Below, piece after piece: positions 1 through 64,000 of a DNA stretch of 64,000 nt. Made by a program: the position numbers and the translations under genes. Under the pieces are notes generated by a model. The model worked only from the letters and a program-made list of their open reading frames with translations, made no database searches and had not been told where the DNA came from. The stretch is from a virus: IMG/VR virus record IMGVR_UViG_3300046787_000302, positions 64,001 through 128,000 of that record. The stretch is one strand, 5' to 3'. Numbering within the stretch: the first letter of the stretch is position 1; each line of letters begins with the position of its first letter.

Positions 1-1
1 T

Positions 2-1096
2 AACAGTCAGATGTTACGTTCTCAGAATGCTACATGGAACCAGCAGTATAACCCTCAGTTAAACAGAGGGGATTACTCGCAAGGACCTAGCTCATATGGT
101 TTGTTTAAACCAAATCAGATGTTTGCTCAACAAGGTATTGAAGTTCCTTTGTCTATGGACGAAGCAGCAAAGTATACAGTTGACTCTATTGATTCTTTAG
201 TTGGAGCAAATACTATTGGTATTGGCGCACCAGAGATACAACAACCTCAGTTTGCTCAACAGCAAATGCAAGAAGCTCCAGTACAAGAAACTACTGCCGC
301 ACCAATGAATGAGCCTGTTGAATCAACAGAGTCATTAAAAGATAGCATTGCATACAAAGAGAGTCGTGGTAACTATAAAGCGTTTAATCCAAAAGGTGGT
401 GGATCAGGAGCTGTTGGTAAATACCAGTTCCGTTGGGATCATAATAAAGACTGGATCGGAACTGTTACAGGTATTAAGAACAAGCAGTCATTCTTAAATA
501 ATCCAGAAGCACAAGAGAAAGCTTTTGATTACTGGGATCAGAATGTATTAACACCAAACGCACAGAAGATTAAGAGTCAATACAAGCCTAATCTTAATAT
601 AAATGAGATTAAGATGCTTATTCACTTCCAGGGACCAACAGGTGCTGATAGATACTTTAAGACTGGTAAGTATACTACTGATGCAGAAGGTACTACACCG
701 ATGCGTTATTTAGGAAAGAACATCGATACAAAGCAAGGAGTTAAAGCTACTAACTTAGACTCTAATCTTATGGCGTTTGTATCTAATATGGGCAACCGTT
801 TTCCAGGATTGACTATGTCATCTGGTAATGATAGCCAACACATGAAAGGATCAAAGCATTATAAGAACAAAGCTATTGATATTGGTGCTAACTCTTCTAA
901 TCGTCAGTCTTACAATCAACTAGCTAACTTCTTAGCAAAGAATCCAACCATCAAAAGTCAGTATGGTATAGAGGATATTATTAATGAAGGAGACCACTTA
1001 CATGTTGAGATGATGCAAAGAGGTGGTGAGTATGAACTTACAGCAGATCAGATCATGCAGATTAAAGCAATGGGTGGTGATGTTGAGTTCATCTAA
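2..1096 (+). CDS. Virion peptidoglycan hydrolase, lysozyme-like plus M15-like peptidase (5' partial)
   Basis: The reading frame is open to the left edge, so the true start probably lies upstream; residues are numbered from the ATG at 11. Residues 110-240 look like a lysozyme/transglycosylase fold: a candidate catalytic Glu117 in KESRGNY and the GKYQF segment at 136-140. Residues 245-335 look like an M15-type D-Ala-D-Ala peptidase: SKHYKNKAID with His283 and Asp290, then DHLH at 328-331, giving the usual His, Asp and His zinc ligands. The two domains would cut glycan and peptide bonds of the same wall. The N-terminus is Gln/Asn-rich and low in structure. It lies directly ahead of the giant virion genes and has no signal peptide in view, so a role in wall penetration during entry is more likely than release. 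Domain calls are from motifs only. Confidence 0.75.
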   Translation, partial: NSQMLRSQNATWNQQYNPQLNRGDYSQGPSSYGLFKPNQMFAQQGIEVPLSMDEAAKYTVDSIDSLVGANTIGIGAPEIQQPQFAQQQMQEAPVQETTAAPMNEPVESTESLKDSIAYKESRGNYKAFNPKGGGSGAVGKYQFRWDHNKDWIGTVTGIKNKQSFLNNPEAQEKAFDYWDQNVLTPNAQKIKSQYKPNLNINEIKMLIHFQGPTGADRYFKTGKYTTDAEGTTPMRYLGKNIDTKQGVKATNLDSNLMAFVSNMGNRFPGLTMSSGNDSQHMKGSKHYKNKAIDIGANSSNRQSYNQLANFLAKNPTIKSQYGIEDIINEGDHLHVEMMQRGGEYELTADQIMQIKAMGGDVEFI

Positions 1097-1105
1097 ACCC
1101 TTGAA

Positions 1106-1142
1106 GTTTAGCTTGTTAAACTAGCAATATTTTAGTAAATTA
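1106..1142 (+). promoter_or_regulatory. Inverted repeat plus AT-rich motif ahead of the 1042-aa gene
   Basis: GTTTA and TAAAC arms (1106-1121, six-base loop) are followed by ATTTTAGTAAATTA at 1129-1142, ending 21 bases before the ATG at 1164. The same arrangement recurs at 4302-4337 before the next gene. It does not match the Bacteroidota TAnnTTTG consensus, so a phage-specific late promoter or a processing site is possible. This is inference from two copies. Confidence 0.35.
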
Positions 1143-1163
1143 TAGAGTAGATACTATATTATT

Positions 1164-4100
1164 ATGAAGAAGTATAAAGTTCGTATTAAAGCAGCACCAC
1201 AAATGAACTATGGTGGAATGATGCCAAGATATCAAACAGGTCAGGAAGTTCCAGAACTTACAGAAGAAGAAAAAGCAGCAATGCTTTATGGTGCACAGCC
1301 TGTGGTTGGTCCAATGAATGGTGCTGTAACTTTAGCTCCTACTGATGCTAACTACCCAGTTAATATGGCTTCTTCAGCTGGTTATCAAGGACCTAGTGTA
1401 TATGACTATCTAACATCACAAGGTAAAAAAGGCGATTACAACTCTCGTAAAGAGATTGCAAAGTCATTAGGTATACAGAACTACAAAGGTACAGCAGAAC
1501 AAAATCTAGCAATGCTAGAAGCTTTACGTGGTAATCAGCCACAAGCAAAGATCGTAAGTTCTGTTGTTAAACCATCAACTAGTAAGCAAGCTATTCCTAC
1601 ACAAAAGGCTTTGACTAAGAAAGCTGCTAATACACCACAGCAACATTCGTTACTAAACGATCTTACTAATACGTTGACAGGTTCTCGTTCATATGAAGAG
1701 TATTCTCAGAAGCATCCATACTTTTTTGATTTTATGGGTGTTGATGATAAGTCATCTTCTTTTGTTAAGGGTTTAGATGCAATACCTCATCATTTTGAAG
1801 ATGCTATTGCAAAGCTAGTTTATAATGGTGATCCAATGTCAGCTCTAGAGATAGGTGCTCTTATTGCTGGTAATAGATTTTTAGGTAGAGGTGCTAAAGG
1901 ACCAAAAGCTTTGCCTCCAGGACCTAATCCTCGTCTTTTAACACAACCTCCAAAAGGTGGTTTTACAATGCCAGGAAGAGGGGGTTTAGGTAACTTTACT
2001 TATGCGTTTGGTGGTGATCTTGCTGCTATGGCATACGGTGGTCAATACGGTCATAGTTTAGATCTTGGTTCTCGTGTCATTGATAATGAGATGGGTAAAC
2101 CAGATCCTTATGCTGTATCAGATACATTGCAAGCTGTGCCAAGAGATATGGCTAACTTAGAAGCTGAAAGAGGAGAAACTGCTTATGGAGATCTTGATGA
2201 TGATGGAGAAATGGAGCACTCAAAGATTGGTGGTAAGCGTCACTCACAAGGTGGTACACCATTGAATCTTAAGCCCGGTACATTTATCTATTCAGATACA
2301 AAGAGCATGAAACTAAGAGGTCAAGACTTAGCTCAGTTTGGTAAATCAGCATCTTCAAAGAAGTCATACACTCCTGCTCAAATAGCAAAACAGTATGAAC
2401 TTAATAAATATAAAGCTATCTTAGAGGATCCAAATGCAGATCCGTACCAAAAGCGTACAGCTGAGATGATGATGAATAACAATAAGTTCAAGCTTGCACA
2501 ACTAGCATTAGCTCAAGAAGGTAAGAAAGGATTCCCTCAAGGTATTCCTCAAGTTGCTTTACCAGCACTTCCTCCTGAGTTAGCTGAACAGCTACTTGGT
2601 ATGCAAGAACAAGAAGGAATGGAACGTGAACCTGAAGGTGCAGAGTATGCAAAGAAAGGTGGTTCAACATTCTCTGGTAATGCATGGTATCAACAAGGAG
2701 GTATTCAAATTGATCCTGCAAAGAAAGGCACCTTTAAAGCTCAAGCTACTCGTATGGATATCGGTATTCAAGAAGCAGCTGCACATATTTTAGCAAACAA
2801 AGATCAGTATTCCCCAGAGATGGTTAAGAAAGCTAACTTTGCTAGAAACTTTGCAAAAGAAGAAGGTGGTCTTATTGAGTATCAAAAGCGTGGTGAAGTT
2901 CGTTATCCTGTATATTCTCCAAACGACTTTAATGTCTTAGGAAACTTAGGACAGAATAATACTATTGGTATGCCTAGCAATGCTCGTTACCCTGGTACAT
3001 ATCCTGCAATGCAGAGTAAGAATAAAACTGGTGTATATGGAGAAGAGAGTTGGTGGGATGCTGCACATCAAGCAGATTTTGCAAAGAGACATCCTGACTT
3101 TATTAACAATGCAACAAACTGGGATCCAAGAACTCCTGGTGCTGCATTAGCATTCCAGAAAACAGTCAACCCTCAGTTAGTAGCTGCAGGTCTTTCACCT
3201 ATTCCAGAAGATGATAAGTTTGGTGAGCGTACATATAGCGTTCCTTCACTAGCACCTTTTAGAACATTAGGAGTTAGACAGCCACAAGCAATGCCTGTGA
3301 ATATGCCTGCACCATCTATTGATGCATACGATTTCTATAGAACTCAGTATGAGAACTCATTAAAAGATACTAATCAAGAGACTGCTGCACCAGCACCAGC
3401 TGCTGCTCAAAAGCAAGTTGCACAAAAACAAGTCAGAGATCCTCGTACTGGTATGTTAATGCCTGATAAAGCAGCCTTATTACAAGGTTTGTTTACAAGA
3501 GCTGGTATTCCTACTTTGACTCCTTTTGTACAAGCTCCTGACTATGTATTGCCTGAGACAGTATTTGCTGATCCTACAAGACAATACGCTGCAGTTGCTG
3601 AACAAGCAAATATGCAAAACCAAGGATTACGTACATTTGGTAGACCACAAGCTAACTTGGCAGGTGCTAGTCAGATTGCAGGTAAACAACTAGAAGCTAT
3701 ATCTAATATTGGTGCACAAACTAATATGCAGAATGCTTCTATTGCTAACCAAGCTAATGCAGTTAATGCTGCTACTATCAATCAAAACATGGCAGCACGT
3801 GCACAAGCAGCAAACATGTTAGGTGAGATGAATAATAAGTATAACTTAGAAAACTTCTCAATGCGTGATGCTGCAGATAAACAAATATTAGCTGCATATC
3901 AGAATGCATTTTCAAACAGAGCTAAGGTAGATGCTTTAAATAAAACAAGTCCTTACTTTACTATTGATCCACGCACAGGTCTTCAAGTACAAAAAGCAGG
4001 TGTTGATATTGCTAATCTAGCTACAAATGGTAAACCAACAGGTGATTCAGATCCGTTTAAGCAATACATGGCGTTAAAGCAAAGAGCTTTAGATTCAGGT

Positions 4101-4292
4101 ATGAATGAGAAAGAAGCTGAGGATTATATCAAACAACTTCTTGGTGCTAATAAAACAACTAGTACTTATGGATCATCAGGTGCATTAGATAAAACAGCAA
4201 TAGTACAAAGACAAATGCTGGCAGGACTTGCTAGTTTATTTCCAAATGCAGGTGCATCAGCGTATCCTTTTTCAGGACAAGGGTTTGAGTAA
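1164..4292 (+). CDS. Large putative virion protein (1042 aa)
   Basis: I do not recognise a catalytic domain. The protein starts with a basic segment (MKKYKVRIKAA) and contains Gly-rich GGQYGHSLDLG-type turns near residue 295. A conserved-looking stretch follows around residues 350-470 (KIGGKRHSQGGTPLNLKPG onward). Residues about 812-895 form a long Ala/Gln/Asn-rich region that looks helical and suits an elongated or ejected virion protein. A segment near 610-690 (GEESWWDAAHQADFAKRHPDF) resembles peptidoglycan-binding-like repeats only weakly. It lies between the virion hydrolase and another large structural protein, each preceded by the same intergenic motif. Structural or ejected cargo protein is the best guess from position and composition. 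Confidence 0.6.
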   Translation: MKKYKVRIKAAPQMNYGGMMPRYQTGQEVPELTEEEKAAMLYGAQPVVGPMNGAVTLAPTDANYPVNMASSAGYQGPSVYDYLTSQGKKGDYNSRKEIAKSLGIQNYKGTAEQNLAMLEALRGNQPQAKIVSSVVKPSTSKQAIPTQKALTKKAANTPQQHSLLNDLTNTLTGSRSYEEYSQKHPYFFDFMGVDDKSSSFVKGLDAIPHHFEDAIAKLVYNGDPMSALEIGALIAGNRFLGRGAKGPKALPPGPNPRLLTQPPKGGFTMPGRGGLGNFTYAFGGDLAAMAYGGQYGHSLDLGSRVIDNEMGKPDPYAVSDTLQAVPRDMANLEAERGETAYGDLDDDGEMEHSKIGGKRHSQGGTPLNLKPGTFIYSDTKSMKLRGQDLAQFGKSASSKKSYTPAQIAKQYELNKYKAILEDPNADPYQKRTAEMMMNNNKFKLAQLALAQEGKKGFPQGIPQVALPALPPELAEQLLGMQEQEGMEREPEGAEYAKKGGSTFSGNAWYQQGGIQIDPAKKGTFKAQATRMDIGIQEAAAHILANKDQYSPEMVKKANFARNFAKEEGGLIEYQKRGEVRYPVYSPNDFNVLGNLGQNNTIGMPSNARYPGTYPAMQSKNKTGVYGEESWWDAAHQADFAKRHPDFINNATNWDPRTPGAALAFQKTVNPQLVAAGLSPIPEDDKFGERTYSVPSLAPFRTLGVRQPQAMPVNMPAPSIDAYDFYRTQYENSLKDTNQETAAPAPAAAQKQVAQKQVRDPRTGMLMPDKAALLQGLFTRAGIPTLTPFVQAPDYVLPETVFADPTRQYAAVAEQANMQNQGLRTFGRPQANLAGASQIAGKQLEAISNIGAQTNMQNASIANQANAVNAATINQNMAARAQAANMLGEMNNKYNLENFSMRDAADKQILAAYQNAFSNRAKVDALNKTSPYFTIDPRTGLQVQKAGVDIANLATNGKPTGDSDPFKQYMALKQRALDSGMNEKEAEDYIKQLLGANKTTSTYGSSGALDKTAIVQRQMLAGLASLFPNAGASAYPFSGQGFE

Positions 4293-4301
4293 ACCACAAA
4301 A

Positions 4302-4337
4302 GTTTAGTTTTAAACCTCATACATTTTTAGTATATTA
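4302..4337 (+). promoter_or_regulatory. Inverted repeat plus AT-rich motif ahead of the 952-aa gene
   Basis: GTTTA and TAAAC arms (4302-4315, four-base loop) precede TTTTTAGTATATTA at 4324-4337, ten bases before the ATG at 4348. It matches the element at 1106-1142 in order and approximate spacing. A phage-type promoter is inferred; no function is shown by the sequence alone. Confidence 0.35.
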
Positions 4338-4347
4338 GTATTGTATT

Positions 4348-7206
4348 ATGGCATCAATAACACCATATCCTTCAGGTAACAGTGCAATAGCGGCTCTTCC
4401 GTTATACACACCTGATTTCTCAACAATCGCTGCGGATCTTCAGAAACGAAATGCGTTGTTTGATCAAGGATTAAACCAGATCCGAAGTTCATATAATAAT
4501 ATCTTATCTGCTCCATTACTAGCAAAAGGTAATGCTGAAGTTAGAGATGAGTATATCAAGCAAGCACAGAATAAGTTAAAAGAGATATCTTCTATAGATT
4601 TATCTCAACAACAGAATGTGCAATCTGCAGAACAAATCTTTTCTCCTTTCTGGCAAGATCAAGAACTTTTACAAGATTATAGTAAGAGTAGTCAGATATT
4701 AGCTAATCAAAAGAAAGCTGCAATGTTTGCAGAGTCATCTGATCCAAAGGTTCGTGAACAATTCTGGCAAACAGGTTTAGACTATGTTAATCTAGCTGCG
4801 TTTGATATGCAGAATGCTAGTCGTGGAGATGGGTCTATTGGTAAAGTAAGAGTTAATAAGTACGTACCATTCTTTGATGCCATGAAAGCTCTTAATGAAA
4901 GAGCGAAAGATATGGGATATAAGGTTGAGATGGAATCGAGTGATCCAACCGGTAGACTAAAGATTAAAACAATAAACGGAGATAAGTCTGTTCCTTTACA
5001 TACTGAGTGGGCATACCAGCAGTTAGCAACAATGCCTCAAGCTCAAGAGATCTTTAAGGTACAAGGTGCTGTTAACTTTAAGAATCGCCTTAATCAAAAG
5101 ATTAGCGAAGGTTTAGATGAACAAACTGCTCGTGCTGAAACAGCGAAAGAGTTTATTGGTAATGAATATAAAGCTAACTTTGAACAACAACAAGAGGTAT
5201 TTGGTCGCGTAAAAGAGATCAAAGATAAACTTGATGCAAAGAACGCAGCTAATTCAGCTAACCCAGCAGCAATTACTCCTGCAGAATTAAAAGAGTTTAA
5301 GTCTTTATCAGATGAGTATGCTGGTTTAACTCGTTCATTAGCTGACTATGATAAGAAGGTAGGATATCTTGGTAACAAAGATTCGAAAGAATATCAAGAT
5401 ATGTATGATCATATTACAAAGGGTGGTGAAGCATACTTTGCTGATATTGCAAAGAATGGTTTTGTTAGAAACTTTGCTAGATCAAAAGCAGCAGGTGTAT
5501 CAATATCATCAGATGTTGATCCTTTGTACAAAATGCAAACTGAGCTTGAGATTCTTCAGTTAAAAGCTCAGAACGATCTTACTAAGATTGCTTATAAAGA
5601 AAGCTTTGACGGTAAAACATCTTCTGGTGGATCTGGTAGTTCTGGTAGTACATCAGCTGGTGGAGCAGATACTTCTCCTTCTGATATCAATACACCAATG
5701 AGTGTTGGTCTTAATGTTAAGGGTAACGATCCAATGCAAGCTTATGCAAGATTGCAGAAAGTAAAGATTGATAAGTTAAACTCAATAACTGATGTTACGT
5801 CTAGTATCATTACTACAGCATCAGCTTACAATACAGATCCTAATAAAGTTAAACCTTCTGCTTCATATGTTAATGCATTAAACACTGCATTAAAGACAGG
5901 TGTAATGCCAAAAGGAGACGAGTATGTTCAAGAGCATAAGCGTTTACAAGATGCTGGTTTAATCCGTAAAGATCTTAGTTATGGAGAAGCTCCTTCTCTT
6001 GTTGCTAATGGTTTATACAAGAGTGCTGAAACTTTCTTATTAGAGAAAGCTAGAGTAGGTGATTTATCTTCTTCTGATTTTAGTAAGATCATTAATCATC
6101 ATTTAGCAGCAGCTGACTTCCAAAAGATCATGGAAGTTGAAAAAGATGTTGCTGGTAATATCTTAAAAGATCCTAGCTTTGCAGGTGACTTTGTTAAGAA
6201 TGGCAAGCTAATGGCAAAGGCAGACTATCTAAAGTCTAAGTTTGGTTATAGTGATCCTGATAAGTTTGCAACTGCTTATACGAAAGACAATACTTATATT
6301 TACTCTGGACCAAACAGTTCTCGTGCAGATGCTTATGCTATTGCAAAAGATCGTATGAATGCTGCTGGTAAATCATATGATGAGTTTGAGAAGAAAGTAA
6401 GTGCTCGTATGGGTACATACATGCAGAGATACCTTAACGATGAGGGTGCTTTTATAGGACCTATGTTAATGTATAGAACAGATCGTACAAAAGAACGTGA
6501 TGTTGCTCAAGAGATTGCTTTGCAAACAATGACAGATGACAACCTTAGAGATACAAACTTCTTACCAACAAACGTTAATGAGTTAGTATCAAAAGGAGCA
6601 GACAAAGATCAGCTAAAAGAGATTCTTCAGGTTACTAAAAATGCTGCAATAGAAAACGTTATTGACGGTGTTGGTCTTACAAAGATTGGAACTACTGGAC
6701 AACCAGGAGTTAAGATTATGTATAATCGTGAAGAACTTGTTAAGTTACTTGGTGGAGAAAAAGCTGCAGTTAAGTATAAAGATACTATCAATGCATTAAA
6801 CGATGGCATGGAAGTATCTGTAAAACCTGGATCAGTAGCTAAGTTTAATACAGAGTGGCAATCTTCAGGTATAGACTTAATCAGTTTAGATAAATACGGT
6901 CAGATAAAATCTCCAGAGATACTCAACCAGTTAGGTCTTAAGTGGAATGTAACAAAAGATAGTGCCGGTAATCAAATGCTTGCATCAATGTCATACGAAC
7001 AAGTCAATAAAGACGGAAGTCGTTCAATGAAGCATGAGAACTTTAGTTTACCAATGGGTACTAGTATGGAGCGTATATCAGCAAAGTTTAATGAGACTGC
7101 CCTTAGTATGTATAATGCAAAGCAAAAAACTTTATCTCAACTAGGCTTAGGTTCTTCAAATGCTTCTTGGGAAGATATGAAGAGAGCCAACGGTATTAAT
7201 TATTAA
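4348..7206 (+). CDS. Large putative virion protein (952 aa)
   Basis: No catalytic family is recognised. The N-terminal 130 residues look helical (repeated Gln/Lys/Ala stretches). A Gly/Ser-rich linker at residues about 422-442 separates two halves of roughly 420 and 510 residues. There is no signal peptide or membrane segment. The gene lies between two other large structural-type genes on the same strand and is followed after 25 bases by the first giant protein. By position in crAss-like genomes this should be a tail, portal-proximal or ejected cargo protein. The call rests on context. Confidence 0.6.
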   Translation: MASITPYPSGNSAIAALPLYTPDFSTIAADLQKRNALFDQGLNQIRSSYNNILSAPLLAKGNAEVRDEYIKQAQNKLKEISSIDLSQQQNVQSAEQIFSPFWQDQELLQDYSKSSQILANQKKAAMFAESSDPKVREQFWQTGLDYVNLAAFDMQNASRGDGSIGKVRVNKYVPFFDAMKALNERAKDMGYKVEMESSDPTGRLKIKTINGDKSVPLHTEWAYQQLATMPQAQEIFKVQGAVNFKNRLNQKISEGLDEQTARAETAKEFIGNEYKANFEQQQEVFGRVKEIKDKLDAKNAANSANPAAITPAELKEFKSLSDEYAGLTRSLADYDKKVGYLGNKDSKEYQDMYDHITKGGEAYFADIAKNGFVRNFARSKAAGVSISSDVDPLYKMQTELEILQLKAQNDLTKIAYKESFDGKTSSGGSGSSGSTSAGGADTSPSDINTPMSVGLNVKGNDPMQAYARLQKVKIDKLNSITDVTSSIITTASAYNTDPNKVKPSASYVNALNTALKTGVMPKGDEYVQEHKRLQDAGLIRKDLSYGEAPSLVANGLYKSAETFLLEKARVGDLSSSDFSKIINHHLAAADFQKIMEVEKDVAGNILKDPSFAGDFVKNGKLMAKADYLKSKFGYSDPDKFATAYTKDNTYIYSGPNSSRADAYAIAKDRMNAAGKSYDEFEKKVSARMGTYMQRYLNDEGAFIGPMLMYRTDRTKERDVAQEIALQTMTDDNLRDTNFLPTNVNELVSKGADKDQLKEILQVTKNAAIENVIDGVGLTKIGTTGQPGVKIMYNREELVKLLGGEKAAVKYKDTINALNDGMEVSVKPGSVAKFNTEWQSSGIDLISLDKYGQIKSPEILNQLGLKWNVTKDSAGNQMLASMSYEQVNKDGSRSMKHENFSLPMGTSMERISAKFNETALSMYNAKQKTLSQLGLGSSNASWEDMKRANGINY

Positions 7207-7231
7207 TAGTCTTTAACGAAGCAATACAGTA

Positions 7232-10200
7232 ATGGCAGAAGAATATCAACCAATAGCAGCTTCAGGTGCACCGATTCCTGAAGTTGATTTGGCAGCCTTA
7301 AATCCTACAGCAGCAATAGATCCTTTAGCTAACCTGCAACAAAGCATGGCTATTGGAGAATCTGATCGTATAGTTAGAAACTCTATCGCAGATCTTAAGC
7401 AAAGCTTGTCAACTCCGACAGCTGATGAAATGCTTCGTCCTATTGGTTACGATCCTATTGAGACTAATCGTGACAGATATGTTAACTCTGATTATTTTGG
7501 AGAGTTAGGTTTTAATCCTTTTAGTAATAACGAAGAGATCTATGGTAATGCACAAACTAACTTTAATAAGTTAAAGAATGCGTTTACCGGGATGGGTGCT
7601 TTAGCTTGGCATCAAGCAGTTGATCAGTTTAAAAGCTGGGGTAATACCTTTGATGTATTAGGTACTCAAGAGATGAGCAGTGCTTTTCAGCAAGCTGAGA
7701 TGGAAGAGTTATCTCGTCGTCAGAATGAGATGCTTAATGCTAATCCAATATTTGAGACACAAGCAGATAGAGAGAGCATCTTTAACTTTAACACTATTGC
7801 AAATACTGTACAGCAGTCTGGTTTTGCAGTTGGTGCTATTGCTGAGATTGCAGCTGAAGAAGCAGCATTAACTTATTTAACTGCTGTTACATTTGGTGGT
7901 GCTAGTGAGTTACAAGCCGCTCGTACAATAAAACTTGCTAGTAATATTGGTAAAGCTGCTCGTAGAACCGCTGAGTTATCTGAGAGTATTAACAGTGCTT
8001 CAAACATGCGTAAGGCATTTAATGCAGTGCAGAAAGCAGCACAGTTAATAAATCCTGTTGATAACGTAATGGAGTTTGCATCAGGCTTTAAAGCAATGCG
8101 TAGAGCTGATGAACTAGCTTATGGTGCTACAAAAGTATCATCATTACGTACAGCAGCTAGAGGCTTTGGATCTTTATATAGAGATGTTAGAGAGTTTAAC
8201 TTAGCTGTATCTGAAGCAAAAGCTGAAGCAGCTGGTACTTATACAGAGTTATCAGAACAAATGACTGATAACTTTGAGACTAAGTATGGTAGAAAACCTA
8301 CTGATCTTGAGTTAAAAGATATCAATGATGAAGCATTAAGAGGAGCTCAGTCAAATGGTGCTGCTAATACTGCTCTTATCTTGATGTCAAACAAGTTAGC
8401 TTTTGGTAATATCCTTAAAGGGTTTAAGCCTTTACGCTACATGATGGATGAGGATATCATGAAAGGCTTAGCTGTAGTATCAGATAAAGATGCATTAAAG
8501 CTTGGTAAGAAAGTAATTGAAGCTGGTGATAACCGTTGGTTATATTACAAGAATGCAATCGTTAGTAATCCATTAAAGTATCTTGGAGCTAACTTATCAG
8601 AAGCTTTGCAAGAGAATGCTCAGAGTATTTCAAACGATGCTGTTAAGTCATGGTACATGGCTAAGTACAACGGTCAAGAGCTAGACTCTAAGTTTGATGC
8701 TATTCGTGAAGCAGCCGGCAATCAGTTTACTACTGAAGGTGCAAAGACATTTATATCTGGATTCTTTACAGGAGGCTTACTTGGTGCAGGATCAAAAGCA
8801 TTTGAACAAGCAGGTTCTATACAACAATACTTTACAGATAAGAAAGGTTACGAAGATCGTAAAGCAAAAGAACAAGCTGCACGTACATCAGTAAAGAATA
8901 CTGTTAATCAGATTTATGCTAACCCTCTAAGTTATAACTATAACAAAGATAATGCTGCTGCCCAGGCCAACTTTGCAGCAATGTTAAAAGAGTCTGCGAT
9001 TAATAAAGACAAGAAAGCATTCAATGATATACAAGATGACGCAACTCGTCACTTTATACTTACTGGTATTAATACTGGTATGCTTGATTTGTTAAACGAT
9101 CGATTAACTGATTACGTAAAGAACTTAAACGAGAACGAGTTTACTGAAGCTTTTGGTGTTGAATACACAAAAGAGAATCATGCTGACATGGTTAAGCAAA
9201 CTCAGGTATTTGCTAAAAGAGCTGAAGAAGTAAAAGAGATTCACTCAAAGCTTTCTTCTGATTACGCTAATCCGTTTAATCCGGGTAACTTCAAGCATGG
9301 TACAAAAGAATACATAAAAGAAGCTATGAGTCATGTTGCTTATAAAGAAGCAATCAATCAGCTTACTTTTATGCAGGATACTTATAACCGTGCAATTACT
9401 CGTCAGCAAGAAGTATTAGACGGCATAAAGACTAAACCTGGTTTTGAAAACGTTGGGTTTAATGATATCTACAGTTTAACATCGATAAGTCACTTAGCTA
9501 ACGAGATAGATCTTTTAAGAAAAGAAGTAGAAGCTACTGAAGACAAAAAGATCAAAGCTGAGAAAGAGAAGAAGATAAAGCAGTTAGATAAGTATAATGA
9601 CGACTTGATCTCTTACTTAGATAAAGTAGATGAGATTAATGCAAACAAAGAGCTTGATCCAAAGAAGAAGTCTGAAGAGTTAACAGCTGCTTTAGATGCT
9701 TTCACAAAAGAAGCATTACCAACATTTACTTCTCAGATTAACGATCAGTTAAAAAAGGCAGGTAAACAACCAGTACAAGATAATAGTGCTCGTGCTGCTT
9801 TTGAAAACTTAACTGATTACTTCCATCTACAAGGAGATCATGAAGCTCTTTTACAGAACATCAACTACATTGTTGACCCAATAAACTTTTCTGAGTATTT
9901 AAACCGTCACAATGAAGAGATGGTGAAGTACTTCGAAAACAAGATGAAGGTTGATAAGAAGAACGAGAAGGAGAGAGCAAGAGATAAAAGAACTGCTGAA
10001 GATGCTTTATCTGGGGCAGTAGTTCCGGAAGATGGAGAAGGAATAGATGAGTCAGATCTTACTGAAGAAGATGATTTTGAGACAGAAGTACCAAACGGTG
10101 GTAGTATCAATGTTGAAGAACTTGTTAAAGAGTTAAAAGACGCTTATGCTGCTGTTGTTAAGTCACAACTAGAAATAGTTAGTGATTTTGAAGGTAGTAG

Positions 10201-13200
10201 TATAATGCTACCATCTGCTTTTCTTGGCTTTTCAAATAAGGCAACTCAGATACTTGTTAACTATGGAGTATCTAATAAAGACTTTACGTTTAATATTGCA
10301 AGACCAGATAGATCAAACTATCAGAATGTTGAGTTTACATACACTGGAGCTAAGTCATCAAACTCTGCAAATACAGAAGTAGAGGATTTAGATCTTGATG
10401 TTGAAACAGTTGATGAAACAACTGAAGCAACTGATACACCTGAAGCAGTTCAAACAACTGAACCGGTTGATACTACAACAGAAACTCCAGTAGTTACTGA
10501 GCCTGTAACAGAAGACGAAAACGTTGATCCAGAGCAAGAAGAGTTTGATAATAATCCGGAGAATAGTACAGAAGTTAATGGTACTAAGTTTATACTTGGT
10601 CACTATATAGTTCTTACTGATGGATCAGATACTGCTTTAAAGATTATATCTGTTACTCCGGATAAAGTATGGGCTATTCATGGAACGGAGAGTGAACTTG
10701 AGTTTAGTACTGATGAGTTATCTGATATGCTTACAAAAGGTCAGATTCAGATTGTGGCTAATCCAACTGCAAAGAAAGTGACTACTCCTGTTGAAGAAGT
10801 TACTGAGACACAGAAGAAAGATCTAAAAGATAAAAAAGCAGTACAGGAAGAAGATGCTGACTTTGACGACTTAGAGTATACGGCAGATAACGTTGGTTTT
10901 TCTTATGCAAGAAAAGATTCAGATGGGTCAACAGTATACGAAGACTCAAGAACACCAATAAGTTCTGGTTCTAAGATTAATAACTCTTCAGATAACTTTA
11001 CTGTATACACAGATAAGAAAGGTGTTCGTCGTCTTAAGAGAGGTGATTCAAAAGAATCATATCCATTAATAATGGGTACTTCTCGTATTAAGTTTGGTAC
11101 ACCACTAACTTTTGAGATAGATGTAAACATTGATGATTTTGATGACTACGACTATGTTCAACAGACTGGTATTACAAAACGTAAGAAAGCTGACTTCTTT
11201 AATGCAGACGGCTCAATAAAGCCTGAAGCTATTGATGATTTTCCAGTTGCTATCTATACTGTTGAAAACGGTAAAAAGATAAAGCTTGGGTACTTACCAA
11301 CAGTTAAGTTTGTTACTGCTCGATACAATGACTCAGGAGTCCTTGCTCATACAAAAGAGTTTACAACTACTGAAGACGGTGATAGTGTAAACAATCTTGA
11401 GGTACAGACTAATGCTATAAAAGAACATAGAAAGTCTTTATTTAACGGATACAATACGAATCCTAACGCTGTATTTACATCTTCTGTAACCTTTAAGTCT
11501 AACGGCGTATTAAGAACGGACGGTGTAAAGAAACCTTTGATACAAGCATTAAGTAAGAATACACGTATTGCTATTATCAAACAAGGTCGTGTTCATGTTA
11601 CTGATAAGCATTTTGAAACGGATCTTTACATACCTGAGATTATTACTCAAGGTAAGTCGAGCGGATGGCCTGTTGCTATTATTCCAACTCCATCAGGAAA
11701 GAGTCTTGCGTCATTAGTTACTGTTCCTCAGTTAAAACCAGAACGACTTGATTTTATTCTTGGAGCCTGGACTGCATTCCATACTTATAATACTACAACT
11801 GCTAAGTCACAGCAAGCAACAAAGAAAGATCTTGATATTATAAAAGCTGTATACAAAGCATACGATATTGAGTTTATCGATGGGGAGACTGCTGACTTTA
11901 AAACGTTAAGTAACTACATCAATGACTACGTTACTCATACAAGTTCAGTACAGTATAATCCAATGCTTCAAGGTAAGGGTCACTTTAACATCACACCAAA
12001 AGGATTGCTTAGTGTTTGGAAAGTAAACACAGGTGATAAGAAGAAGGATAGTGTTGTTATAGGTAACTTAACTGAGATAAGTGAAGAGAAAATCAATAAG
12101 TTTTACGATATTGCAGCAAACTTAAGACAAAGTATTCGCTTTGGTACTGAGCAATCTGCAGGTGTTGGTAACGATAAGATGATGACTGTGTTATCTGTTG
12201 ATCCTGATACTGGTGTTTTGACTGAATCAAAGCCTATGACTTATAATGATTATATGTTACAGACTCTTGAAACAACATTAGAAGAGGGACGTCCTTACGA
12301 TGAGAATAATACTGAAGCAGATGAGTTAATACACTTTGCTAATCCAGTTGTTGTATTTGGTAAGATTGATAGTCAGGCTCCATCTACTGGTGCTAAACCA
12401 ACAGAAGCACCAAAAGCTCCTGCTCCGGTTACTCCAGTTGCTCCGGTATCTCCTGCTAATGGAGTTGCTGCAATACAGTTTACTGATTCATCAGTACAGA
12501 TTAAACCTATTGTTATTGAAGGTAGTGCTTACAATGTAGTTAATACTTCAATGCGACCAAAAGCATTAGTTGATATTAATGGTACTATTGTTCCTTTCTA
12601 TATTACAAGTGGTCTTGGTGGAAAAGGTTTAGAACCTGGTTGGTATCCTTTCTTTGGTATTGGTAAAGATGGTTGGATGAATAAGACAGATAAGTCTGAT
12701 ATGGAAACATATTATGAAAGATACTGGGGAGCAGAAGCTGCAAGTAAGATTAAAGGTATTGCAGAAGAGCTTAATGCTTTTTATGGTACTGATTCTAAAT
12801 CTTTTGAAGATGATAAGCATCCAACAATAACAGAGAAACCTTTAAGTGCTTTAGCTGATGCTGTTGAAGATCATATTAACGAACAACTTTCTGTAACACC
12901 TGCACTTAATAATGGAGATGCAAGAAAAGTTTTACGTAGTAATGTGGAGCAGTTAGGTAAAGAGATTACTACAAAACAGGCTGATAAAGTCGCTGATTCT
13001 GCGTATATTAATGTAACGGATCAGTCTAAATCAGAGACTGGATTAACTCAAGAAGAAGCTTTAGCTAAGTTTATGGATATGGACTTTGGACAACAGTTTG
13101 GAACTAACCAGACAGTTGACAAAGATGTCGTAAAAGGTAATGAAGATGAGTTAAAGTCAGTAGCAACCACTACACAGAAACTACAGGAAGAGAATAAACT

Positions 13201-13219
13201 TAACAAGAAGTGTAACTAA
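7232..13219 (+). CDS. Giant virion protein 1 (1995 aa)
   Basis: One of three adjacent giant proteins typical of crAss-like phages, where such proteins are carried in the virion and include the virion RNA polymerase. I see no polymerase motif in this one. Hydrophobic patches occur near residues 197-225 and 507-525, and Lys/Glu-rich coiled-coil-like stretches near 760-810. A very acidic segment lies at about 925-955, a Thr/Glu/Pro-rich linker at about 1050-1110 and a Pro/Ala linker at about 1715-1746. The linkers suggest at least four separately folded units, fitting a protein threaded through the tail. It ends NKKCN and the next giant gene starts after one base, so the two are surely co-translated. 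It could be an accessory RNA polymerase subunit or an ejection protein. Confidence 0.6.
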   Translation: MAEEYQPIAASGAPIPEVDLAALNPTAAIDPLANLQQSMAIGESDRIVRNSIADLKQSLSTPTADEMLRPIGYDPIETNRDRYVNSDYFGELGFNPFSNNEEIYGNAQTNFNKLKNAFTGMGALAWHQAVDQFKSWGNTFDVLGTQEMSSAFQQAEMEELSRRQNEMLNANPIFETQADRESIFNFNTIANTVQQSGFAVGAIAEIAAEEAALTYLTAVTFGGASELQAARTIKLASNIGKAARRTAELSESINSASNMRKAFNAVQKAAQLINPVDNVMEFASGFKAMRRADELAYGATKVSSLRTAARGFGSLYRDVREFNLAVSEAKAEAAGTYTELSEQMTDNFETKYGRKPTDLELKDINDEALRGAQSNGAANTALILMSNKLAFGNILKGFKPLRYMMDEDIMKGLAVVSDKDALKLGKKVIEAGDNRWLYYKNAIVSNPLKYLGANLSEALQENAQSISNDAVKSWYMAKYNGQELDSKFDAIREAAGNQFTTEGAKTFISGFFTGGLLGAGSKAFEQAGSIQQYFTDKKGYEDRKAKEQAARTSVKNTVNQIYANPLSYNYNKDNAAAQANFAAMLKESAINKDKKAFNDIQDDATRHFILTGINTGMLDLLNDRLTDYVKNLNENEFTEAFGVEYTKENHADMVKQTQVFAKRAEEVKEIHSKLSSDYANPFNPGNFKHGTKEYIKEAMSHVAYKEAINQLTFMQDTYNRAITRQQEVLDGIKTKPGFENVGFNDIYSLTSISHLANEIDLLRKEVEATEDKKIKAEKEKKIKQLDKYNDDLISYLDKVDEINANKELDPKKKSEELTAALDAFTKEALPTFTSQINDQLKKAGKQPVQDNSARAAFENLTDYFHLQGDHEALLQNINYIVDPINFSEYLNRHNEEMVKYFENKMKVDKKNEKERARDKRTAEDALSGAVVPEDGEGIDESDLTEEDDFETEVPNGGSINVEELVKELKDAYAAVVKSQLEIVSDFEGSSIMLPSAFLGFSNKATQILVNYGVSNKDFTFNIARPDRSNYQNVEFTYTGAKSSNSANTEVEDLDLDVETVDETTEATDTPEAVQTTEPVDTTTETPVVTEPVTEDENVDPEQEEFDNNPENSTEVNGTKFILGHYIVLTDGSDTALKIISVTPDKVWAIHGTESELEFSTDELSDMLTKGQIQIVANPTAKKVTTPVEEVTETQKKDLKDKKAVQEEDADFDDLEYTADNVGFSYARKDSDGSTVYEDSRTPISSGSKINNSSDNFTVYTDKKGVRRLKRGDSKESYPLIMGTSRIKFGTPLTFEIDVNIDDFDDYDYVQQTGITKRKKADFFNADGSIKPEAIDDFPVAIYTVENGKKIKLGYLPTVKFVTARYNDSGVLAHTKEFTTTEDGDSVNNLEVQTNAIKEHRKSLFNGYNTNPNAVFTSSVTFKSNGVLRTDGVKKPLIQALSKNTRIAIIKQGRVHVTDKHFETDLYIPEIITQGKSSGWPVAIIPTPSGKSLASLVTVPQLKPERLDFILGAWTAFHTYNTTTAKSQQATKKDLDIIKAVYKAYDIEFIDGETADFKTLSNYINDYVTHTSSVQYNPMLQGKGHFNITPKGLLSVWKVNTGDKKKDSVVIGNLTEISEEKINKFYDIAANLRQSIRFGTEQSAGVGNDKMMTVLSVDPDTGVLTESKPMTYNDYMLQTLETTLEEGRPYDENNTEADELIHFANPVVVFGKIDSQAPSTGAKPTEAPKAPAPVTPVAPVSPANGVAAIQFTDSSVQIKPIVIEGSAYNVVNTSMRPKALVDINGTIVPFYITSGLGGKGLEPGWYPFFGIGKDGWMNKTDKSDMETYYERYWGAEAASKIKGIAEELNAFYGTDSKSFEDDKHPTITEKPLSALADAVEDHINEQLSVTPALNNGDARKVLRSNVEQLGKEITTKQADKVADSAYINVTDQSKSETGLTQEEALAKFMDMDFGQQFGTNQTVDKDVVKGNEDELKSVATTTQKLQEENKLNKKCN

Positions 13220-13220
13220 T

Positions 13221-16200
13221 ATGGCATGTTTATATAACATCAATGGTTCTGAGTTTTCAGAAACAGAAGTTAAGCAACTTTTAAAGAGTGCTGCAACTTT
13301 ACCTGGTAACGAAGGCTTGTCAGATGATCAGCTTTTAGATCTAGTAAAAAGTGCAGTTGAAGATCGTTTTGTTAATATTAACTTATTCAATCTTGTTCAA
13401 GAGCAGTCTATTACTAACGCTATCTTTTCTCAGTTTGTTGATGAGATTGGTTTATTAAAACCAGGTGGTAAGTATGAGAAGTCATCTCGTATATTGTTTG
13501 CTGAGATCAAAAGTAAACTAAAGAACTCTGCCTTAAAGATTAAGTACTTTACTGATAATATAGCAAAAGACGAAGAGTCTTATAACAAGTTAAAAGAGTC
13601 AGCAAACGAAGCAATGCTTGCAAAGATTCCTGAACTTGGTATTCTTGATTATAAAGAGTTCTCTTATCTTGGAGAACTACTAGATAACGTTACTGATGAT
13701 ATTAACTTTGATCGATTCACAGAACAAGTAGCAATAAAGCTTAATCGTTTAGGACTACGTATTAATACAGATAGTCAAGTAGAAGATTTTGGTTTAACTG
13801 CTGATTACTATGAGAGTTTACTTGTTGATTCAGGTGAGTTGTTTGGTGATGATGATGTTGATGTTGAAGATAACTCAGTAAATGAAAGCTTTACTGATGC
13901 ACGTTCGTTTCAGATGAATCCGAAAGATACTGCTACAACTCGTGTAAAGCTTTTATTTTCAAGTATTAAGAGTGACAAAGCTAATCTATTAGGTCTAGCT
14001 GATTTCGTTGCTTACGATCAAGTATTTGAAGACTTGTTAGTATTAGGTGCTGGCTTACAACATGTGACTTACGATGCTTTACAAGAAGCTCTTATTGAAA
14101 AAGCTCAGGTTAAACCTTACTTATTAAACGTACACAAAAAGCTTGGTCAATTACAAGCTGAGAATAATGTACAGTTGATTAATGAAGTTCTTACAGTAAT
14201 TAATAAAGCGTACACTGATCATACCATGTTACTTTGGAAACAAAGTGAAGAGGGTGGTATCAGCATGCGTGTTATTAGTTCTAACCGTAATAGCGTTATT
14301 CGTCAGATTAAAACTGACTGGTTAGAGTTACAGAAAATGTCTGTTCTTATTACAAAGAACAAGTTTGGTAACTTAGTAATTAACACTGATCTAGCTAATA
14401 AGTTAAAAGAAGAATACTTAGAAGTACGTCAAGGTAATAGTATCACAAAGAAGAAAGAGTTTTTAAAAAAGCTTTTTGCTTCGATGAATATTCCTGTTGA
14501 TGATGCTTATATTACACACATTAATGATGCGATAAAGAAAAAGAGGTTTAGAACTTTCAAGACTAGCACTCTTTCTGATATGTTTTCAACAGGTAACATT
14601 GTTGATAATATCATTACTACATTAACTAAGGATGTCGACACTCAGTCTGAAGCAGCAAACTACGAAGATAAGAACAACCCAATTGTTCACGAGCGAGTAT
14701 TTAACATATTTGCAGATCTTTACTACGATCTTCACTCAGATGTTTATCAGACTGGTAGTTATACAAACGGAGAGAATAAAAACATCTTTGCTTATGTTCA
14801 ACCTTCTTACTTAGAAACAGTAAAAAAGAAGTTAAAGACAAAAGAGTTCTTAGATGTTCTTGCTAATCGTGCTTATAGTAAAAGCTCTGAAGCAGTTCGT
14901 CGTTTAAGAGAAGATGAAACAAACAGTGATGATAGTTTCGTATTTAGCTTAAGTTACTCTGATAGTATTAAAGCAGATGAAAAAGGTGAGATAGGTAAAG
15001 TAAAAAAGAATCAGTCACAACGTGAGTTGATACTTGATAGTTACCTTAAGCATCAAAATAACTTTGGTAAGACTGGTTACTACAATACATTTACTTTATC
15101 TGATAAGACAGTAGCACCTGTATTACAGATAACAAAAGATAGTTTAGATCCAGCAAGTAGCTTTGCGTTCTTTAGAACTAAGCCTACTGTTCGTGAGTCA
15201 TTTGAGTTCAAGGATTCTTTTAAGAATAAGTTATACGACTTAGCACAAGCTGAGATTGATCGTATGATTGCTTATGCAACTTACAAGAAGAAAGATAAGT
15301 TACGCATAGCTAACTTTGAAACAGCAAGTAAGATATTCTTTTTATTCCCGGTATTAAACAATCGTGCTGACGGTAAGCTTAATGCTATTCGTACTAAGAT
15401 CTACCAAGGTGTTGAACCTTCATCTGAAGATGCAGATTACTTAAAGACACTTATTGGTGAGTCAATAAAGGAGGATGTGCTAAAGGAGTTAGCTAACCTT
15501 ACTCGTAAGAATATTATAGTTAAAGGATCTACATCAGTTGATGACAATGGAAAAGTAAGTACAAACTACTCTTTCCCTTTCTTTAACAAGATCTACATGA
15601 ATCAGTTGTCTCAACTAGACTCATCACATCAAGCAATCTTTGCAATCGCAGATCTTAAGTATAACTTCTTGAGAGCTCAGATTAATACTACCCAAGTGTT
15701 AGGAGCTGACTTAGCTTTATTCTATAAGGAATCAAAGGTTGTTACTGCAGAGAAGATTAAAGATGCTTTTGGTGAGTCACTATCTGTTAATCAGTTATTG
15801 TCGTATAACGTATCAGCTGAGAACACACCAGAAGAATCAGCAAAGCGTAAGATTATAAACGATGTTATTAATAGTACTGTTTTAAGTACTACTGATGAGT
15901 TCTCAAAACGTGCTGCAATGTTTATTGCCCCAGGTTCTCAAGGAACTACAAAGTGGCAAGGAACAGATGGTAAGATTGTTGATATCTCTTTATACAACAT
16001 GCTTACACTAAAAGATGTTGTTAAGTCAAACGAGTTCTTTTCAAAGATTGAGATTACGGATGCTCAAGAGTTTGTTACTGTTGAAGAGCATATCAATCGT
16101 ATGATGTCTGAAGGTAGACTTCCATTAGATATATACGAGTCTATAAAAGCAAAGATTGCAAAAGCTGCAAAGAATAAGTCTTACGATTATACATTAACAG

Positions 16201-19200
16201 ATATTGAGCTTGGTTTTGTATTACAACCAACAAAGCCTGTACATTCGTCTAACTCTGAGATAGATGGGTTTAACGAGATCAACTATGTTAAGTCTTCTGC
16301 TTATCCTCTTATCCCAGATAACACACGTGGTTCAGAAATGAACAAGCTTCGTATGTTTATGGAGAAGAACAAAGTAGGTTCTGCTGCTTTTAAATCAGCA
16401 ACAAAGACGGGTTCTCCTGTACAGTTACTTGAAGTATTTGATACAGACGGTAACTTTATTGAACCTACAAAAGCTGAACTAGCAGGAAACATACAAGAGT
16501 TATCACGCGAAGGATTACGTACACAGCAAGAGATTCCTCATCAGAAAGAATTAATCAACGTTGTTAGTCAGATGGACCGTCAGTTATTTGAAGGTTCTCT
16601 TGACGTTACTGACTTTGAGTTAGCTGGTCAAAAGTTTAATACTGCTCAGTTCAAGTCACTAAAAGAAAGAATACGTACAGAGTTATTTGAACGTAACGCT
16701 TCTGAGTTACTTGAGAGGATTGGTATAACTATCAACGAAGACTTTGTTACTTTTAAGAGCGAACGTAGCTTAGCTCGATTGTTAAAAGAAGAAGCTATTG
16801 ATCGTAACATGAGTATAAACGATATCAAAGCTATTGCCACAAACAAAAACGGTAAGCTTGTTATCCCGGTGTACTTATTAAGTAACAGTGCTAAGTTTGA
16901 AGGATTACTTACTTCTTTGTTTAGTAAAGTTGTTAAACTAAAAGTTACCGGAACATCTCTTGTTCAAGTATCTGCAGTTGGTACAAAGCTTTCTGAGTCT
17001 GAGCTATCAGATAAGATAAAGAACGAGATTGTATATACTGAGTACTATGATCCGGAAAAAGGGTTACAGTACATTAGAAGAACAAAAGCTGCAAAAAACA
17101 GAAAAGCAAAAACAGAGGCTGCTCAAGTATTTGTATCTCAGTATTTAAAAGACGAAGACGGTAATCTGATTAACTTGAAAGACTACGCTGAAGCAGATGC
17201 ATCAGGTCGTTTAGTTCTTGATCAAGATAGAATACCATCAAAGTTATTAGAACTTATTGGTGCACGTATTCCTAATCAGTTGCACTCATCAATGTTACCT
17301 ATTGTTGTTGCAGGTTTCTTACCATCATATATGGAGAACACTATTATTGTTCCAGATGGTATTACAGCTCAGATGGGTTCTGACTTTGACGTTGATAAGT
17401 TATATGCTTACTTATCTAATCCTACATATAACTACAAGTATACTGCTACTGTTGAGATTGATGCTTTAAAAGAGCAGAAGAAAACTATTCTTGATGAGTA
17501 CAAAGACTCTATTCAGAAGCTTGACGACGAACTAAAAGGCTTATTAAACGATGAGCAACAGTCTGAGATCAAAAAGCTTAACGATAGCATCGATAAGTAT
17601 AGAGCTCGTTTAGGTTATAAGAATCTTGCTGAGAAAGAGCGTGAACAAAAACAACGTATCCTTGATAGCTTATATGAAAAAAGATCTGCTATCTATGATG
17701 AAGTAGCAAGTGGCTCTGAGCGTAAGAAACTTAATCAAGCAAAGTATAAGTTAAAGCAAGAAAGAGCTGCAAAGCTATCTGAGATTAACGATAAGATAAA
17801 AGAGATACGCAAGAATAACATCGAGTCTCTTGATGTTGTTAACTATGCGTTGAACGAAGACATGAGTGTTAGAAATCTAAACACTTTTGATCTTTCTCAA
17901 CTATCTGAAAGTGAGTTACTTGAGATGTATAAAGATATTCACTGGTCTGTGCTTAATCATGCAAAGACCTTTGATAAGATTACAACATCTATTGACTTGT
18001 CTGACTATGAAGATGAGAAGAAGTATTTCTATGAGAACGGTATTGTTGAGTTACCAACTAACTTCTTACCTTTTGACTATAATACACAGATCAATACTTT
18101 CTTGGATAACAGAAGTGGTAAGTTAGGTACTGGTATATTTGCTCAGTTGCTTTCTTTCCTCGCAGAACACCAGGACAAAAAGAATGTTGCTTTTGGTAGT
18201 ACAGGTATTACGATTATAAAAGATAACGGTGAAGAGATTCTTTTAAACAGATTAACAGCAGAAGGTAGTACTACGTTTAAGAGTGATGCAACACTTAATA
18301 CTTTAACAAGAACAAAGACGCAAAACGTATCAGCTTCTCTTAATGAGTCTCTTGATAATGCAAAGAACAAGAACCTTAACGTGTTTAATATTAACTCGTT
18401 ATCAATGGCTCCTGCAAAGCTTCTATTGTCTTTAAGTTCAGATCAGGGAGAGATTGCTGATATTCGTTATGTTACTCGTTTCTTTCCTCAGTATATTCTG
18501 AAGTATCTAAATGAGCAGGAAGAGATTGCAAAAGATTCTTTCTCAACTCGCAAAATGTACTCATCTGATGTTATAAAAGAAGTTAAGTTTAAGTTTATTA
18601 ACTTACTTACTCCTCAAGCACAAGACTTAGCTACCCCTGAGAATATTGAAAAAGTGATGCTTCACTCACCAGATGAGTTATTAAACTTACTAAAGCAAGA
18701 AGCTCGCTTAAGACCTCGTCTTAATCAGTTGATGTTAGCTTATGATCCAGCTGTTGTTAAGATGCAGCCAGTTGAGAGAAAAGAACTTGATGAGTATATC
18801 ATGAAGCAGCTTGGCATTTTAACTTACTACGAGAGACTACAATCCTATAGTGTTCCTCAATCTACGTTGATGAATAATAGCAATGTAATCAGTCAAGGTA
18901 TTGGTTCTGATCTATTTAGCTTCTTAAATAAATATCGTAAGTTCCAATCCATATCAAGAGCTGCAGACTCAGTTAACGGAGAAGGTTTACCTGTCGTAAT
19001 ACAGAATCCATATGGTGAAGCAGAGGTTGTTGATAACTTGATTAACATTGGTGATATCTTTGGTACATTTGAAGTTGATGATATGACCGGCACTGTTGAC
19101 TTCAAACCAACAACTCAAACAGGGCATGCTGTTAATAATAGTTTAGTTCTTGCTCATAAAGTATTAAGTAAGATTGCACCAATACACTTTGATCCTGTAT

Positions 19201-21737
19201 TCCAGAATCTTTTAGAAGAGATTGTATTACAGAAAAACAAAGGTAAAGGTGGTGTTGATAACTATGGTAAGATTAAGTTTGCTGCGATGGCTCAAAACAT
19301 CATGGAAAACTTAAAAGCTTATATTGATAGTACACAAGACTCTGGTTTTATTACTGATGATTTAGTTAGTGAAAGAAACAGATTGCTTATTGGTACTGAT
19401 AAGAATCCTTCTTTGGCTGAGCGTATTGTTCAAGCTTCAATCAAGCATCCTGAGTTAAGAAACAACTACTTCTTTGCAAGGTTAAAACCTGTTATTCCTA
19501 CTTCTAAATCAAGAATGAGTATTAAAGGTGTTCAGTACAAATCGCCTTTTAGTCAAGACATTGATGAGCTATCTAATAATAAAGGCTTCTTAGATCTTAT
19601 CTTGAACGAGAATGAAGATATATCAAGCATCGGTAAAGACTTGATTAAGTATGCTTATGTTACAGGTGCTAGTGCTGATAAGTCTTCTTTCTTTAGATAC
19701 ATACCTATTGAGTTAAGACTACTTAATAAGAAGCACTTAGAACACGTTAGTAAGTTCCAGGAAACGTTTAAGATGAACGTTGATAACTTCTATGATCAGT
19801 TTATCATGAACAATCCTGATATGGCTTCTTATGTTGATAGAAAAGCTTTTACTGCTTTAAACAATCCATCAACGATTACTAGAGGTTCTAATGATGAGTT
19901 TATCTACTCCTTGCCAAAAGGTAGAGAAGATCTAATGATTGCTGGTAGTATTGATGATTTAGTTAGTGGTAATAAGTCAACTGTAAAGACTTATCCTAAG
20001 TTTATACGTCATATTAGTAACAATCAGTTGTTTTTGTTTAAACGTATTGGAGAAAGATCTTATAAGAGAATATCAACGTTAGGTACAGAACTAGCATCTG
20101 AATATGAGTTAGGTGTTAATGCAGATCAGATGACATCTGTTCACTTTGCTAACTTACTCCCATCTCAAAAGCTTAACCGTATTGTTACTAATGAAGAGAA
20201 TCCTTTTATTATTTTTTCTGGTAATGTAAGTTTAGTTACAGATGAAGCTGATTTAGCAAACTATGCAACAACTGCAGTTAGTTACCCAACAGATCCTAAT
20301 AACCCTCAAGCAAAACATAGAATACTATCAACAGTATACAAGACTAACATAAACAACGAAGAGTTTACAGACAAAGACGTTGTGTTATTTAATGGTGATA
20401 GATTCATTGATGTTTTACCAGGCGATGCTAAACTAAATCATATCACTCGCCGTGATGCAATAGATACTTTATCTACGGTATTTGAAGAGATGTACAAGCC
20501 TAAGTTAGAAAGTGTAATAAAAGCAAAAGCTTCTGTTGTACTTTATACAAAAGCTGAGGGTATCTCAACAATGATACAATCTTATCTTGAAGGTAAAGGT
20601 TATAAAGCATCTGAGATTGGTCAGTTCAATAATGTATTGATGACTTATGGTGAGCCAGGTACAGTACCTTCATCAGAAGAGTTTACTCCTTTCTCTGAAC
20701 CAGATGATCTATTTACACCAGATGGTTTTATTGCAGGTATTGATGAAGATGTTGATGTAGTACCAATGAGTATGTTTGGTCTTGCTAGTGGTCCTGACCC
20801 TGAAGTTTTCTTGAGTGGTGAAGTTTCTTCTGCTACTGAAGGGTCTGCAGTAGAGTCTGATCAACAAGTCTTTGAGAAATACATCCCAGATACTAATGGA
20901 GTTAATACTCTTGCTTCTGTCTTGACTAAGTTAAAAGCAAATACAAACAACGACTTCTACAAGATTCTTATCGATAGCTTAAAAGCAACTGGTGATGTAT
21001 CAAAGATATCTGTTGTTCTTTCAACAAGTATTACTGATCCTGCACTTTATAATACAATCACTAATCAGATTGTTATTAACCCAGACTTAGCTTTAACAGA
21101 TAACAGTACTAAGTCAAGAGCTGAAAATCTTGAAGACTTGATTGTTCATGAGTTACTGCATGGTTATACAGCTCAGTCATTGTTTAAACTATCATCAAAA
21201 GGTGCTAAGTTTAATGTTGAAGGTGAGCGTATGTACGCTACTTCAGTAAAGAAACTATTCTTACTTGCGCAAGAGTCTGTATTAAAGAACGAAGTTCATA
21301 GTGCAAAGTTAAAATCTGTTATTGCAAAGATTAATGACAGTGTATTTAACACTGAAGCAGACAATCGATTAACAGAAGAAGAAAAGAGCATGTACTATGG
21401 CCTTACATCTGAGCATGAGTTTGTTAGTATGTTAATGACAGATAAGGGATTCCAAGAGTTTATGAATACCATTATGGTTGATTCTTCTGGTAAGTCAGTA
21501 GTATCTAAGTTTGGTGAGATCTTGAAACGTTTACTTACTGCTTTAACAAAAGCTCTTGGTATCCAAGTAAAAACAGACTCAGTTTTAGATCAAGGTATTA
21601 AAAATATAACTAACTTGCTTAGTGTTATCGATAATGCATCTGATACACAAACAAAAGATAACGGTCAGATGCCACTGTTTAGCATTGCAACATCAGATCA
21701 GATTAATGAATACGCTTTAAACAATCAATGTAAATAA
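13221..21737 (+). CDS. Giant virion RNA polymerase subunit with C-terminal zinc-protease motif (2838 aa)
   Basis: The segment QMGSDFDVDKLYAY contains DxDxD at Asp1388, Asp1390 and Asp1392, the metal-binding signature of the second double-psi beta-barrel of two-barrel RNA polymerases. In the crAss-like Cellulophaga phage phi14:2 the virion RNA polymerase gp66 carries this motif at a similar depth in a giant polypeptide. Upstream GARIPNQLHSSM (about 1347-1358) lies where barrel residues are expected. A Lys/Glu-rich coiled coil of about 120 residues follows the catalytic motif (about 1410-1535). Near the C-terminus is HELLH at 2643-2647, with a possible third zinc ligand in SEHEF downstream: a zincin-type metallopeptidase signature. 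Likely role: ejected with DNA to transcribe the first phage genes. The protease could act on virion precursors or host proteins. The polymerase call is strong; the protease activity is inferred. Confidence 0.82.
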   Translation: MACLYNINGSEFSETEVKQLLKSAATLPGNEGLSDDQLLDLVKSAVEDRFVNINLFNLVQEQSITNAIFSQFVDEIGLLKPGGKYEKSSRILFAEIKSKLKNSALKIKYFTDNIAKDEESYNKLKESANEAMLAKIPELGILDYKEFSYLGELLDNVTDDINFDRFTEQVAIKLNRLGLRINTDSQVEDFGLTADYYESLLVDSGELFGDDDVDVEDNSVNESFTDARSFQMNPKDTATTRVKLLFSSIKSDKANLLGLADFVAYDQVFEDLLVLGAGLQHVTYDALQEALIEKAQVKPYLLNVHKKLGQLQAENNVQLINEVLTVINKAYTDHTMLLWKQSEEGGISMRVISSNRNSVIRQIKTDWLELQKMSVLITKNKFGNLVINTDLANKLKEEYLEVRQGNSITKKKEFLKKLFASMNIPVDDAYITHINDAIKKKRFRTFKTSTLSDMFSTGNIVDNIITTLTKDVDTQSEAANYEDKNNPIVHERVFNIFADLYYDLHSDVYQTGSYTNGENKNIFAYVQPSYLETVKKKLKTKEFLDVLANRAYSKSSEAVRRLREDETNSDDSFVFSLSYSDSIKADEKGEIGKVKKNQSQRELILDSYLKHQNNFGKTGYYNTFTLSDKTVAPVLQITKDSLDPASSFAFFRTKPTVRESFEFKDSFKNKLYDLAQAEIDRMIAYATYKKKDKLRIANFETASKIFFLFPVLNNRADGKLNAIRTKIYQGVEPSSEDADYLKTLIGESIKEDVLKELANLTRKNIIVKGSTSVDDNGKVSTNYSFPFFNKIYMNQLSQLDSSHQAIFAIADLKYNFLRAQINTTQVLGADLALFYKESKVVTAEKIKDAFGESLSVNQLLSYNVSAENTPEESAKRKIINDVINSTVLSTTDEFSKRAAMFIAPGSQGTTKWQGTDGKIVDISLYNMLTLKDVVKSNEFFSKIEITDAQEFVTVEEHINRMMSEGRLPLDIYESIKAKIAKAAKNKSYDYTLTDIELGFVLQPTKPVHSSNSEIDGFNEINYVKSSAYPLIPDNTRGSEMNKLRMFMEKNKVGSAAFKSATKTGSPVQLLEVFDTDGNFIEPTKAELAGNIQELSREGLRTQQEIPHQKELINVVSQMDRQLFEGSLDVTDFELAGQKFNTAQFKSLKERIRTELFERNASELLERIGITINEDFVTFKSERSLARLLKEEAIDRNMSINDIKAIATNKNGKLVIPVYLLSNSAKFEGLLTSLFSKVVKLKVTGTSLVQVSAVGTKLSESELSDKIKNEIVYTEYYDPEKGLQYIRRTKAAKNRKAKTEAAQVFVSQYLKDEDGNLINLKDYAEADASGRLVLDQDRIPSKLLELIGARIPNQLHSSMLPIVVAGFLPSYMENTIIVPDGITAQMGSDFDVDKLYAYLSNPTYNYKYTATVEIDALKEQKKTILDEYKDSIQKLDDELKGLLNDEQQSEIKKLNDSIDKYRARLGYKNLAEKEREQKQRILDSLYEKRSAIYDEVASGSERKKLNQAKYKLKQERAAKLSEINDKIKEIRKNNIESLDVVNYALNEDMSVRNLNTFDLSQLSESELLEMYKDIHWSVLNHAKTFDKITTSIDLSDYEDEKKYFYENGIVELPTNFLPFDYNTQINTFLDNRSGKLGTGIFAQLLSFLAEHQDKKNVAFGSTGITIIKDNGEEILLNRLTAEGSTTFKSDATLNTLTRTKTQNVSASLNESLDNAKNKNLNVFNINSLSMAPAKLLLSLSSDQGEIADIRYVTRFFPQYILKYLNEQEEIAKDSFSTRKMYSSDVIKEVKFKFINLLTPQAQDLATPENIEKVMLHSPDELLNLLKQEARLRPRLNQLMLAYDPAVVKMQPVERKELDEYIMKQLGILTYYERLQSYSVPQSTLMNNSNVISQGIGSDLFSFLNKYRKFQSISRAADSVNGEGLPVVIQNPYGEAEVVDNLINIGDIFGTFEVDDMTGTVDFKPTTQTGHAVNNSLVLAHKVLSKIAPIHFDPVFQNLLEEIVLQKNKGKGGVDNYGKIKFAAMAQNIMENLKAYIDSTQDSGFITDDLVSERNRLLIGTDKNPSLAERIVQASIKHPELRNNYFFARLKPVIPTSKSRMSIKGVQYKSPFSQDIDELSNNKGFLDLILNENEDISSIGKDLIKYAYVTGASADKSSFFRYIPIELRLLNKKHLEHVSKFQETFKMNVDNFYDQFIMNNPDMASYVDRKAFTALNNPSTITRGSNDEFIYSLPKGREDLMIAGSIDDLVSGNKSTVKTYPKFIRHISNNQLFLFKRIGERSYKRISTLGTELASEYELGVNADQMTSVHFANLLPSQKLNRIVTNEENPFIIFSGNVSLVTDEADLANYATTAVSYPTDPNNPQAKHRILSTVYKTNINNEEFTDKDVVLFNGDRFIDVLPGDAKLNHITRRDAIDTLSTVFEEMYKPKLESVIKAKASVVLYTKAEGISTMIQSYLEGKGYKASEIGQFNNVLMTYGEPGTVPSSEEFTPFSEPDDLFTPDGFIAGIDEDVDVVPMSMFGLASGPDPEVFLSGEVSSATEGSAVESDQQVFEKYIPDTNGVNTLASVLTKLKANTNNDFYKILIDSLKATGDVSKISVVLSTSITDPALYNTITNQIVINPDLALTDNSTKSRAENLEDLIVHELLHGYTAQSLFKLSSKGAKFNVEGERMYATSVKKLFLLAQESVLKNEVHSAKLKSVIAKINDSVFNTEADNRLTEEEKSMYYGLTSEHEFVSMLMTDKGFQEFMNTIMVDSSGKSVVSKFGEILKRLLTALTKALGIQVKTDSVLDQGIKNITNLLSVIDNASDTQTKDNGQMPLFSIATSDQINEYALNNQCK

Positions 21738-21739
21738 GT

Positions 21740-24700
21740 ATGGCTTGTCTTATCAAAAGAAAAAACGGTTTAATCTCTGAAGTATATCTTCCAGGTGGAA
21801 AAACTCCGTCAACTTCTTACTATGATATCTTAAATACAATAGAGACAAAAGGTGTACCGGCTGAACATGCTGGTAACCTTAATGCGTCTTTACAAAAGCT
21901 AAGAGGTAAGTATATTAAGAACACAACTCAATCAAGTGAAGTAGCTTTGGGTATATACTTAACAATGTATACACCAAAGTTTCAATCTTGGTATGGTCAG
22001 TGGGCTGTTGAGCCAACTATTAACTCTGATTTTACAGTTACAAAAGACGGTGTTAAGCGTTCATTGTTTGACTTCATGGAGTTTACTCACTCATTAGACG
22101 CTAAGCTATACTCAAGAAGAACAAAGTCTTTAAAAGGATTGCTTCCAACAGTAAAGCTGATGCGTGATGAGTTAAAAGATCGTATCAAACAACATATTGA
22201 CGCTAGAGAAAGAGCAAAGCTTAATAAAGATTACACGAGAGAACAGAAGATTGAGCGTGAGAAGTATTACAATGCTTTGATCAAACGTCTTAATGAGCAG
22301 ATTGATACTATACAGAAAGAGAACAGTATCAAGATAGTTGTATCTCAAGGTCTTGCCGATATCGAAACTATTCGCGAGATGCTTTCTGGGTCAGTTGTTT
22401 CTCTTAGTGAGCTATTACTTGCTGATGATATTATAAAGACATGGACAAACTTAGAGCGTTTGTTTAACATCCCTAATATCATGGAAGTACCTGCTGATAA
22501 AGACGGTACGTTTACTACTAGAGATACATTGATTGAGATTAACAATGCAGCTAGATCTTTTGATAACAAGATTGCTTACTTTGCAAAGCAAGAGTTGATA
22601 AACAAGATTAACAAAAACGCAAAGGAAGGACAAGAGATTACGATTCGAGATATTGAATCAATGAAAGATGTTAGTAAGATCCAGTTATATACTCGTGATA
22701 TTACTACTGTTGATAACAAGCTTGTTGGATATCTTGCCAAGTTGATTACTCAAGTTAATATGCGTATTGAGAAAGAGCATAACCGTAACTATAGAAAGAT
22801 TGACGAAGAGACTGATAAGATAAAAGAACATCCTTTGTTTAAGCAGCTTGGCTTTGATTTATTCATAAAAGAGCAAACAACAAAAGATGGCTTTGGTCAA
22901 GAGACTAAAACACTTGGTTTTAAAGGTAGATTTTCTCAGGACTGGTATGAAGCTGTAAAGAAAAGATATCGCTTACTAAAAGAGAATCTAGATACAGCAA
23001 AGGACAACAAAGAAGTTGTTACTGCTATCTGGGCTGATCACAACAGATGGGTAAAAGAAAATACTATTGCTTTTAACTCATCTCCTTTTATCAATACAAA
23101 GGCTCATACTGACGAAGAACGATTAGCTATTATTAATAGCTTAAAGGTTCAAGGTTTTACTGCTGAGGAAATAAACGACTTTGTTAAACAATCAAGAGCT
23201 CGTTATAGTCAGTATCTTAAAGATGCAGAGACTTTTGGTATCAGTCTTCAAGATGATATCATAAAAGAAATAGTAGTGCTTCAACCTGAAGATGGTACTG
23301 AAGAAGAGTATATCCAAAAGCAAGTTGAAGAGTGGAAGAAGATTAACGACCCTATTGCTTATAACGATCTAATAAACGGAGCTTTAAAGTTCTCAGAAGC
23401 TGGTATTACAAAAGGTAGTAAGTACTCTATTAAGATTCCTCGTAAGATGATTGATGGTAGTGAGACAAGCTACTATGATCAAGACTTTGCAAAGATTGCT
23501 GCAGATAAAGATCTATACAACTTCTATGTATTCTTCCGTGACTTTATGAAGGAACAGCTTTCATATTTACCTGAAGACGAGATTGATTCTTTACAGTCTA
23601 ATTTCTTACCAGTAGTAACGGAGCGTTTAAGTAAAGAGTATGGCCTTACTAGTTTAAAAGAAGGTATAAAGGGTATGGATGATTGGTTCTTTAAGAACTT
23701 AACAACTATTGATTATCAAACTGCAGGTAAAGCAGACCCTATCAGTGGTATAACAAGACATGGTTTTACTCCTCGTTTTATAAATGAGAACGTCCCAGTA
23801 GAGCAGCGTAGTAAAGACCTTAATACTATTGCTAAGCTGTTTAGCGATATGGCTCTTATCTATAAGCATAAGATTGCTGTTCAAGATACAGTTGATAGTA
23901 TAAACAATATTGTTCAATCAGCAACAGCTTCAACAGAATCAGTAAGATTAAAAGGAGATAAGGTAGTAAGTAAAGCTCCAAAGAACTTACAAGAGATGGT
24001 TGATAGCACAGTACTAAGAGCTTTCTATCGAGTTAATCCTGAAGCTCAGGGTGTTATGGATAGACCTTTCTACAACTCATTAGAATTATTAACACTTGGT
24101 ACATATAAGTCAGAGAAATATAAGCAAGCAAAAGCTCTTGAAGAAGAGATAGCAAAGCTTAATCAAGAGTTAGAGACAAACAATAAGCTAACTACAGCTG
24201 ATCGTAAGCTAATCGAAAAGAACATTCAGTTAAAAGTAGATGCTTACTATGAACTAGGTGGTAGAAACCTTAGTGTTAGTAGTGTTGTTGATGCAATGAA
24301 TAAGTTTACAAGAGAAAAAGGTATTGCCTTTAACCCATTCTCAGCTATCCGTAACTTAGCTGTTGGTGGTGTCAATAACTGGATTCATGCAAAAGGTAAA
24401 GAGGACTTTGATAGTGCACAGATGGCAAAAGCAACTGCAATGCTAAAAGGATCTATCACTAAGTATATGTCATGGGGAACAGTTGAGTCAAAGATGTCTG
24501 AGAAGATTCTAAGAATGATGCTTGACACAAAGACTATTGAAGGAGAAGATAATACTTTTGCTAGTACTATAAAAGGACTTAATGGTCAAAGCACTATTGA
24601 TGCTATAAAGAACGCTATCCCAAGTCCTTTTGCTTTGATGAAGTCAACAGACTACTTCTTTAGATCACAGACAGCTTTATCAATGTTGTTAAACACAAAA

Positions 24701-25558
24701 GTGACAACAACAAAAGGTGAGTTTAACCTATTTGAGATTCTTGATAATAACTTAGAAGTTAATACAGAAGAGTTTGGTGAGTGGAATGCTGAAGCAAACG
24801 AAGGTCAAAGTTTTGATGAGTTTTATGAATCAAGCATGATGAAGATTAACCAGGTATCAAAGAAACTACACGGTTTCTCTGGAGATGTTCAGTCATTAGC
24901 TGGTAAGGATAACATTATTGGTCGTGTGCTTTTTGTGTTTAGATCATGGTTGCCGGAAACGTTAGCTACTCGTTTTGAGAGTAAACGATATGATCCTATA
25001 TTAGAGAGAGATAGTGAAGGTTACTATAGAACATTTTTTGGTAACTTCATTAATGATAATGGATTGCGCATAAAAGATTCTATAGCAGAGATCATTGCTG
25101 CTTTAAAAACAGGAGAAGTAGAAGGACTTACTCCATTACAGGTAGCAAACATTAGAAAGATGATGGCTGAGTTAGCCGCTATCCTTGTGTTGACTGCTTC
25201 AGTAATGGCTTTATCAGCTTTACTTGGTAGTGATGACGATGATGAGGATAAGAAGTATGTTAACATACTCTTAAACCAGCTGATCTTGTTAAATCGTGAC
25301 TTAACATATTACATTAATCCATCTTCTGCAGGTGAGTTACTTCAGAACTTTGTTCCTATAACAGCTACACTTAATCAGACTACACAAGCAATTGTTGCGT
25401 CATCGTATTATTTAGCTCAAGTAGAAAAGACAGATGAAGAAGGAGTTCTTCAGTATGACGGTGAAAGAACATTACTAAAGATTAGTAAAGCTTTACCTTA
25501 TGTAAACAACGTTAACAGAGTAATATACTACTCAGGTCAAATGGGTAGCGTTAGATAA
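21740..25558 (+). CDS. Giant virion protein 3 with C-terminal membrane segment (1272 aa)
   Basis: It starts two bases after the polymerase gene and shares the MACL start with it. A charged coiled coil covers about residues 130-200. A segment near 865-900 (NPFSAIRNLAVGGVNNWI) resembles domains found in large phage polyvalent proteins, though only by eye. One clear hydrophobic helix lies at about 1141-1163 and is followed at once by an acidic DDDDEDKK patch, which would fix its orientation in a membrane. No enzyme motif is seen. Position and length suit a cargo protein ejected with the polymerase, possibly inserting in the inner membrane to form the DNA channel. The gene ends the rightward block and is followed by a bidirectional terminator. 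Confidence 0.6.
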   Translation: MACLIKRKNGLISEVYLPGGKTPSTSYYDILNTIETKGVPAEHAGNLNASLQKLRGKYIKNTTQSSEVALGIYLTMYTPKFQSWYGQWAVEPTINSDFTVTKDGVKRSLFDFMEFTHSLDAKLYSRRTKSLKGLLPTVKLMRDELKDRIKQHIDARERAKLNKDYTREQKIEREKYYNALIKRLNEQIDTIQKENSIKIVVSQGLADIETIREMLSGSVVSLSELLLADDIIKTWTNLERLFNIPNIMEVPADKDGTFTTRDTLIEINNAARSFDNKIAYFAKQELINKINKNAKEGQEITIRDIESMKDVSKIQLYTRDITTVDNKLVGYLAKLITQVNMRIEKEHNRNYRKIDEETDKIKEHPLFKQLGFDLFIKEQTTKDGFGQETKTLGFKGRFSQDWYEAVKKRYRLLKENLDTAKDNKEVVTAIWADHNRWVKENTIAFNSSPFINTKAHTDEERLAIINSLKVQGFTAEEINDFVKQSRARYSQYLKDAETFGISLQDDIIKEIVVLQPEDGTEEEYIQKQVEEWKKINDPIAYNDLINGALKFSEAGITKGSKYSIKIPRKMIDGSETSYYDQDFAKIAADKDLYNFYVFFRDFMKEQLSYLPEDEIDSLQSNFLPVVTERLSKEYGLTSLKEGIKGMDDWFFKNLTTIDYQTAGKADPISGITRHGFTPRFINENVPVEQRSKDLNTIAKLFSDMALIYKHKIAVQDTVDSINNIVQSATASTESVRLKGDKVVSKAPKNLQEMVDSTVLRAFYRVNPEAQGVMDRPFYNSLELLTLGTYKSEKYKQAKALEEEIAKLNQELETNNKLTTADRKLIEKNIQLKVDAYYELGGRNLSVSSVVDAMNKFTREKGIAFNPFSAIRNLAVGGVNNWIHAKGKEDFDSAQMAKATAMLKGSITKYMSWGTVESKMSEKILRMMLDTKTIEGEDNTFASTIKGLNGQSTIDAIKNAIPSPFALMKSTDYFFRSQTALSMLLNTKVTTTKGEFNLFEILDNNLEVNTEEFGEWNAEANEGQSFDEFYESSMMKINQVSKKLHGFSGDVQSLAGKDNIIGRVLFVFRSWLPETLATRFESKRYDPILERDSEGYYRTFFGNFINDNGLRIKDSIAEIIAALKTGEVEGLTPLQVANIRKMMAELAAILVLTASVMALSALLGSDDDDEDKKYVNILLNQLILLNRDLTYYINPSSAGELLQNFVPITATLNQTTQAIVASSYYLAQVEKTDEEGVLQYDGERTLLKISKALPYVNNVNRVIYYSGQMGSVR

Positions 25559-25562
25559 AAGA

Positions 25563-25586
25563 AGAGGGGCTTTAAGGGCCCCTTTC
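25563..25586. terminator. Bidirectional intrinsic terminator between convergent blocks
   Basis: AGGGGC (25565-25570) pairs with GCCCCT (25578-25583) around a seven-base loop; T-rich on the right and A-rich on the left. It sits between the stop of the giant-protein block and the stop of the leftward block, so it can serve both. Confidence 0.8.
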
Positions 25587-25781
25587 TTATTCTTTATCTT
25601 CTTCGTACTGTTGTTCAAAGATCCAGTTAAACCTTATTGAGATAAGCAAAAGACCTATTGATAGTTCCTTTCTTATCCATGCATGGTTTTCTGTTTCTTC
25701 TTCGTAACGATTAACCGATATACCTAGCTCAAAGCTAAAGTAATGTGGGTCATGGAATATTAGTTCTAAGCTTGCGAACAT
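25587..25781 (-). CDS. Small acidic protein (64 aa), unknown
   Basis: This is the last gene of the leftward block, ATG at 25781. The protein has alternating aromatic and charged residues (FSFELGISVNRYEEETENH) and a C-terminal hydrophobic stretch LSIGLLLISIRFNWIF too short and mixed to be a sure membrane helix. It ends acidic. It is cut off from the kinase gene upstream by a strong terminator, so expression would depend on read-through or on the host-type promoter at 25873-25902. It fills the space between two terminators neatly, which supports a real gene. Function unknown. Confidence 0.55.
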   Translation of the reverse strand: MFASLELIFHDPHYFSFELGISVNRYEEETENHAWIRKELSIGLLLISIRFNWIFEQQYEEDKE

Positions 25782-25799
25782 ATCTGTGTATTTATAGAT

Positions 25800-25867
25800 G
25801 AAAAAAAATGCTGCCTTTTACCGTGAGGAGGGTAGGCAGCAACCGAACTACAGAGTAACACACAATT
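25800..25867 (-). ncRNA. Candidate short RNA, about 65 nt
   Basis: A well-matched host-type promoter (25873-25902) points leftward and its predicted start, near 25867, lies only about 27 bases before a strong intrinsic terminator. The product would be a 65-nt RNA ending in a stable GCTGCCT/AGGCAGC hairpin and a U-tract, the usual form of a bacterial small RNA. Alternatively it is an attenuated leader for the 64-aa gene at 25781. No family is recognised. Confidence 0.35.
25801..25840 (-). terminator. Strong leftward intrinsic terminator
   Basis: On the minus strand GCTGCCT (25840-25834) pairs with AGGCAGC (25816-25810), with extra ACC/GGT pairing inside, followed by a run of eight T (25808-25801). 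It lies between the dNMP kinase stop and the 64-aa gene. Confidence 0.88.
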
Positions 25868-25872
25868 ATATA

Positions 25873-25902
25873 CAAAGATAACCCTTTAGATTATACCTGC
25901 AA
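25873..25902 (-). promoter_or_regulatory. Bacteroidota-type promoter
   Basis: Minus strand: TTG at 25902-25900, 19-base spacer, TATCTTTG at 25880-25873. This matches the Bacteroidota sigma-A consensus (TTG, about 19 bases, TAnnTTTG). It overlaps the 3' end of the dNMP kinase gene and fires toward the terminator at 25801-25840. Confidence 0.6.
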
Positions 25903-26560
25903 GCTGAGTCTTTACTTTTTGTATCAGATCTTCAATAGATCCATCATTAGTTATCACAATATCAAAGTCCCAGTTATCAAGAGCTGTTTCACTTGCATGC
26001 TCACCAACTTCTTCTCCGGGACGAGTTACTCTAATAACAATACCATTACGCTCTTTTATTGCAAGAGCTTCGTTTGGAAAACGACAGTCTGTAATAAGCC
26101 AGTGTGATGGAAAGTCTTCTCCTGCAACATTAGGTCTAAACTTTGCAAACAAAGCGTTCACCCAAACATTCTTGTGCAGACAATCTCTCATACAGTCAGT
26201 ACCAACTTTTTGTAAGAGTGTTCTTACAGTCATTGGTTCTGGTCTATCTAAGTTTGGATACCAAGTATCCCACTCATGTGACAAGTTAGTCTTTTTAAAG
26301 TCTTGGTCTTCAAAGTTACTGATAGGAATACCTGTTAGTATACTTGCTACTTCTTTTAACTTGTAAGCAAACTTCTTTACTTTCCAGTCTGAGTGATAGT
26401 AGTAACCAAAAGTATCAGGATTCTGATGACCTCTAAGAAAGCTCTCATACGAACGATCTCTTGTAGCATAAGCCTCTGATGTCAAGTACTGTATGATCGA
26501 GCCTACAGTGTCTTTCCCGGAGCCTATCTTGCCGGATATACCTATTAGCGTTCTTTTCAT
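25886..26560 (-). CDS. Deoxynucleoside monophosphate kinase
   Basis: It would phosphorylate dNMPs to dNDPs, recycling nucleotides from degraded DNA into the phage dNTP pool. The N-terminus has a P-loop, GKIGSGKDT at residues 10-18, typical of T4 gp1-type dNMP kinases, which fits the 224-aa length. Further support is the nucleotide-specificity region (TVRTLLQKVGTDCMRD, about 115-130) and ITDCRFPNEA near 158-168, with Asp and Arg positions conserved in this family. The start overlaps the stop of the cREC gene by four bases (ATGA), so the two are translationally coupled. It belongs with the dUTPase two genes upstream. Other P-loop kinases (dephospho-CoA-kinase-like) are less likely given context. 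Confidence 0.85.
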   Translation of the reverse strand: MKRTLIGISGKIGSGKDTVGSIIQYLTSEAYATRDRSYESFLRGHQNPDTFGYYYHSDWKVKKFAYKLKEVASILTGIPISNFEDQDFKKTNLSHEWDTWYPNLDRPEPMTVRTLLQKVGTDCMRDCLHKNVWVNALFAKFRPNVAGEDFPSHWLITDCRFPNEALAIKERNGIVIRVTRPGEEVGEHASETALDNWDFDIVITNDGSIEDLIQKVKTQLAGII

Positions 26561-27000
26561 TCTTCTGTTACTTTAAAAGGTATCCTACCAAGATAACAAT
26601 CTTGAGTAAGTCCTAGGTGTTTCTTAAAACTATTAATGCAACTTTGTATGTTATGACTACCAACAGGATTGTGACTATGAACAGCACACTTCTTTGGGGT
26701 AACATGATTATCCATACAGTAGTCTACTAACCACATTGCACAATGTAATCCAGTCTTCTCTTTGTACTCATCATACTTAGGATCCTGGAAACCGTTCTGT
26801 AATACTTGAGCATAGTAGTCATTCATATGCTCTTTACCTAAGTCATGATCAAAAGATATAAAGTCTGGTATACCATTCTTTGTTACATGATCAACAAACT
26901 CATCATAGTTACGTACTACTACCCAAGGATTATATCCAGGTAAATCTTCTATGGGAGTTCGTACATCGTCTAAGTATAGACAGGTTTTTAGTTCATCCAT
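26557..27000 (-). CDS. Cyclic-phosphate-processing receiver-like (cREC) domain protein
   Basis: The protein has LYLDDVRTP (Asp11, Asp12), SFDHDLG (Asp51, His52, Asp53) and HSHNPVG (His108, His110, Asn111), the pattern of the cREC family. This is a stand-alone receiver-fold domain that Aravind and colleagues proposed to act on cyclic phosphate ends of RNA. It is not a two-component receiver: it lacks a partner kinase or output domain, and the histidines suggest a metal-dependent phosphoesterase site. It overlaps the dNMP kinase by four bases and the gene upstream by eight. In this operon it could repair RNA ends or handle a cyclic nucleotide. The family call is fairly firm; the substrate is unknown. 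Confidence 0.7.
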   Translation of the reverse strand: MDELKTCLYLDDVRTPIEDLPGYNPWVVVRNYDEFVDHVTKNGIPDFISFDHDLGKEHMNDYYAQVLQNGFQDPKYDEYKEKTGLHCAMWLVDYCMDNHVTPKKCAVHSHNPVGSHNIQSCINSFKKHLGLTQDCYLGRIPFKVTEE

Positions 27001-27364
27001 TTGGCTGTGATGTTATTTGTTCTAACTTATCTACTTTTTGCTGTAACTCACTAATAAGATTATACTGTTTATTAAGTATATCGAACAACTCTTGATTGAG
27101 TGCTTCTTTTATTCTACCATACTCATGTAAAGCTTCAATAAAAGTAGTATGCTCTACAGGGCAGCTTGCTATTTGTACATCTTCAATAAAGACATTAAAC
27201 ACCGCTTCTGGATATTGAAAAGTAGCTCTCTTTCCATTATTTACATGCAAATCAATTATGTAAGTACTTGAAGAGAATACTTGCTTTTCAACTCGTATGT
27301 TATCAGTTAACCAAGCAATAATCTCTTTATTCAGAAAGAACTTTGGTTTATCTTCTGGTTTCAT
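26993..27364 (-). CDS. Unknown protein (123 aa) with C-terminal coiled coil
   Basis: I do not recognise the family. The N-terminal 75 residues look like a mixed alpha/beta domain. Residues about 90-117 (LFDILNKQYNLISELQQKVDKLEQI) form a short leucine-spaced coiled coil, pointing to oligomerisation. It overlaps the dUTPase stop by four bases and the cREC start by eight, so it is co-translated with nucleotide-metabolism genes. Confidence 0.65.
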   Translation of the reverse strand: MKPEDKPKFFLNKEIIAWLTDNIRVEKQVFSSSTYIIDLHVNNGKRATFQYPEAVFNVFIEDVQIASCPVEHTTFIEALHEYGRIKEALNQELFDILNKQYNLISELQQKVDKLEQITSQPNG

Positions 27365-27792
27365 TTTCCTGTTGAGCCATGACCGCCAGCTCCGCGTTCA
27401 GTTTCTGATAACTCTTCTACTACTAGATATTCTATAAAAGGTACAGGTATGATGATTAACTGAGCAACACGATCACCAACATTATATTTAGTTACAAAAT
27501 CTAGATCATGTTCAGTAACATTAAACGTTACCATTACTTCACCTCTGTAGCCTGAGTCAATAACTCCAACAGAGTTACTCATTGCTAAGTTGTAATTACG
27601 CACAGAAGAACGAGGAAACACAAGTCCTACCATACCTTCAGGAATCTCAACAGCTATTCCTGTACCATATACTACTTGATTCTCTCTTGAGTAATCAACT
27701 GATGTAGCTACAAGATCTGCACCTGCATCACCAGGCTTACCAAACTTTGGTGCTACAGCACTAGGATGTAGCTTTTTTAACTTTACTTTCAT
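27361..27792 (-). CDS. dut: dUTPase
   Basis: It hydrolyses dUTP to dUMP and pyrophosphate, lowering uracil incorporation and feeding dTMP synthesis. All five motifs of the trimeric family are present: DAGADL (22-27), PRSS (60-63), GVIDSGYRGE (76-85), GDRVAQL (106-112) and the C-terminal RGAGGHGSTGK (133-143). The length of 143 aa is typical. It overlaps the 3' end of the HAD gene by 32 bases and the next gene by four. Together with uracil-DNA glycosylase at 52887 it suggests the phage keeps its own DNA uracil-free. Very secure. Confidence 0.97.
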   Translation of the reverse strand: MKVKLKKLHPSAVAPKFGKPGDAGADLVATSVDYSRENQVVYGTGIAVEIPEGMVGLVFPRSSVRNYNLAMSNSVGVIDSGYRGEVMVTFNVTEHDLDFVTKYNVGDRVAQLIIIPVPFIEYLVVEELSETERGAGGHGSTGK

Positions 27793-28180
27793 AACGATTG
27801 ATTAAACGTAAACACTTATTTTTAAACCCTCCCGCATGAACTTGTATCATGGGTACTTTGCACTTATTATAAACAGCTCGACGAATCTCATGTTCATTGT
27901 CGTCTAAGTGCCAGACAAACTCAGTATCACATAAATATGTGTACTTCCACTCCATGTTAGTAAACCTAACTTTCCATCTTGGTATACCTAGCTCATCAAC
28001 TACTTCCCATAAATCATCCAACGTTGCTGGATAGTCCATGGCATACTTATGTAGATGATTAACATCATACCGGGTTGTTACTACCCACACATCATACCCT
28101 TTGTCCAAGAGTTCCTTTGCGAACTCCTGAACATGAGGATGACTAAGCGTGTGATCAAAATCAAAACTTACTTTTGTCAT
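27761..28180 (-). CDS. HAD-superfamily phosphatase, probably nucleotidase-like
   Basis: Residues 5-11 (SFDFDHT) give the DxD nucleophile motif, Asp7 and Asp9. VVTTR near 34-38 is motif II. HLDDNEHEI near 93-101 supplies the motif IV acidic pair. At 139 aa it is a minimal HAD phosphatase without a cap domain, similar in size to phage 5'(3')-deoxyribonucleotidase-like proteins. It lies between DNA polymerase and dUTPase in the same direction, which favours a nucleotide substrate, though the sequence does not fix it. Confidence 0.7.
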   Translation of the reverse strand: MTKVSFDFDHTLSHPHVQEFAKELLDKGYDVWVVTTRYDVNHLHKYAMDYPATLDDLWEVVDELGIPRWKVRFTNMEWKYTYLCDTEFVWHLDDNEHEIRRAVYNKCKVPMIQVHAGGFKNKCLRLINRYESKVKKATS

Positions 28181-28195
28181 AGCTTAAAGTTATTA

Positions 28196-30142
28196 TTAAA
28201 AACTGAATAGTTCAAGCTGCCCTGTATTAGACAACTTAATGTTTGAGATGTTTTCTATCTCTTTGTTTATTGCATCGATATAAAACTGATAGTTTACATC
28301 TTCTGGGATCTGTTGATCTTTTTCGATATAGTTCATCTCAGTTAGTAACCATCTGTCTGCAATAACCTGGATTGCTCTACCGGAAGCTGGTTCCTTCTTT
28401 ACAATCTTTGATCCTTTGTTACTAACATAGTATCTGATAATCTTTTGAAGCTTTTCAAACTTCTCTTGACCATCAACAATACTATACTTCTCAAAGAACC
28501 AAGAACCTTTTGCTTTACTACCACCACAGAAGTCAAAGAAGTTTGTATGATTACGTACAAAGATCTCAGGGTCTACACCATTAACAAAGTACTCATAGAT
28601 ACCTTTTGGTATTACTAAGAAGCTTTTATTCTTGTGTAATAGTGCTGCTTTCTTTTTGCTTAGATCTTCCCACTCAAAACGACCTTTACACTTTGGTGTT
28701 TTACCTGGCTTCTTGTAAACTGCAATGTAGTTGTTTACATCACCAATGATCATCTTTTTGTACTCATCATGCTCAAGCTCAAGATTAGTTTTCTTCTCCC
28801 ACTCAGCACAAACCATCATATAGATGTCGACATACTTTTCAGGTATCATCATCTCAAGACCATCTGTGTTCTGCATTAAAGGTTGACAATCCGGGATAGC
28901 TTCTGCTAACATCTCATACAACATTGATAGTTGTAGTTGACCGTTTACAGTAATTTGCATTGTCATCTGTGGGTCATACAAGAAACTGTTCTCATCATTA
29001 CTTAAACCATAAGTTGAGTTCAAGATAATCTTGTACACATAGTTCTTTGGATCTGATTTTGGTATCTTCTTTCTTTCGTCAAAGAACCACTCATACAACT
29101 CTAAGAACTCTTTCTTTGGTAAGTGTTCAGGAGCAAACCCGTTTCTAATAGCTAAGTTAGGATAGAATGATGTTACATCACTTGACATAATAGTATATCC
29201 TGGTTTTGCTTCATAGATTCCAGCTTTTGCTGCACCATGGATACCACCAAGACCATAGTAACTATCAACCCCTTTGTAAGATACCTTATAGTCTAACGCA
29301 CCTTTTGTCTCAACAACTACCTTACTCTTAAAGAAGTTAAGTAAGTCATTAAACTGAGGCGTTGTAAAACTAATATAAGGTAAGATACAATCTTCAAGGA
29401 TGATTGCTTGTCTTGGCGTTCTTAGTTTCTTGAGCTCTCTTTTCTCTATACCTAACTTCTTTGTTAAGAAGTAAGCAAATAGTTCTTTTGATATGCGTGG
29501 CTCAGAAGCTGATAGTAAATCAATACCATACTCTTGACTTAAGGTAAGTCTTAAGTTGATCTGTTCTCTACTTAACTCCATAATGTTGCGTGTACTCTCA
29601 ACATCATTAACACAATACTCAAGGACCATTCTCTGAGTCTCTTCAGAATCAACGGGTTGGTTATGTTCATGAGGCATCTCAAGTACGCTTTGCCAATCCA
29701 TACTGTACTGAATCCACTTAAGACTACTCATCTTTGCAGGATTGTCCCAGTGATTAAGCTTAAACACATCGATCTGTTTGATTGATAGTTTATATGGTGC
29801 ATAGTCAAGCATCTCTTTTGAGATCTGCTTATTGATTACTGACTGAGCATAACCATAAATAATACGTGCGATAACTAACGGTGTGTGATTCTTCCAGTTT
29901 TGATGATTATCAAGTATGTACTGAGTGATTTGACTATCAAAGCCAAGACCGTTATATGAGATATGATATTCTTTGTTATTAACGTTTTGTTTTAGAAACG
30001 CAACGAAAGCATCAAAGTCATCTCTGAACTCTGATACCACAAAGTACTTACGTACCTTGTCATTCTTGTAGTGAATAAAGACTGCCATGAAACAATTACA
30101 GATTGTCTCGTAGTCCATCACCCAGTGGGCTTTAGTTTTCAT
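28196..30142 (-). CDS. Family B DNA polymerase with 3'-5' exonuclease
   Basis: Replicative polymerase of 648 aa. The exonuclease has DYE at residues 10-12 (Exo I), YNGLGFD at 63-69 (Exo II) and YCVND at 176-180 (Exo III). The polymerase has motif A SDVTSFYPN with Asp322, motif B KIILNSTYG at 371-379 and motif C QNTDGL with Asp427. Motif C has Asn where most family B enzymes have the first Asp of DTDS. The second Asp, which in RB69 is the essential metal ligand, is kept, so activity is expected. I chose the ATG at 30142 over a TTG two codons upstream. An intrinsic terminator lies 43-71 bases before the start. No protein-primer domain is evident. Confidence 0.93.
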   Translation of the reverse strand: MKTKAHWVMDYETICNCFMAVFIHYKNDKVRKYFVVSEFRDDFDAFVAFLKQNVNNKEYHISYNGLGFDSQITQYILDNHQNWKNHTPLVIARIIYGYAQSVINKQISKEMLDYAPYKLSIKQIDVFKLNHWDNPAKMSSLKWIQYSMDWQSVLEMPHEHNQPVDSEETQRMVLEYCVNDVESTRNIMELSREQINLRLTLSQEYGIDLLSASEPRISKELFAYFLTKKLGIEKRELKKLRTPRQAIILEDCILPYISFTTPQFNDLLNFFKSKVVVETKGALDYKVSYKGVDSYYGLGGIHGAAKAGIYEAKPGYTIMSSDVTSFYPNLAIRNGFAPEHLPKKEFLELYEWFFDERKKIPKSDPKNYVYKIILNSTYGLSNDENSFLYDPQMTMQITVNGQLQLSMLYEMLAEAIPDCQPLMQNTDGLEMMIPEKYVDIYMMVCAEWEKKTNLELEHDEYKKMIIGDVNNYIAVYKKPGKTPKCKGRFEWEDLSKKKAALLHKNKSFLVIPKGIYEYFVNGVDPEIFVRNHTNFFDFCGGSKAKGSWFFEKYSIVDGQEKFEKLQKIIRYYVSNKGSKIVKKEPASGRAIQVIADRWLLTEMNYIEKDQQIPEDVNYQFYIDAINKEIENISNIKLSNTGQLELFSF

Positions 30143-30184
30143 ATGCAACGTTCAGTTAAGCTGTTCCCCCATCTTTGTGTGCAT

Positions 30185-30213
30185 AAAAAATGGGAGAAGC
30201 ATGACCTCTCCCA
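30185..30213 (-). terminator. Leftward intrinsic terminator before the polymerase gene
   Basis: Minus strand TGGGAGA (30213-30207) pairs with TCTCCCA (30197-30191), then TTTTTT (30190-30185). It separates the 126-aa gene from the DNA polymerase, so polymerase expression depends on read-through or a local promoter I could not identify. Confidence 0.85.
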
Positions 30214-30234
30214 TTAGTACAATAGCAACTTAAA

Positions 30235-30615
30235 CTACTTCTTTTGTATCAAACCTGCATAATGAATAGTTACTGGCTGATCTTTACTGCGCATTAAGTC
30301 AACAAAGTCTAAGATCTCATTAGCATTATCAATATAATACTCATAAGATGTCTCCATTAAACGTCTTTCTTCAGCAAAAGGTGTGAACTCTTCAGGATCA
30401 CCTGCTTTTTTCTTTACTGGTATAATCTTTCCACGGTCATCAAGACGAGGTAAGAAGTGATACTTTTGTCTCTTCTCTTTTGAGATGACAGCTAAGATAC
30501 CTTGAGAAGGATCATAGATACATTCTGCAAAAGGACACTCCATGTTGATAGGAATCATGCGAAAACTATCAAGCTCTCCCCACTTTGAAGAGATAATAAA
30601 CATATTGTTTGCCAT
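30235..30615 (-). CDS. Unknown protein (126 aa)
   Basis: No recognised family. It is soluble-looking and has a compact N-terminal half and a basic middle (KKKAGDPEEF near residues 68-77). The C-terminal half is helical. It sits between the 193-aa unknown and the DNA polymerase, with a terminator right after its stop, so it may be made at a higher level than the polymerase. A small replication-associated protein is plausible from position only. Confidence 0.7.
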   Translation of the reverse strand: MANNMFIISSKWGELDSFRMIPINMECPFAECIYDPSQGILAVISKEKRQKYHFLPRLDDRGKIIPVKKKAGDPEEFTPFAEERRLMETSYEYYIDNANEILDFVDLMRSKDQPVTIHYAGLIQKK

Positions 30616-30638
30616 AAGGTTGGTTGGTTTTTTACAAA

Positions 30639-31220
30639 TTAAACTGCTTTTTCTAAGATCTCCAAATCTTGCAGTGCTAAACTAAAAGTTTCTTTGTTCG
30701 GGTTGTACTTATCACACAACTCACCCACTTCTTCAAGGACTTTTACTTTAACATCTAGTAGATGTGCATAGTCCTCAAAGTAAGCTTGTGGGTATAGATA
30801 AGACTGTATGTATAGATACTCGTTCGAACCTTGTTTGTAGTAGTATAGTATTGCTTTCTTTAGACTATCGCTAAGCATTGAGTACTTACCATCAAGAAAG
30901 TAGTTCCAGTCCTTTGCCTTCTTTGTGAAGTTAAAGATATAGATAACTTGTTTGTTATCAGGTGATGTTTCCTTTAGCTCAAACAAAGGTGATGCTGTTA
31001 ACATCGCATCTGCTTTTTTGTATGCTGCTGACTTATCACCTGCTTTATAAACAACTATCAATCTTTTCTTCTTTACCGTATATCTTCCTTCCCAAGCAAC
31101 ATAAACATGTTCGGGTTGAGCAACCTTTTCTTTTTCAGGTAAGACATACGGTAATAAGAAAGCTTTTGACTTCTGAAAATACTTATCGTATAGTGAGCGT
31201 AACTGGTACTTTGATGCCAT
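30639..31220 (-). CDS. Unknown protein (193 aa)
   Basis: No family recognised. The protein is rich in Lys, Tyr and Leu. Residues 40-60 are basic (WEGRYTVKKKRLIVVYKAG). The C-terminal third is helical and acidic. A TATATTTG hexamer-like element ends 19 bases upstream of its ATG, suggesting a host-type promoter just ahead of it. It is co-directional with replication genes. Confidence 0.7.
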   Translation of the reverse strand: MASKYQLRSLYDKYFQKSKAFLLPYVLPEKEKVAQPEHVYVAWEGRYTVKKKRLIVVYKAGDKSAAYKKADAMLTASPLFELKETSPDNKQVIYIFNFTKKAKDWNYFLDGKYSMLSDSLKKAILYYYKQGSNEYLYIQSYLYPQAYFEDYAHLLDVKVKVLEEVGELCDKYNPNKETFSLALQDLEILEKAV

Positions 31221-31236
31221 ATGCGTTTAGATTATA

Positions 31237-32241
31237 CTACAAATATACTTTTTTACTGCCAAGTTCATAAGGAAGATAATAGTTTCTTTCCTTATAGTGC
31301 CACTCTGCTTTGTCTAGGGTTTCACCTAAACGCTCACGCCACTGATTAATACTAGAGTCAGATACACCAAAAGCATATGTGCAGTAGTTTTTATCGATAG
31401 CAACAAAGTTAAACTCAATAGTGTAACCATCATCAACAAGTACCTTGAAGTTTTCCATCACTAGCTCATAGTAGATAGCTGCTTGCATCCAGTAAGAGAA
31501 GTGCTCAATAGAACCATCAAAGTTCATTAGATCTTTTGAAGTAGTCTTTAAGTCGTTTATAAAGATCTTCTTCTGATCGTGATCGACTTTTAGGTTGTCA
31601 ATAATACCTTTCAAGCCAAACGGATAGTCTTTGAACTTATTAACATAGAACATCTTCTCGTTTACTGTTTCGATATTACCTGACATACTATCAAGATGTA
31701 AGCCTAGTAGCTCACATATCTCTGGATGAGACTTAATGATATCAACTGCTTCTGTACAGAAAGTAAGAGTCTCTTGATCGATTAGATCTTTACCCTTTCT
31801 CATCTTTAAGAAGGACCAGTACACTAAGTTATCAAGAGTAACAATCTTCTCAAGACGTTGTGCATCAGTCTTTAAGTTCTGAAAGTAGTTCATATCTACC
31901 ATGATATCAAGAATAGCTCCTTGAAAGTGCTCTAACTCCTCTCTTGAGTCATCAACTAACTGTGACTTATGAGCAAATACTCGATCAATTACGGTCTTTG
32001 TCTTTGCTGTTGGTAAGTCAGTTGGCATTACGATATAGTTCTTTTGCAAACTATCTGGTTCTAAGATAAGATTATGTATTAGTTTACCCTTTATAAGGTG
32101 ATCTGCAACAACTTCTTCTCTAATGCCATTAATGTATACGTCCTTGAAGGACTTGGGATTCCACCGTAGTCTACTTAAACTACTGTAACTAAAGTTAAAA
32201 GGACTACCGTAAAAGGTGTCCATATTGTGTTGCTCTTCCAT
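31237..32241 (-). CDS. PD-(D/E)XK nuclease, RecB-type exonuclease
   Basis: This is likely a recombination or DNA-processing exonuclease. The fold signature is present: KGKLIHNL at 51-58, GIIDNLKVD with Asp215, and FINDLKTT with Asp230 and Lys232, the D-x(n)-DxK core of the superfamily. Its 334-aa length matches phage RecB-like exonucleases that pair with single-strand annealing proteins. A Sak4-like ATPase and an SSB are encoded nearby in the same block, a natural partner set. An alternative ATG seven codons in is possible. Crass-like phages are known to carry such a nuclease in the replication block. Confidence 0.82.
   Translation of the reverse strand: MEEQHNMDTFYGSPFNFSYSSLSRLRWNPKSFKDVYINGIREEVVADHLIKGKLIHNLILEPDSLQKNYIVMPTDLPTAKTKTVIDRVFAHKSQLVDDSREELEHFQGAILDIMVDMNYFQNLKTDAQRLEKIVTLDNLVYWSFLKMRKGKDLIDQETLTFCTEAVDIIKSHPEICELLGLHLDSMSGNIETVNEKMFYVNKFKDYPFGLKGIIDNLKVDHDQKKIFINDLKTTSKDLMNFDGSIEHFSYWMQAAIYYELVMENFKVLVDDGYTIEFNFVAIDKNYCTYAFGVSDSSINQWRERLGETLDKAEWHYKERNYYLPYELGSKKVYL
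31240..31247 (-). promoter_or_regulatory. Possible -7 element TATATTTG
   Basis: Minus strand TATATTTG at 31247-31240 matches the Bacteroidota -7 box, 20 bases before the ATG at 31220. I see no TTG at the expected distance upstream, so the promoter is incomplete. Confidence 0.35.
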
Positions 32242-32255
32242 TGTGTGTCTGTAGT

Positions 32256-32435
32256 TTAAATACCTGATGATTCACTAACGTGATCAACCTCTTCGTCTTT
32301 TGACCAGTAGCCTTGTTGATACATGTAGTTACGAATCTCTAAAGCAGTAGTTCTATCTGTTGTTGTTGACTCGATACGCTCTAAGAAGCCTATTAAATCA
32401 AAACAAGCTTCTTCTGTTTTATTACTTTGGACCAT
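32256..32435 (-). CDS. Small protein (59 aa), unknown
   Basis: ATG at 32435, stop at 32256. It starts MVQSNKTEEACFDLIGFLER and ends DHVSESSGI; acidic and probably helical. It overlaps the 3' end of the next small gene by 14 bases, and together the two fill exactly the space between the nuclease and the 114-aa gene, which supports both being real. No function can be read from it. Confidence 0.6.
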   Translation of the reverse strand: MVQSNKTEEACFDLIGFLERIESTTTDRTTALEIRNYMYQQGYWSKDEEVDHVSESSGI

Positions 32436-32595
32436 GTTCTTGTTTCTTTAATTGTTCTGCTATCTCATCTGGGAGATAACCTAATAAGTTTTTCTTTGGT
32501 AAGAACTCTAATAGCTCATAGATAGCTGTTACATCCTGCATCGCAAAGTCTTCCTTCATCTGTTCTATAACAGCTTCAATAATCGGGTCTTCCAT
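32422..32595 (-). CDS. Small protein (57 aa), unknown
   Basis: ATG at 32595, stop at 32422. It starts MEDPIIEAVIEQMKEDFAMQ and has amphipathic helices throughout with the segment YLPDEIAEQLKKQE near the end. Its start abuts the stop of the 114-aa gene with one base between. Likely a small helical regulator or partner protein; nothing more can be supported. Confidence 0.6.
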   Translation of the reverse strand: MEDPIIEAVIEQMKEDFAMQDVTAIYELLEFLPKKNLLGYLPDEIAEQLKKQEHGPK

Positions 32596-32596
32596 A

Positions 32597-32941
32597 TTAG
32601 TTATATTTTTCTTCCATCATAATAAGAGCATCTCTTTTTGTTTGTGCTTTTACTGATGTACCAACTTTCTTTGTACTTACTGCAGTTTCTAATACACCTC
32701 TCCATATTTTAGAGTTGAACCTATCTTGTTCTAGTGTCCATAAGTCACCGCAGAGAGTTACTCTGTAAATACCTGGTTTTACAAGTACAATACTTCTGTT
32801 ATCACTGGGTCTTAGTTTCTTTGTTTGCATTACAACATAACTTTCTAGTAAGTCTGCAATGCGTTTTAACTCGTGATGTATGCCGGGTATGTTCGTTGAT
32901 ATCAACTTTTGACCCATTAGAGTCTCATGTAGTTCAGCCAT
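32597..32941 (-). CDS. Unknown protein (114 aa)
   Basis: No family recognised. The N-terminus (residues 1-45) contains a helix HHELKRIADLLESYVVMQ that looks like a dimerisation helix. The C-terminal part is basic with beta-type segments (SIVLVKPGIYRVTL). It is packed between the GIY-YIG-like gene and the two tiny genes. Confidence 0.65.
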   Translation of the reverse strand: MAELHETLMGQKLISTNIPGIHHELKRIADLLESYVVMQTKKLRPSDNRSIVLVKPGIYRVTLCGDLWTLEQDRFNSKIWRGVLETAVSTKKVGTSVKAQTKRDALIMMEEKYN

Positions 32942-32952
32942 AATCTTTTTGT

Positions 32953-33396
32953 TTATTCCATATCACGTCCATACCATTTACCTAGTATGTTTCCGTTATA
33001 GGAGTTTGTTCTTAATACGTCTAGTTTAACTTGCCAAGCAAACTCAGCATATGTTAAGTACTTCTTTGTCTTGCACAACTCTAAGATTTCTCTTGAGAAG
33101 TGATTAACTCCAAGTAGCTTAACATCTGCTGATAGTTCTTTGCTTGAGCCATAGTACTTTAACCAGTCAGACTCTTTCTTTATGTACTCAAAAGTTTTTC
33201 TTGTTTTTGTTTCTGCTTTACTACGAGCTGAGATTCGTTTCTTCTTTGTATGGAACAAAGACTTCTTACCTATATAGATCTGACCTGTTGTTAGGTTTGT
33301 GATCTTATAGACAAATCCTTCTAGTTCGTGGTAGTTTGGAAGCTTGTCAAGTGAACTAATAGCAATCTTCTTGTACATCCATGTAGTCTGGCTCAT
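32953..33396 (-). CDS. GIY-YIG-type endonuclease-like protein
   Basis: GFVYKITN at residues 27-34 and YIGKK at 41-45 give the two strands of the GIY-YIG fold. WLKYYGSS near 79-86 and a later Glu in LTYAEFAWQ are typical of phage members of the family. Length 147 aa with no added DNA-binding domain in sight. It overlaps the primase 3' end by 41 bases in another frame, so it is unlikely to be a recent free-standing homing insertion. It could degrade host DNA, as T4 endonuclease II does, or process recombination intermediates. Confidence 0.72.
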   Translation of the reverse strand: MSQTTWMYKKIAISSLDKLPNYHELEGFVYKITNLTTGQIYIGKKSLFHTKKKRISARSKAETKTRKTFEYIKKESDWLKYYGSSKELSADVKLLGVNHFSREILELCKTKKYLTYAEFAWQVKLDVLRTNSYNGNILGKWYGRDME

Positions 33397-34375
33397 TGTT
33401 TACTATGTGTTTTGTTATTAAAGGAACAAGATTGATCATTACTTGCCTAGGTCCAAAGTCACGTATTGCATCTGCTAAGTCTTTTGCCATCTTAAAGTGG
33501 ACATAAGGTGTTCCGTAGTGCTCTTCGTACTTTTTCATTGCTCTAAGTCCTGCATCATCGTTGTCAAAGATAGTAATAATCTTTTTATAACGTCGACTAT
33601 ACTCCTCAATAACATCATGTTTAATCATTGTGTTCTCAGAATCTGGTGCAATAACATCGATACTAAGCTTTAATGATTTAAGTGCCATCAAGTCTTTAAG
33701 ACTAGAGGCAATCACAAGATAATCATGTCCTTTTAGTTGCTCTGAACCTTGTATGTAGTTAGCAACCTTAATAAACTTTTTATCTTTTACAGTTGGTTGA
33801 TATATCTTATATACATCACCTGCTTCTGTAAAGTAACCATAAAGATTCTTGCCTAATATCTCAAGCTCTTTATGTTCACCATCTTCTTCTTTTGACATAA
33901 TGTAACTCTTTAAGGGTCTAACATTATGCCCATCAAGTAATCTGCTACCAATGTTAAACTTGGTCCAGTAATACTGATCTGCTGTTGTCCAGGGTCTCAC
34001 AAAAGTTTCCTTTACGCGATACTTACTATAGCTTTTAAACTCTTGAACATCAAAGCCTCCATTATTATGTAGTATAAACTCGTTATAGTCCTCAATAATA
34101 GTAGCGGCTGCTTGTCCAAAGCTACACTGATACAAATGCTTTACTAAATCAATAGCCCCTCCGCCTTTATCTGTTGAGAAGTCTTTAAACTTGTACTGAG
34201 TTTTCTTCTGGTCAAAGTATATACACATACTTGGTGTACGTTCCTTTGGATTAAAGAGACTCTTTACTTTAAGATCTTGCCCAACAAGCTTTTCAGAGAG
34301 CTTACAATAATGCTCAAAGATCCATGATGATGGAACGAGCTTGACATCTGAGATTAAGTTTTTTGTACTTAGCAT
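33356..34375 (-). CDS. DnaG-like primase with degenerate zinc domain
   Basis: The protein would make RNA primers for replication. The N-terminal 100 residues follow the CHC2-type zinc-domain layout (FNPKERTPSM at 41-50, YKFKDFSTDKGGGAIDL at 61-77), but the usual zinc cysteines and histidine are missing. The Toprim domain follows: YLVIASSLKDLM at 219-230 and TIFDNDDAG at 268-276, with Asp271 and Asp273 as the metal-binding DxD. The first Toprim motif lacks the usual Glu (ASSLKD in place of EG..D), a form I recall in other phage primases. It is one of the replication core genes, close to the DnaB-like helicase. Confidence 0.82.
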   Translation of the reverse strand: MLSTKNLISDVKLVPSSWIFEHYCKLSEKLVGQDLKVKSLFNPKERTPSMCIYFDQKKTQYKFKDFSTDKGGGAIDLVKHLYQCSFGQAAATIIEDYNEFILHNNGGFDVQEFKSYSKYRVKETFVRPWTTADQYYWTKFNIGSRLLDGHNVRPLKSYIMSKEEDGEHKELEILGKNLYGYFTEAGDVYKIYQPTVKDKKFIKVANYIQGSEQLKGHDYLVIASSLKDLMALKSLKLSIDVIAPDSENTMIKHDVIEEYSRRYKKIITIFDNDDAGLRAMKKYEEHYGTPYVHFKMAKDLADAIRDFGPRQVMINLVPLITKHIVNNEPDYMDVQEDCY

Positions 34376-34402
34376 AACCGTGTTAATTATAGGAGAAAAA
34401 AG

Positions 34403-34429
34403 AAGGGCAGAGATAAAATCTCCACCCTT
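34403..34429 (-). terminator. Leftward intrinsic terminator after SSB
   Basis: Minus strand AAGGGTGGAGAT (34429-34418) pairs with ATCTCTGCCCTT (34414-34403), two G-U pairs, three-base loop, then CTTTTTTCTC. It lies between SSB and primase, allowing far more SSB than primase. Confidence 0.82.
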
Positions 34430-34453
34430 TCTTACATCACCTAACCACTAATA

Positions 34454-35149
34454 TTATAAGCTGAAGTCGTTGTTTGGTTCGAAGCCTGCAACTGGCTTAT
34501 CTTCTTTTGGCTCACTAACATGTAGTGCCTTATCAAAAGTAATAAGATCAGCTTCGTTACCCTTTAACACATAAGCTTTCTTTCCTGTCTTGTCATAAGG
34601 TAAATACAAGTCATATGCTGTATAACCTTTTGCATTCTTGTAACCACTTGCTGCAACAGTAAATACCATTGAACGGTTTGCAAATATACGAGATACTGCA
34701 TCAACGTGATCAAAGATAGTTGAAGCTGCAATGTTATCAACTGCTTCTCTAATAGGAGCACCTAAAGAGTTAGCTAAGTTAATTACTGCTTGTAAGTACT
34801 CATTATCACGCTTGTTGTTGATAGTCTTTGTAGTACCATCTGGCATGTTACGAGTTACTGTACTATCCTTCATTGGATATGCTTTGTACTTTACACGACC
34901 AATCTGTCCTAAGTGGCGAGGACTTGTTGGATCACTTGGGTTGATAAAGAAACCTTGGAATGTTGGATCTGTTACTGGTGCAGTTTCTAAGTTTAACACC
35001 AAGCTAACTGAACCATCAGTATCAAAACTACGGTTCTTTAATAACTGAACATTCTGGATACGTGCTTCTGTTGTTCCTGGTCCAATGATTGGGCTAGTTT
35101 TTGCTGTTCCTCTTTCTTCTACTGCTGCGAAATCTTTTGTACTAATCAT
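34454..35149 (-). CDS. Single-stranded DNA-binding protein
   Basis: It coats single-stranded DNA during replication. The 231-aa protein has an OB-like beta-rich N-terminal half (IQNVQLLKNRSFDTDGSVSLVLN near 31-53) and a flexible C-terminal part that ends with the acidic, hydrophobic-tipped tail EPNNDFSL, the typical partner-docking tip of bacterial and phage SSBs. It sits between the Sak4-like ATPase and the primase, and is followed by its own terminator. Family assigned by layout, tail and context; no single motif proves it. Confidence 0.72.
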   Translation of the reverse strand: MISTKDFAAVEERGTAKTSPIIGPGTTEARIQNVQLLKNRSFDTDGSVSLVLNLETAPVTDPTFQGFFINPSDPTSPRHLGQIGRVKYKAYPMKDSTVTRNMPDGTTKTINNKRDNEYLQAVINLANSLGAPIREAVDNIAASTIFDHVDAVSRIFANRSMVFTVAASGYKNAKGYTAYDLYLPYDKTGKKAYVLKGNEADLITFDKALHVSEPKEDKPVAGFEPNNDFSL

Positions 35150-35181
35150 GATTATTCTGTTGTTTATTATTGTTTACATTA

Positions 35182-35922
35182 TTAAATAAATACTTGGTCC
35201 CAGTAAGTTACCAGACCCTTGTCTGTCATCTCTGACACCATAAACTCATTGTCTCTCAAGTGGGTTGGTCTAGCTCCACAAGATATTTCATCTGTTGTTT
35301 TAAAGCTTAGGAAGTTTTGCTTACCCTTGCGATACAGATAACCAATAGCATCAGAGTTTGATGTACTGATTCGTTTTAACTTACCTGTTAGATCAAGGTC
35401 AAGAACATTTACTTCTGCTCCGTTCTTCTCTAACATAGTGTCTTTAACGTGTCCTACTAAAATGATGTGAGGTGCTAAAGTCTTGATATAATCAATAACC
35501 TTTGTGAACGCCTCACGTAACCACGGATAACCAGCGCCATTAGGTAAGTTTAATAAGCTTGTATACTTAGGCTTACCTTCTGTTAACCAGTTCTTACCCA
35601 TTGATGTCTTTGCATATAACTCTTCTGCAAAGGGTAGACAGATGTCTTCAAGGGCCGTGATGGTATCTACTGCAATATACTTATACGGTTTATTTGCTTT
35701 TAAGATCTGCTCACCGATGGCCTTTATCTCCCTAACGGATGTCGCCTTGATCTTTAATGCATCAACATAGTCAGTACCACTTTCAAGGTCTAAGATTAGA
35801 CACTCAGGTAGTCCAGCTAGTAACTCAGTCTTGCCAACTTTTGGCTTTGCGAATATAATAAGATTCTTTGGATTCTTTACTTCCGCTTTTACTTTATCTG
35901 TAGGTAATATTATCTCGTCCAT
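35182..35922 (-). CDS. RecA-fold ATPase, Sak4-like
   Basis: It has a Walker A AKPKVGKT at residues 25-32 and a Walker B around YIAVDT with Asp86. GYPWLREAFTKVIDYIKTLAPHIILVGH (in about 128-155) fits the AAA_24/Sak4 type of single-domain RecA-like ATPase. Phage Sak4 proteins bind single-stranded DNA and promote annealing, working with SSB, which is the next gene. Its length of 246 aa is typical. It ends on the leftward side 33 bases before SSB and overlaps the stop of the 250-aa gene by one base. Confidence 0.8.
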   Translation of the reverse strand: MDEIILPTDKVKAEVKNPKNLIIFAKPKVGKTELLAGLPECLILDLESGTDYVDALKIKATSVREIKAIGEQILKANKPYKYIAVDTITALEDICLPFAEELYAKTSMGKNWLTEGKPKYTSLLNLPNGAGYPWLREAFTKVIDYIKTLAPHIILVGHVKDTMLEKNGAEVNVLDLDLTGKLKRISTSNSDAIGYLYRKGKQNFLSFKTTDEISCGARPTHLRDNEFMVSEMTDKGLVTYWDQVFI

Positions 35923-36674
35923 TATTTGCTTCTTTGTTTTTGTATTTTTCTGATTGCTTCATTAAGGTACTCTTTTGAGCTAACTGCCTCACACTGAATG
36001 ATTGCTAGTAAGTCAAGCACACTAAGATTATTATAGTGCTGATCTTCTGCTTTGAAATCATTTGCTGTTAGTTGTTCTAACTCAAGTTCTAACTGACTCT
36101 GACTTGGTAGTGCAGGCTCATCTTCTAATATTGCAAAAGCTTTTTGTTGTCTTGCTTCAGTATTTGGTACAACAATACTAGGCTTAAAGTAAGAACCGTT
36201 CTTTCCAACTGCTATAAGATCAGATAACGGAACACTGTATAACTTATTCTCTGCAGCATCTTGTATTGTATTAGCACTAATATTTGCTAAAGGATACATC
36301 TCCCAGTATGGTGTATCTGTATCAACTGTAAATAAGATACGATCATCCATTCCCATATAACCTTTCTTATCATCTGAAGTCTTCAAGATCTCAAAGAAAA
36401 AGTTTTTTCTAAACTGATTACCATAGATGTTTACAGAGTCTGTGTTTGTCGTTGAGTCATGCCAGATTGTTTTGAACTCAACCTTTGCTCCCGGAAAACC
36501 ATACTCTATCAGCACATCTTTGTGAAACTGAGTCAACTTAACATACAGTTGTTTCTTTTCATCTGCAGTCATGTTTGTTTTACTAAGTACATTCGGCCCT
36601 AAGTCAGGCACTGCTTTTGGTACGGACTCTATGATCCTGTACCCTGTCATTGGATTATTAAACATATTAAACAT
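35922..36674 (-). CDS. Unknown protein (250 aa) of the replication block
   Basis: No family recognised. The N-terminal 180 residues look globular. Residues about 190-215 are acidic (SQSQLELELEQL), and the C-terminus is a basic helix ending KIQKQRSK. It shares a one-base junction with the Sak4-like gene and lies two bases after the helicase stop, so it is co-translated with both. A helicase or recombination accessory protein is a reasonable guess. A second ATG three codons in is possible. Confidence 0.68.
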   Translation of the reverse strand: MFNMFNNPMTGYRIIESVPKAVPDLGPNVLSKTNMTADEKKQLYVKLTQFHKDVLIEYGFPGAKVEFKTIWHDSTTNTDSVNIYGNQFRKNFFFEILKTSDDKKGYMGMDDRILFTVDTDTPYWEMYPLANISANTIQDAAENKLYSVPLSDLIAVGKNGSYFKPSIVVPNTEARQQKAFAILEDEPALPSQSQLELELEQLTANDFKAEDQHYNNLSVLDLLAIIQCEAVSSKEYLNEAIRKIQKQRSK

Positions 36675-36676
36675 TA

Positions 36677-37678
36677 TTAAGGATTTACTACTCTTTTGGT
36701 ACTGACACCTTGTGATTCTCTATCCGGTTCTTTACACTCAACAAACTTATTTGCTCCAAAGTCTGCTCTAAAGAATATGATAGAGTCTGATTTACCATCT
36801 CTAGCCTTTAAGATGTGTGCTGCAACGTGATCTTTTTCGACCTTATACTTCTGAGGACCATATACAAGTAGGTTCTTCTCAAAAGGTCTGTCAAGAGCAA
36901 TCATTAAGTCAGCATGGTTATACAAAGCATCACCACCATAGATATCTGAAGTGTTTGGATAGTTACCAGCTTTACCTGGAGCACGTCTCTCATTACTCTC
37001 GATATCTCTATTCATTTGGTTTAGTACTATAAATAAGCACGGGATAGATTTCTTTAGCTCTGTCATCATTATACCTAAGTTATGAAGCATTGCTAACTCA
37101 CTCTTCTCTGTACCCATCATTACTAAGTAACTATGGTCAATAGTAATCATCATTGGTTTACGATGTCTTGCCCACATTGCTAGGATATAAGCTCTAATGT
37201 TAGCAACTGTACAACGTTTTGTTATTACAAAGATTTTGTCGTTTGGAGCTTTCTGCTTCTTGTGATCGACATAACCTTTTATGTAATCTAAAACTGTTGA
37301 CGCTAACTGCTTTGTAGCACTAGCTAACTCTTTTACTGATAACCCCGTCTTCTGACTATACTCTCTTAACGCAATCTTTTCATCTGTCATCTCAAACTGA
37401 AAGTCTAAGACGATGAAATCTTGTGATGAGTTTATGTCATGAACATTACGGGTTAACTCAAGCATGAAGGTAGTCTTACCACCTCCGGATCTAGCGGCAA
37501 TAACAGAGATTGTTCCCCACTCAAAGCCACCCATAGTTACCTCGTTAATACTTGGCCATGGTGACATAACGGATTTAATCTGTCCTGTTCTGCGCTTTTC
37601 GATGTAATCTATACCCTTCTGGTTAATAACAGATAAGGGTACTACATCATCTAAAATGTCTGTTGTTTGTGTGCTCAT
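36677..37678 (-). CDS. Replicative DNA helicase, DnaB-like C-terminal domain
   Basis: It unwinds the replication fork. Walker A ARSGGGKT is at 62-69, Walker B ends at Asp181 (MMITIDHS). The segment LNQMNRDIESNERRAP (219-234) then SDIYGGDALYNHADLMIAL (244-262) is the characteristic DnaB motif H3/H4 region. At 333 aa it consists of the RecA-like motor only and lacks the DnaB N-terminal domain, so a separate protein would have to dock the primase. Clear family member. Confidence 0.92.
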   Translation of the reverse strand: MSTQTTDILDDVVPLSVINQKGIDYIEKRRTGQIKSVMSPWPSINEVTMGGFEWGTISVIAARSGGGKTTFMLELTRNVHDINSSQDFIVLDFQFEMTDEKIALREYSQKTGLSVKELASATKQLASTVLDYIKGYVDHKKQKAPNDKIFVITKRCTVANIRAYILAMWARHRKPMMITIDHSYLVMMGTEKSELAMLHNLGIMMTELKKSIPCLFIVLNQMNRDIESNERRAPGKAGNYPNTSDIYGGDALYNHADLMIALDRPFEKNLLVYGPQKYKVEKDHVAAHILKARDGKSDSIIFFRADFGANKFVECKEPDRESQGVSTKRVVNP

Positions 37679-37716
37679 AGGAAGATAAAAATACGAAAAA
37701 TATACTACAAAAACAA

Positions 37717-38301
37717 CTAGTCATGAACGTATCCTGACGAGACTGCAACACCATCTGTGTCACGAAGACTCTCGATAGTTGAAGCTAATTCTGATACATG
37801 ATCTTTCATGATAAAGTACGTTGAGTTCTTCATATATCTGTATCCATCAAGACTACTCTTGAAGGTATTTGCATACATCTCTGTAGCATCAAGCACTTCT
37901 TTCCATGTGTAGTCTGGATACTTCTTGAAGAAGTCATTAAATCGTTTCTTTAAGTCTGTAGTACTAGTTCGTAATACTCTTCCTGATACAGCTCCCTTTG
38001 GGAAGTTGTCTCGGTAATCAAGCAACAGGTCCTCTAGCTGAGGATGTTTCATTTGGGTTGTGATAACTACTTTCTTTGTTGGCTCAATCTGAGCATAAAA
38101 GGTATCGATTATCTTAATCCCTGCCGGCGTTATAACTCCTTGTGGCGTCATCAGACCTTTAAGTATTAATGCTTTGTCAACATTAGGTTGGTCAATTAAG
38201 TCTGGAGGAGGTATAATACCCTTGTGTCTAAAGTCTAGATAGACAAACTGATTCAGTGTTAGACGGTTAAGAATCAGTGGTGTCCAGAGGTTTATTATCA
38301 T
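37717..38301 (-). CDS. Unknown, possible winged-helix DNA-binding or helicase-loading protein (194 aa)
   Basis: This is the first gene of the leftward replication block. Residues 10-70 (LTLNQFVYLDF, then LMTPQGVITPAGIKIIDTFY) look like a winged helix-turn-helix. The C-terminal half is helical and aromatic-rich (YPDYTWKEVLDATEMYA). Its place just ahead of a DnaB-like helicase resembles replication-initiator or helicase-loader genes of other phages, but no loader motif or P-loop is seen. Its leader is about 65 nt from the predicted start of the host-type promoter at 38374. Confidence 0.6.
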   Translation of the reverse strand: MIINLWTPLILNRLTLNQFVYLDFRHKGIIPPPDLIDQPNVDKALILKGLMTPQGVITPAGIKIIDTFYAQIEPTKKVVITTQMKHPQLEDLLLDYRDNFPKGAVSGRVLRTSTTDLKKRFNDFFKKYPDYTWKEVLDATEMYANTFKSSLDGYRYMKNSTYFIMKDHVSELASTIESLRDTDGVAVSSGYVHD

Positions 38302-38373
38302 AGGCTACTTTTGTTTAGGTTATTTGTTTATTATTTGATATATTATTATGTAGAGATATTCTATAAGGGGATG

Positions 38374-38404
38374 CAAATATACTTGTTTGTTTCATATCTC
38401 CAAA
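38374..38404 (-). promoter_or_regulatory. Strong Bacteroidota-type promoter of the replication block
   Basis: Minus strand TTTG at 38404-38401, 19-base spacer, TATATTTG at 38381-38374: a full match to the Bacteroidota TTTG/TAnnTTTG consensus. Predicted start near 38367, 66 bases before the ATG at 38301. The 139-base divergent space also holds TTAAAC at 38412-38417 facing the rightward genes. Host RNA polymerase should read the leftward block from here. Confidence 0.75.
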
Positions 38405-38440
38405 CTACAGCTTAAACGATATTAAAACTCATTATATAAC

Positions 38441-38761
38441 ATGGCAAAACTAAAATACTATGCCCAGAAAGATGCATTAGGTTTTCCTATCCCTGGTACC
38501 ATGATGGCTACTACTGGCAAGGTTCCTGCTAATGCTTTGGCTATTCCTTCAGCTCTTCCAGCAAGCAATCAACCTGGAGGTCTGCGTTACTTTGTACGTA
38601 CAGATGTTAAAGGTAACATTATTCCTAACTCATTGATTGCAAGTATTAAACGACCAGCTGGTAATGTTGCTGAGTTTACTGAAGGAGCTACTGCTGCTTT
38701 ATTATTAACTGAAGCAGGTGACAGTTTAGTCTCTGAAAATAACGATATCATCATTTTATAA
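38441..38761 (+). CDS. Small putative virion protein (106 aa)
   Basis: No enzyme motif. The protein is beta-rich with Gly/Pro turns. It ends TEAGDSLVSENNDIIIL, a type of ending I associate with small tail or baseplate decoration proteins. It leads the rightward block and lies 12 bases before the fibre gene, so it may be the fibre's anchor or a minor tail protein. The call rests on position and style of sequence. Confidence 0.6.
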   Translation: MAKLKYYAQKDALGFPIPGTMMATTGKVPANALAIPSALPASNQPGGLRYFVRTDVKGNIIPNSLIASIKRPAGNVAEFTEGATAALLLTEAGDSLVSENNDIIIL

Positions 38762-38773
38762 TAACACACAAAC

Positions 38774-39886
38774 ATGGCAAACGTAAAGATAAGTCAATTA
38801 GCTTCTGCTGGTTCTTTAGCCGGAACAGAAGTATTACCGGTAGTCCAAGGTGGAACTACTAAAAAAGTAACCGTACAAGCTATTGCTGATTTAGCTGGTG
38901 GCGGAGGTTTACCTACATTTGGTGTTACAGCTAATGGTGTTTTAGGATCAGATTTGAATATATCATTTACCCCTAAAACATCAGTTCCTAGTAATTTAGG
39001 TGGAGGTACAAGTTATGATGCTATAGTAGGTCAATATGCTAATATTAACTTTAACGCTAGTGGTGGATATGGTGGATATGGTGGAGGAGGTGCTGTTACA
39101 ACAGCAACTAACATCGCTTTTAAATATCCATACTTCAATGACTGTAGTTTTAATGGATCAACAGTTGTAACTAGTTTCTCGTTTCCTGATACTTTATACA
39201 GTAGTGGTAGCATGACTGGATTTCAGTTTGCTGGTAGTGCGTTAACATCGATTAGTCTTCCTAAACTAATTGAAGCATATGGTATTAATATTAGCAGTAC
39301 TCCTTCTTTAACAACTTTTTCTTGTCCTTCTTTAGTTAAGTTTACAGGATACAGTGGTTTATATATAGCAATGTCATTTACTGGCTTAACAAGTATTACA
39401 TCAGCAAACTTTCCAGTTTTAGATGAGTACAAGTTTCAAATTTATGAACCAGGATACATTACAACTATAAACTTACCTTCTGTAACAAAAGTTACTGGTC
39501 ATACCTTTTACTCAAATGGTTCATTAGGAGCATCTGTATTAAGTTCATTTATACTACCGAATGTAGTTAAACATGAGCAGACTGTCTTTAATCTAGATAG
39601 TCATAGTCAATTAACGACTATTACATTAGGAACCATTGGTACGTTAAAGAGCTTTGGTAATAGTTATTCTCCTGTTTACTTATATCTACAAAACAATGCT
39701 TTAAATCAAGCATCAGTAGATGGCGTTTTAACATTAATAGCTAGTCTAGATGGTACAAATGGTACTACGGGTGCTTATAATGGTTTAATAAACTTACATG
39801 GAGGTACTAACGCAGCTCCTTCTCAAGCAGGTTTAGATGCTAAAACTATCTTGTTAGGAAGAGGGTTTACGATCACCCATAATTAA
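38774..39886 (+). CDS. Tail fibre / receptor-binding protein with LRR-type repeats
   Basis: The N-terminus MANVKISQLASAGSLAGTEV continues into VVQGGTTKKVTVQAIADLAG (to about 45), a common phage fibre start in which the short alpha/beta piece docks on the tail. A Gly-rich spacer follows (GGYGGYGGGG near 98-107). From about residue 130 to 330 irregular repeats of the form LTSISLPKL, LTTFSCPSLVKF and ITTINLPSVTKV occur at roughly 23-27 residue intervals, like the BspA/LRR_5 family of surface proteins. That gives a curved solenoid suited to binding a host surface polymer or protein. The next genes encode an FkbM methyltransferase and a glycosyltransferase, which may modify it. Confidence 0.72.
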   Translation: MANVKISQLASAGSLAGTEVLPVVQGGTTKKVTVQAIADLAGGGGLPTFGVTANGVLGSDLNISFTPKTSVPSNLGGGTSYDAIVGQYANINFNASGGYGGYGGGGAVTTATNIAFKYPYFNDCSFNGSTVVTSFSFPDTLYSSGSMTGFQFAGSALTSISLPKLIEAYGINISSTPSLTTFSCPSLVKFTGYSGLYIAMSFTGLTSITSANFPVLDEYKFQIYEPGYITTINLPSVTKVTGHTFYSNGSLGASVLSSFILPNVVKHEQTVFNLDSHSQLTTITLGTIGTLKSFGNSYSPVYLYLQNNALNQASVDGVLTLIASLDGTNGTTGAYNGLINLHGGTNAAPSQAGLDAKTILLGRGFTITHN

Positions 39887-39916
39887 TATTAATCAACATA
39901 TAACTAAGACATAGAC

Positions 39917-40150
39917 ATGTATATTCAAGCAGATGAAAACGGAATCAAAACTGTACCAGCAACTAAAAGCTGGAGATTGATTTATAATAACGGTTTAGTA
40001 ATCGATCTTTCAGAATGTGAAGTACTTACTGAGACTGGTGGTACGACACAAGTATTTGTTGCAGCAACTAAAGCAGAATGTGACGCAGAGGTTCTCCGTT
40101 TAGATTTAGAGTTACCAGCACATTTACAACCACAAGTTGAAGAAGCTTAA
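39917..40150 (+). CDS. Small protein (77 aa), unknown
   Basis: No family recognised. Compact beta-type sequence (SWRLIYNNGLVIDLSECEVL) with an acidic helix at the end. It lies between the fibre gene and the FkbM methyltransferase, sharing one base with the latter's start. A fibre chaperone or small virion protein is possible from position. Confidence 0.6.
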   Translation: MYIQADENGIKTVPATKSWRLIYNNGLVIDLSECEVLTETGGTTQVFVAATKAECDAEVLRLDLELPAHLQPQVEEA

Positions 40151-40800
40151 TGATTTATAACAAGTCCCGTTGTTACGGTAGTATCAGAGGTATCCCTCTT
40201 GTTTTTGAAGACTTAGAGTCATCTGATACAATAAAGATCGTAACAACGGAGCTTGAAACAGATTACTATGGCTTAGAAAGAATAAAGCTTTCACCAAACG
40301 ATACAGTAATCGATATAGGGGGAAACATTGGTATGTTTTCGATCTACGTTAAAAAGAAGTTTGGTTGTAGAGTCATTGCTTTTGAACCAGTGCCAATGAA
40401 CTATGAGCAGTTTAAGCAGAATATGCTACTAAACGGCTTGTCTTTAGATGATATTGAGCTACATAACCTAGCCATAACGGATAAAGAAGGAGATGCGATA
40501 AAGATCAGTACTCCTCCAGGTAATACCGGAGCTTCTTCAGCGTATCATCAGACAGGTATTACATCTGTTTGCCCGACAGAAACGATAGATAAGTATATCA
40601 CTGCTAATTGTGCTTATTTAAAGATAGACTGTGAAGGAGCTGAGTACCAGATTATTCCTGGTATACTGGATAAGATCAAGGATGTTAAGCACATCGGTAT
40701 AGAGTATCATAGTCTTGCTGAAGGGCAAGATCCTAAAGCGTTACACAGGTTACTGCGTAATAACTTTAAGGGGTCTATTTTCTACCGGAACTATGAGTAA
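40150..40800 (+). CDS. FkbM-family methyltransferase
   Basis: It would methylate a hydroxyl or sugar using S-adenosylmethionine. Motif I VIDIGGNIGMF (53-63) and FEPVPMN (78-84) are the classic SAM-binding pieces of the FkbM family. LKIDCEGAEYQII near 160-172 is the family's third signature. Length 216 aa is normal. It overlaps the glycosyltransferase start by eight bases, and FkbM enzymes often work with glycosyltransferases on surface polysaccharides. Targets could be the phage fibre, a host capsule or LPS. Confidence 0.87.
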   Translation: MIYNKSRCYGSIRGIPLVFEDLESSDTIKIVTTELETDYYGLERIKLSPNDTVIDIGGNIGMFSIYVKKKFGCRVIAFEPVPMNYEQFKQNMLLNGLSLDDIELHNLAITDKEGDAIKISTPPGNTGASSAYHQTGITSVCPTETIDKYITANCAYLKIDCEGAEYQIIPGILDKIKDVKHIGIEYHSLAEGQDPKALHRLLRNNFKGSIFYRNYE

Positions 40801-41329
40801 GATTATACATCAGATCTGGGTAGGTCCTAACGAGATGGCAATAAGGGAAAGACGTTGCTGCAGGTTGATAAAGAGCATGAATCCTTCTTGGGAATACATG
40901 TTCTGGACTGATGAAAACGTTCCGCAGCTACCTGAAGAGATACAGAAAGTATACGACTTCTTTGGAGAAACAAAACAGTATACGTTTCAAGCTGACGTGT
41001 TAAGATTATTCCTGGTAAAAGAGTACGGTGGTCTCTATGTCGATGTCGATTTTGAACCACATGCATCTTTTGATGGTATAGAAAATCTAGATGATTTGTT
41101 TTTAACCTGGGGACTTAATCAGGAACGGATGCTCAACGGTGCTTTTTTTGCTACAAGAGAACATCCTGCAGTTATTGATCTGTGTAATAAAGTAAATATT
41201 AGAACACACTTCTACGGACCTGATTGGTACGGTAAGAACCTACTTCAACATAAAGTTAATACCATGAGCTTTGATGACTTTCAAACTAAGTATGCAATAC
41301 ATCATCACTTAAACTCATGGTTAACATAA
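40793..41329 (+). CDS. DXD glycosyltransferase, GT32/OCH1-like
   Basis: It transfers a sugar from a nucleotide-sugar donor. IHQIWVGPNEM at 5-15, MFWTDENVP at 36-44 and ADVLRLFLVKEYGGLYVDVD at 67-86 are the standard GT32-type blocks, with the metal-binding DxD at Asp84-Asp86. I chose the ATG at 40793, because an upstream TTG would add 26 residues unrelated to the family. At 178 aa it is short, so it keeps little beyond the donor-binding core. No signal or membrane anchor is seen, so it is cytosolic. Partner of the FkbM gene it overlaps. Confidence 0.82.
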   Translation: MSKIIHQIWVGPNEMAIRERRCCRLIKSMNPSWEYMFWTDENVPQLPEEIQKVYDFFGETKQYTFQADVLRLFLVKEYGGLYVDVDFEPHASFDGIENLDDLFLTWGLNQERMLNGAFFATREHPAVIDLCNKVNIRTHFYGPDWYGKNLLQHKVNTMSFDDFQTKYAIHHHLNSWLT

Positions 41330-41347
41330 GCTAAATAGTAAGAATAA

Positions 41348-41674
41348 ATGGCACCTAAGAACGACTCGTTTCAAGCATTTAAAAACTGGATCTTTCCAGG
41401 ACTAGTATCAATCCTTGGCATGCTGATATGGCAAGATGTCTCTGAGATTAAATCAGACGTCAAGGCCCTTATGGCTCAGTCTAATATAGATAAGACAAGG
41501 ATAGACAATCTTGAACGAGTAGTTTATACAGGTAAGCATACAATAGTAAAACTAAGTACCCCAATACCACCAAACAAGTTACCTTCTCAGGTATTTTATC
41601 ATGAGATGGTAGCTATAAAACCTACCCACGATGATGAAGACAACAGAAAAAACAAGCTTTTGGACGATATTTAA
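41348..41674 (+). CDS. Single-pass membrane protein (108 aa), lysis-block candidate
   Basis: One membrane helix at about residues 14-27 (WIFPGLVSILGMLIW) is followed by a soluble, coiled-coil-like stretch (DVSEIKSDVKALMAQSNIDKTRIDNLERVV) and a charged tail. This shape resembles phage holin-associated or i-spanin-like proteins. It overlaps the next gene by 44 bases. Lysis accessory is inferred from the position before a holin-like gene. Confidence 0.6.
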   Translation: MAPKNDSFQAFKNWIFPGLVSILGMLIWQDVSEIKSDVKALMAQSNIDKTRIDNLERVVYTGKHTIVKLSTPIPPNKLPSQVFYHEMVAIKPTHDDEDNRKNKLLDDI

Positions 41675-41918
41675 AGACAACAATGACTGGAATGAAAAGT
41701 CAGTAGTTGGTTTTATGTCGTTTGCAGTAATGGTATTAGCTATGACTGTAGATTTAGTAACAGGTTATTTAGGTCAAGAGTTACTTATAAACGATTACAT
41801 CTTTAACGCTTTTGCTATTATTACACTTGGTTCTTTTGGTATCTCTGGTGCTGAAAACATCATGGGCAAGAAGACAAAAGACTCTAAACAAGAGGAAGAT
41901 GTTCACATGGAAGGATAA
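41631..41918 (+). CDS. Putative holin (95 aa, two membrane helices)
   Basis: Two hydrophobic helices, about 25-46 (SVVGFMSFAVMVLAMTVDLVTG) and 54-75 (DYIFNAFAIITLGSFGISGA), with a charged C-terminal tail: the general layout of a small class II holin. It sits 0.85 kb upstream of the endolysin in the same direction. ATG at 41631 or 41634. Holins have no conserved active site, so this is a topology- and context-based call. Confidence 0.65.
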   Translation: MMKTTEKTSFWTIFKDNNDWNEKSVVGFMSFAVMVLAMTVDLVTGYLGQELLINDYIFNAFAIITLGSFGISGAENIMGKKTKDSKQEEDVHMEG

Positions 41919-42535
41919 TGAAAAATATAGTTATCGTCGCTATTATTATTATAGCGTTTTTTGTAGTTCTGACCCAGCGAGGATGTATGGGTCACTCAAG
42001 TAGTAAAGGTCCGGATACTGTTATAGTAACTGACACTCAATGGCAGAAGCATGATAGTCTTATCATTAAGCCAGTTCCTGTACCCTATGAGGTACAAGTA
42101 CCATTCGAAGTACTAAACACTCAATATAAAGCTGACACTGCTTATCCTGTATTGAAACAACAATACGAAGACTTAGCAAAGCGGTATGCATCAAGACGTA
42201 TCTATGTTGATAGTGTTCATGTTGGACAACATGGCCATATACGTATTACAGATACTGTTACTGAAAACAAGTTAGTTGGACGTAGCTTTAAAGAGAACTA
42301 TAAGATACCAATCATAAAAGAAACTAAAACCATAACTAAGTATCATGATCCTGTACGACAACTCTATGCTGGTGGTGGTATTAACCTTACTAGCGGGGGT
42401 AATGTCAGAGGTGCTGAGGGTGGTATTCTATACAAGACAAAGAAAGATCAGATCATTGGTGCGAAAGTCAACATTGGTATTGACGGTACGACCTCTTTTG
42501 GTGTACAGACGTATTTTAAGATCGGTAAGAAGTAA
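41918..42535 (+). CDS. Spanin-like envelope protein with N-terminal anchor
   Basis: An N-terminal membrane helix (residues 3-20, NIVIVAIIIIAFFVVLTQ) is followed by a periplasmic domain of about 120 residues. The C-terminal 70 residues are Gly-rich beta-strands (LYAGGGINLTSGGNV, FGVQTYFKIGKK) resembling outer-membrane barrel strands. A protein bridging inner and outer membranes fits the last lysis step in Gram-negative hosts, like a one-piece spanin, though the order differs from the T1-type (lipoprotein N-terminus, C-terminal helix). It lies between the holin-like gene and the endolysin. Confidence 0.55.
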   Translation: MKNIVIVAIIIIAFFVVLTQRGCMGHSSSKGPDTVIVTDTQWQKHDSLIIKPVPVPYEVQVPFEVLNTQYKADTAYPVLKQQYEDLAKRYASRRIYVDSVHVGQHGHIRITDTVTENKLVGRSFKENYKIPIIKETKTITKYHDPVRQLYAGGGINLTSGGNVRGAEGGILYKTKKDQIIGAKVNIGIDGTTSFGVQTYFKIGKK

Positions 42536-42556
42536 TCAACCAAACAAATAAACCAT

Positions 42557-42745
42557 ATGAGTATCATTTCATTTATTACTGGACTATTCAAACGTTCAAA
42601 GAAGGCAGTCGCTCAAGAGATCGAGCCTATTGTAGAAGCAGTTAAAGAAGAGATCGTTGAGATTTCTGACGCTGTTGCAGAAGCTATTGCTGAAGAAGCA
42701 GTTGTCAAACCTAAAAAGCGTTACTACAAGCGCAAAAAGAAGTAA
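42557..42745 (+). CDS. Small charged protein (62 aa)
   Basis: A short amphipathic start (MSIISFITGLFKRSKKA) leads to an acidic Glu/Ala/Val helix and then a very basic tail KPKKRYYKRKKK. The split charge suggests a membrane-surface or nucleic-acid-binding peptide. It lies just before the endolysin and could modulate lysis. No family recognised. Confidence 0.6.
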   Translation: MSIISFITGLFKRSKKAVAQEIEPIVEAVKEEIVEISDAVAEAIAEEAVVKPKKRYYKRKKK

Positions 42746-42768
42746 AAATCACCTAACCACTATATAAT

Positions 42769-43614
42769 ATGTTATTAAGACTAGGATCTGAAGGAGAAGA
42801 CGTAAAGAAACTCCAGCAGTTTTTAGGTGTTGATGTTGTTGGTAAGTTTGGACCAAAGACAGATGCTGCTGTAAAAGCTTGGCAATCTGCTCATGGTCTT
42901 ACTGCTGATGGTGTTGTTGGTCCTGGAACCTGGGCTAAGATGTTTCCTAGTTCTACACCAACTCCAGCACCTGTGCAGCAACCTGTTGCACAAAGCACTT
43001 CATCATCTTTATTTAGACTAGATAAACTTAAGGGACATGTTCCTCAAGCTGTTATCGATGCTATACCTGATACTGCAGCAAAGTTTAATATCACTACGCC
43101 GTTACGCCTAGCACATTTTTTGGCTCAGTGCGGTCACGAGTCTGGTGGCTTTAGAGCTACACAAGAGAATCTTAACTACTCAGCAAAAGGATTGCGTGGT
43201 ATTTTCAAGAAGTACTTCCCAACGGATGCTATTGCAGCAGCTTATCAACGTAACCCACAGAAGATTGCAAACAAAGTGTATGCATCTCGTATGGGTAATG
43301 GTCCTGAGTCATCAGGAGAAGGGTATAAGTTTCGTGGTAGAGGATATATCCAGTTAACAGGTAAAGAAAACTATACTCGTTTTAGTGCTACAGTTCCTGA
43401 AGATACAGTTGCAAACCCAGACTTAGTTGCTGGTAAGTATGCTTTAGCTTCAGCAGCTTTCTTCTTTAACAGTAATAAGCTATGGACTATCTGTGATAGA
43501 GGAGCTGATGCAGCAACAGTAACAGCTGTAACAAAACGTGTTAATGGCGGAACTATTGGTTTACAAGACCGTATCAAGCATTTTAAAGAATACTATCACT
43601 TATTAACATCATAA
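42769..43614 (+). CDS. Endolysin: peptidoglycan-binding domain plus GH19 lysozyme
   Basis: It degrades peptidoglycan for release. Residues 1-60 form a PG_binding_1 domain (LRLGSEGEDVKKLQQFLG, then GVVGPGTWAKMF). A Pro/Ser/Thr linker follows (61-80), then a GH19 chitinase-like lysozyme domain at 82-281. That domain holds FLAQCGHESGGF with catalytic-type Glu124 and GEGYKFRGRGYIQLTG at 183-198, with the second acid of the family near Glu133. No signal peptide, so it needs a holin. It sits after holin- and spanin-like genes. Confidence 0.93.
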   Translation: MLLRLGSEGEDVKKLQQFLGVDVVGKFGPKTDAAVKAWQSAHGLTADGVVGPGTWAKMFPSSTPTPAPVQQPVAQSTSSSLFRLDKLKGHVPQAVIDAIPDTAAKFNITTPLRLAHFLAQCGHESGGFRATQENLNYSAKGLRGIFKKYFPTDAIAAAYQRNPQKIANKVYASRMGNGPESSGEGYKFRGRGYIQLTGKENYTRFSATVPEDTVANPDLVAGKYALASAAFFFNSNKLWTICDRGADAATVTAVTKRVNGGTIGLQDRIKHFKEYYHLLTS

Positions 43615-43617
43615 ACC

Positions 43618-43749
43618 ATGGCAAAAGCAAAAGGATCGTCTGAAGCAAAGAAGATTGTATTTGGTACAAGACGTAAAGGAAAACACTCAAAGACTGCTGG
43701 ACCAAAGGCAAAAGCAGTAAAGAAGAGTTATCGTGGGCAAGGACGTTAA
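43618..43749 (+). CDS. Very basic small protein (43 aa)
   Basis: ATG at 43618, three bases after the endolysin stop. It starts MAKAKGSSEAKKIVFGTRRK and ends KKSYRGQGR. About one third is Lys/Arg with Gly, so it is unstructured and should bind nucleic acid. The clean frame, close spacing and the terminator that starts inside its last codons argue that it is a real gene. Similar small basic proteins are familiar in Bacteroidota phages; I infer a virion DNA-binding or scaffold-tail role. Confidence 0.72.
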   Translation: MAKAKGSSEAKKIVFGTRRKGKHSKTAGPKAKAVKKSYRGQGR

Positions 43750-43760
43750 TCGTCCTTTTT
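43739..43760 (+). terminator. Intrinsic terminator ending the lysis block
   Basis: AAGGACG (43739-43745) pairs with CGTCCTT (43751-43757) around TTAAT, followed by TTT. It includes the stop codon of the 43-aa gene, so the lysis block and the envelope cluster beyond it are probably separate transcripts. Confidence 0.75.
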
Positions 43761-43781
43761 CCATGTTTAAACAATAAGCAC

Positions 43782-44315
43782 ATGAAAGCATTATTATTTG
43801 TTGTCTGGAGTATCATAGCTTCTGCATTATCTATACAGAGTTACTTTATATACTCACACTTTTTTGCTCCACAGAACATAGTTAACTTACTAGGTCCAGG
43901 TGAGAGCATTAATGTTTCTTCAGTTGAGAATAAGATTGTTATGGGTTCATTAGCAGGTAATCGTAATCTTGCTTTTGGTGTTAAGAATATCATGGAAGAG
44001 TTCTTACAAGAACAGGAGTATGTTATTAATCCTTATGCTAGTAAGAAGATTGAGATCGAGATAGTTTATCTTGATGTATTAAAGACTCAGTCTAACTTAT
44101 CTGTGTTTCATCGTAATACAGATGCTGTAGTTATACGGATGAAAGGTAAGTTAATAGAAGATGACAAAGTAAAGAAGACTGTTATAGTCGAAGAGTCTGC
44201 TGAGGAGATATCAATGGCTGCACTAGTAATAGATGAAGGTGGTAAGTTTAACCAAACTAATCTATCATCAGCCCTGAAAAAATCTTGTGATACACTAATC
44301 AAAAAACTATTATAA
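43782..44315 (+). CDS. CsgG-like protein 1 (177 aa), membrane-anchored, divergent
   Basis: An N-terminal hydrophobic helix (residues 3-24) acts as anchor or uncleaved signal. The rest resembles the 243-aa CsgG-like protein at 47327: FGVKNIMEEFLQEQEYVIN matches LGVTNIVVEYLEETNRFTF, an EIVYLDV segment matches VYIEVYDF, and both end in a basic helix. CsgG forms the outer-membrane channel for curli in the type VIII secretion pathway, but no lipobox is seen here. This copy may therefore be a periplasmic relative. It shares its last base with the start of the cohesin gene. Confidence 0.5.
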   Translation: MKALLFVVWSIIASALSIQSYFIYSHFFAPQNIVNLLGPGESINVSSVENKIVMGSLAGNRNLAFGVKNIMEEFLQEQEYVINPYASKKIEIEIVYLDVLKTQSNLSVFHRNTDAVVIRMKGKLIEDDKVKKTVIVEESAEEISMAALVIDEGGKFNQTNLSSALKKSCDTLIKKLL

Positions 44316-46066
44316 TGAAGAAGCTTCTTTTGTTTTTTATACTCTTTGTGAGTTATACATCTTATAGTCAGAACAATATACAACTAAGATTACACAACGA
44401 TTCCACTTCAACAAATACTGTTGGTACTGTTATTAATAAAGGAGACGATTTTATAGTAACTGTAAAAGCAAAAGGTAATGGTAACACAACTGCTAGATCA
44501 CTTTATTTCGACTTTGAGTATCAAAACACAGCGTTTGAGCTACTTGATGTTACAAATACGGGAACAGGTGGCAACGGTGGGATACTTCCTTACGGTTCTA
44601 GTATTACTATGGACTGGTATACTTATCCTGGGTATACGTGGGTATCTTCACAACAGAATACCACTGCAAACGGTAATAGTAATTATAGTAATTCTGCTTA
44701 TTCTTTTACGGCTGGTGGACCTAAAACTATTCTTAGGGTCTATTTAAACTGGGCTACACCAAACGGTATGCCTTATGACAACTATGACGATTTAATACGT
44801 CTTAAGTTTAAGTTAAAGACTACAGCTCCAGGGTATGCATGGGATCCTATTAAGATGAACTTTGCTGCAGCATTTAATCAAGATGGTTCTACTGGTGCCA
44901 CAGAGATGACAATACCTTTAACAAGTGTTATCTATCTTGATCCTACAGCAACTAAGTATGTTAACGCAACTATAGAAACAAACAGTAACATTGATGCTTT
45001 TACATTACATCGTGTAGTGTTTATTAATACTACAACAAATATCGGTATTACTGCTGATGCAACAAGTAATGGAACTATAAATATCGATCAGTCAAGACTA
45101 GAACCTAATACTGACTATAAGGTCATGATGATGGTTAACATGGATAGCATGTATAACTTATATAATGCTGCTGTTACTGTCTCTGATTATACTACAGCTC
45201 AAGCAGAGTATGTAAAACAAAACTTAGACGGAACCTTCAAAGGAGAATCTATCATCACTGGTGCTGGATATCTAGCTGCAGACGTTAATAGAAACAAAGT
45301 ATTTGACGGTGGTGACTTAACTAAACTATACTCTCAAGTTGTTGGTGTTGATAAGTTAGTTACATTACCAACTCAGTACACTGCAGGTACAGATCAGTAT
45401 ATGTCAGTACCAACGTTTACAGATAGTACATTCAATGCGTTGACAACAACAAACTGGAAAGACATTACAAACAGTTATGTTACTTTTAGAACTGGTCTTA
45501 TAGGGCAGAATAAGCCCTTAAAGCTTAAGTTCTTAATCCCAGGAGATATCAATCGTTCACACTCATCTCAGATGGTTATAAACGGTTCTATTGCAACAAA
45601 CGCTGTTGTATCTTTAAACAAGACAATGAATAGAACAGTTGCTGTATCAAAGATCAATGTTAGTCTTGCTAACCAGACTCTAACATCTAATACTATTGAG
45701 ATACCAATAAAGGTAAACACAAACGGTAATAAGTTATCCGGTCTTCAGTTTGAGTTTAAGTACAATCCTGCTAGTATTCAGTTTGAAGAGATCATGAATG
45801 AGATGCCAAATACATGGTATGCTTTTGCAGATAATACAAAACCTGGTACTATTCGCTTTGGTGCTTTAGATAAGGCGTTAAACTCATCTGTTACAGGAGA
45901 GCTAATACCATTCAAGCTTAAGTTTAAAGCTTTGACAAATGGTCTAGATATGAATACCTTGATTAAAGTAAGTCCTGTAATGGATGCTTCATCAAGCACA
46001 GGTTCTCAGTTAGGTATTACACTAAACGCTGATACTATCAAGATTACAGGATACAACAACTTTTAA
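44315..46066 (+). CDS. Secreted protein with cohesin-like and dockerin-like parts (583 aa)
   Basis: Residues 1-18 form a Bacteroidota-type signal peptide ending TSYS before QNN. Residues about 22-205 and 445-583 are beta-rich and look like cohesin/CBM-type sandwiches. The second contains GLQFEFKYNPASIQFEE and IRFGAL, then LIPFKLKFKAL, very like a cohesin. Between them is a dockerin-like calcium loop DVNRNKVFDGGD (323-334), followed by LTKLYSQVVGV. A second loop half GDINRSHSSQ starts at 410. Cohesin and dockerin bind each other, so self-assembly into a polymer or attachment to another surface protein is possible. Unusual for a phage. No catalytic site seen. Confidence 0.68.
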   Translation: MKKLLLFFILFVSYTSYSQNNIQLRLHNDSTSTNTVGTVINKGDDFIVTVKAKGNGNTTARSLYFDFEYQNTAFELLDVTNTGTGGNGGILPYGSSITMDWYTYPGYTWVSSQQNTTANGNSNYSNSAYSFTAGGPKTILRVYLNWATPNGMPYDNYDDLIRLKFKLKTTAPGYAWDPIKMNFAAAFNQDGSTGATEMTIPLTSVIYLDPTATKYVNATIETNSNIDAFTLHRVVFINTTTNIGITADATSNGTINIDQSRLEPNTDYKVMMMVNMDSMYNLYNAAVTVSDYTTAQAEYVKQNLDGTFKGESIITGAGYLAADVNRNKVFDGGDLTKLYSQVVGVDKLVTLPTQYTAGTDQYMSVPTFTDSTFNALTTTNWKDITNSYVTFRTGLIGQNKPLKLKFLIPGDINRSHSSQMVINGSIATNAVVSLNKTMNRTVAVSKINVSLANQTLTSNTIEIPIKVNTNGNKLSGLQFEFKYNPASIQFEEIMNEMPNTWYAFADNTKPGTIRFGALDKALNSSVTGELIPFKLKFKALTNGLDMNTLIKVSPVMDASSSTGSQLGITLNADTIKITGYNNF

Positions 46067-46078
46067 TACCTAACCCAT

Positions 46079-46441
46079 ATGAAAAACACATTAGTATTAT
46101 TACTGATCTTAACTATTGCTTTTGCATGTTCTGATCTTGAAGAGTTTGAGAATGCTCCAATAAATCTAGGTGCAAAATCAACATCAACAGAAATATTAAG
46201 CGCAACATCAACTGGAGGTAAGGTTACAGCACTATTTGCTATTACTCCAGGAGCTAAGTACTCAGTACAAGTATATTCTTTTGCTGCTATTGAGCCAGTA
46301 AAGTCTTTACCTTTAACAGCTGAGACAGAGATTACTACAAGAATCTATGACTTTAGCGACTTACCAGACGGTCTATATGACTTAACACTAACAGACGTAG
46401 CTGGTGTATCAACAAGAAAACCTATAATAATTAAACGATAA
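46079..46441 (+). CDS. Small lipoprotein (120 aa)
   Basis: Signal peptide MKNTLVLLLILTIAFAC with lipobox IAFAC, lipidated Cys17. The next residues are SDLEE: acidic residues just after the Cys are the Bacteroidota signal for export of lipoproteins to the outer leaflet. The mature part (about 103 aa) is a small beta-sandwich-like domain with an Ig-like run LPDGLYDLTLTDVAGVSTRKPIII. It lies after the secreted cohesin-like protein and may be its outer-membrane attachment point. Function inferred. Confidence 0.72.
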   Translation: MKNTLVLLLILTIAFACSDLEEFENAPINLGAKSTSTEILSATSTGGKVTALFAITPGAKYSVQVYSFAAIEPVKSLPLTAETEITTRIYDFSDLPDGLYDLTLTDVAGVSTRKPIIIKR

Positions 46442-46446
46442 ACAAG

Positions 46447-46752
46447 ATGGCAGAAGAAACAGAAGGAGGACAATCCTCAGTAAAAGGAATCATCATCACA
46501 GCAGTTAGTACAGTTGTACTTGGTGTTGCTGGTTATGTAACTAAGTTAATCACAGGAGAGAAAGAAGAAGCTCCACAAGCTACTTCAGCACCAGCTCCAG
46601 TAATTAACATTAACCAAGCAGCAGCGGCTCCTGCACCTGCAGCTAAAACTATTATTGTAAACAAGACAGCTCCTGCAGCTCAATCAGCTCCGGCACCAAA
46701 GCCAAAAGCTCCTACTGCTAAAGAAGAGTTGGAAAAAGCTCCAGCCTGGTAA
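46447..46752 (+). CDS. Single-pass membrane protein with Ala/Pro linker (101 aa)
   Basis: A membrane helix at residues 14-34 (GIIITAVSTVVLGVAGYVTKL) is followed by a long Pro/Ala/Lys linker that could span periplasm. It ends KEELEKAPAW. Layout recalls TonB- or spanin-like linkers, without their signature ends. It overlaps the next gene by one base. Confidence 0.6.
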   Translation: MAEETEGGQSSVKGIIITAVSTVVLGVAGYVTKLITGEKEEAPQATSAPAPVININQAAAAPAPAAKTIIVNKTAPAAQSAPAPKPKAPTAKEELEKAPAW

Positions 46753-47330
46753 TGGATAACTCGCAAGCTACAGGGTTTAAAGACCTGTTAAATCAGATGA
46801 TGACAAGACGATGGTTGATAACAGCTATCGTTCTTGGTGGTTTTATGCTGATCATTGGTGGGATTTTCCTGGCAATTGGTCAGAACACTGCTATTGCAGG
46901 TGAGTGGAAAGAGTTGTTACTCTTGTTACTTGGTGCATTTATTGGTTCTTATGGTAAGATTATCGACTATTGGTTTTCTGATACTGATAAGGATAAGATG
47001 CTAGTCCAAAAAATGGATGAGGAGGACGGTACGTCTTTATCTAATACAGCTGATATGGCTGCTCCAACACCAATGAATCCATCAGCAGAGTTTACTAAAC
47101 CTGCTGAATCAGTAGATACACTACCAAAATCAGAAGCAAAACAAACAGGTACCGAGATCGATGAGGACGGTGATGGTGTTATGGATGGCTTAGATATTGA
47201 TGGTGATGGTAAGATTGATGTATACTTTGCTCATCGCCAGTGTGAACATGTTTGGGGTGACTCAGATGGTGACGGTGATGAAGAGTGTCTTAAGTGTGGT
47301 AAAATAAAAGATGATGAAACAACTGTATGA
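46752..47330 (+). CDS. Two-helix membrane protein with Ca/Zn-binding-type tail (192 aa)
   Basis: Membrane helices at about 20-45 (WLITAIVLGGFMLIIGGIFLAIG) and 53-72 (KELLLLLLGAFIGSYGKIID) give a holin-like hairpin. A Thr/Ser/Pro linker leads to DEDGDGVMDGLDIDGDGKID, which has two calcium-loop-like DxDGDG repeats. Then comes CEHVWGDSDGDGDEECLKCG, which adds a third loop and a CxH/CxxC zinc-ribbon pattern. The tail suggests metal-sensing, perhaps controlling membrane permeabilisation. It overlaps the next gene by four bases. Confidence 0.65.
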   Translation: MDNSQATGFKDLLNQMMTRRWLITAIVLGGFMLIIGGIFLAIGQNTAIAGEWKELLLLLLGAFIGSYGKIIDYWFSDTDKDKMLVQKMDEEDGTSLSNTADMAAPTPMNPSAEFTKPAESVDTLPKSEAKQTGTEIDEDGDGVMDGLDIDGDGKIDVYFAHRQCEHVWGDSDGDGDEECLKCGKIKDDETTV

Positions 47331-48058
47331 AAAAGCTAAGCATATTCTTAAGTGCTTGTATTATATTATTTCTAGCTTCCAGTCATAAGACAGAAGCACA
47401 GATTGCTAGTACAAAGACAGAAGCTTATACAGCTTCATTCGAAAAGAAGATCAACATAGATTCATTAATGGACTATGAAGGCCCTAAAATACCCATCCAA
47501 CTTTTATCTCTTGGTATTAACGAAGACGTCTATGCTGCTTATCCAGAACTCAAGGACAAAAGAGTGGGTCTTGGCGTCACTAATATAGTTGTTGAATACC
47601 TTGAAGAGACTAACCGGTTTACTTTTACTGAAGACAAAGCTGAGATAAAAAACAGAATGGTCAAACAGTTCCAAGCAAGTCAGTCTGGTATAACAGAAAA
47701 TAAGCTTGACGGTAGAGGTAAGATTAAGTTAGCTCAGTACTTTGTGTATATTGAGGTCTATGATTTTTCCGTTTCTGAAGATGAATCATTATCTTTGAAA
47801 GACGGTGTAAAACAGACAGTTGTAACTCGTATGGGTTTGCAAGTTAAGTTTGTTAATGCAGAGACTGGTGAGTACTTTACTGGTTCCGGATTAGGAGAGG
47901 CAAAGACTACAAGAGAAGCAACACTAATGAACGATGGTAACTTTGCTGATATTAAGTTTAATCAATCCACGATTGGCACGACAACTAAGAAAGCGCTTGA
48001 AAACGCTGCTAGTAAGATTGTGGTACGGATGATAAAGAAGAAGATTTTCACTAAATAA
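47327..48058 (+). CDS. CsgG-like curli-secretin-type protein 2 (243 aa)
   Basis: A signal peptide runs to about residue 24 (HKTEA before QIA). The mature part follows the CsgG layout: VGLGVTNIVVEYLEETNRFTF (about 80-100), KLAQYFVYIEVYDF (128-141), VVTRMGLQVKFVNAETGEYF and a closing basic helix KKALENAASKIVVRMIKKK. In bacteria CsgG makes a nine-fold outer-membrane channel that exports curli subunits. No lipobox cysteine follows the signal peptide, unlike E. coli CsgG. Together with the copy at 43782, the secreted cohesin protein and the C-terminal barrel protein it suggests an envelope secretion or pore function. Confidence 0.65.
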   Translation: MKKLSIFLSACIILFLASSHKTEAQIASTKTEAYTASFEKKINIDSLMDYEGPKIPIQLLSLGINEDVYAAYPELKDKRVGLGVTNIVVEYLEETNRFTFTEDKAEIKNRMVKQFQASQSGITENKLDGRGKIKLAQYFVYIEVYDFSVSEDESLSLKDGVKQTVVTRMGLQVKFVNAETGEYFTGSGLGEAKTTREATLMNDGNFADIKFNQSTIGTTTKKALENAASKIVVRMIKKKIFTK

Positions 48059-48065
48059 ACCAACC

Positions 48066-48404
48066 ATGTTAGAAAAACTAATCATTGCTGGCAGTATTGC
48101 ACTTGCTGCTAGTATTTATCCTGCTTACAGGATTTACGAAGGTGCTAAGATACCAATGTATCAAACACGTATCTCTAATCTAGAACATCAGATGGAGATT
48201 GTTAAGTTAACAGAGACTGACCCTGCGAAACGTTATGTAAAACTTTCAAAGCTTGAGGGTAAGATTCTTAAGGTACGTACAAAGATTAAGGCACGTCAAA
48301 AGATTAAAGCTCTTGAAGCCAAATGGGACTATCAAGATGAGATGCTTAAGTTAAAGCGTTTTCAAGTTTCTGTTGATTCAACTATAAAGATTGAACCGAA
48401 GTAG
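48066..48404 (+). CDS. Single-pass membrane protein with basic coiled coil (112 aa)
   Basis: A membrane helix at residues 4-23 (KLIIAGSIALAASIYPAYRI) is followed by a Lys-rich helical domain (LSKLEGKILKVRTKIKARQKIKALEAK) likely to form a coiled coil. Topology resembles an i-spanin-type or adaptor protein. It shares one base with the start of the next gene. Confidence 0.6.
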   Translation: MLEKLIIAGSIALAASIYPAYRIYEGAKIPMYQTRISNLEHQMEIVKLTETDPAKRYVKLSKLEGKILKVRTKIKARQKIKALEAKWDYQDEMLKLKRFQVSVDSTIKIEPK

Positions 48405-49726
48405 TGAAATGGTTAGGGATTATCATGTTGTTATTATTGTGGAACACGAGCAATGCTCAAGTGTTGTCACAAACATATGTTGATCCTTGTTCAGGAAAAG
48501 TATTAACGGTAACTGTACCTATCGCAAGTGGGTCAGTTACTGTTGTTTACAGAGGTCAATACAAAGTAGTTACAGCAAACGATATAACTACAGGTGCTTT
48601 AACAGCATGGTTAAATATGTTGACAACAGCATATCCATGTCCTGAAACACAACAAGTAGTAAATCAAGTAGTAACACAGACAGTTAATACTGCAGTTAGT
48701 GCAGCAGTTAATCAAGCAACTGCAAGTGCAACCGCTGCTGCTACTGCCGCTGCAACATCTGCGGCGACAAGTGCTGCTACTAGTGCAGCAACAAGTTCTG
48801 CAACTTCAGCTGCTACATCAACAGCTAGTTCTGCTGCATCCGCAGCTGCATCTTCTGCAGCAAGTAGTACTCCAGCACCGAGTGCAACAAGTACTAGTAG
48901 TTCATCATCATCTAGTTCATCATCTAGTTCTTCAGAAAGTAGTAGTTCAAGCTCTTCATCTGAAACAAAGAGTGAAACCAAAAGCGAATCAAGTAATGAG
49001 TCAAAGTCAGAAAGCAAAGAAGAAAGTAAGAGTGAGTCCAAGTCTGAGAAAAAAAGTGAAGATAAGAAAAGTAGTAAGAGCTCTGCCAAATCCAGTGCCC
49101 GTGTTAATCCTATCTTATATAACTCTGATCTTACTTCTCTATTATCTGATGATAATAGTTTTTCTCAGATAATATCTGTTGGTATGTCTCAGTCTTCAAT
49201 GACGGGAGCAGACTCATGGGGTGTTACTAGTATGATCTGGTCTACCTTTAATCAGTTTGCTTTATCTGGTAGATATACAAAGATGAACTTTGCAAAAGGT
49301 CAGTTATCTCATATAACAAACTACGGTATTACAGGAGTTTACTTATCAGGAAACTATGTAGCATTTGCTACTGCTGCTTATATCAAACCTTTAAAGAACA
49401 ATAAAGGCATCTTTGGTATAAACGAAACTATTAGTTATGCGATGAACACAGTAAGCAGCAGCTTGCTTATTTTCTATAGTAAACCTATTGTACTTAGTAA
49501 AAGAGTATCAATAGCTCCAACAATTACAGCATCAGCTTTTCCAGTTGTTGCATCAGAGACAGGCGTTGATATAACTCCAACATTCAACGCCATGACAGGA
49601 TCTAGTTTTGATCTTAATCTAACTAAACGTTTTAAACTTAACTGTGGTCTAACACTCGCTTTTAGTGAGCAGAGCATTAGACCTAACAGTTATATGTTTA
49701 TGATTGGAACAAAGCTTAATCTTTAA
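48404..49726 (+). CDS. Secreted Ser/Ala-rich protein with outer-membrane barrel-like C-terminus (440 aa)
   Basis: The signal peptide MKWLGIIMLLLLWNTSNA is cleaved near residue 18. A small folded part with two Cys (29 and about 79) follows. Residues about 95-170 are Ala/Ser/Thr repeats, about 165-185 a Ser tract, about 185-225 a Ser/Lys/Glu tract. The C-terminal 210 residues are alternating beta-strands ending FMIGTKLNL, the type of last strand recognised by the BAM complex. Compare trimeric autotransporters and some phage fibre-like proteins: a passenger-like stalk plus anchoring barrel. It converges with the VWA gene, overlapping its 3' end by 11 bases. Confidence 0.65.
   Translation: MKWLGIIMLLLLWNTSNAQVLSQTYVDPCSGKVLTVTVPIASGSVTVVYRGQYKVVTANDITTGALTAWLNMLTTAYPCPETQQVVNQVVTQTVNTAVSAAVNQATASATAAATAAATSAATSAATSAATSSATSAATSTASSAASAAASSAASSTPAPSATSTSSSSSSSSSSSSSESSSSSSSSETKSETKSESSNESKSESKEESKSESKSEKKSEDKKSSKSSAKSSARVNPILYNSDLTSLLSDDNSFSQIISVGMSQSSMTGADSWGVTSMIWSTFNQFALSGRYTKMNFAKGQLSHITNYGITGVYLSGNYVAFATAAYIKPLKNNKGIFGINETISYAMNTVSSSLLIFYSKPIVLSKRVSIAPTITASAFPVVASETGVDITPTFNAMTGSSFDLNLTKRFKLNCGLTLAFSEQSIRPNSYMFMIGTKLNL
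48700..49092 (+). repeat. Low-complexity tract coding Ala/Ser/Thr, Ser and Ser/Lys/Glu runs
   Basis: Triplet-like repeats of GCA/AGT/ACA lead to poly-Ser TCATCA/AGT and then AGT-AAG-GAA mixes. Codon use is mixed (AGT, TCA, TCT, AGC for Ser), so selection at protein level, not simple slippage, seems likely. Long open frames on both strands here are by-products. Confidence 0.7.
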
Positions 49727-51269
49727 TTACGTAACCTCTTTTATCTACTGATAAGATTCTGTTACCATCAAAGACAGACATTTGTTTAGCATGATACTGC
49801 TCTAGTACTTGATCATTAAAGTAGTTAAACATACTACCTTTAACACCCAAGAAGAAAGCTTTATCTGTATAGACACTGCAGCGATCTTCTGCGTCAGTGA
49901 GTATCAAACTATTCTCTTGTGATTTAATAATATGGTTTACTACTTTTGTAATACTTGTACCACCCATATCATCTAAAGATGCAATAGCAAAATCTGTTGT
50001 CTTTAGAGCATGCACATCTTGGTTAAAAGAATAAAGCTTATTAAGCATGTTGTTCTTTTTCATTACAAGAGCAATAGCTTTTGCAAACTCAAGTTTAGTC
50101 AACCCTCTTCCATCAACGTCTTTAACACCACATCCTTCAGACATCGAACCAGATATATCGATGTAAAGGTTAATCTTACCTTTACGCTCAACGTTTCTTG
50201 TTGTAATATCTTCTGGAAATATGTTTCTAAGCTTTGGATGAAGCATTGCGTACTCTTCTAAGCCATCAAAGTTACCTGACTCGAACAAAGACTCATGTGT
50301 AATGCGTTCTTGCCCTGAGAAGTAATTCTTTGACTTATCTAAGATCATCTTGATGTTGTTCTTTAGTACAGAATCATTCATCTTGATTTTCTTTAGAGAC
50401 TCAATTGCTCTTTCTATCTCATGCTTAGTCATACTGCCAATACCAGTGTTTTTATTCCAAGCTTCTTCAAGCTCTTCGTCACCAATATTTTCAGTTAGTT
50501 CATTGATGTTTTGAGCTGCATCATGCATCTCTTCCTCTAACTTATCTCTAGTTTGCTTTAAAGCTTTATCAATAGCTTTCTCCATCTTCTTCTGGTCTTT
50601 TCCAGAACCTTTTCCAGAACCACTTTGACCTTGAGCTTGATCATCTTGCTCTCCATCTTGGTTTTCATCACCATCACCATCAGATTGATTCATTTGGTTT
50701 TTCATCTCTTCATGAGCATCAGGATCCTGCTTCTTTAGTCTTAACATAAAGTAAGTAAGATATGTCATCATACTTTGAGTAAACATACCAGACTTAACAT
50801 TAGAACCTTCAGTTAAGATCTTTAAGCTTGGATCATTTGCTAACTCAAGAAGTTTGTAACGCATCTGATTCTTTTCATTACGAGCTTTGAAGTCAATCTT
50901 ATCAATAGGTTTGTTAAACATATTAAAGATATCGTTCTTTAGTGATGAAGGTATTGATTGATACGCTTCAGTCATTTCTTCAACTGAAAAGTTCCAGTTC
51001 TCACGCCCTTTCATCTTGACAATCTTTTCTGCTGTCTGTATAAGAGCACCATGATTACTTCCACTACTTGTATAACCAGGGATAAAACCTTTCTTTACAA
51101 ACTCATTTAATCGATAAGCATCTATATAGTGAATATATGGCTCAACTAACTCAGGTTTTTTATACGAACCAATGATACTTGTAAATCGGGAAGAGCCAGA
51201 AAAATCTAGCTCCCCCTTCTTTACTTTCTCCATGATTGTAAACACGTTTTTATACTGTTTCTTAGCCAT
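49716..51269 (-). CDS. VWA-domain protein of a MoxR-VWA pair (517 aa)
   Basis: The C-terminal von Willebrand A domain has the MIDAS: DISGS (371-375), Thr438 in GGTSI and Asp459 in LTDAED, so it should bind a metal and ligand. The N-terminal 180 residues are helical. Residues about 195-225 are an acidic Gln/Gly/Asp linker (SDGDGDENQDGEQDD), followed by a Lys/Glu coiled coil. In bacteria such proteins work as substrate adaptors for MoxR AAA+ ATPases, which is what the next gene upstream encodes, 13 bases away. Likely a chaperone system for a phage or host complex, as in CbbQO and RavA-ViaA. Confidence 0.85.
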   Translation of the reverse strand: MAKKQYKNVFTIMEKVKKGELDFSGSSRFTSIIGSYKKPELVEPYIHYIDAYRLNEFVKKGFIPGYTSSGSNHGALIQTAEKIVKMKGRENWNFSVEEMTEAYQSIPSSLKNDIFNMFNKPIDKIDFKARNEKNQMRYKLLELANDPSLKILTEGSNVKSGMFTQSMMTYLTYFMLRLKKQDPDAHEEMKNQMNQSDGDGDENQDGEQDDQAQGQSGSGKGSGKDQKKMEKAIDKALKQTRDKLEEEMHDAAQNINELTENIGDEELEEAWNKNTGIGSMTKHEIERAIESLKKIKMNDSVLKNNIKMILDKSKNYFSGQERITHESLFESGNFDGLEEYAMLHPKLRNIFPEDITTRNVERKGKINLYIDISGSMSEGCGVKDVDGRGLTKLEFAKAIALVMKKNNMLNKLYSFNQDVHALKTTDFAIASLDDMGGTSITKVVNHIIKSQENSLILTDAEDRCSVYTDKAFFLGVKGSMFNYFNDQVLEQYHAKQMSVFDGNRILSVDKRGYVIKD

Positions 51270-51282
51270 GGCTTTCTCTTAT

Positions 51283-52500
51283 TTAGAATGGATCTACATT
51301 AGTGTCTGCAGGTGATGTAGACGTTGTGTAAGTACTGTATTGAATAGTACCAGATAAAGGCATGCTTGACTCACTCATATCTCCTTCAATCTCACTTAAG
51401 ATCTCTGATGCTAATTCCTCTTCTGCTTCATCTTGATTAGCAAGAACGTGGTTCTCAAGTACAATAGTCATTGTAGCATCAATAGTTTGAGCATCATCAT
51501 CTGCAAGTTTACCGTTTGAGATATAAGTTGCTGTTAGATCTTCGATCTCTTTTACAGCAAGAGATAAACTAGTTTGATCATGATAAGACTTGAGCATATC
51601 AATCTTAGACATGATGATCTTCATCTCCATTGATGTAAGCATGTCATTAAGACGAGTACTAGCTGCTTTATCAACCATCATCTCAGCTAACTTAACTAAA
51701 GCTTTGTCAAGACTAACATCCCAGATATAGTGAATACCTGCTGCAAGACGAGGAACAAAGGTTAAAGTACGGTCAGTTGTCTTGTCATAAGATACCTCGA
51801 TAAACTTCTCGATGCGGCTTGGTGATAACACAACATCTTTTAACTCTTGTGAGTTAGGGATGTTAAGACTGATGTTTTGAATATAGTCTTTACCACCTTT
51901 GCTATGATACTTAACCATATCACCCGCAGAGATACGAGATACTTGCATCTTGATCATGAAACGATCCCAGAAAGGTGAGTTAATCTCGTCTTTTGGAATC
52001 TCATTACAAGTTGCAACAAACAACTTCCACTTGCATGGTACTTTGTTCTTACCGTTAAATAAGAAACGCTCGTTCATAATACCCAACAAAGAGTTACGGA
52101 TACCAGAACTAGCTTTATCTACCTCGTTAATGATGATGATCTCAGCCTCAGTAATAGGAGCATTAAGTTCATACTTATTGTTTGTAAACAACGCTTCTAA
52201 GTCTGGCATACCCTTCACTTCTGATTGCTTAGTACCCTCATCAGTCTCTAAGATATAGATCTTTGACATAAAGTTTTCAGCAGTTGCTAACTTATTCTCA
52301 ATCAACCATGCTTTTGCATACTCTACTACAGTCTTGGTCTTACCAACACCAGGACGACCCTCTAATAATACTGGTAACTGAGATGACTCTGCTAATGCTA
52401 GAGTCTTGAACACTTCTTCTTTGTTCATTAAAGAAGTAGTGATAGTTCTTACCTCTTGAGTCTTGTTTCTTGCTAATGACTTTGCTTTTTGTACTGACAT
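51283..52500 (-). CDS. MoxR-family AAA+ ATPase (405 aa)
   Basis: It has Walker A GRPGVGKT at 48-55. The Walker B region is IIIINEVDKA at 121-130, with Asn125 where the hydrolysis motif normally has Asp but Glu126 kept. Sensor 1 is FVATCNE with Asn166, and the arginine finger lies in FWDRF near Arg180. SSGIRNSLLGIMNERFL is the MoxR/CbbQ-type region. It would remodel a target chosen by the VWA partner. The last 60 residues are acidic and low-complexity (EAEEELASEILSEIEGD). First gene of the leftward pair. Confidence 0.87.
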   Translation of the reverse strand: MSVQKAKSLARNKTQEVRTITTSLMNKEEVFKTLALAESSQLPVLLEGRPGVGKTKTVVEYAKAWLIENKLATAENFMSKIYILETDEGTKQSEVKGMPDLEALFTNNKYELNAPITEAEIIIINEVDKASSGIRNSLLGIMNERFLFNGKNKVPCKWKLFVATCNEIPKDEINSPFWDRFMIKMQVSRISAGDMVKYHSKGGKDYIQNISLNIPNSQELKDVVLSPSRIEKFIEVSYDKTTDRTLTFVPRLAAGIHYIWDVSLDKALVKLAEMMVDKAASTRLNDMLTSMEMKIIMSKIDMLKSYHDQTSLSLAVKEIEDLTATYISNGKLADDDAQTIDATMTIVLENHVLANQDEAEEELASEILSEIEGDMSESSMPLSGTIQYSTYTTSTSPADTNVDPF

Positions 52501-52522
52501 TGTTGTTATTATTTATTAGTTA

Positions 52523-52885
52523 TTAAATATTGATAAACGCATTTAACTCTTCAACAGATGATTCTTCAACCTGGAACATGTCTGATTGAGTTACATTTGT
52601 TGGCTCATCAAACTGCTTTGGTTTACGCTCACGCTTCTTCTCAACCTCTTTTTCTAAAATGCTATGGGCTTCTTTATCTGATATATCATCAATAAGGATA
52701 AAGCGCATGAAGTTTGGTTCAGCATTTTCTAGTAAAGGATGCTTTCTGATTATAGCAATCTCGTTCTCAGATGCATTAAGATGGGACTCAATAGAACCAA
52801 AACCTTCGTTCTCTGACTCTAACCATGCATAACCTTCGCTTAATAGCTGAAGTAATGCACTAATGTGTACTTCTACTTTTTTCAT
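52523..52885 (-). CDS. Unknown acidic protein (120 aa)
   Basis: No family recognised. It is helical and acidic, with a basic patch EKEVEKKRERKPKQF near 80-94 and a hydrophobic, acidic end. It stands between uracil-DNA glycosylase (one base away) and the MoxR gene. A small adaptor is possible. Confidence 0.65.
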   Translation of the reverse strand: MKKVEVHISALLQLLSEGYAWLESENEGFGSIESHLNASENEIAIIRKHPLLENAEPNFMRFILIDDISDKEAHSILEKEVEKKRERKPKQFDEPTNVTQSDMFQVEESSVEELNAFINI

Positions 52886-52886
52886 A

Positions 52887-53609
52887 TTACCATTTGATTG
52901 TTTGATCCTTGCCGTTATTGGCTTCTATTATTTCATTAATCTTGTTAAACACATCTTGACAGTCCCACTCAGATGCTTTTTGATAAGCTGCTGATGCAGG
53001 ATGGGATACTGAAAACTTATAATGATTACTACTAACTAAGGCTTCAAGCTCTAAAGCTTGTTTACCCATGAATACCCAGATTAAACCAGGATTATACCAT
53101 GATAAGGTATCAACTACATATACTATAAACTTTTGCCACACATCATAGTGTGTACCTATCTTACCAACTTCTGTTGTTAACGCCGTGTTTAGTAACAATA
53201 CGCCTTGATTTGCCCAACGAGTAAGATCTGGATCTTGATATGTTGGAAACTCTTGGTGTACAGTCTTTTCAATAGCACCAAAGATGTATTTAAGACTAGG
53301 TTGTAACTCTTTTGTAATAGAACAAGAGAAAGCTTTACCATCAGCTACTCCTAACTGTGGATAAGGATCTTGTCCTATAATAACTACTTTTAGATCTCTG
53401 TAAGGACAATCCTCGAAAGCAGAAAAGATATGCTTCAAGGGTGGAGTAAACCGTTTGCCATCATCTTTCATTGAACTTAGTGTTTGTAACACTTCAGTAA
53501 ACTCAGATGACATAACAAAGGTCTTTAACTTATCTGCCCATCCAGAATCTCTTAGCTTATCAATAAGCTTTTCTTGAATCTGTTGTAGATCAACTGCTTG
53601 TGAACTCAT
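52887..53609 (-). CDS. ung: Uracil-DNA glycosylase
   Basis: It cleaves uracil from DNA to start base-excision repair. Family 1 motifs are GQDPYP at 79-84 (the catalytic water-activating Asp81), LLLNTALT at 138-145 and SHPASAAY at 202-209. The usual family sequence of the last is HPSPLSAHRGF, so only His203, Pro204 and the loop start are kept, which may change DNA insertion. With dUTPase at 27361 it completes a uracil-exclusion pair. Typical of crAss-like phages. First gene of the local leftward run, opposite to the + strand gene at 53645. Confidence 0.93.
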   Translation of the reverse strand: MSSQAVDLQQIQEKLIDKLRDSGWADKLKTFVMSSEFTEVLQTLSSMKDDGKRFTPPLKHIFSAFEDCPYRDLKVVIIGQDPYPQLGVADGKAFSCSITKELQPSLKYIFGAIEKTVHQEFPTYQDPDLTRWANQGVLLLNTALTTEVGKIGTHYDVWQKFIVYVVDTLSWYNPGLIWVFMGKQALELEALVSSNHYKFSVSHPASAAYQKASEWDCQDVFNKINEIIEANNGKDQTIKW

Positions 53610-53626
53610 AATTCTTGTTATCTTTG
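53598..53626 (+). promoter_or_regulatory. Bacteroidota-type promoter of the 100-aa gene
   Basis: TTG at 53598-53600, 18-base spacer, TATCTTTG at 53619-53626. Predicted start near 53632, 13 bases before the ATG at 53645. It overlaps the beginning of the uracil-DNA glycosylase gene on the other strand. Confidence 0.65.
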
Positions 53627-53644
53627 TAAAAAAACTAAAACACT

Positions 53645-53947
53645 ATGTCACAAGGCGTTCCAGTATTACCTCCAAACACACAAGTACCTATTACTATAGG
53701 CACAGGGTTTGTTCAACAGTTATTCACTACTATGGGCTTTATCATTGCAGATAAGACTCCAGAGCAAATAACTGAACTACATAAAGCAATCGCTGAAAAT
53801 ACATTCACAAACGAACCATGGATGGCTGCTTATGTAACGATTGCTTCTTTAGTAAAACATATTGAAGAGGTTGCTATCGAAAAGAATCTTGTAACATACT
53901 CTGACCTTAGTGAACAGGACAGCCCATCTGTTCCCCCAGCACAATAG
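53645..53947 (+). CDS. Lone rightward small gene (100 aa), unknown
   Basis: It is the only sizeable + strand gene in the 49.7-64 kb block. It has its own host-type promoter and converges on the 126-aa gene with 41 bases of overlap. The protein starts MSQGVPVLPPNTQVPITIGT and contains a mostly helical middle (KTPEQITELHKAIAEN); it ends Ser/Pro-rich. No family recognised, though similar openings occur in other phage proteins I recall. Separate control suggests early expression by host RNA polymerase. Confidence 0.7.
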   Translation: MSQGVPVLPPNTQVPITIGTGFVQQLFTTMGFIIADKTPEQITELHKAIAENTFTNEPWMAAYVTIASLVKHIEEVAIEKNLVTYSDLSEQDSPSVPPAQ

Positions 53948-54287
53948 CTGCTTGGATAACATCACTAAGTTCTGATCTACTACAGTCACCAAAGCTTTTG
54001 ACAATGTGTTGTCCTTCAGTCTTTATTATTAGACCAGCTCTGTCTTTAACGTAGTATTTCATTTCATCAAAGGTGTGCCCGCCATGATTAGCGAGTTCCC
54101 TGCACATTGCATGTATCTTACTGATCTGTGCTAAAGTAGCATTTGGATCATATACTTGCATGGTGATCTCAATCATTGAACCATCAGGAACATTGTCTTT
54201 AAACTGATTGTATAAAGCTTTGTCCTGATTGGTCAACGGTTGAAAGACATCACCCTTCTTAATCATTTTTCCTACATATAGTCTCAT
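53907..54287 (-). CDS. Unknown protein (126 aa), possible NinB-like
   Basis: Residues about 55-90 (ISKIHAMCRELANHGGHTFDEMKYYVKDRAGL) look like the helical segment of NinB-type recombination-linked proteins, which I cannot confirm without alignment. It overlaps the helicase gene by four bases (ATGA), so it is translationally coupled to it. A DNA-processing partner of the SF2 helicase is plausible. Confidence 0.65.
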   Translation of the reverse strand: MRLYVGKMIKKGDVFQPLTNQDKALYNQFKDNVPDGSMIEITMQVYDPNATLAQISKIHAMCRELANHGGHTFDEMKYYVKDRAGLIIKTEGQHIVKSFGDCSRSELSDVIQAAIVLGEQMGCPVH

Positions 54288-55387
54288 GATACTCCTATGG
54301 TGTGATATGTGATTTTTGTTGGATCTAAATCCTTTAGAGCTTCCTCTACCCAGTCTTCATCTTTTGTACCTGAATAACACAAGATATGAACAACTGCAGT
54401 TTCATCAGGATTAAGTCGTAACATACGACCTATTCTCTGGTTTGACTTACGCTCATTACCAAATGCATGCATAATAATACCACACTTTAAGTCAGGGATC
54501 GTTACCCCTTCAGATAACTGTGCTACACAACTTAGCTGCTTAATCGTCCCTTTCTTAAAGGCGGCAAGATGTAGATCAGAGTATTGGTTCCCACTATGAT
54601 ATGAGTGAGGACACAATCGATCTGATTGTTCTTGAGTATTGCAAAAGATAATACACTTATCCTTAATACCCTTTAGTAAGTACTCTGCATAACGTTCTTT
54701 TGTCTTAAAGTCCATTAATACACGCATTCTCATTACAGCACAGATCTGCTCCATCTTTTTTGATGGTGCTGCTGCTAATCTTTTTGTCCAGTAAGCATAT
54801 GATTGATTCTCAGATGTAAAGAAGTTCCTACCTTTCATGTTCACAGGGATATCACTTGACGTACTTAGCGGAAGCTTATGTACAAATATCCTGTAATCAT
54901 TAAGAATGTTATCTTCAACTGCAGTATCAGTCGTGTAAGTATATACTACCGGGCAATAAGATGCAACCATTACATGCTTCTCAGACTTCTTATACCTTGG
55001 AGGTGTACCAGTTAAACCTAGGATACGACCTTTGTATTGTGTTAAAAACTTCTGATGTGTATACAATAAACTATGACACTCATCAAGAATGACGATATCG
55101 TAGTTTGCTGGATCATGCTTTGATAAAGAGATGTAGGTAGAGAAAGTAGCTGAACTAAGAACATGCTCTAACTTAAACTTTACTGCATCATCCATCCAGC
55201 TTTTATAGATACTAACCTTTGGAGCAACAATAAGAACCTTATAAGGATACAGTGTATCGTTCTTTATAGAGTCAAGATACTGCAAGCCAATGAGAGTCTT
55301 TCCGACCCCCATTGATAATGCTGCAGTACACCGTTTATGTTTTACTATCGTATCTAACGCTTCTTTCTGTATCTGATCTCTAGTCAT
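54284..55387 (-). CDS. SF2 DNA helicase, SNF2/UvsW-like
   Basis: This is a branch-migration or remodelling-type ATPase. Walker A SMGVGKT is at 25-31, DECH box at 102-105, motif III LTGTPP near 130. The second RecA lobe holds GVTIPDLKCGIIM and motif VI QRIGRMLR. At 367 aa it is a bare two-lobe motor. I chose ATG at 55387 (eight bases of overlap with the upstream gene) over a GTG seven codons further up. SNF2-type helicases are a shared crAss-like replication gene. Confidence 0.88.
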   Translation of the reverse strand: MTRDQIQKEALDTIVKHKRCTAALSMGVGKTLIGLQYLDSIKNDTLYPYKVLIVAPKVSIYKSWMDDAVKFKLEHVLSSATFSTYISLSKHDPANYDIVILDECHSLLYTHQKFLTQYKGRILGLTGTPPRYKKSEKHVMVASYCPVVYTYTTDTAVEDNILNDYRIFVHKLPLSTSSDIPVNMKGRNFFTSENQSYAYWTKRLAAAPSKKMEQICAVMRMRVLMDFKTKERYAEYLLKGIKDKCIIFCNTQEQSDRLCPHSYHSGNQYSDLHLAAFKKGTIKQLSCVAQLSEGVTIPDLKCGIIMHAFGNERKSNQRIGRMLRLNPDETAVVHILCYSGTKDEDWVEEALKDLDPTKITYHTIGVS

Positions 55388-55634
55388 AAACTCTTGTAAT
55401 AGATCCACTGAATGGATCGTACTCTACCTGATTGTAACTAACGTACTTACCCGCAGGAAATACCATACGAGCATGCTCATCATGAGTTAATATACCCATT
55501 GATTTCAACTCAAATGAGAGAGCATCATTACTTTGTTGATACTCGATATCAGTTTCACACTCTAAGATGTGCTTGTGACCTACGATCTCTCCTTCTCCCA
55601 GGACGATACGCTTTGCTTTTTTTACTTCGCTCAT
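55380..55634 (-). CDS. Small protein (84 aa), unknown
   Basis: No family recognised. The protein is beta-rich (RIVLGEGEIVGHKHILECETD) with several His and Glu. It ends with DPFSGSITRVYD, out of which the helicase frame starts. Co-transcribed with the helicase. Confidence 0.62.
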   Translation of the reverse strand: MSEVKKAKRIVLGEGEIVGHKHILECETDIEYQQSNDALSFELKSMGILTHDEHARMVFPAGKYVSYNQVEYDPFSGSITRVYD

Positions 55635-55647
55635 GATTATTTATTTA

Positions 55648-56421
55648 CTAGGTTTCTGAATACATTAACTCTAAGTACTGCTCTTTTGTCAAGTGTCTAG
55701 ACCATGTCTTCTCACTGTTTTCTGCAAGCTTTACAACAATAATATCACCTTGACGATAGATTCGTTCAGGATTAGTAACATCGATGCGTATAGTCCAAGC
55801 AATGGCTTGTATAGCATCATAATTAATATTGCCTAGTTCTTCTCTTCGTGACAGTGGATGTCTATCAAATGCTGCTTCTGGTACATATATCCAGTACTCT
55901 CTGTTTGTTGTTGTACACCAACATCTAACAGCATAGATATCAGTGTTATTAAACAAACGTCTTGACATCCAACCAGCATTATGACTATCTGGATCAGTAG
56001 GTGCTATCTTTTTAGCATCAATCTTGTATAACTCGTATACATCTTCAAACTCACGCTCAAACTGCTTGTTATCATCGTCCCAAGCAATACGCTTTTTGTT
56101 TATTACTTCTCTATTAAGTAACTCAGGATCTAACTCCTTAAACAACTTACGGATACCAATGGCATCAAAGTATACACGACGTCTCTCAAGGTTGTTTTCT
56201 GCAAACGCTTCTTGGATTGTAACCTCTTGAATATCATCCCATAACTCTTCTACAAAGTTACCAAAATCCTCAATAGATTTATGCTTTATGACGTCTTTTT
56301 TAAAGTCAACAAACTCAGGATACTTTGCTTTCCAAAGACGTAATGCTTCGGTTAGCGTAAAGTTACGGTAAGCTGATACAGTGTATGTCAGCTGATCATA
56401 CTTTGGATTATTAATCTCCAT
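55648..56421 (-). CDS. Unknown protein (257 aa)
   Basis: No family recognised. The first 130 residues are charged and helical (TLTEALRLWKAKYPEF). The second half holds YAVRCWCTTTNREYWIYV and RQGDIIVVKLAE, which look beta-rich and globular. It overlaps the acidic 234-aa gene by 11 bases, so the two are a coupled pair. Enzyme motifs are absent, except that the conserved-looking RCWCTTTNREYWIYVPEAAF could be a small-molecule-binding core. Confidence 0.68.
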   Translation of the reverse strand: MEINNPKYDQLTYTVSAYRNFTLTEALRLWKAKYPEFVDFKKDVIKHKSIEDFGNFVEELWDDIQEVTIQEAFAENNLERRRVYFDAIGIRKLFKELDPELLNREVINKKRIAWDDDNKQFEREFEDVYELYKIDAKKIAPTDPDSHNAGWMSRRLFNNTDIYAVRCWCTTTNREYWIYVPEAAFDRHPLSRREELGNINYDAIQAIAWTIRIDVTNPERIYRQGDIIVVKLAENSEKTWSRHLTKEQYLELMYSET

Positions 56422-57115
56422 ATTCTTCTTCGTTTAAGTTTAATGAAACATCTTTTTCTAGCACAGAGTCTTCTCTGTAATGAATCTCCATAGTTACAGA
56501 TAGTAAGCCTTCTGACTCTTCAAAGTCTTCTCTTGTATAGCTATCTGCACTATCAATACCTAAGAACTCGTTACCCCCAATATCAATAGATCTAATCTTA
56601 TCGTTTATAAGGGTTGCAATCTCAGTCTCTTTTTCTTTTAGATACTGTTCTAACTCAGGATCAACAAAACCGTTTGTTACAAAGGCTTCAATGGTAATAT
56701 TACCACCATCATACTGATCATGTCCGCTAACACTACAGTTAATCTGATCAAAGTAATATTTCTCAGGTACAACTAGTTTAACAGGCTCTTCAAAAGCAAC
56801 GTATTCGGTTTCTGAATAATAGTCTTGACCTACCAATGCTTTCTGCTCTTTATTATAAGTCATAGTACCTGAAGCTGAGAAATCTCCTGCCCAAGAACCA
56901 TAATCTAACTCATCATATACTTGATCAACAAGGAAGTCTGTAAAGATATTCTCTTCTGAATCACCAGACCAGTTAACGCAACCCGAGTCATTACCACCAT
57001 CCCATTCAACTGAAACTGTTAATCCTTCATCTACTTGTTTTTCACACCACTCTCTTACTAGTTTTACTTTTTCTTTCTCAGGTAACTGAGCAAATGTATC
57101 TTCGACAACTTTCAT
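56411..57115 (-). CDS. Very acidic unknown protein (234 aa)
   Basis: The protein is unusually acidic along the whole length (YDELDYGSWAGDFSASGT, then YREDSVLEKDVSLNLNEEEYGD at the end). It has regular beta-like segments. It lies opposite the 44-aa + strand gene across a 117-base gap. Acidic phage proteins of this kind can mimic DNA to block host nucleases or restriction enzymes. That is speculation from charge only; the size is larger than Ocr or Ugi. Confidence 0.66.
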   Translation of the reverse strand: MKVVEDTFAQLPEKEKVKLVREWCEKQVDEGLTVSVEWDGGNDSGCVNWSGDSEENIFTDFLVDQVYDELDYGSWAGDFSASGTMTYNKEQKALVGQDYYSETEYVAFEEPVKLVVPEKYYFDQINCSVSGHDQYDGGNITIEAFVTNGFVDPELEQYLKEKETEIATLINDKIRSIDIGGNEFLGIDSADSYTREDFEESEGLLSVTMEIHYREDSVLEKDVSLNLNEEEYGD

Positions 57116-57232
57116 GTTTTTATGTTTTTTGTAATATACTAATAACTATTATTAACTTCTTGGTAAAATACAACAAGTATTAGTTTTATCCAGTTTTATG
57201 CCGTATCTTTCTTAAGATAATACAACACTTCT

Positions 57233-57367
57233 ATGATAAATCTAATACTTGCTCTACTATTACTTTGCTCTTCTTTAGGAGCTACTTTGTCTAAGTTTTC
57301 AAAGTCTACTATTGTTCGTGCTGAACGTAAGCATACTAAACCTTTAGTTCTTGACAAAGAGGTTTAA
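57233..57367 (+). CDS. Small membrane or exported peptide (44 aa)
   Basis: ATG at 57233, TAA at 57365-57367, overlapping the stop of the leftward 127-aa gene by four bases. The peptide is MINLILALLLLCSSLGATLS followed by a basic tail KFSKSTIVRAERKHTKPLVLDKEV. A hydrophobic start and charged end suit a membrane-bound toxin-like or envelope peptide. A TATCTTTC (57204-57211) sits near the expected promoter position but with C in the last place. Tentative. Confidence 0.45.
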   Translation: MINLILALLLLCSSLGATLSKFSKSTIVRAERKHTKPLVLDKEV

Positions 57368-57747
57368 ACTGTTTTGACATGATCAAGTTTTTGATCTCGA
57401 ATGTCTCTAACTAGTTTTCTACCCTCGCCTGGTTTATACAACCAAACTGCAGGATCCATAAGATCTAAGTAATCCTTTATAGTTGGTATGAAACCAAGAT
57501 CCTCCATGATATGCTGCTCACCAAGAACTCTTGTTGGCACCATCTTACCGTCTGAATTAACGATAAATACACCAAACTCTTTCTCAGCCCAGAAGATGCC
57601 TTCTGAGTGATGTCTAAGAGCCCTATGTCTCATATCTGGATAATGTTGTTTGGTTTCATCAAACCAATTGTGCAATGGTAGATAGTCTTCTATCTCACCC
57701 CCATGTTTTTTCTGAGAGCTTATTGCGTGATGTAATGGATGCGACAT
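57364..57747 (-). CDS. DUF6915-like protein (127 aa)
   Basis: MSHPLHHAISSQKKHGGEIEDY, then HNWFDETKQHYPDMRHRALRHHSEGIF and VLGEQHIMEDLGFIP closely resemble the conserved DUF6915 family found in bacteria and phages. Function is unknown. Many His (including HRALRHH) could bind metal. It overlaps the HNH gene by one base, and their pairing may be meaningful. Confidence 0.75.
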   Translation of the reverse strand: MSHPLHHAISSQKKHGGEIEDYLPLHNWFDETKQHYPDMRHRALRHHSEGIFWAEKEFGVFIVNSDGKMVPTRVLGEQHIMEDLGFIPTIKDYLDLMDPAVWLYKPGEGRKLVRDIRDQKLDHVKTV

Positions 57748-58157
57748 TATTCTTTATCTAAACGGTTGATTGAAAAGCCTAACTCCTTTGCTTCGTTAGG
57801 ATGAAGCTCAATATACTCATGGCAAGAAGCGCATACTCCAAGCCAGGTACTCATGTTATTGTGGTTTTCACCTCTACCTGCTTTATGATGTATCTGTGCA
57901 GCACCAATAGTACACCCTGCAAGACGAGCTTGACAAAACGGATGAAGAGCAAAGAACGCTACACGTTTACGCTCATACTCCGACATTGTCTTACTCATCT
58001 TTTTTGATACAGGATTTGGCTTACTTGTTGGTTTTGCCAAAGCTTTTGGACGCTCAATAGAATACCAGCAGTCTTTGCAGTACTTCTCTTTTCCATGAGC
58101 CTTCCATATTACTTTCAGTTGATTACACCCATTACATAACTTTTGTTTTGGGATCAT
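57747..58157 (-). CDS. HNH endonuclease-like protein with N-terminal zinc ribbon
   Basis: An N-terminal ribbon has Cys8-Cys11 and Cys27-Cys30. A basic linker (KPTSKPNPVSKKMSKT) follows. The C-terminal half has the HNH pattern QIHHKAGRGENHNN with His90/His91 and Asn residues, and CASCHEYIELHP with Cys109-Cys112. Such proteins nick DNA; in this context it may act on host DNA or in packaging. It overlaps neighbours by one and four bases, against a mobile insertion. Confidence 0.8.
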   Translation of the reverse strand: MIPKQKLCNGCNQLKVIWKAHGKEKYCKDCWYSIERPKALAKPTSKPNPVSKKMSKTMSEYERKRVAFFALHPFCQARLAGCTIGAAQIHHKAGRGENHNNMSTWLGVCASCHEYIELHPNEAKELGFSINRLDKE

Positions 58158-58660
58158 AAAGCAAAGAAGTTTTGAGGTAATATCTCTTCATGTACTAATA
58201 CCTTTGCGATTGCATACTTATCAATACCAAGTTCTTTAAAGCTCACCTTGCTAGGAGTAGCTAAATCACTTTTCTTATCAGAGGTAAACTCTTTTACAAA
58301 CTCAGAGTTTGGGAACCAGGCAACAAGTAAAGTACGTAAGTACTTGTTTGTCTTTCTGTTTTTGAACTGAGTAATAATCTTTTGAGCGTCTCGGAAAGCA
58401 ACATTAACACTTTGCTTTTCTCTTTTACTCATGTGTTCTATCTCTTCTGTATGAAAAGACGATAAACCATAAACAACACGCTTATACAGCTTTTGTTGTT
58501 CGGTTGTAAACTCACGATATACTCGTGTTTTGCTTTCTTTTCTAACTGGTTGGTTAGATTCTTCCGTGTAATGATACGGAATGCTTGTGAAGTTTGTGGC
58601 ACCAACTCGGTATATAACAATACCGTTCTTGTTTGCACTCACGATTTCTAGCTTTTTCAT
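58154..58660 (-). CDS. Unknown basic protein (168 aa)
   Basis: ATG at 58660; an upstream TTG would add eight residues. No family recognised. Lys/Arg-rich, with a central basic helix (FRDAQKIITQFKNRKTNKYLRTLLVAWF) and a hydrophobic end. It overlaps the HNH gene by four bases (ATGA) and is preceded by a terminator, so it needs read-through or its own promoter. A DNA-binding protein is plausible. Confidence 0.66.
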   Translation of the reverse strand: MKKLEIVSANKNGIVIYRVGATNFTSIPYHYTEESNQPVRKESKTRVYREFTTEQQKLYKRVVYGLSSFHTEEIEHMSKREKQSVNVAFRDAQKIITQFKNRKTNKYLRTLLVAWFPNSEFVKEFTSDKKSDLATPSKVSFKELGIDKYAIAKVLVHEEILPQNFFAL

Positions 58661-58686
58661 GTGTGAATTATTTAAGATAAACAAAA

Positions 58687-58713
58687 AAGGGAGAGCCGCT
58701 TTGACCCTCCCTT
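58687..58713 (-). terminator. Leftward intrinsic terminator after the 166-aa gene
   Basis: Minus strand AAGGGAG (58713-58707) pairs with CTCCCTT (58693-58687), followed by TTTTTG. It lies 27 bases before the ATG of the basic 168-aa gene. Confidence 0.82.
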
Positions 58714-58736
58714 AAACTACAAAATACTACTGCTTA

Positions 58737-59237
58737 TTATAATACTGCTTCTTTCTCGAACTCTTCGACGCTATTAGTTTTTGAGATAAACTTATCAGCA
58801 ACAATACGTTCTGCCTTTATAGCATTACGAATAGCTTCTGAACAGTCTTCATCATGCATTACCAATACATCTTGAGCGTTTGGATCATTAACATAGAAAG
58901 TATCTCTATAGATAGGCTCTCCACCAATATTACAAACTACTCCTGTTGTACCAGCAATCTTTAAGTGCTGATCTGGATTCTCTGGATTAAATGGTTCCAA
59001 AGATTCTTTAACAATAATACGTCCCGGAAGGGTTTGGTTTGGCTTAAAGTTAGCAGCAACTAAGTCACTGATTAAACCTTTGATTAAAGCTGAACGCTTT
59101 GATAATCTTAACCATCCATTATCGCTAATGGTGTGAGCATGTTGCTTTACGATTACAAAGCCATACTCTGGATTGTTTGGAGACATGTTGATAATATTAC
59201 CAAACTCGTCTGCAGATACTGTTACTTGTGTTGACAT
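58737..59237 (-). CDS. Unknown protein (166 aa) between two terminators
   Basis: No family recognised. Compact and well structured by appearance (YGFVIVKQHAHTISDNGWL, then TLPGRIIVKESLEPFNPENPDQHLKIAG). It is flanked on both sides by strong leftward terminators (58687-58713 and 59275-59303). It must therefore be an independently controlled single-gene unit, commonly a sign of high expression. An abundant accessory or anti-host protein is a possible reading. Confidence 0.7.
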   Translation of the reverse strand: MSTQVTVSADEFGNIINMSPNNPEYGFVIVKQHAHTISDNGWLRLSKRSALIKGLISDLVAANFKPNQTLPGRIIVKESLEPFNPENPDQHLKIAGTTGVVCNIGGEPIYRDTFYVNDPNAQDVLVMHDEDCSEAIRNAIKAERIVADKFISKTNSVEEFEKEAVL

Positions 59238-59274
59238 GTTATTTATTAGTTTAAGTTATATACAATACAAAAAA

Positions 59275-59303
59275 AATCCTGCCCAGTAAAACCAGACAGG
59301 ATT
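59275..59303 (-). terminator. Leftward intrinsic terminator before the 166-aa gene
   Basis: Minus strand AATCCTG (59303-59297) pairs with CAGGATT (59281-59275), partly extended by CtGG/CtGg, then TTTTTTTT. It lies 38 bases before the ATG at 59237. Confidence 0.85.
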
Positions 59304-59329
59304 ATAAAAAAACGTATGAATCATTAACC

Positions 59330-59584
59330 TTAATCTTCCGCAATATCAGGTAAGTCAAGATCGGTTGGTTTGATCTTATCTTCAAATGATAGTTGCGTTA
59401 AATCTTCGATATCTGGTATATCGGGGTAGGACTTCGTGCTAGTCAATACTGATCCAAACCATGGATCCTCTACCTCTTCTCCGTAGTTGTTTGCCATTAA
59501 GTCTTGGAAGTCATCGTCAGTCATATCACAGAACTGTTCTGTTGACATTTCAATAATCTTCCCGTTGGGCATCTGATAAATCAT
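59330..59584 (-). CDS. Small acidic protein (84 aa), unknown
   Basis: I take ATG at 59584 (MIYQMPNGKIIEM); an upstream TTG would add eight residues that overlap the promoter box. The protein is acidic throughout (TDDDFQDLMANNYGEEVEDPW, ending DLPDIAED) and helical. It is a single-gene unit between the TATATTTG box at 59606 and the terminator. An interaction or anti-host role is possible. Confidence 0.6.
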   Translation of the reverse strand: MIYQMPNGKIIEMSTEQFCDMTDDDFQDLMANNYGEEVEDPWFGSVLTSTKSYPDIPDIEDLTQLSFEDKIKPTDLDLPDIAED

Positions 59585-59605
59585 ATATAGGCATAGTAAG
59601 TAATG

Positions 59606-59613
59606 CAAATATA
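59606..59613 (-). promoter_or_regulatory. Possible host-type -7 box TATATTTG
   Basis: Minus strand TATATTTG at 59613-59606, 22 bases before the ATG at 59584. A TTG lies only 15 bases upstream, shorter than the usual 17-21, so the match is partial. Confidence 0.4.
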
Positions 59614-59678
59614 TATGTTACTTTTTACCAAAAAAGCCTATAATAAACAAGCAATGGACTATAGAGCTATACCAGTAA

Positions 59679-59837
59679 CTATTTTTTACGCTTTAGTTCA
59701 CTTACTACTCTTTTCCAGTAAGCGTTTGTCTTATTGATTGCCTCTTGGCGTTTATCTAGCTCTACTCTTGCTTGAGCTAGTTCTTCTTTTAGGTCGTGGA
59801 TAAGACCACGAGATTTGAAAAAATCTAGTATACCCAT
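59679..59837 (-). CDS. Small coiled-coil protein (52 aa)
   Basis: ATG at 59837, TAG at 59679-59681. It starts MGILDFFKSRGLIHDLKEEL and continues as a charged leucine-spaced helix (AQARVELDKRQEAI) ending basic. It begins one base below the stop of the 197-aa gene. A short membrane-associating or protein-binding coiled coil is likely. Function unknown. Confidence 0.55.
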   Translation of the reverse strand: MGILDFFKSRGLIHDLKEELAQARVELDKRQEAINKTNAYWKRVVSELKRKK

Positions 59838-59838
59838 A

Positions 59839-60432
59839 TTAAATACTTTGTTTTAGTTTTTTGTAAATACGACTAAGTGGACCACCAAGTGCTACTTCAT
59901 CTGCAGTTTTTGCAGATAGCTTATGGTTCTTTGTCAGTTTGACGATATCAATTAGCTCGCCCGCTTCGTTTACTGCTTTACCTTTTCTGGAAACATTAAA
60001 CGCTGTAATCATATTGTCTTCATCCGACTCGTAGTGGAAGAATAATATCTCTTTTGGTTTGACATCTTTCATGTCCTCTAAAGTAATGTCTTCATCTCTC
60101 TTGTTTAGCTTCTCAACATCTTCTTTTGATATTGTTCTAACCATACCAAGGTATGCAAACACACAACCAACAAGAGTAAAGTCTCCTTTTAACAACTGTT
60201 GTCCTATCTTTGGAAGTATATCTTCCATTAAGAACAGTTTTGTCTCATCACTCTTTAGTAAACTAGATGGTAAAGGACAAATCATTAGATGATCCCTGGC
60301 TTTCTCATCAGTCTCATTAATCTTCTCAGCAATGATACCAATAGTTGGTAGTATTTCACCATCGTCAACTATAGACTTCTCCATGAGCTCTCTAAACTCA
60401 TCGTTTAGTAATACTATCTTTGATTTCTTCAT
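59839..60432 (-). CDS. Unknown protein (197 aa)
   Basis: No family recognised. Mixed acidic and Lys-rich, with a hydrophobic middle (FTLVGCVFAYLGMVRTI near 80-97) that is short for a membrane helix. The C-terminus is helical and basic (LSRIYKKLKQSI). It sits before the 52-aa gene in the leftward run. Confidence 0.67.
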   Translation of the reverse strand: MKKSKIVLLNDEFRELMEKSIVDDGEILPTIGIIAEKINETDEKARDHLMICPLPSSLLKSDETKLFLMEDILPKIGQQLLKGDFTLVGCVFAYLGMVRTISKEDVEKLNKRDEDITLEDMKDVKPKEILFFHYESDEDNMITAFNVSRKGKAVNEAGELIDIVKLTKNHKLSAKTADEVALGGPLSRIYKKLKQSI

Positions 60433-60441
60433 ATCATGTTG

Positions 60442-60990
60442 TTAAAACCACCATCTTGGTGAGTGTATAGCAATAATCTTATAAGCTAACATCCGAGCTT
60501 CATCAGTTAATCTTTCACTTAGTAGTGTTCCTATAAGATAACGATCATCTTCTGTTACTTTTCTACCAATACGTTTAAGATGATAAAGCACATGCTTATA
60601 TGCTCTTGGATGTTTATCAAAGTATTCTCCAAGATTATCAAAGGTTGTTGTTCTTGTAAACAAACCTCTTTGATCAAGGTCATAGTCAGCACCATAGTAC
60701 TTATCTAACTCATCAACATAGTAGTTTGAATTAACTCTATTAAGTAACTCACGAGCTAACTTCATTCGATTTAGATCATAAGTGTGATGTTCGCCACAAA
60801 ACTTATTAAAGTCAGTAAACTTTAGTATCATTCTGTCTAACTGAAACACAGTAAACTTCTCAAAGTAATAGTAGTCCCAATCACCAAGGTTATATACTTT
60901 TGGTAACCAATAGATTAAGTTACTTGCCTTGTAACTAAGCCTGTAGTACCATCCTTTTACTGTGAACTTGATTCTGTTTAATCTATTCAT
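60442..60990 (-). CDS. Unknown aromatic-rich protein (182 aa)
   Basis: No family recognised. It has an unusual amount of Tyr, Phe and Trp (GWYYRLSYKASNLIYWLPKVYN near 13-34) with many Arg/Lys, and ends HSPRWWF. The C-terminal half is helical. It overlaps the 102-aa gene by eight bases. The basic, aromatic content suggests nucleic-acid or protein binding. Confidence 0.66.
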   Translation of the reverse strand: MNRLNRIKFTVKGWYYRLSYKASNLIYWLPKVYNLGDWDYYYFEKFTVFQLDRMILKFTDFNKFCGEHHTYDLNRMKLARELLNRVNSNYYVDELDKYYGADYDLDQRGLFTRTTTFDNLGEYFDKHPRAYKHVLYHLKRIGRKVTEDDRYLIGTLLSERLTDEARMLAYKIIAIHSPRWWF

Positions 60991-61291
60991 TACTTATAGC
61001 TAATAATAGTAGCTTTGTTGCTACTCGTTCATAAACTGCCCAAAAATGCTCAGCAGTTATCTCATTATGAAGATGTGGATTTAATGCAAAGTTTGCTCCA
61101 CAAGTACTTGATATCTCACCTGGCAAAGTGCTTGGCATCCAGCCTGCTTTAACTCCGTTATCATCAAACTCTTTTACTTCTAATACATTACCTGATGATT
61201 CTTCAAGTGCAACATGATTATATATCAGCGTAGTATTACTTGATAGATAGTTTATAGCAAACTTAGTGTAAGCTTTTCTTTTGTTCTCCAT
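60983..61291 (-). CDS. Unknown protein (102 aa)
   Basis: No family recognised. Asn/Thr/Glu-rich, probably globular, with the segment WMPSTLPGEISSTCGANFAL in the middle and a helical C-terminus (AVYERVATKLLLLAIS). Lies 11 bases after the radical SAM gene stop. Confidence 0.6.
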   Translation of the reverse strand: MENKRKAYTKFAINYLSSNTTLIYNHVALEESSGNVLEVKEFDDNGVKAGWMPSTLPGEISSTCGANFALNPHLHNEITAEHFWAVYERVATKLLLLAISNE

Positions 61292-61302
61292 GGATTTGCA
61301 AG

Positions 61303-62175
61303 TTAAAAAATATATCTGATATTAGACACATCAAGATATTGACCATAAACAGTTTTAAACTTAAGTATAGCTTCTGGCTTTACATCTTTTGAATAACGTA
61401 AGTTTATACCACCATACTCTGATTTTTTGTATTCTTGTATGTCAGGATGATAAAGTAACACGTTTACAATCCTTCCTTCAGGAGTATGTTGATTACGTTC
61501 TGCTTGTATGTCACTGTACGTCATAAAAATACACTCAGATGGCAAATCAATACCTCGTACTCGTAGTTTATTAAATAATCTACTATATTGAAACAACCAA
61601 CTACTATCTTCTCTTATAATAATGGGAGAGAAGTTTATATGTACCTCAAACTTAGTCTGCAGACTCTTTATTGCTTTAATCCTTGTATCTATACGCGTTG
61701 TTTTGGGCTCAAGTATCTCAGAGTATATCTGAGGCATTAACGACACTCTAATGCGATTCTTTTCAGGAAGGATATAATACTTATCAAGAGGAAACACATT
61801 AGGATACTTTGTTGCGAACGTACTCTTTAGCTTTGGATGGTTATTAAAGAATGTAAAGACTCTTTGCCAGTCATAGTGCTTATGATGTAAAGCAATATCA
61901 GTACTACAACCAATATCAATAGTATAGTATTTCTCATCACACTGATTAGGTACTTTAGGCCATGGTTGGCTTTCAACCCATCGATCAATGCTCATTAAGA
62001 TCTGATCTATATTATCGTTTATGTATACTGTTGTATGATTAAACCTTGAAACATAGCAATATGATGTCATACAACCACCTGCACACCCATAAATAAAGTT
62101 GGGAGAAACTGCATCAGAGCTTCTCCCATTTGGTTTTGTGACTAATGTTTTAGTCTTCTGATGTTTGATTACCAT
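61303..62175 (-). CDS. Radical SAM protein, spore-photoproduct-lyase-like
   Basis: Cys31, Cys35 and Cys40 in FIYGCAGGCMTSYCYVSRF form an Fe-S binding site, though the spacing is CX3CX4C and not the usual CX3CX2C. The rest (YYTIDIGCSTDIALHH, then KYPNVFPLDKYYI and RVSLMPQIYSEIL) fits the SPL family, whose bacterial member reverses the spore photoproduct in UV-damaged DNA. In phages it may repair or modify DNA, or act on RNA. I chose ATG at 62175, since the upstream TTG overlaps the next gene. Length 290 aa. Confidence 0.82.
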   Translation of the reverse strand: MVIKHQKTKTLVTKPNGRSSDAVSPNFIYGCAGGCMTSYCYVSRFNHTTVYINDNIDQILMSIDRWVESQPWPKVPNQCDEKYYTIDIGCSTDIALHHKHYDWQRVFTFFNNHPKLKSTFATKYPNVFPLDKYYILPEKNRIRVSLMPQIYSEILEPKTTRIDTRIKAIKSLQTKFEVHINFSPIIIREDSSWLFQYSRLFNKLRVRGIDLPSECIFMTYSDIQAERNQHTPEGRIVNVLLYHPDIQEYKKSEYGGINLRYSKDVKPEAILKFKTVYGQYLDVSNIRYIF

Positions 62176-62452
62176 CTGGCTTGTTTTTACGGTTATGTAA
62201 CTCAGCTTCTGCTTCAAACTGTGCTTTATCTAACATCATATCGATATCATCCTTTACAGTTGAGCACTGATTAATCATTCTCTGAACAACATAAGGTTGT
62301 AGTCCATGATACATTACTTCAACTTCAAAGTCTTCATCAGAAAACAGATTGATCATCTGCTCTTCACTAATATCAAGTACAACAAAGTGCTTATACTTGT
62401 TAGTTATGATATTCCACAGAATGTTTAGTTTAACTACTAGTTTTGTCATCAT
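62150..62452 (-). CDS. Unknown acidic protein (100 aa)
   Basis: No family recognised. The N-terminus is hydrophobic and basic (MMTKLVVKLNILWNIITNKY); the rest is acidic helical (DDIDMMLDKAQFEAEAELHNR). It overlaps the radical SAM gene by 26 bases and the next upstream gene by 23. ATG at 62452 or 62449. Confidence 0.6.
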   Translation of the reverse strand: MMTKLVVKLNILWNIITNKYKHFVVLDISEEQMINLFSDEDFEVEVMYHGLQPYVVQRMINQCSTVKDDIDMMLDKAQFEAEAELHNRKNKPDGNQTSED

Positions 62453-62789
62453 CTTTTAGTTTTTGTAGGTTGTCAGAGATACCATAAGATATCTTTCCAT
62501 CACTAGTAACTGCTTGTTTTAACTCATCAAGCAAGTTTATACCTTTTGCTTCAAAGTGCATAGATATAGTGCTAAATAAACCTACAGTACTTTCTTTACT
62601 TAACCACATCTTTGATATTGTGTTTCTTCCTGATGATTCAGGATTCTCAACAAGTAAAGCATAACTACCATCTTCTAATGAAGCAACTATTATTGTACGA
62701 TTATCAAGATAACGTGCTTGTACAAAGTCTATTATTTCTAGTTCACCACTCCCAGTGACTACTTTACCATATTTATTCTCTTTCGTCAT
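62430..62789 (-). CDS. Unknown protein (119 aa)
   Basis: No family recognised. Beta-rich (TIIVASLEDGSYALLVENP, then NTISKMWLSKESTVGLFST), followed by an acidic tail. Overlaps its neighbours by 23 and 17 bases. May be a small structured regulator. Confidence 0.6.
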   Translation of the reverse strand: MTKENKYGKVVTGSGELEIIDFVQARYLDNRTIIVASLEDGSYALLVENPESSGRNTISKMWLSKESTVGLFSTISMHFEAKGINLLDELKQAVTSDGKISYGISDNLQKLKDDDKTSS

Positions 62790-63018
62790 CTATCCAATTA
62801 TTATGTAATCTAACAAAGTGTTCGGCTAGTTCTTGGTTAAGTTCACCTGGACGTACTACTGTATACTCTTGTTCTGTATCAATCATTTGATACTCGCTAT
62901 ATAGAATAGGTACAACAGGAACAATAGTTCTACACCAGCACTCTTCACCTTGACTACAAGTGGATGTTTTCCACTTTACTATAAGAGATAACTCTTGTGC
63001 TTCTTCGTATGTCATCAT
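62773..63018 (-). CDS. Unknown protein (81 aa), Cys-containing
   Basis: No family recognised. SLIVKWKTSTCSQGEECWCR gives three Cys in a row suitable for metal binding, though only three. It ends acidic and is coupled to neighbours by overlaps of 17 and four bases. Confidence 0.58.
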   Translation of the reverse strand: MMTYEEAQELSLIVKWKTSTCSQGEECWCRTIVPVVPILYSEYQMIDTEQEYTVVRPGELNQELAEHFVRLHNNWIDDERE

Positions 63019-63425
63019 GATTTAAGTTTAGCTAACTCTTCTTCAAGTTCAGCGATTCTCTCCTGTTTTTCAGCAGTTACTATTCTTTCAAGCTCTTTTT
63101 TAAGCTCTTCTACAACATTTAGGTTATCTGCAACCATCTTATCTATTCGAGGCGTGTTAAAATAGAAGTAATGGTAAACTTCAACTTCTGGTCCATATAC
63201 ACTGTAATCTACTACTATTTTAGCTTTACTTTTAGTACCTGTATAAAAGTAAATAGTATAAAGCGGAAGAAAAGAATTGAACCAGGAGTTGTCATCACGA
63301 TATATTCTAACATTACCAACATGAATAGAAGACGCAGGTAAAGGATTATCTTCTGTGTCATACTTTCGTATTTCCATACGCATCTCTTCTGCTATCTTAA
63401 GCAAGGCTTTTAGTTGTTCTCTCAT
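63015..63425 (-). CDS. Unknown protein (136 aa) with C-terminal coiled coil
   Basis: The N-terminal helix (MREQLKALLKIAEEMRMEI) and C-terminal coiled coil (NVVEELKKELERIVTAEK and RIAELEEELAKLKS) flank a beta-type core (YTIYFYTGTKSKAKIVVDYSVY). It overlaps both neighbours by four bases. Function unknown. Confidence 0.62.
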   Translation of the reverse strand: MREQLKALLKIAEEMRMEIRKYDTEDNPLPASSIHVGNVRIYRDDNSWFNSFLPLYTIYFYTGTKSKAKIVVDYSVYGPEVEVYHYFYFNTPRIDKMVADNLNVVEELKKELERIVTAEKQERIAELEEELAKLKS

Positions 63426-63688
63426 TTCTTTTGTTTTTTACGTCGAACATTATTTACGGTGAAGTATTTACTCTCACCTTTTCTAGCTTTTCTAAGCTCA
63501 GTATGAAAGTCAGTACCATCATCTTCAAGTTTTTGCAATAACTCAAACAGTCTTTGCTTTCTTCGTTCTTCTTCTTTACCACCAAAAACATAGTAATCCA
63601 GCAAAGCTCCAAAGATTCCTGGAGGAGCTGGAAGAAACATACCCATTGATAGTATAGCAAGGATTAACATTAAATAAGGTGATTCCAT
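63422..63688 (-). CDS. Small membrane-anchored basic protein (88 aa)
   Basis: ATG at 63688; the TTG six bases upstream is less likely. One hydrophobic segment at residues 4-25 (PYLMLILAILSMGMFLPAPPGIF), then a basic coiled coil ending RKKQKK. The anchor and basic tail recall small membrane-localising phage proteins. The start overlaps the stop of the edge gene by one base (TAATG). Confidence 0.55.
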   Translation of the reverse strand: MESPYLMLILAILSMGMFLPAPPGIFGALLDYYVFGGKEEERRKQRLFELLQKLEDDGTDFHTELRKARKGESKYFTVNNVRRKKQKK

Positions 63689-64000
63689 TACCAAAGTGCT
63701 TTAACTCTCTTTACTGCCCAAGTATATCTACTCTTATTATTCAAACGAAAGTAGTAGTGACCTCCTGTTTGTGTAGCTTTATGTCTAAACTGCCACATAG
63801 TAGTGTTACGTAGTTCTTGTATGATATCTTCATTACCAGACCAACCTAGTGTATGGATCTCTAAAAGACCATGCTTATAAACAATAGCATCATCATAATA
63901 CCAAATAGATCGGATATACTCAATAAGGTCTGCAAAGTCTAGACTTTTATAATACTTACCTAATACATAACTACCATTAACATAACCACAGCTCCAGTTT
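63688..64000 (-). CDS. Unknown protein, 5' partial at window edge
   Basis: The frame runs from the right edge to a TAA at 63690-63688. About 103 residues are visible (VNGSYVLGKYYKSLDFADLI to the end, which is Tyr/Trp-rich and basic: RYTWAVKRVKALW). No family recognised. The gene continues beyond the window. Confidence 0.55.
   Translation of the reverse strand, partial: NWSCGYVNGSYVLGKYYKSLDFADLIEYIRSIWYYDDAIVYKHGLLEIHTLGWSGNEDIIQELRNTTMWQFRHKATQTGGHYYFRLNNKSRYTWAVKRVKALW

Follow-up and report, generated by a model that had tools for sequence, protein, structure and literature searches.

Three giant proteins encoded side by side by a crAss-like phage, a virion RNA polymerase and its two neighbours, contain only four cysteines, all at ends that face another of the three. 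This three-protein cargo is probably coupled tail to head through its terminal cysteines, most likely by disulfides; the pattern is seen directly in the genes, and the bond is what we deduce from it. Somewhat less firmly, we favour the wider reading that giant polymerase cargo is joined through single terminal Cys residues, which would act as a reducible covalent substitute for gene fusion, so that the proteins travel as one thread and are parted in the cytoplasm. Among human gut viruses, crAss-like phages are reportedly the most abundant, and the problem addressed is how polymerase proteins of ~700 kDa are passed down a narrow tail in correct order and proportion. The cysteine rule is found at nearly every cut in the cargo and is gone in fused forms; this makes the cargo question directly testable with existing isolates, possibly also with existing mass-spectrometry data, and the rule would offer a simple way to tell from sequence which ejected proteins travel as a group. 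The zincin-like domain in ejected proteins was known before; in the open-access literature we found no description of the terminal-cysteine pattern in cargo proteins and no report of a bond between cargo proteins.

The cargo block and its virion RNA polymerase

We analysed a window of 64,000 nt, comprising bases 64001-128000 of the 130-kb virus record IMGVR_UViG_3300046787_000302. The TerL of this record matches the TerL of PhicrAss001 (E 2e-19) and its major capsid protein matches the PhicrAss001 MCP (E 7e-7); because both are related to PhicrAss001, the virus is regarded as a crAss-like phage (Crassvirales). The cargo block consists, in this order, of the first protein (1995 aa, 7232..13219), the polymerase (2838 aa, 13221..21737) and the last protein (1272 aa, 21740..25558), all on the + strand. 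The polymerase ORF is open throughout and is flanked by the two other giant ORFs; by blastp, a homologue of the last protein forms one chain with the polymerase in 24 related loci. Upstream of the block lies a 952-aa protein with zero Cys (4348..7206, +), and the boundary between it and the first protein is without terminal Cys, as the outer end of the chain.

An earlier note on this DNA had described a single 2838-aa chain with three motifs, and DFDVD, HELLH and SEHEF are indeed found in one ORF at residues 1388-1392, 2643-2647 and 2730-2734, respectively. Its comparison of the DFDVD chain with the polymerase of phage phi14:2 is also borne out. The phi14:2 gp66 structure (6vr4) is the sole PDB sequence match of the whole 2838-aa protein (E 5e-20), and a profile built from 48 members over residues 933-1778 matches it with E 1e-112. 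The three Asp of the catalytic DFDVD (17382..17396, +) are invariant in the 48-member alignment. The AlphaFold2 model of the polymerase region (pLDDT 83) finds 6vr4 by Foldseek (E 5e-27), with 839 aligned columns and a TMq of 0.64; the presence of both double-psi barrels in this one chain is putative. A Pfam search with the whole 2838-aa protein gave no significant match. Homology and a predicted structure mark the ORF as that of a gp66-related, crAss-like virion RNA polymerase, of which it encodes the catalytic chain; packaging of the polymerase in the virion and its transcription of early genes are putative for this metagenomic virus.

Concerning the region just after the Asp triad, the coiled coil which had been singled out as unusual is seen as predicted helices with coiled-coil potential at residues ~1407-1532 (17439..17816, +; AlphaFold2 model, pLDDT mostly 70-92). 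It does not stand out as a distinct anomaly: the stretch which holds these helices is longer in the window polymerase than in gp66, and on the model we take it to be a helical insert of variable length that follows the catalytic loop.

Cysteines at the junctions of the cargo block

The first protein ends in KKCN, with its single Cys at residue 1994 (codon 13211..13213, +). The polymerase begins with MAC and ends in NNQCK, and has two Cys only: Cys3, towards the upstream protein (13227..13229, +), and Cys2837, towards the downstream protein (21729..21731, +). The last protein begins with MAC and has a single Cys at residue 3 (21746..21748, +). The non-virion ORFs of the window contain 9.7 Cys per 1000 aa, a rate at which four or fewer Cys in 6105 aa have a probability of 8e-21; given four Cys, the probability that all lie within the 48 junction-end positions is 3e-9.

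Comparable arrangements are seen in known phages. phi14:2 has the same catalytic region and three-protein block, and its gp67, gp66 and gp65 contain 1, 2 and 1 Cys in the same kinds of place as the window proteins; the window polymerase is ~650 aa longer, and the zincin-like domain of phi14:2 is carried by gp65, past the junction. In PhicrAss001, Cys are found at residue 2339 of gp47 (of 2341), residue 5 of gp49, and residues 5, 1334 and 2404 of gp50 (of 2412). These are the same ends as in the window, but gp50 has one extra internal Cys and the gp47 gene is on the plus strand, opposite to gp50 and gp49 on the minus strand. Flavobacterium phage Fpv1 resembles the window in that the polymerase chain gp33 has a tail Cys and a C-terminal zincin-like domain (HEVIH at 4179); however, its first protein and polymerase form one 4401-aa chain with a single Cys. 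The N4 virion RNA polymerase gp50 is likewise giant and ejected, and carries a zincin-like domain (HELVH at 2228), but it has a single-subunit polymerase fold, a single gene, zero Cys and no cysteine junctions. N4 gp50 (3500 aa), gp51 and gp52 (L094:14523-27523) all have zero Cys, which suggests that ejected proteins avoid Cys in general.

The cysteine rule was found in a first set of ~90 crAss-like loci, comprising 80 loci from an IMG/VR scan with a polymerase profile, plus annotated phages. At the boundaries which adjoin the polymerase ORF, Cys is present on both sides in 94 cases, on neither side in 10, in the tail only in 2 and in the head only in 0; in a few loci the result is affected by start-codon calls or by errors of assembly. 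Of the ten 'neither' boundaries, nine adjoin a shorter protein that is not part of the chain, and the tenth is with an overlapping gene that is probably frameshifted. One tail-only case, PhicrAss002 (L008), reflects an early annotated start, as its close relative cr107_1 starts with MSCT. Based on the orientation of each end, Cys is found at 194/198 junction-facing ends and at 1/136 outer ends; for unrelated ORFs the figures are 35/276 (13%) in the tail and 16/276 (6%) in the head.

The Cys also follows the gene layout. The polymerase head Cys is present in 44/44 split and 0/38 fused forms, two of the 44 (L030 and L065) being scored as split on a visible separate upstream protein, against the length rule; the tail Cys is present in 60/63 split and 0/24 fused forms. 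Polymerase length proved no guide to whether the downstream junction is fused or split. One-ORF forms of ~5000 aa have zero Cys in 9/10 genomes. On the polymerase tree, which has modest branch support, there are ~13 state changes for the head Cys and ~12 for the tail Cys; on well-supported branches the changes between fusion and split amount to only 3 and 5 independent pairs, branch support being weak for many of the changes.

Some loci depart from the pattern. In L045 and L072, both split, the polymerase is Cys-free within 14 residues of its C-terminus; in L045 three Cys fall in the final 150 residues, and a gap of 2.3 kb precedes the gene of the last protein. In L047 the gene looks disrupted, and its 170-aa remainder holds the Cys. 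Overlapping giant ORFs without terminal Cys are found in L041 (boundary near 9491-9528), L134 and L253; they look like frameshifted parts of a fused chain, the shift being either programmed or an assembly error.

A second set of 90 loci was gathered with two other query profiles, after removal of loci that overlap the first set, and scored by a fixed rule (Cys within 14 residues for the tail and 10 for the head, ATG starts only). Here both sides have Cys at 87 boundaries, neither at 6, the tail only at 1 and the head only at 0. As the loci within each set are mutually related, the counts in both sets do not represent independent events. Internal Cys are more frequent in the second set, at 1.5 per 1000 aa, and some lineages, mostly gut ones, have several; the scarcity of other Cys is therefore strongest in the branch of the window, while the rule for the ends holds generally. 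Scoring the upstream junction by length led to 14 mismatches in this set, but length is an unreliable proxy here because the polymerases are larger.

The Cys codon often lies only a few codons from stop and start, as at both junctions of the window, which could reflect a boundary motif in the DNA or one for translation coupling. Such a motif has almost no chance of being the cause, and we rejected it: the Cys position varies (head residues 3-9, tail 1-12 from the end), both TGT (167) and TGC (33) are used as terminal Cys codons, a gene may intervene between the partners, and the PhicrAss001 partners lie on opposite strands. In the L077-L092 group of relatives the cut falls within the polymerase core, ~268 aa ahead of the DFDVD loop; a small gene (158 aa in L078, L078:9228-9704) separates the two parts, and the Cys ends are kept.

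Proposed coupling of consecutive proteins

The Cys rule tracks each cut, vanishes on fusion and ignores gene order, which argues that consecutive proteins pair. The cargo acts as one long chain, being a single ~5000-aa ORF in some relatives and two or three genes, cut at varied places, in others. At each cut the upstream piece has a Cys at its end and the downstream piece one at its start, the pieces being otherwise nearly Cys-free; in the mechanism we propose, disulfides formed in or after virion assembly would join the pieces tail to head. Coupled proteins would be packaged in a fixed order and ratio, the coupled chain could thread the tail as one string, and the pieces would come apart in the reducing host cytoplasm. 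Fused forms exist, so joining, not release, seems to be the essential feature.

Pairing of each protein with itself, through homodimers formed by the terminal Cys or a polymerase closing on itself, is a reading that sequence alone could not tell apart by the partner of any one Cys. We consider it very unlikely, as it leaves unexplained both the limitation of Cys to ends which face another segment (194/198 vs 1/136) and the loss of the Cys of both sides on fusion.

Concerning the chemistry of the proposed pairing between neighbours, two types of head are recognised, CPN-EWK (CPN..S.EWK) and C-Y-NG-S-EE (C.Y..NG..S.EE), and each is used at both junctions, as expected of a portable coupler. These homologous, docking-like head modules and the same positional rule would also suit a shared metal (e.g. 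zinc) or non-covalent docking site between neighbours in place of a disulfide. Such a site is unlikely, though less so than self-pairing: no conserved metal-binding residue other than the Cys itself was found beside the head or tail Cys, and in the cleanest genomes there is one Cys per side only. The hosts and the gut are anaerobic, and we counted this against the disulfide reading, with regard to the timing of oxidation.

Disulfides are nevertheless the simplest chemistry for the join, because there is no other conserved metal ligand nearby and disulfides occur elsewhere in the PhicrAss001 particle. Passages of the PhicrAss001 structure paper describe disulfides in the capsid and tail; gp47, gp50 and gp49 were among the virion proteins detected by mass spectrometry (PMC10172136, which also describes an unreduced sample). 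When the text of the structure paper was searched specifically for disulfides between cargo proteins, none came up. The linked peptides computed for PhicrAss001, assuming tryptic cleavage as listed, are CNS + CITTNSTIEELAAK (M 1812.823, 2+ 907.419) and ICGANTLYEL + CAIIPQVR (M 1992.017, 2+ 997.016).

The zincin-like HELLH domain

The polymerase of the window also contains a zincin-like ejection-protein domain at residues ~2560-2800 (20898..21620, +), as seen in alignment, model and profile search. Its HELLH motif (21147..21161, +) has an invariant HE..H in the alignment of 43 relatives, the comparison by which the earlier note proposed to check it. A chance origin was rejected, since only 0.02 HExxH are expected by composition in a 2838-aa chain. 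An E/D-F motif ~90 residues past the HE..H is widely conserved in relatives; in the window it is SEHEF (21408..21422, +), in which E2733 (E or D in relatives) is a candidate third zinc ligand.

The zincin fold proposed for this region is supported by profile searches and less clearly by structure. The best PDB profile matches of the domain are ejection or internal virion proteins not annotated as polymerases, 9sfn_G (E 1e-13) and gp48 (8vb2, E 2e-6), followed by the N4 virion polymerase (11fw, E 3e-5) and selecase (E 6e-4). A profile comparison with the HELVH domain of N4 gave a match with a probability of 94% (E 1e-7). The domain model has a pLDDT of 85.7. In the PDB, MATCAP and selecase-type metallopeptidases are among its best structural matches, at a weak E of 0.1-1; among viral structures it mostly matches large structural or internal proteins of phages, phi14:2 gp65 included. 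As judged by these profiles, the HELLH domain is a conserved zincin-like module of a known family of ejected phage proteins, which includes the N4 virion polymerase. The HExxH of the N4 virion polymerase was already remarked on in its structure paper, and deposited crAss-like records already bear the name 'putative RNAP associated protein fused to zincin protease'; a search of open-access papers for a metalloprotease or zincin in crAss-like polymerases turned up nothing useful. That the pairing of polymerase and protease is unusual is not supported, as the domain family also occurs in the N4 polymerase and in proteins ejected by other phages.

The function first suggested was that the fused protease cleaves its own chain and so sets the polymerase free from the virion cargo. 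This would agree with the conserved HE..H and downstream EF motif, and with the place of the domain in the window, between polymerase and junction. In phi14:2, cr125_1 and cr1_1, however, the zincin-type domain sits on the protein after the polymerase; it is retained whether the cargo block is one, two or three proteins, fused or not, it is also found in ejected proteins without a polymerase, and there is no evident cleavage site. Since the family is shared with N4 and other ejected proteins, and the domain is on the next protein in some phages, self-processing of the polymerase is not supported, and we give it only a slight chance. The domain probably has a local role in ejection, and may cleave an envelope or host target as a peptidase.

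Other HExxH motifs were also seen. In gut crAss-like phages the first protein has an HExxH near its C-terminus (HEGVH in L008:5667-11729, HEQIH in L009:4237-11175 and HEAFH in L010:16563-23588), which is possibly a second zincin family, sited at the opposite junction. The fused first-plus-polymerase chain of cr125_1 (L007:1184-14692) has a second HExxH, HEAFH. The last giant gene of cr125_1 (L007:14695-19596) contains 38 in-frame TAG and the other giant gene contains 78 in-frame stops, read as a recoded stop.
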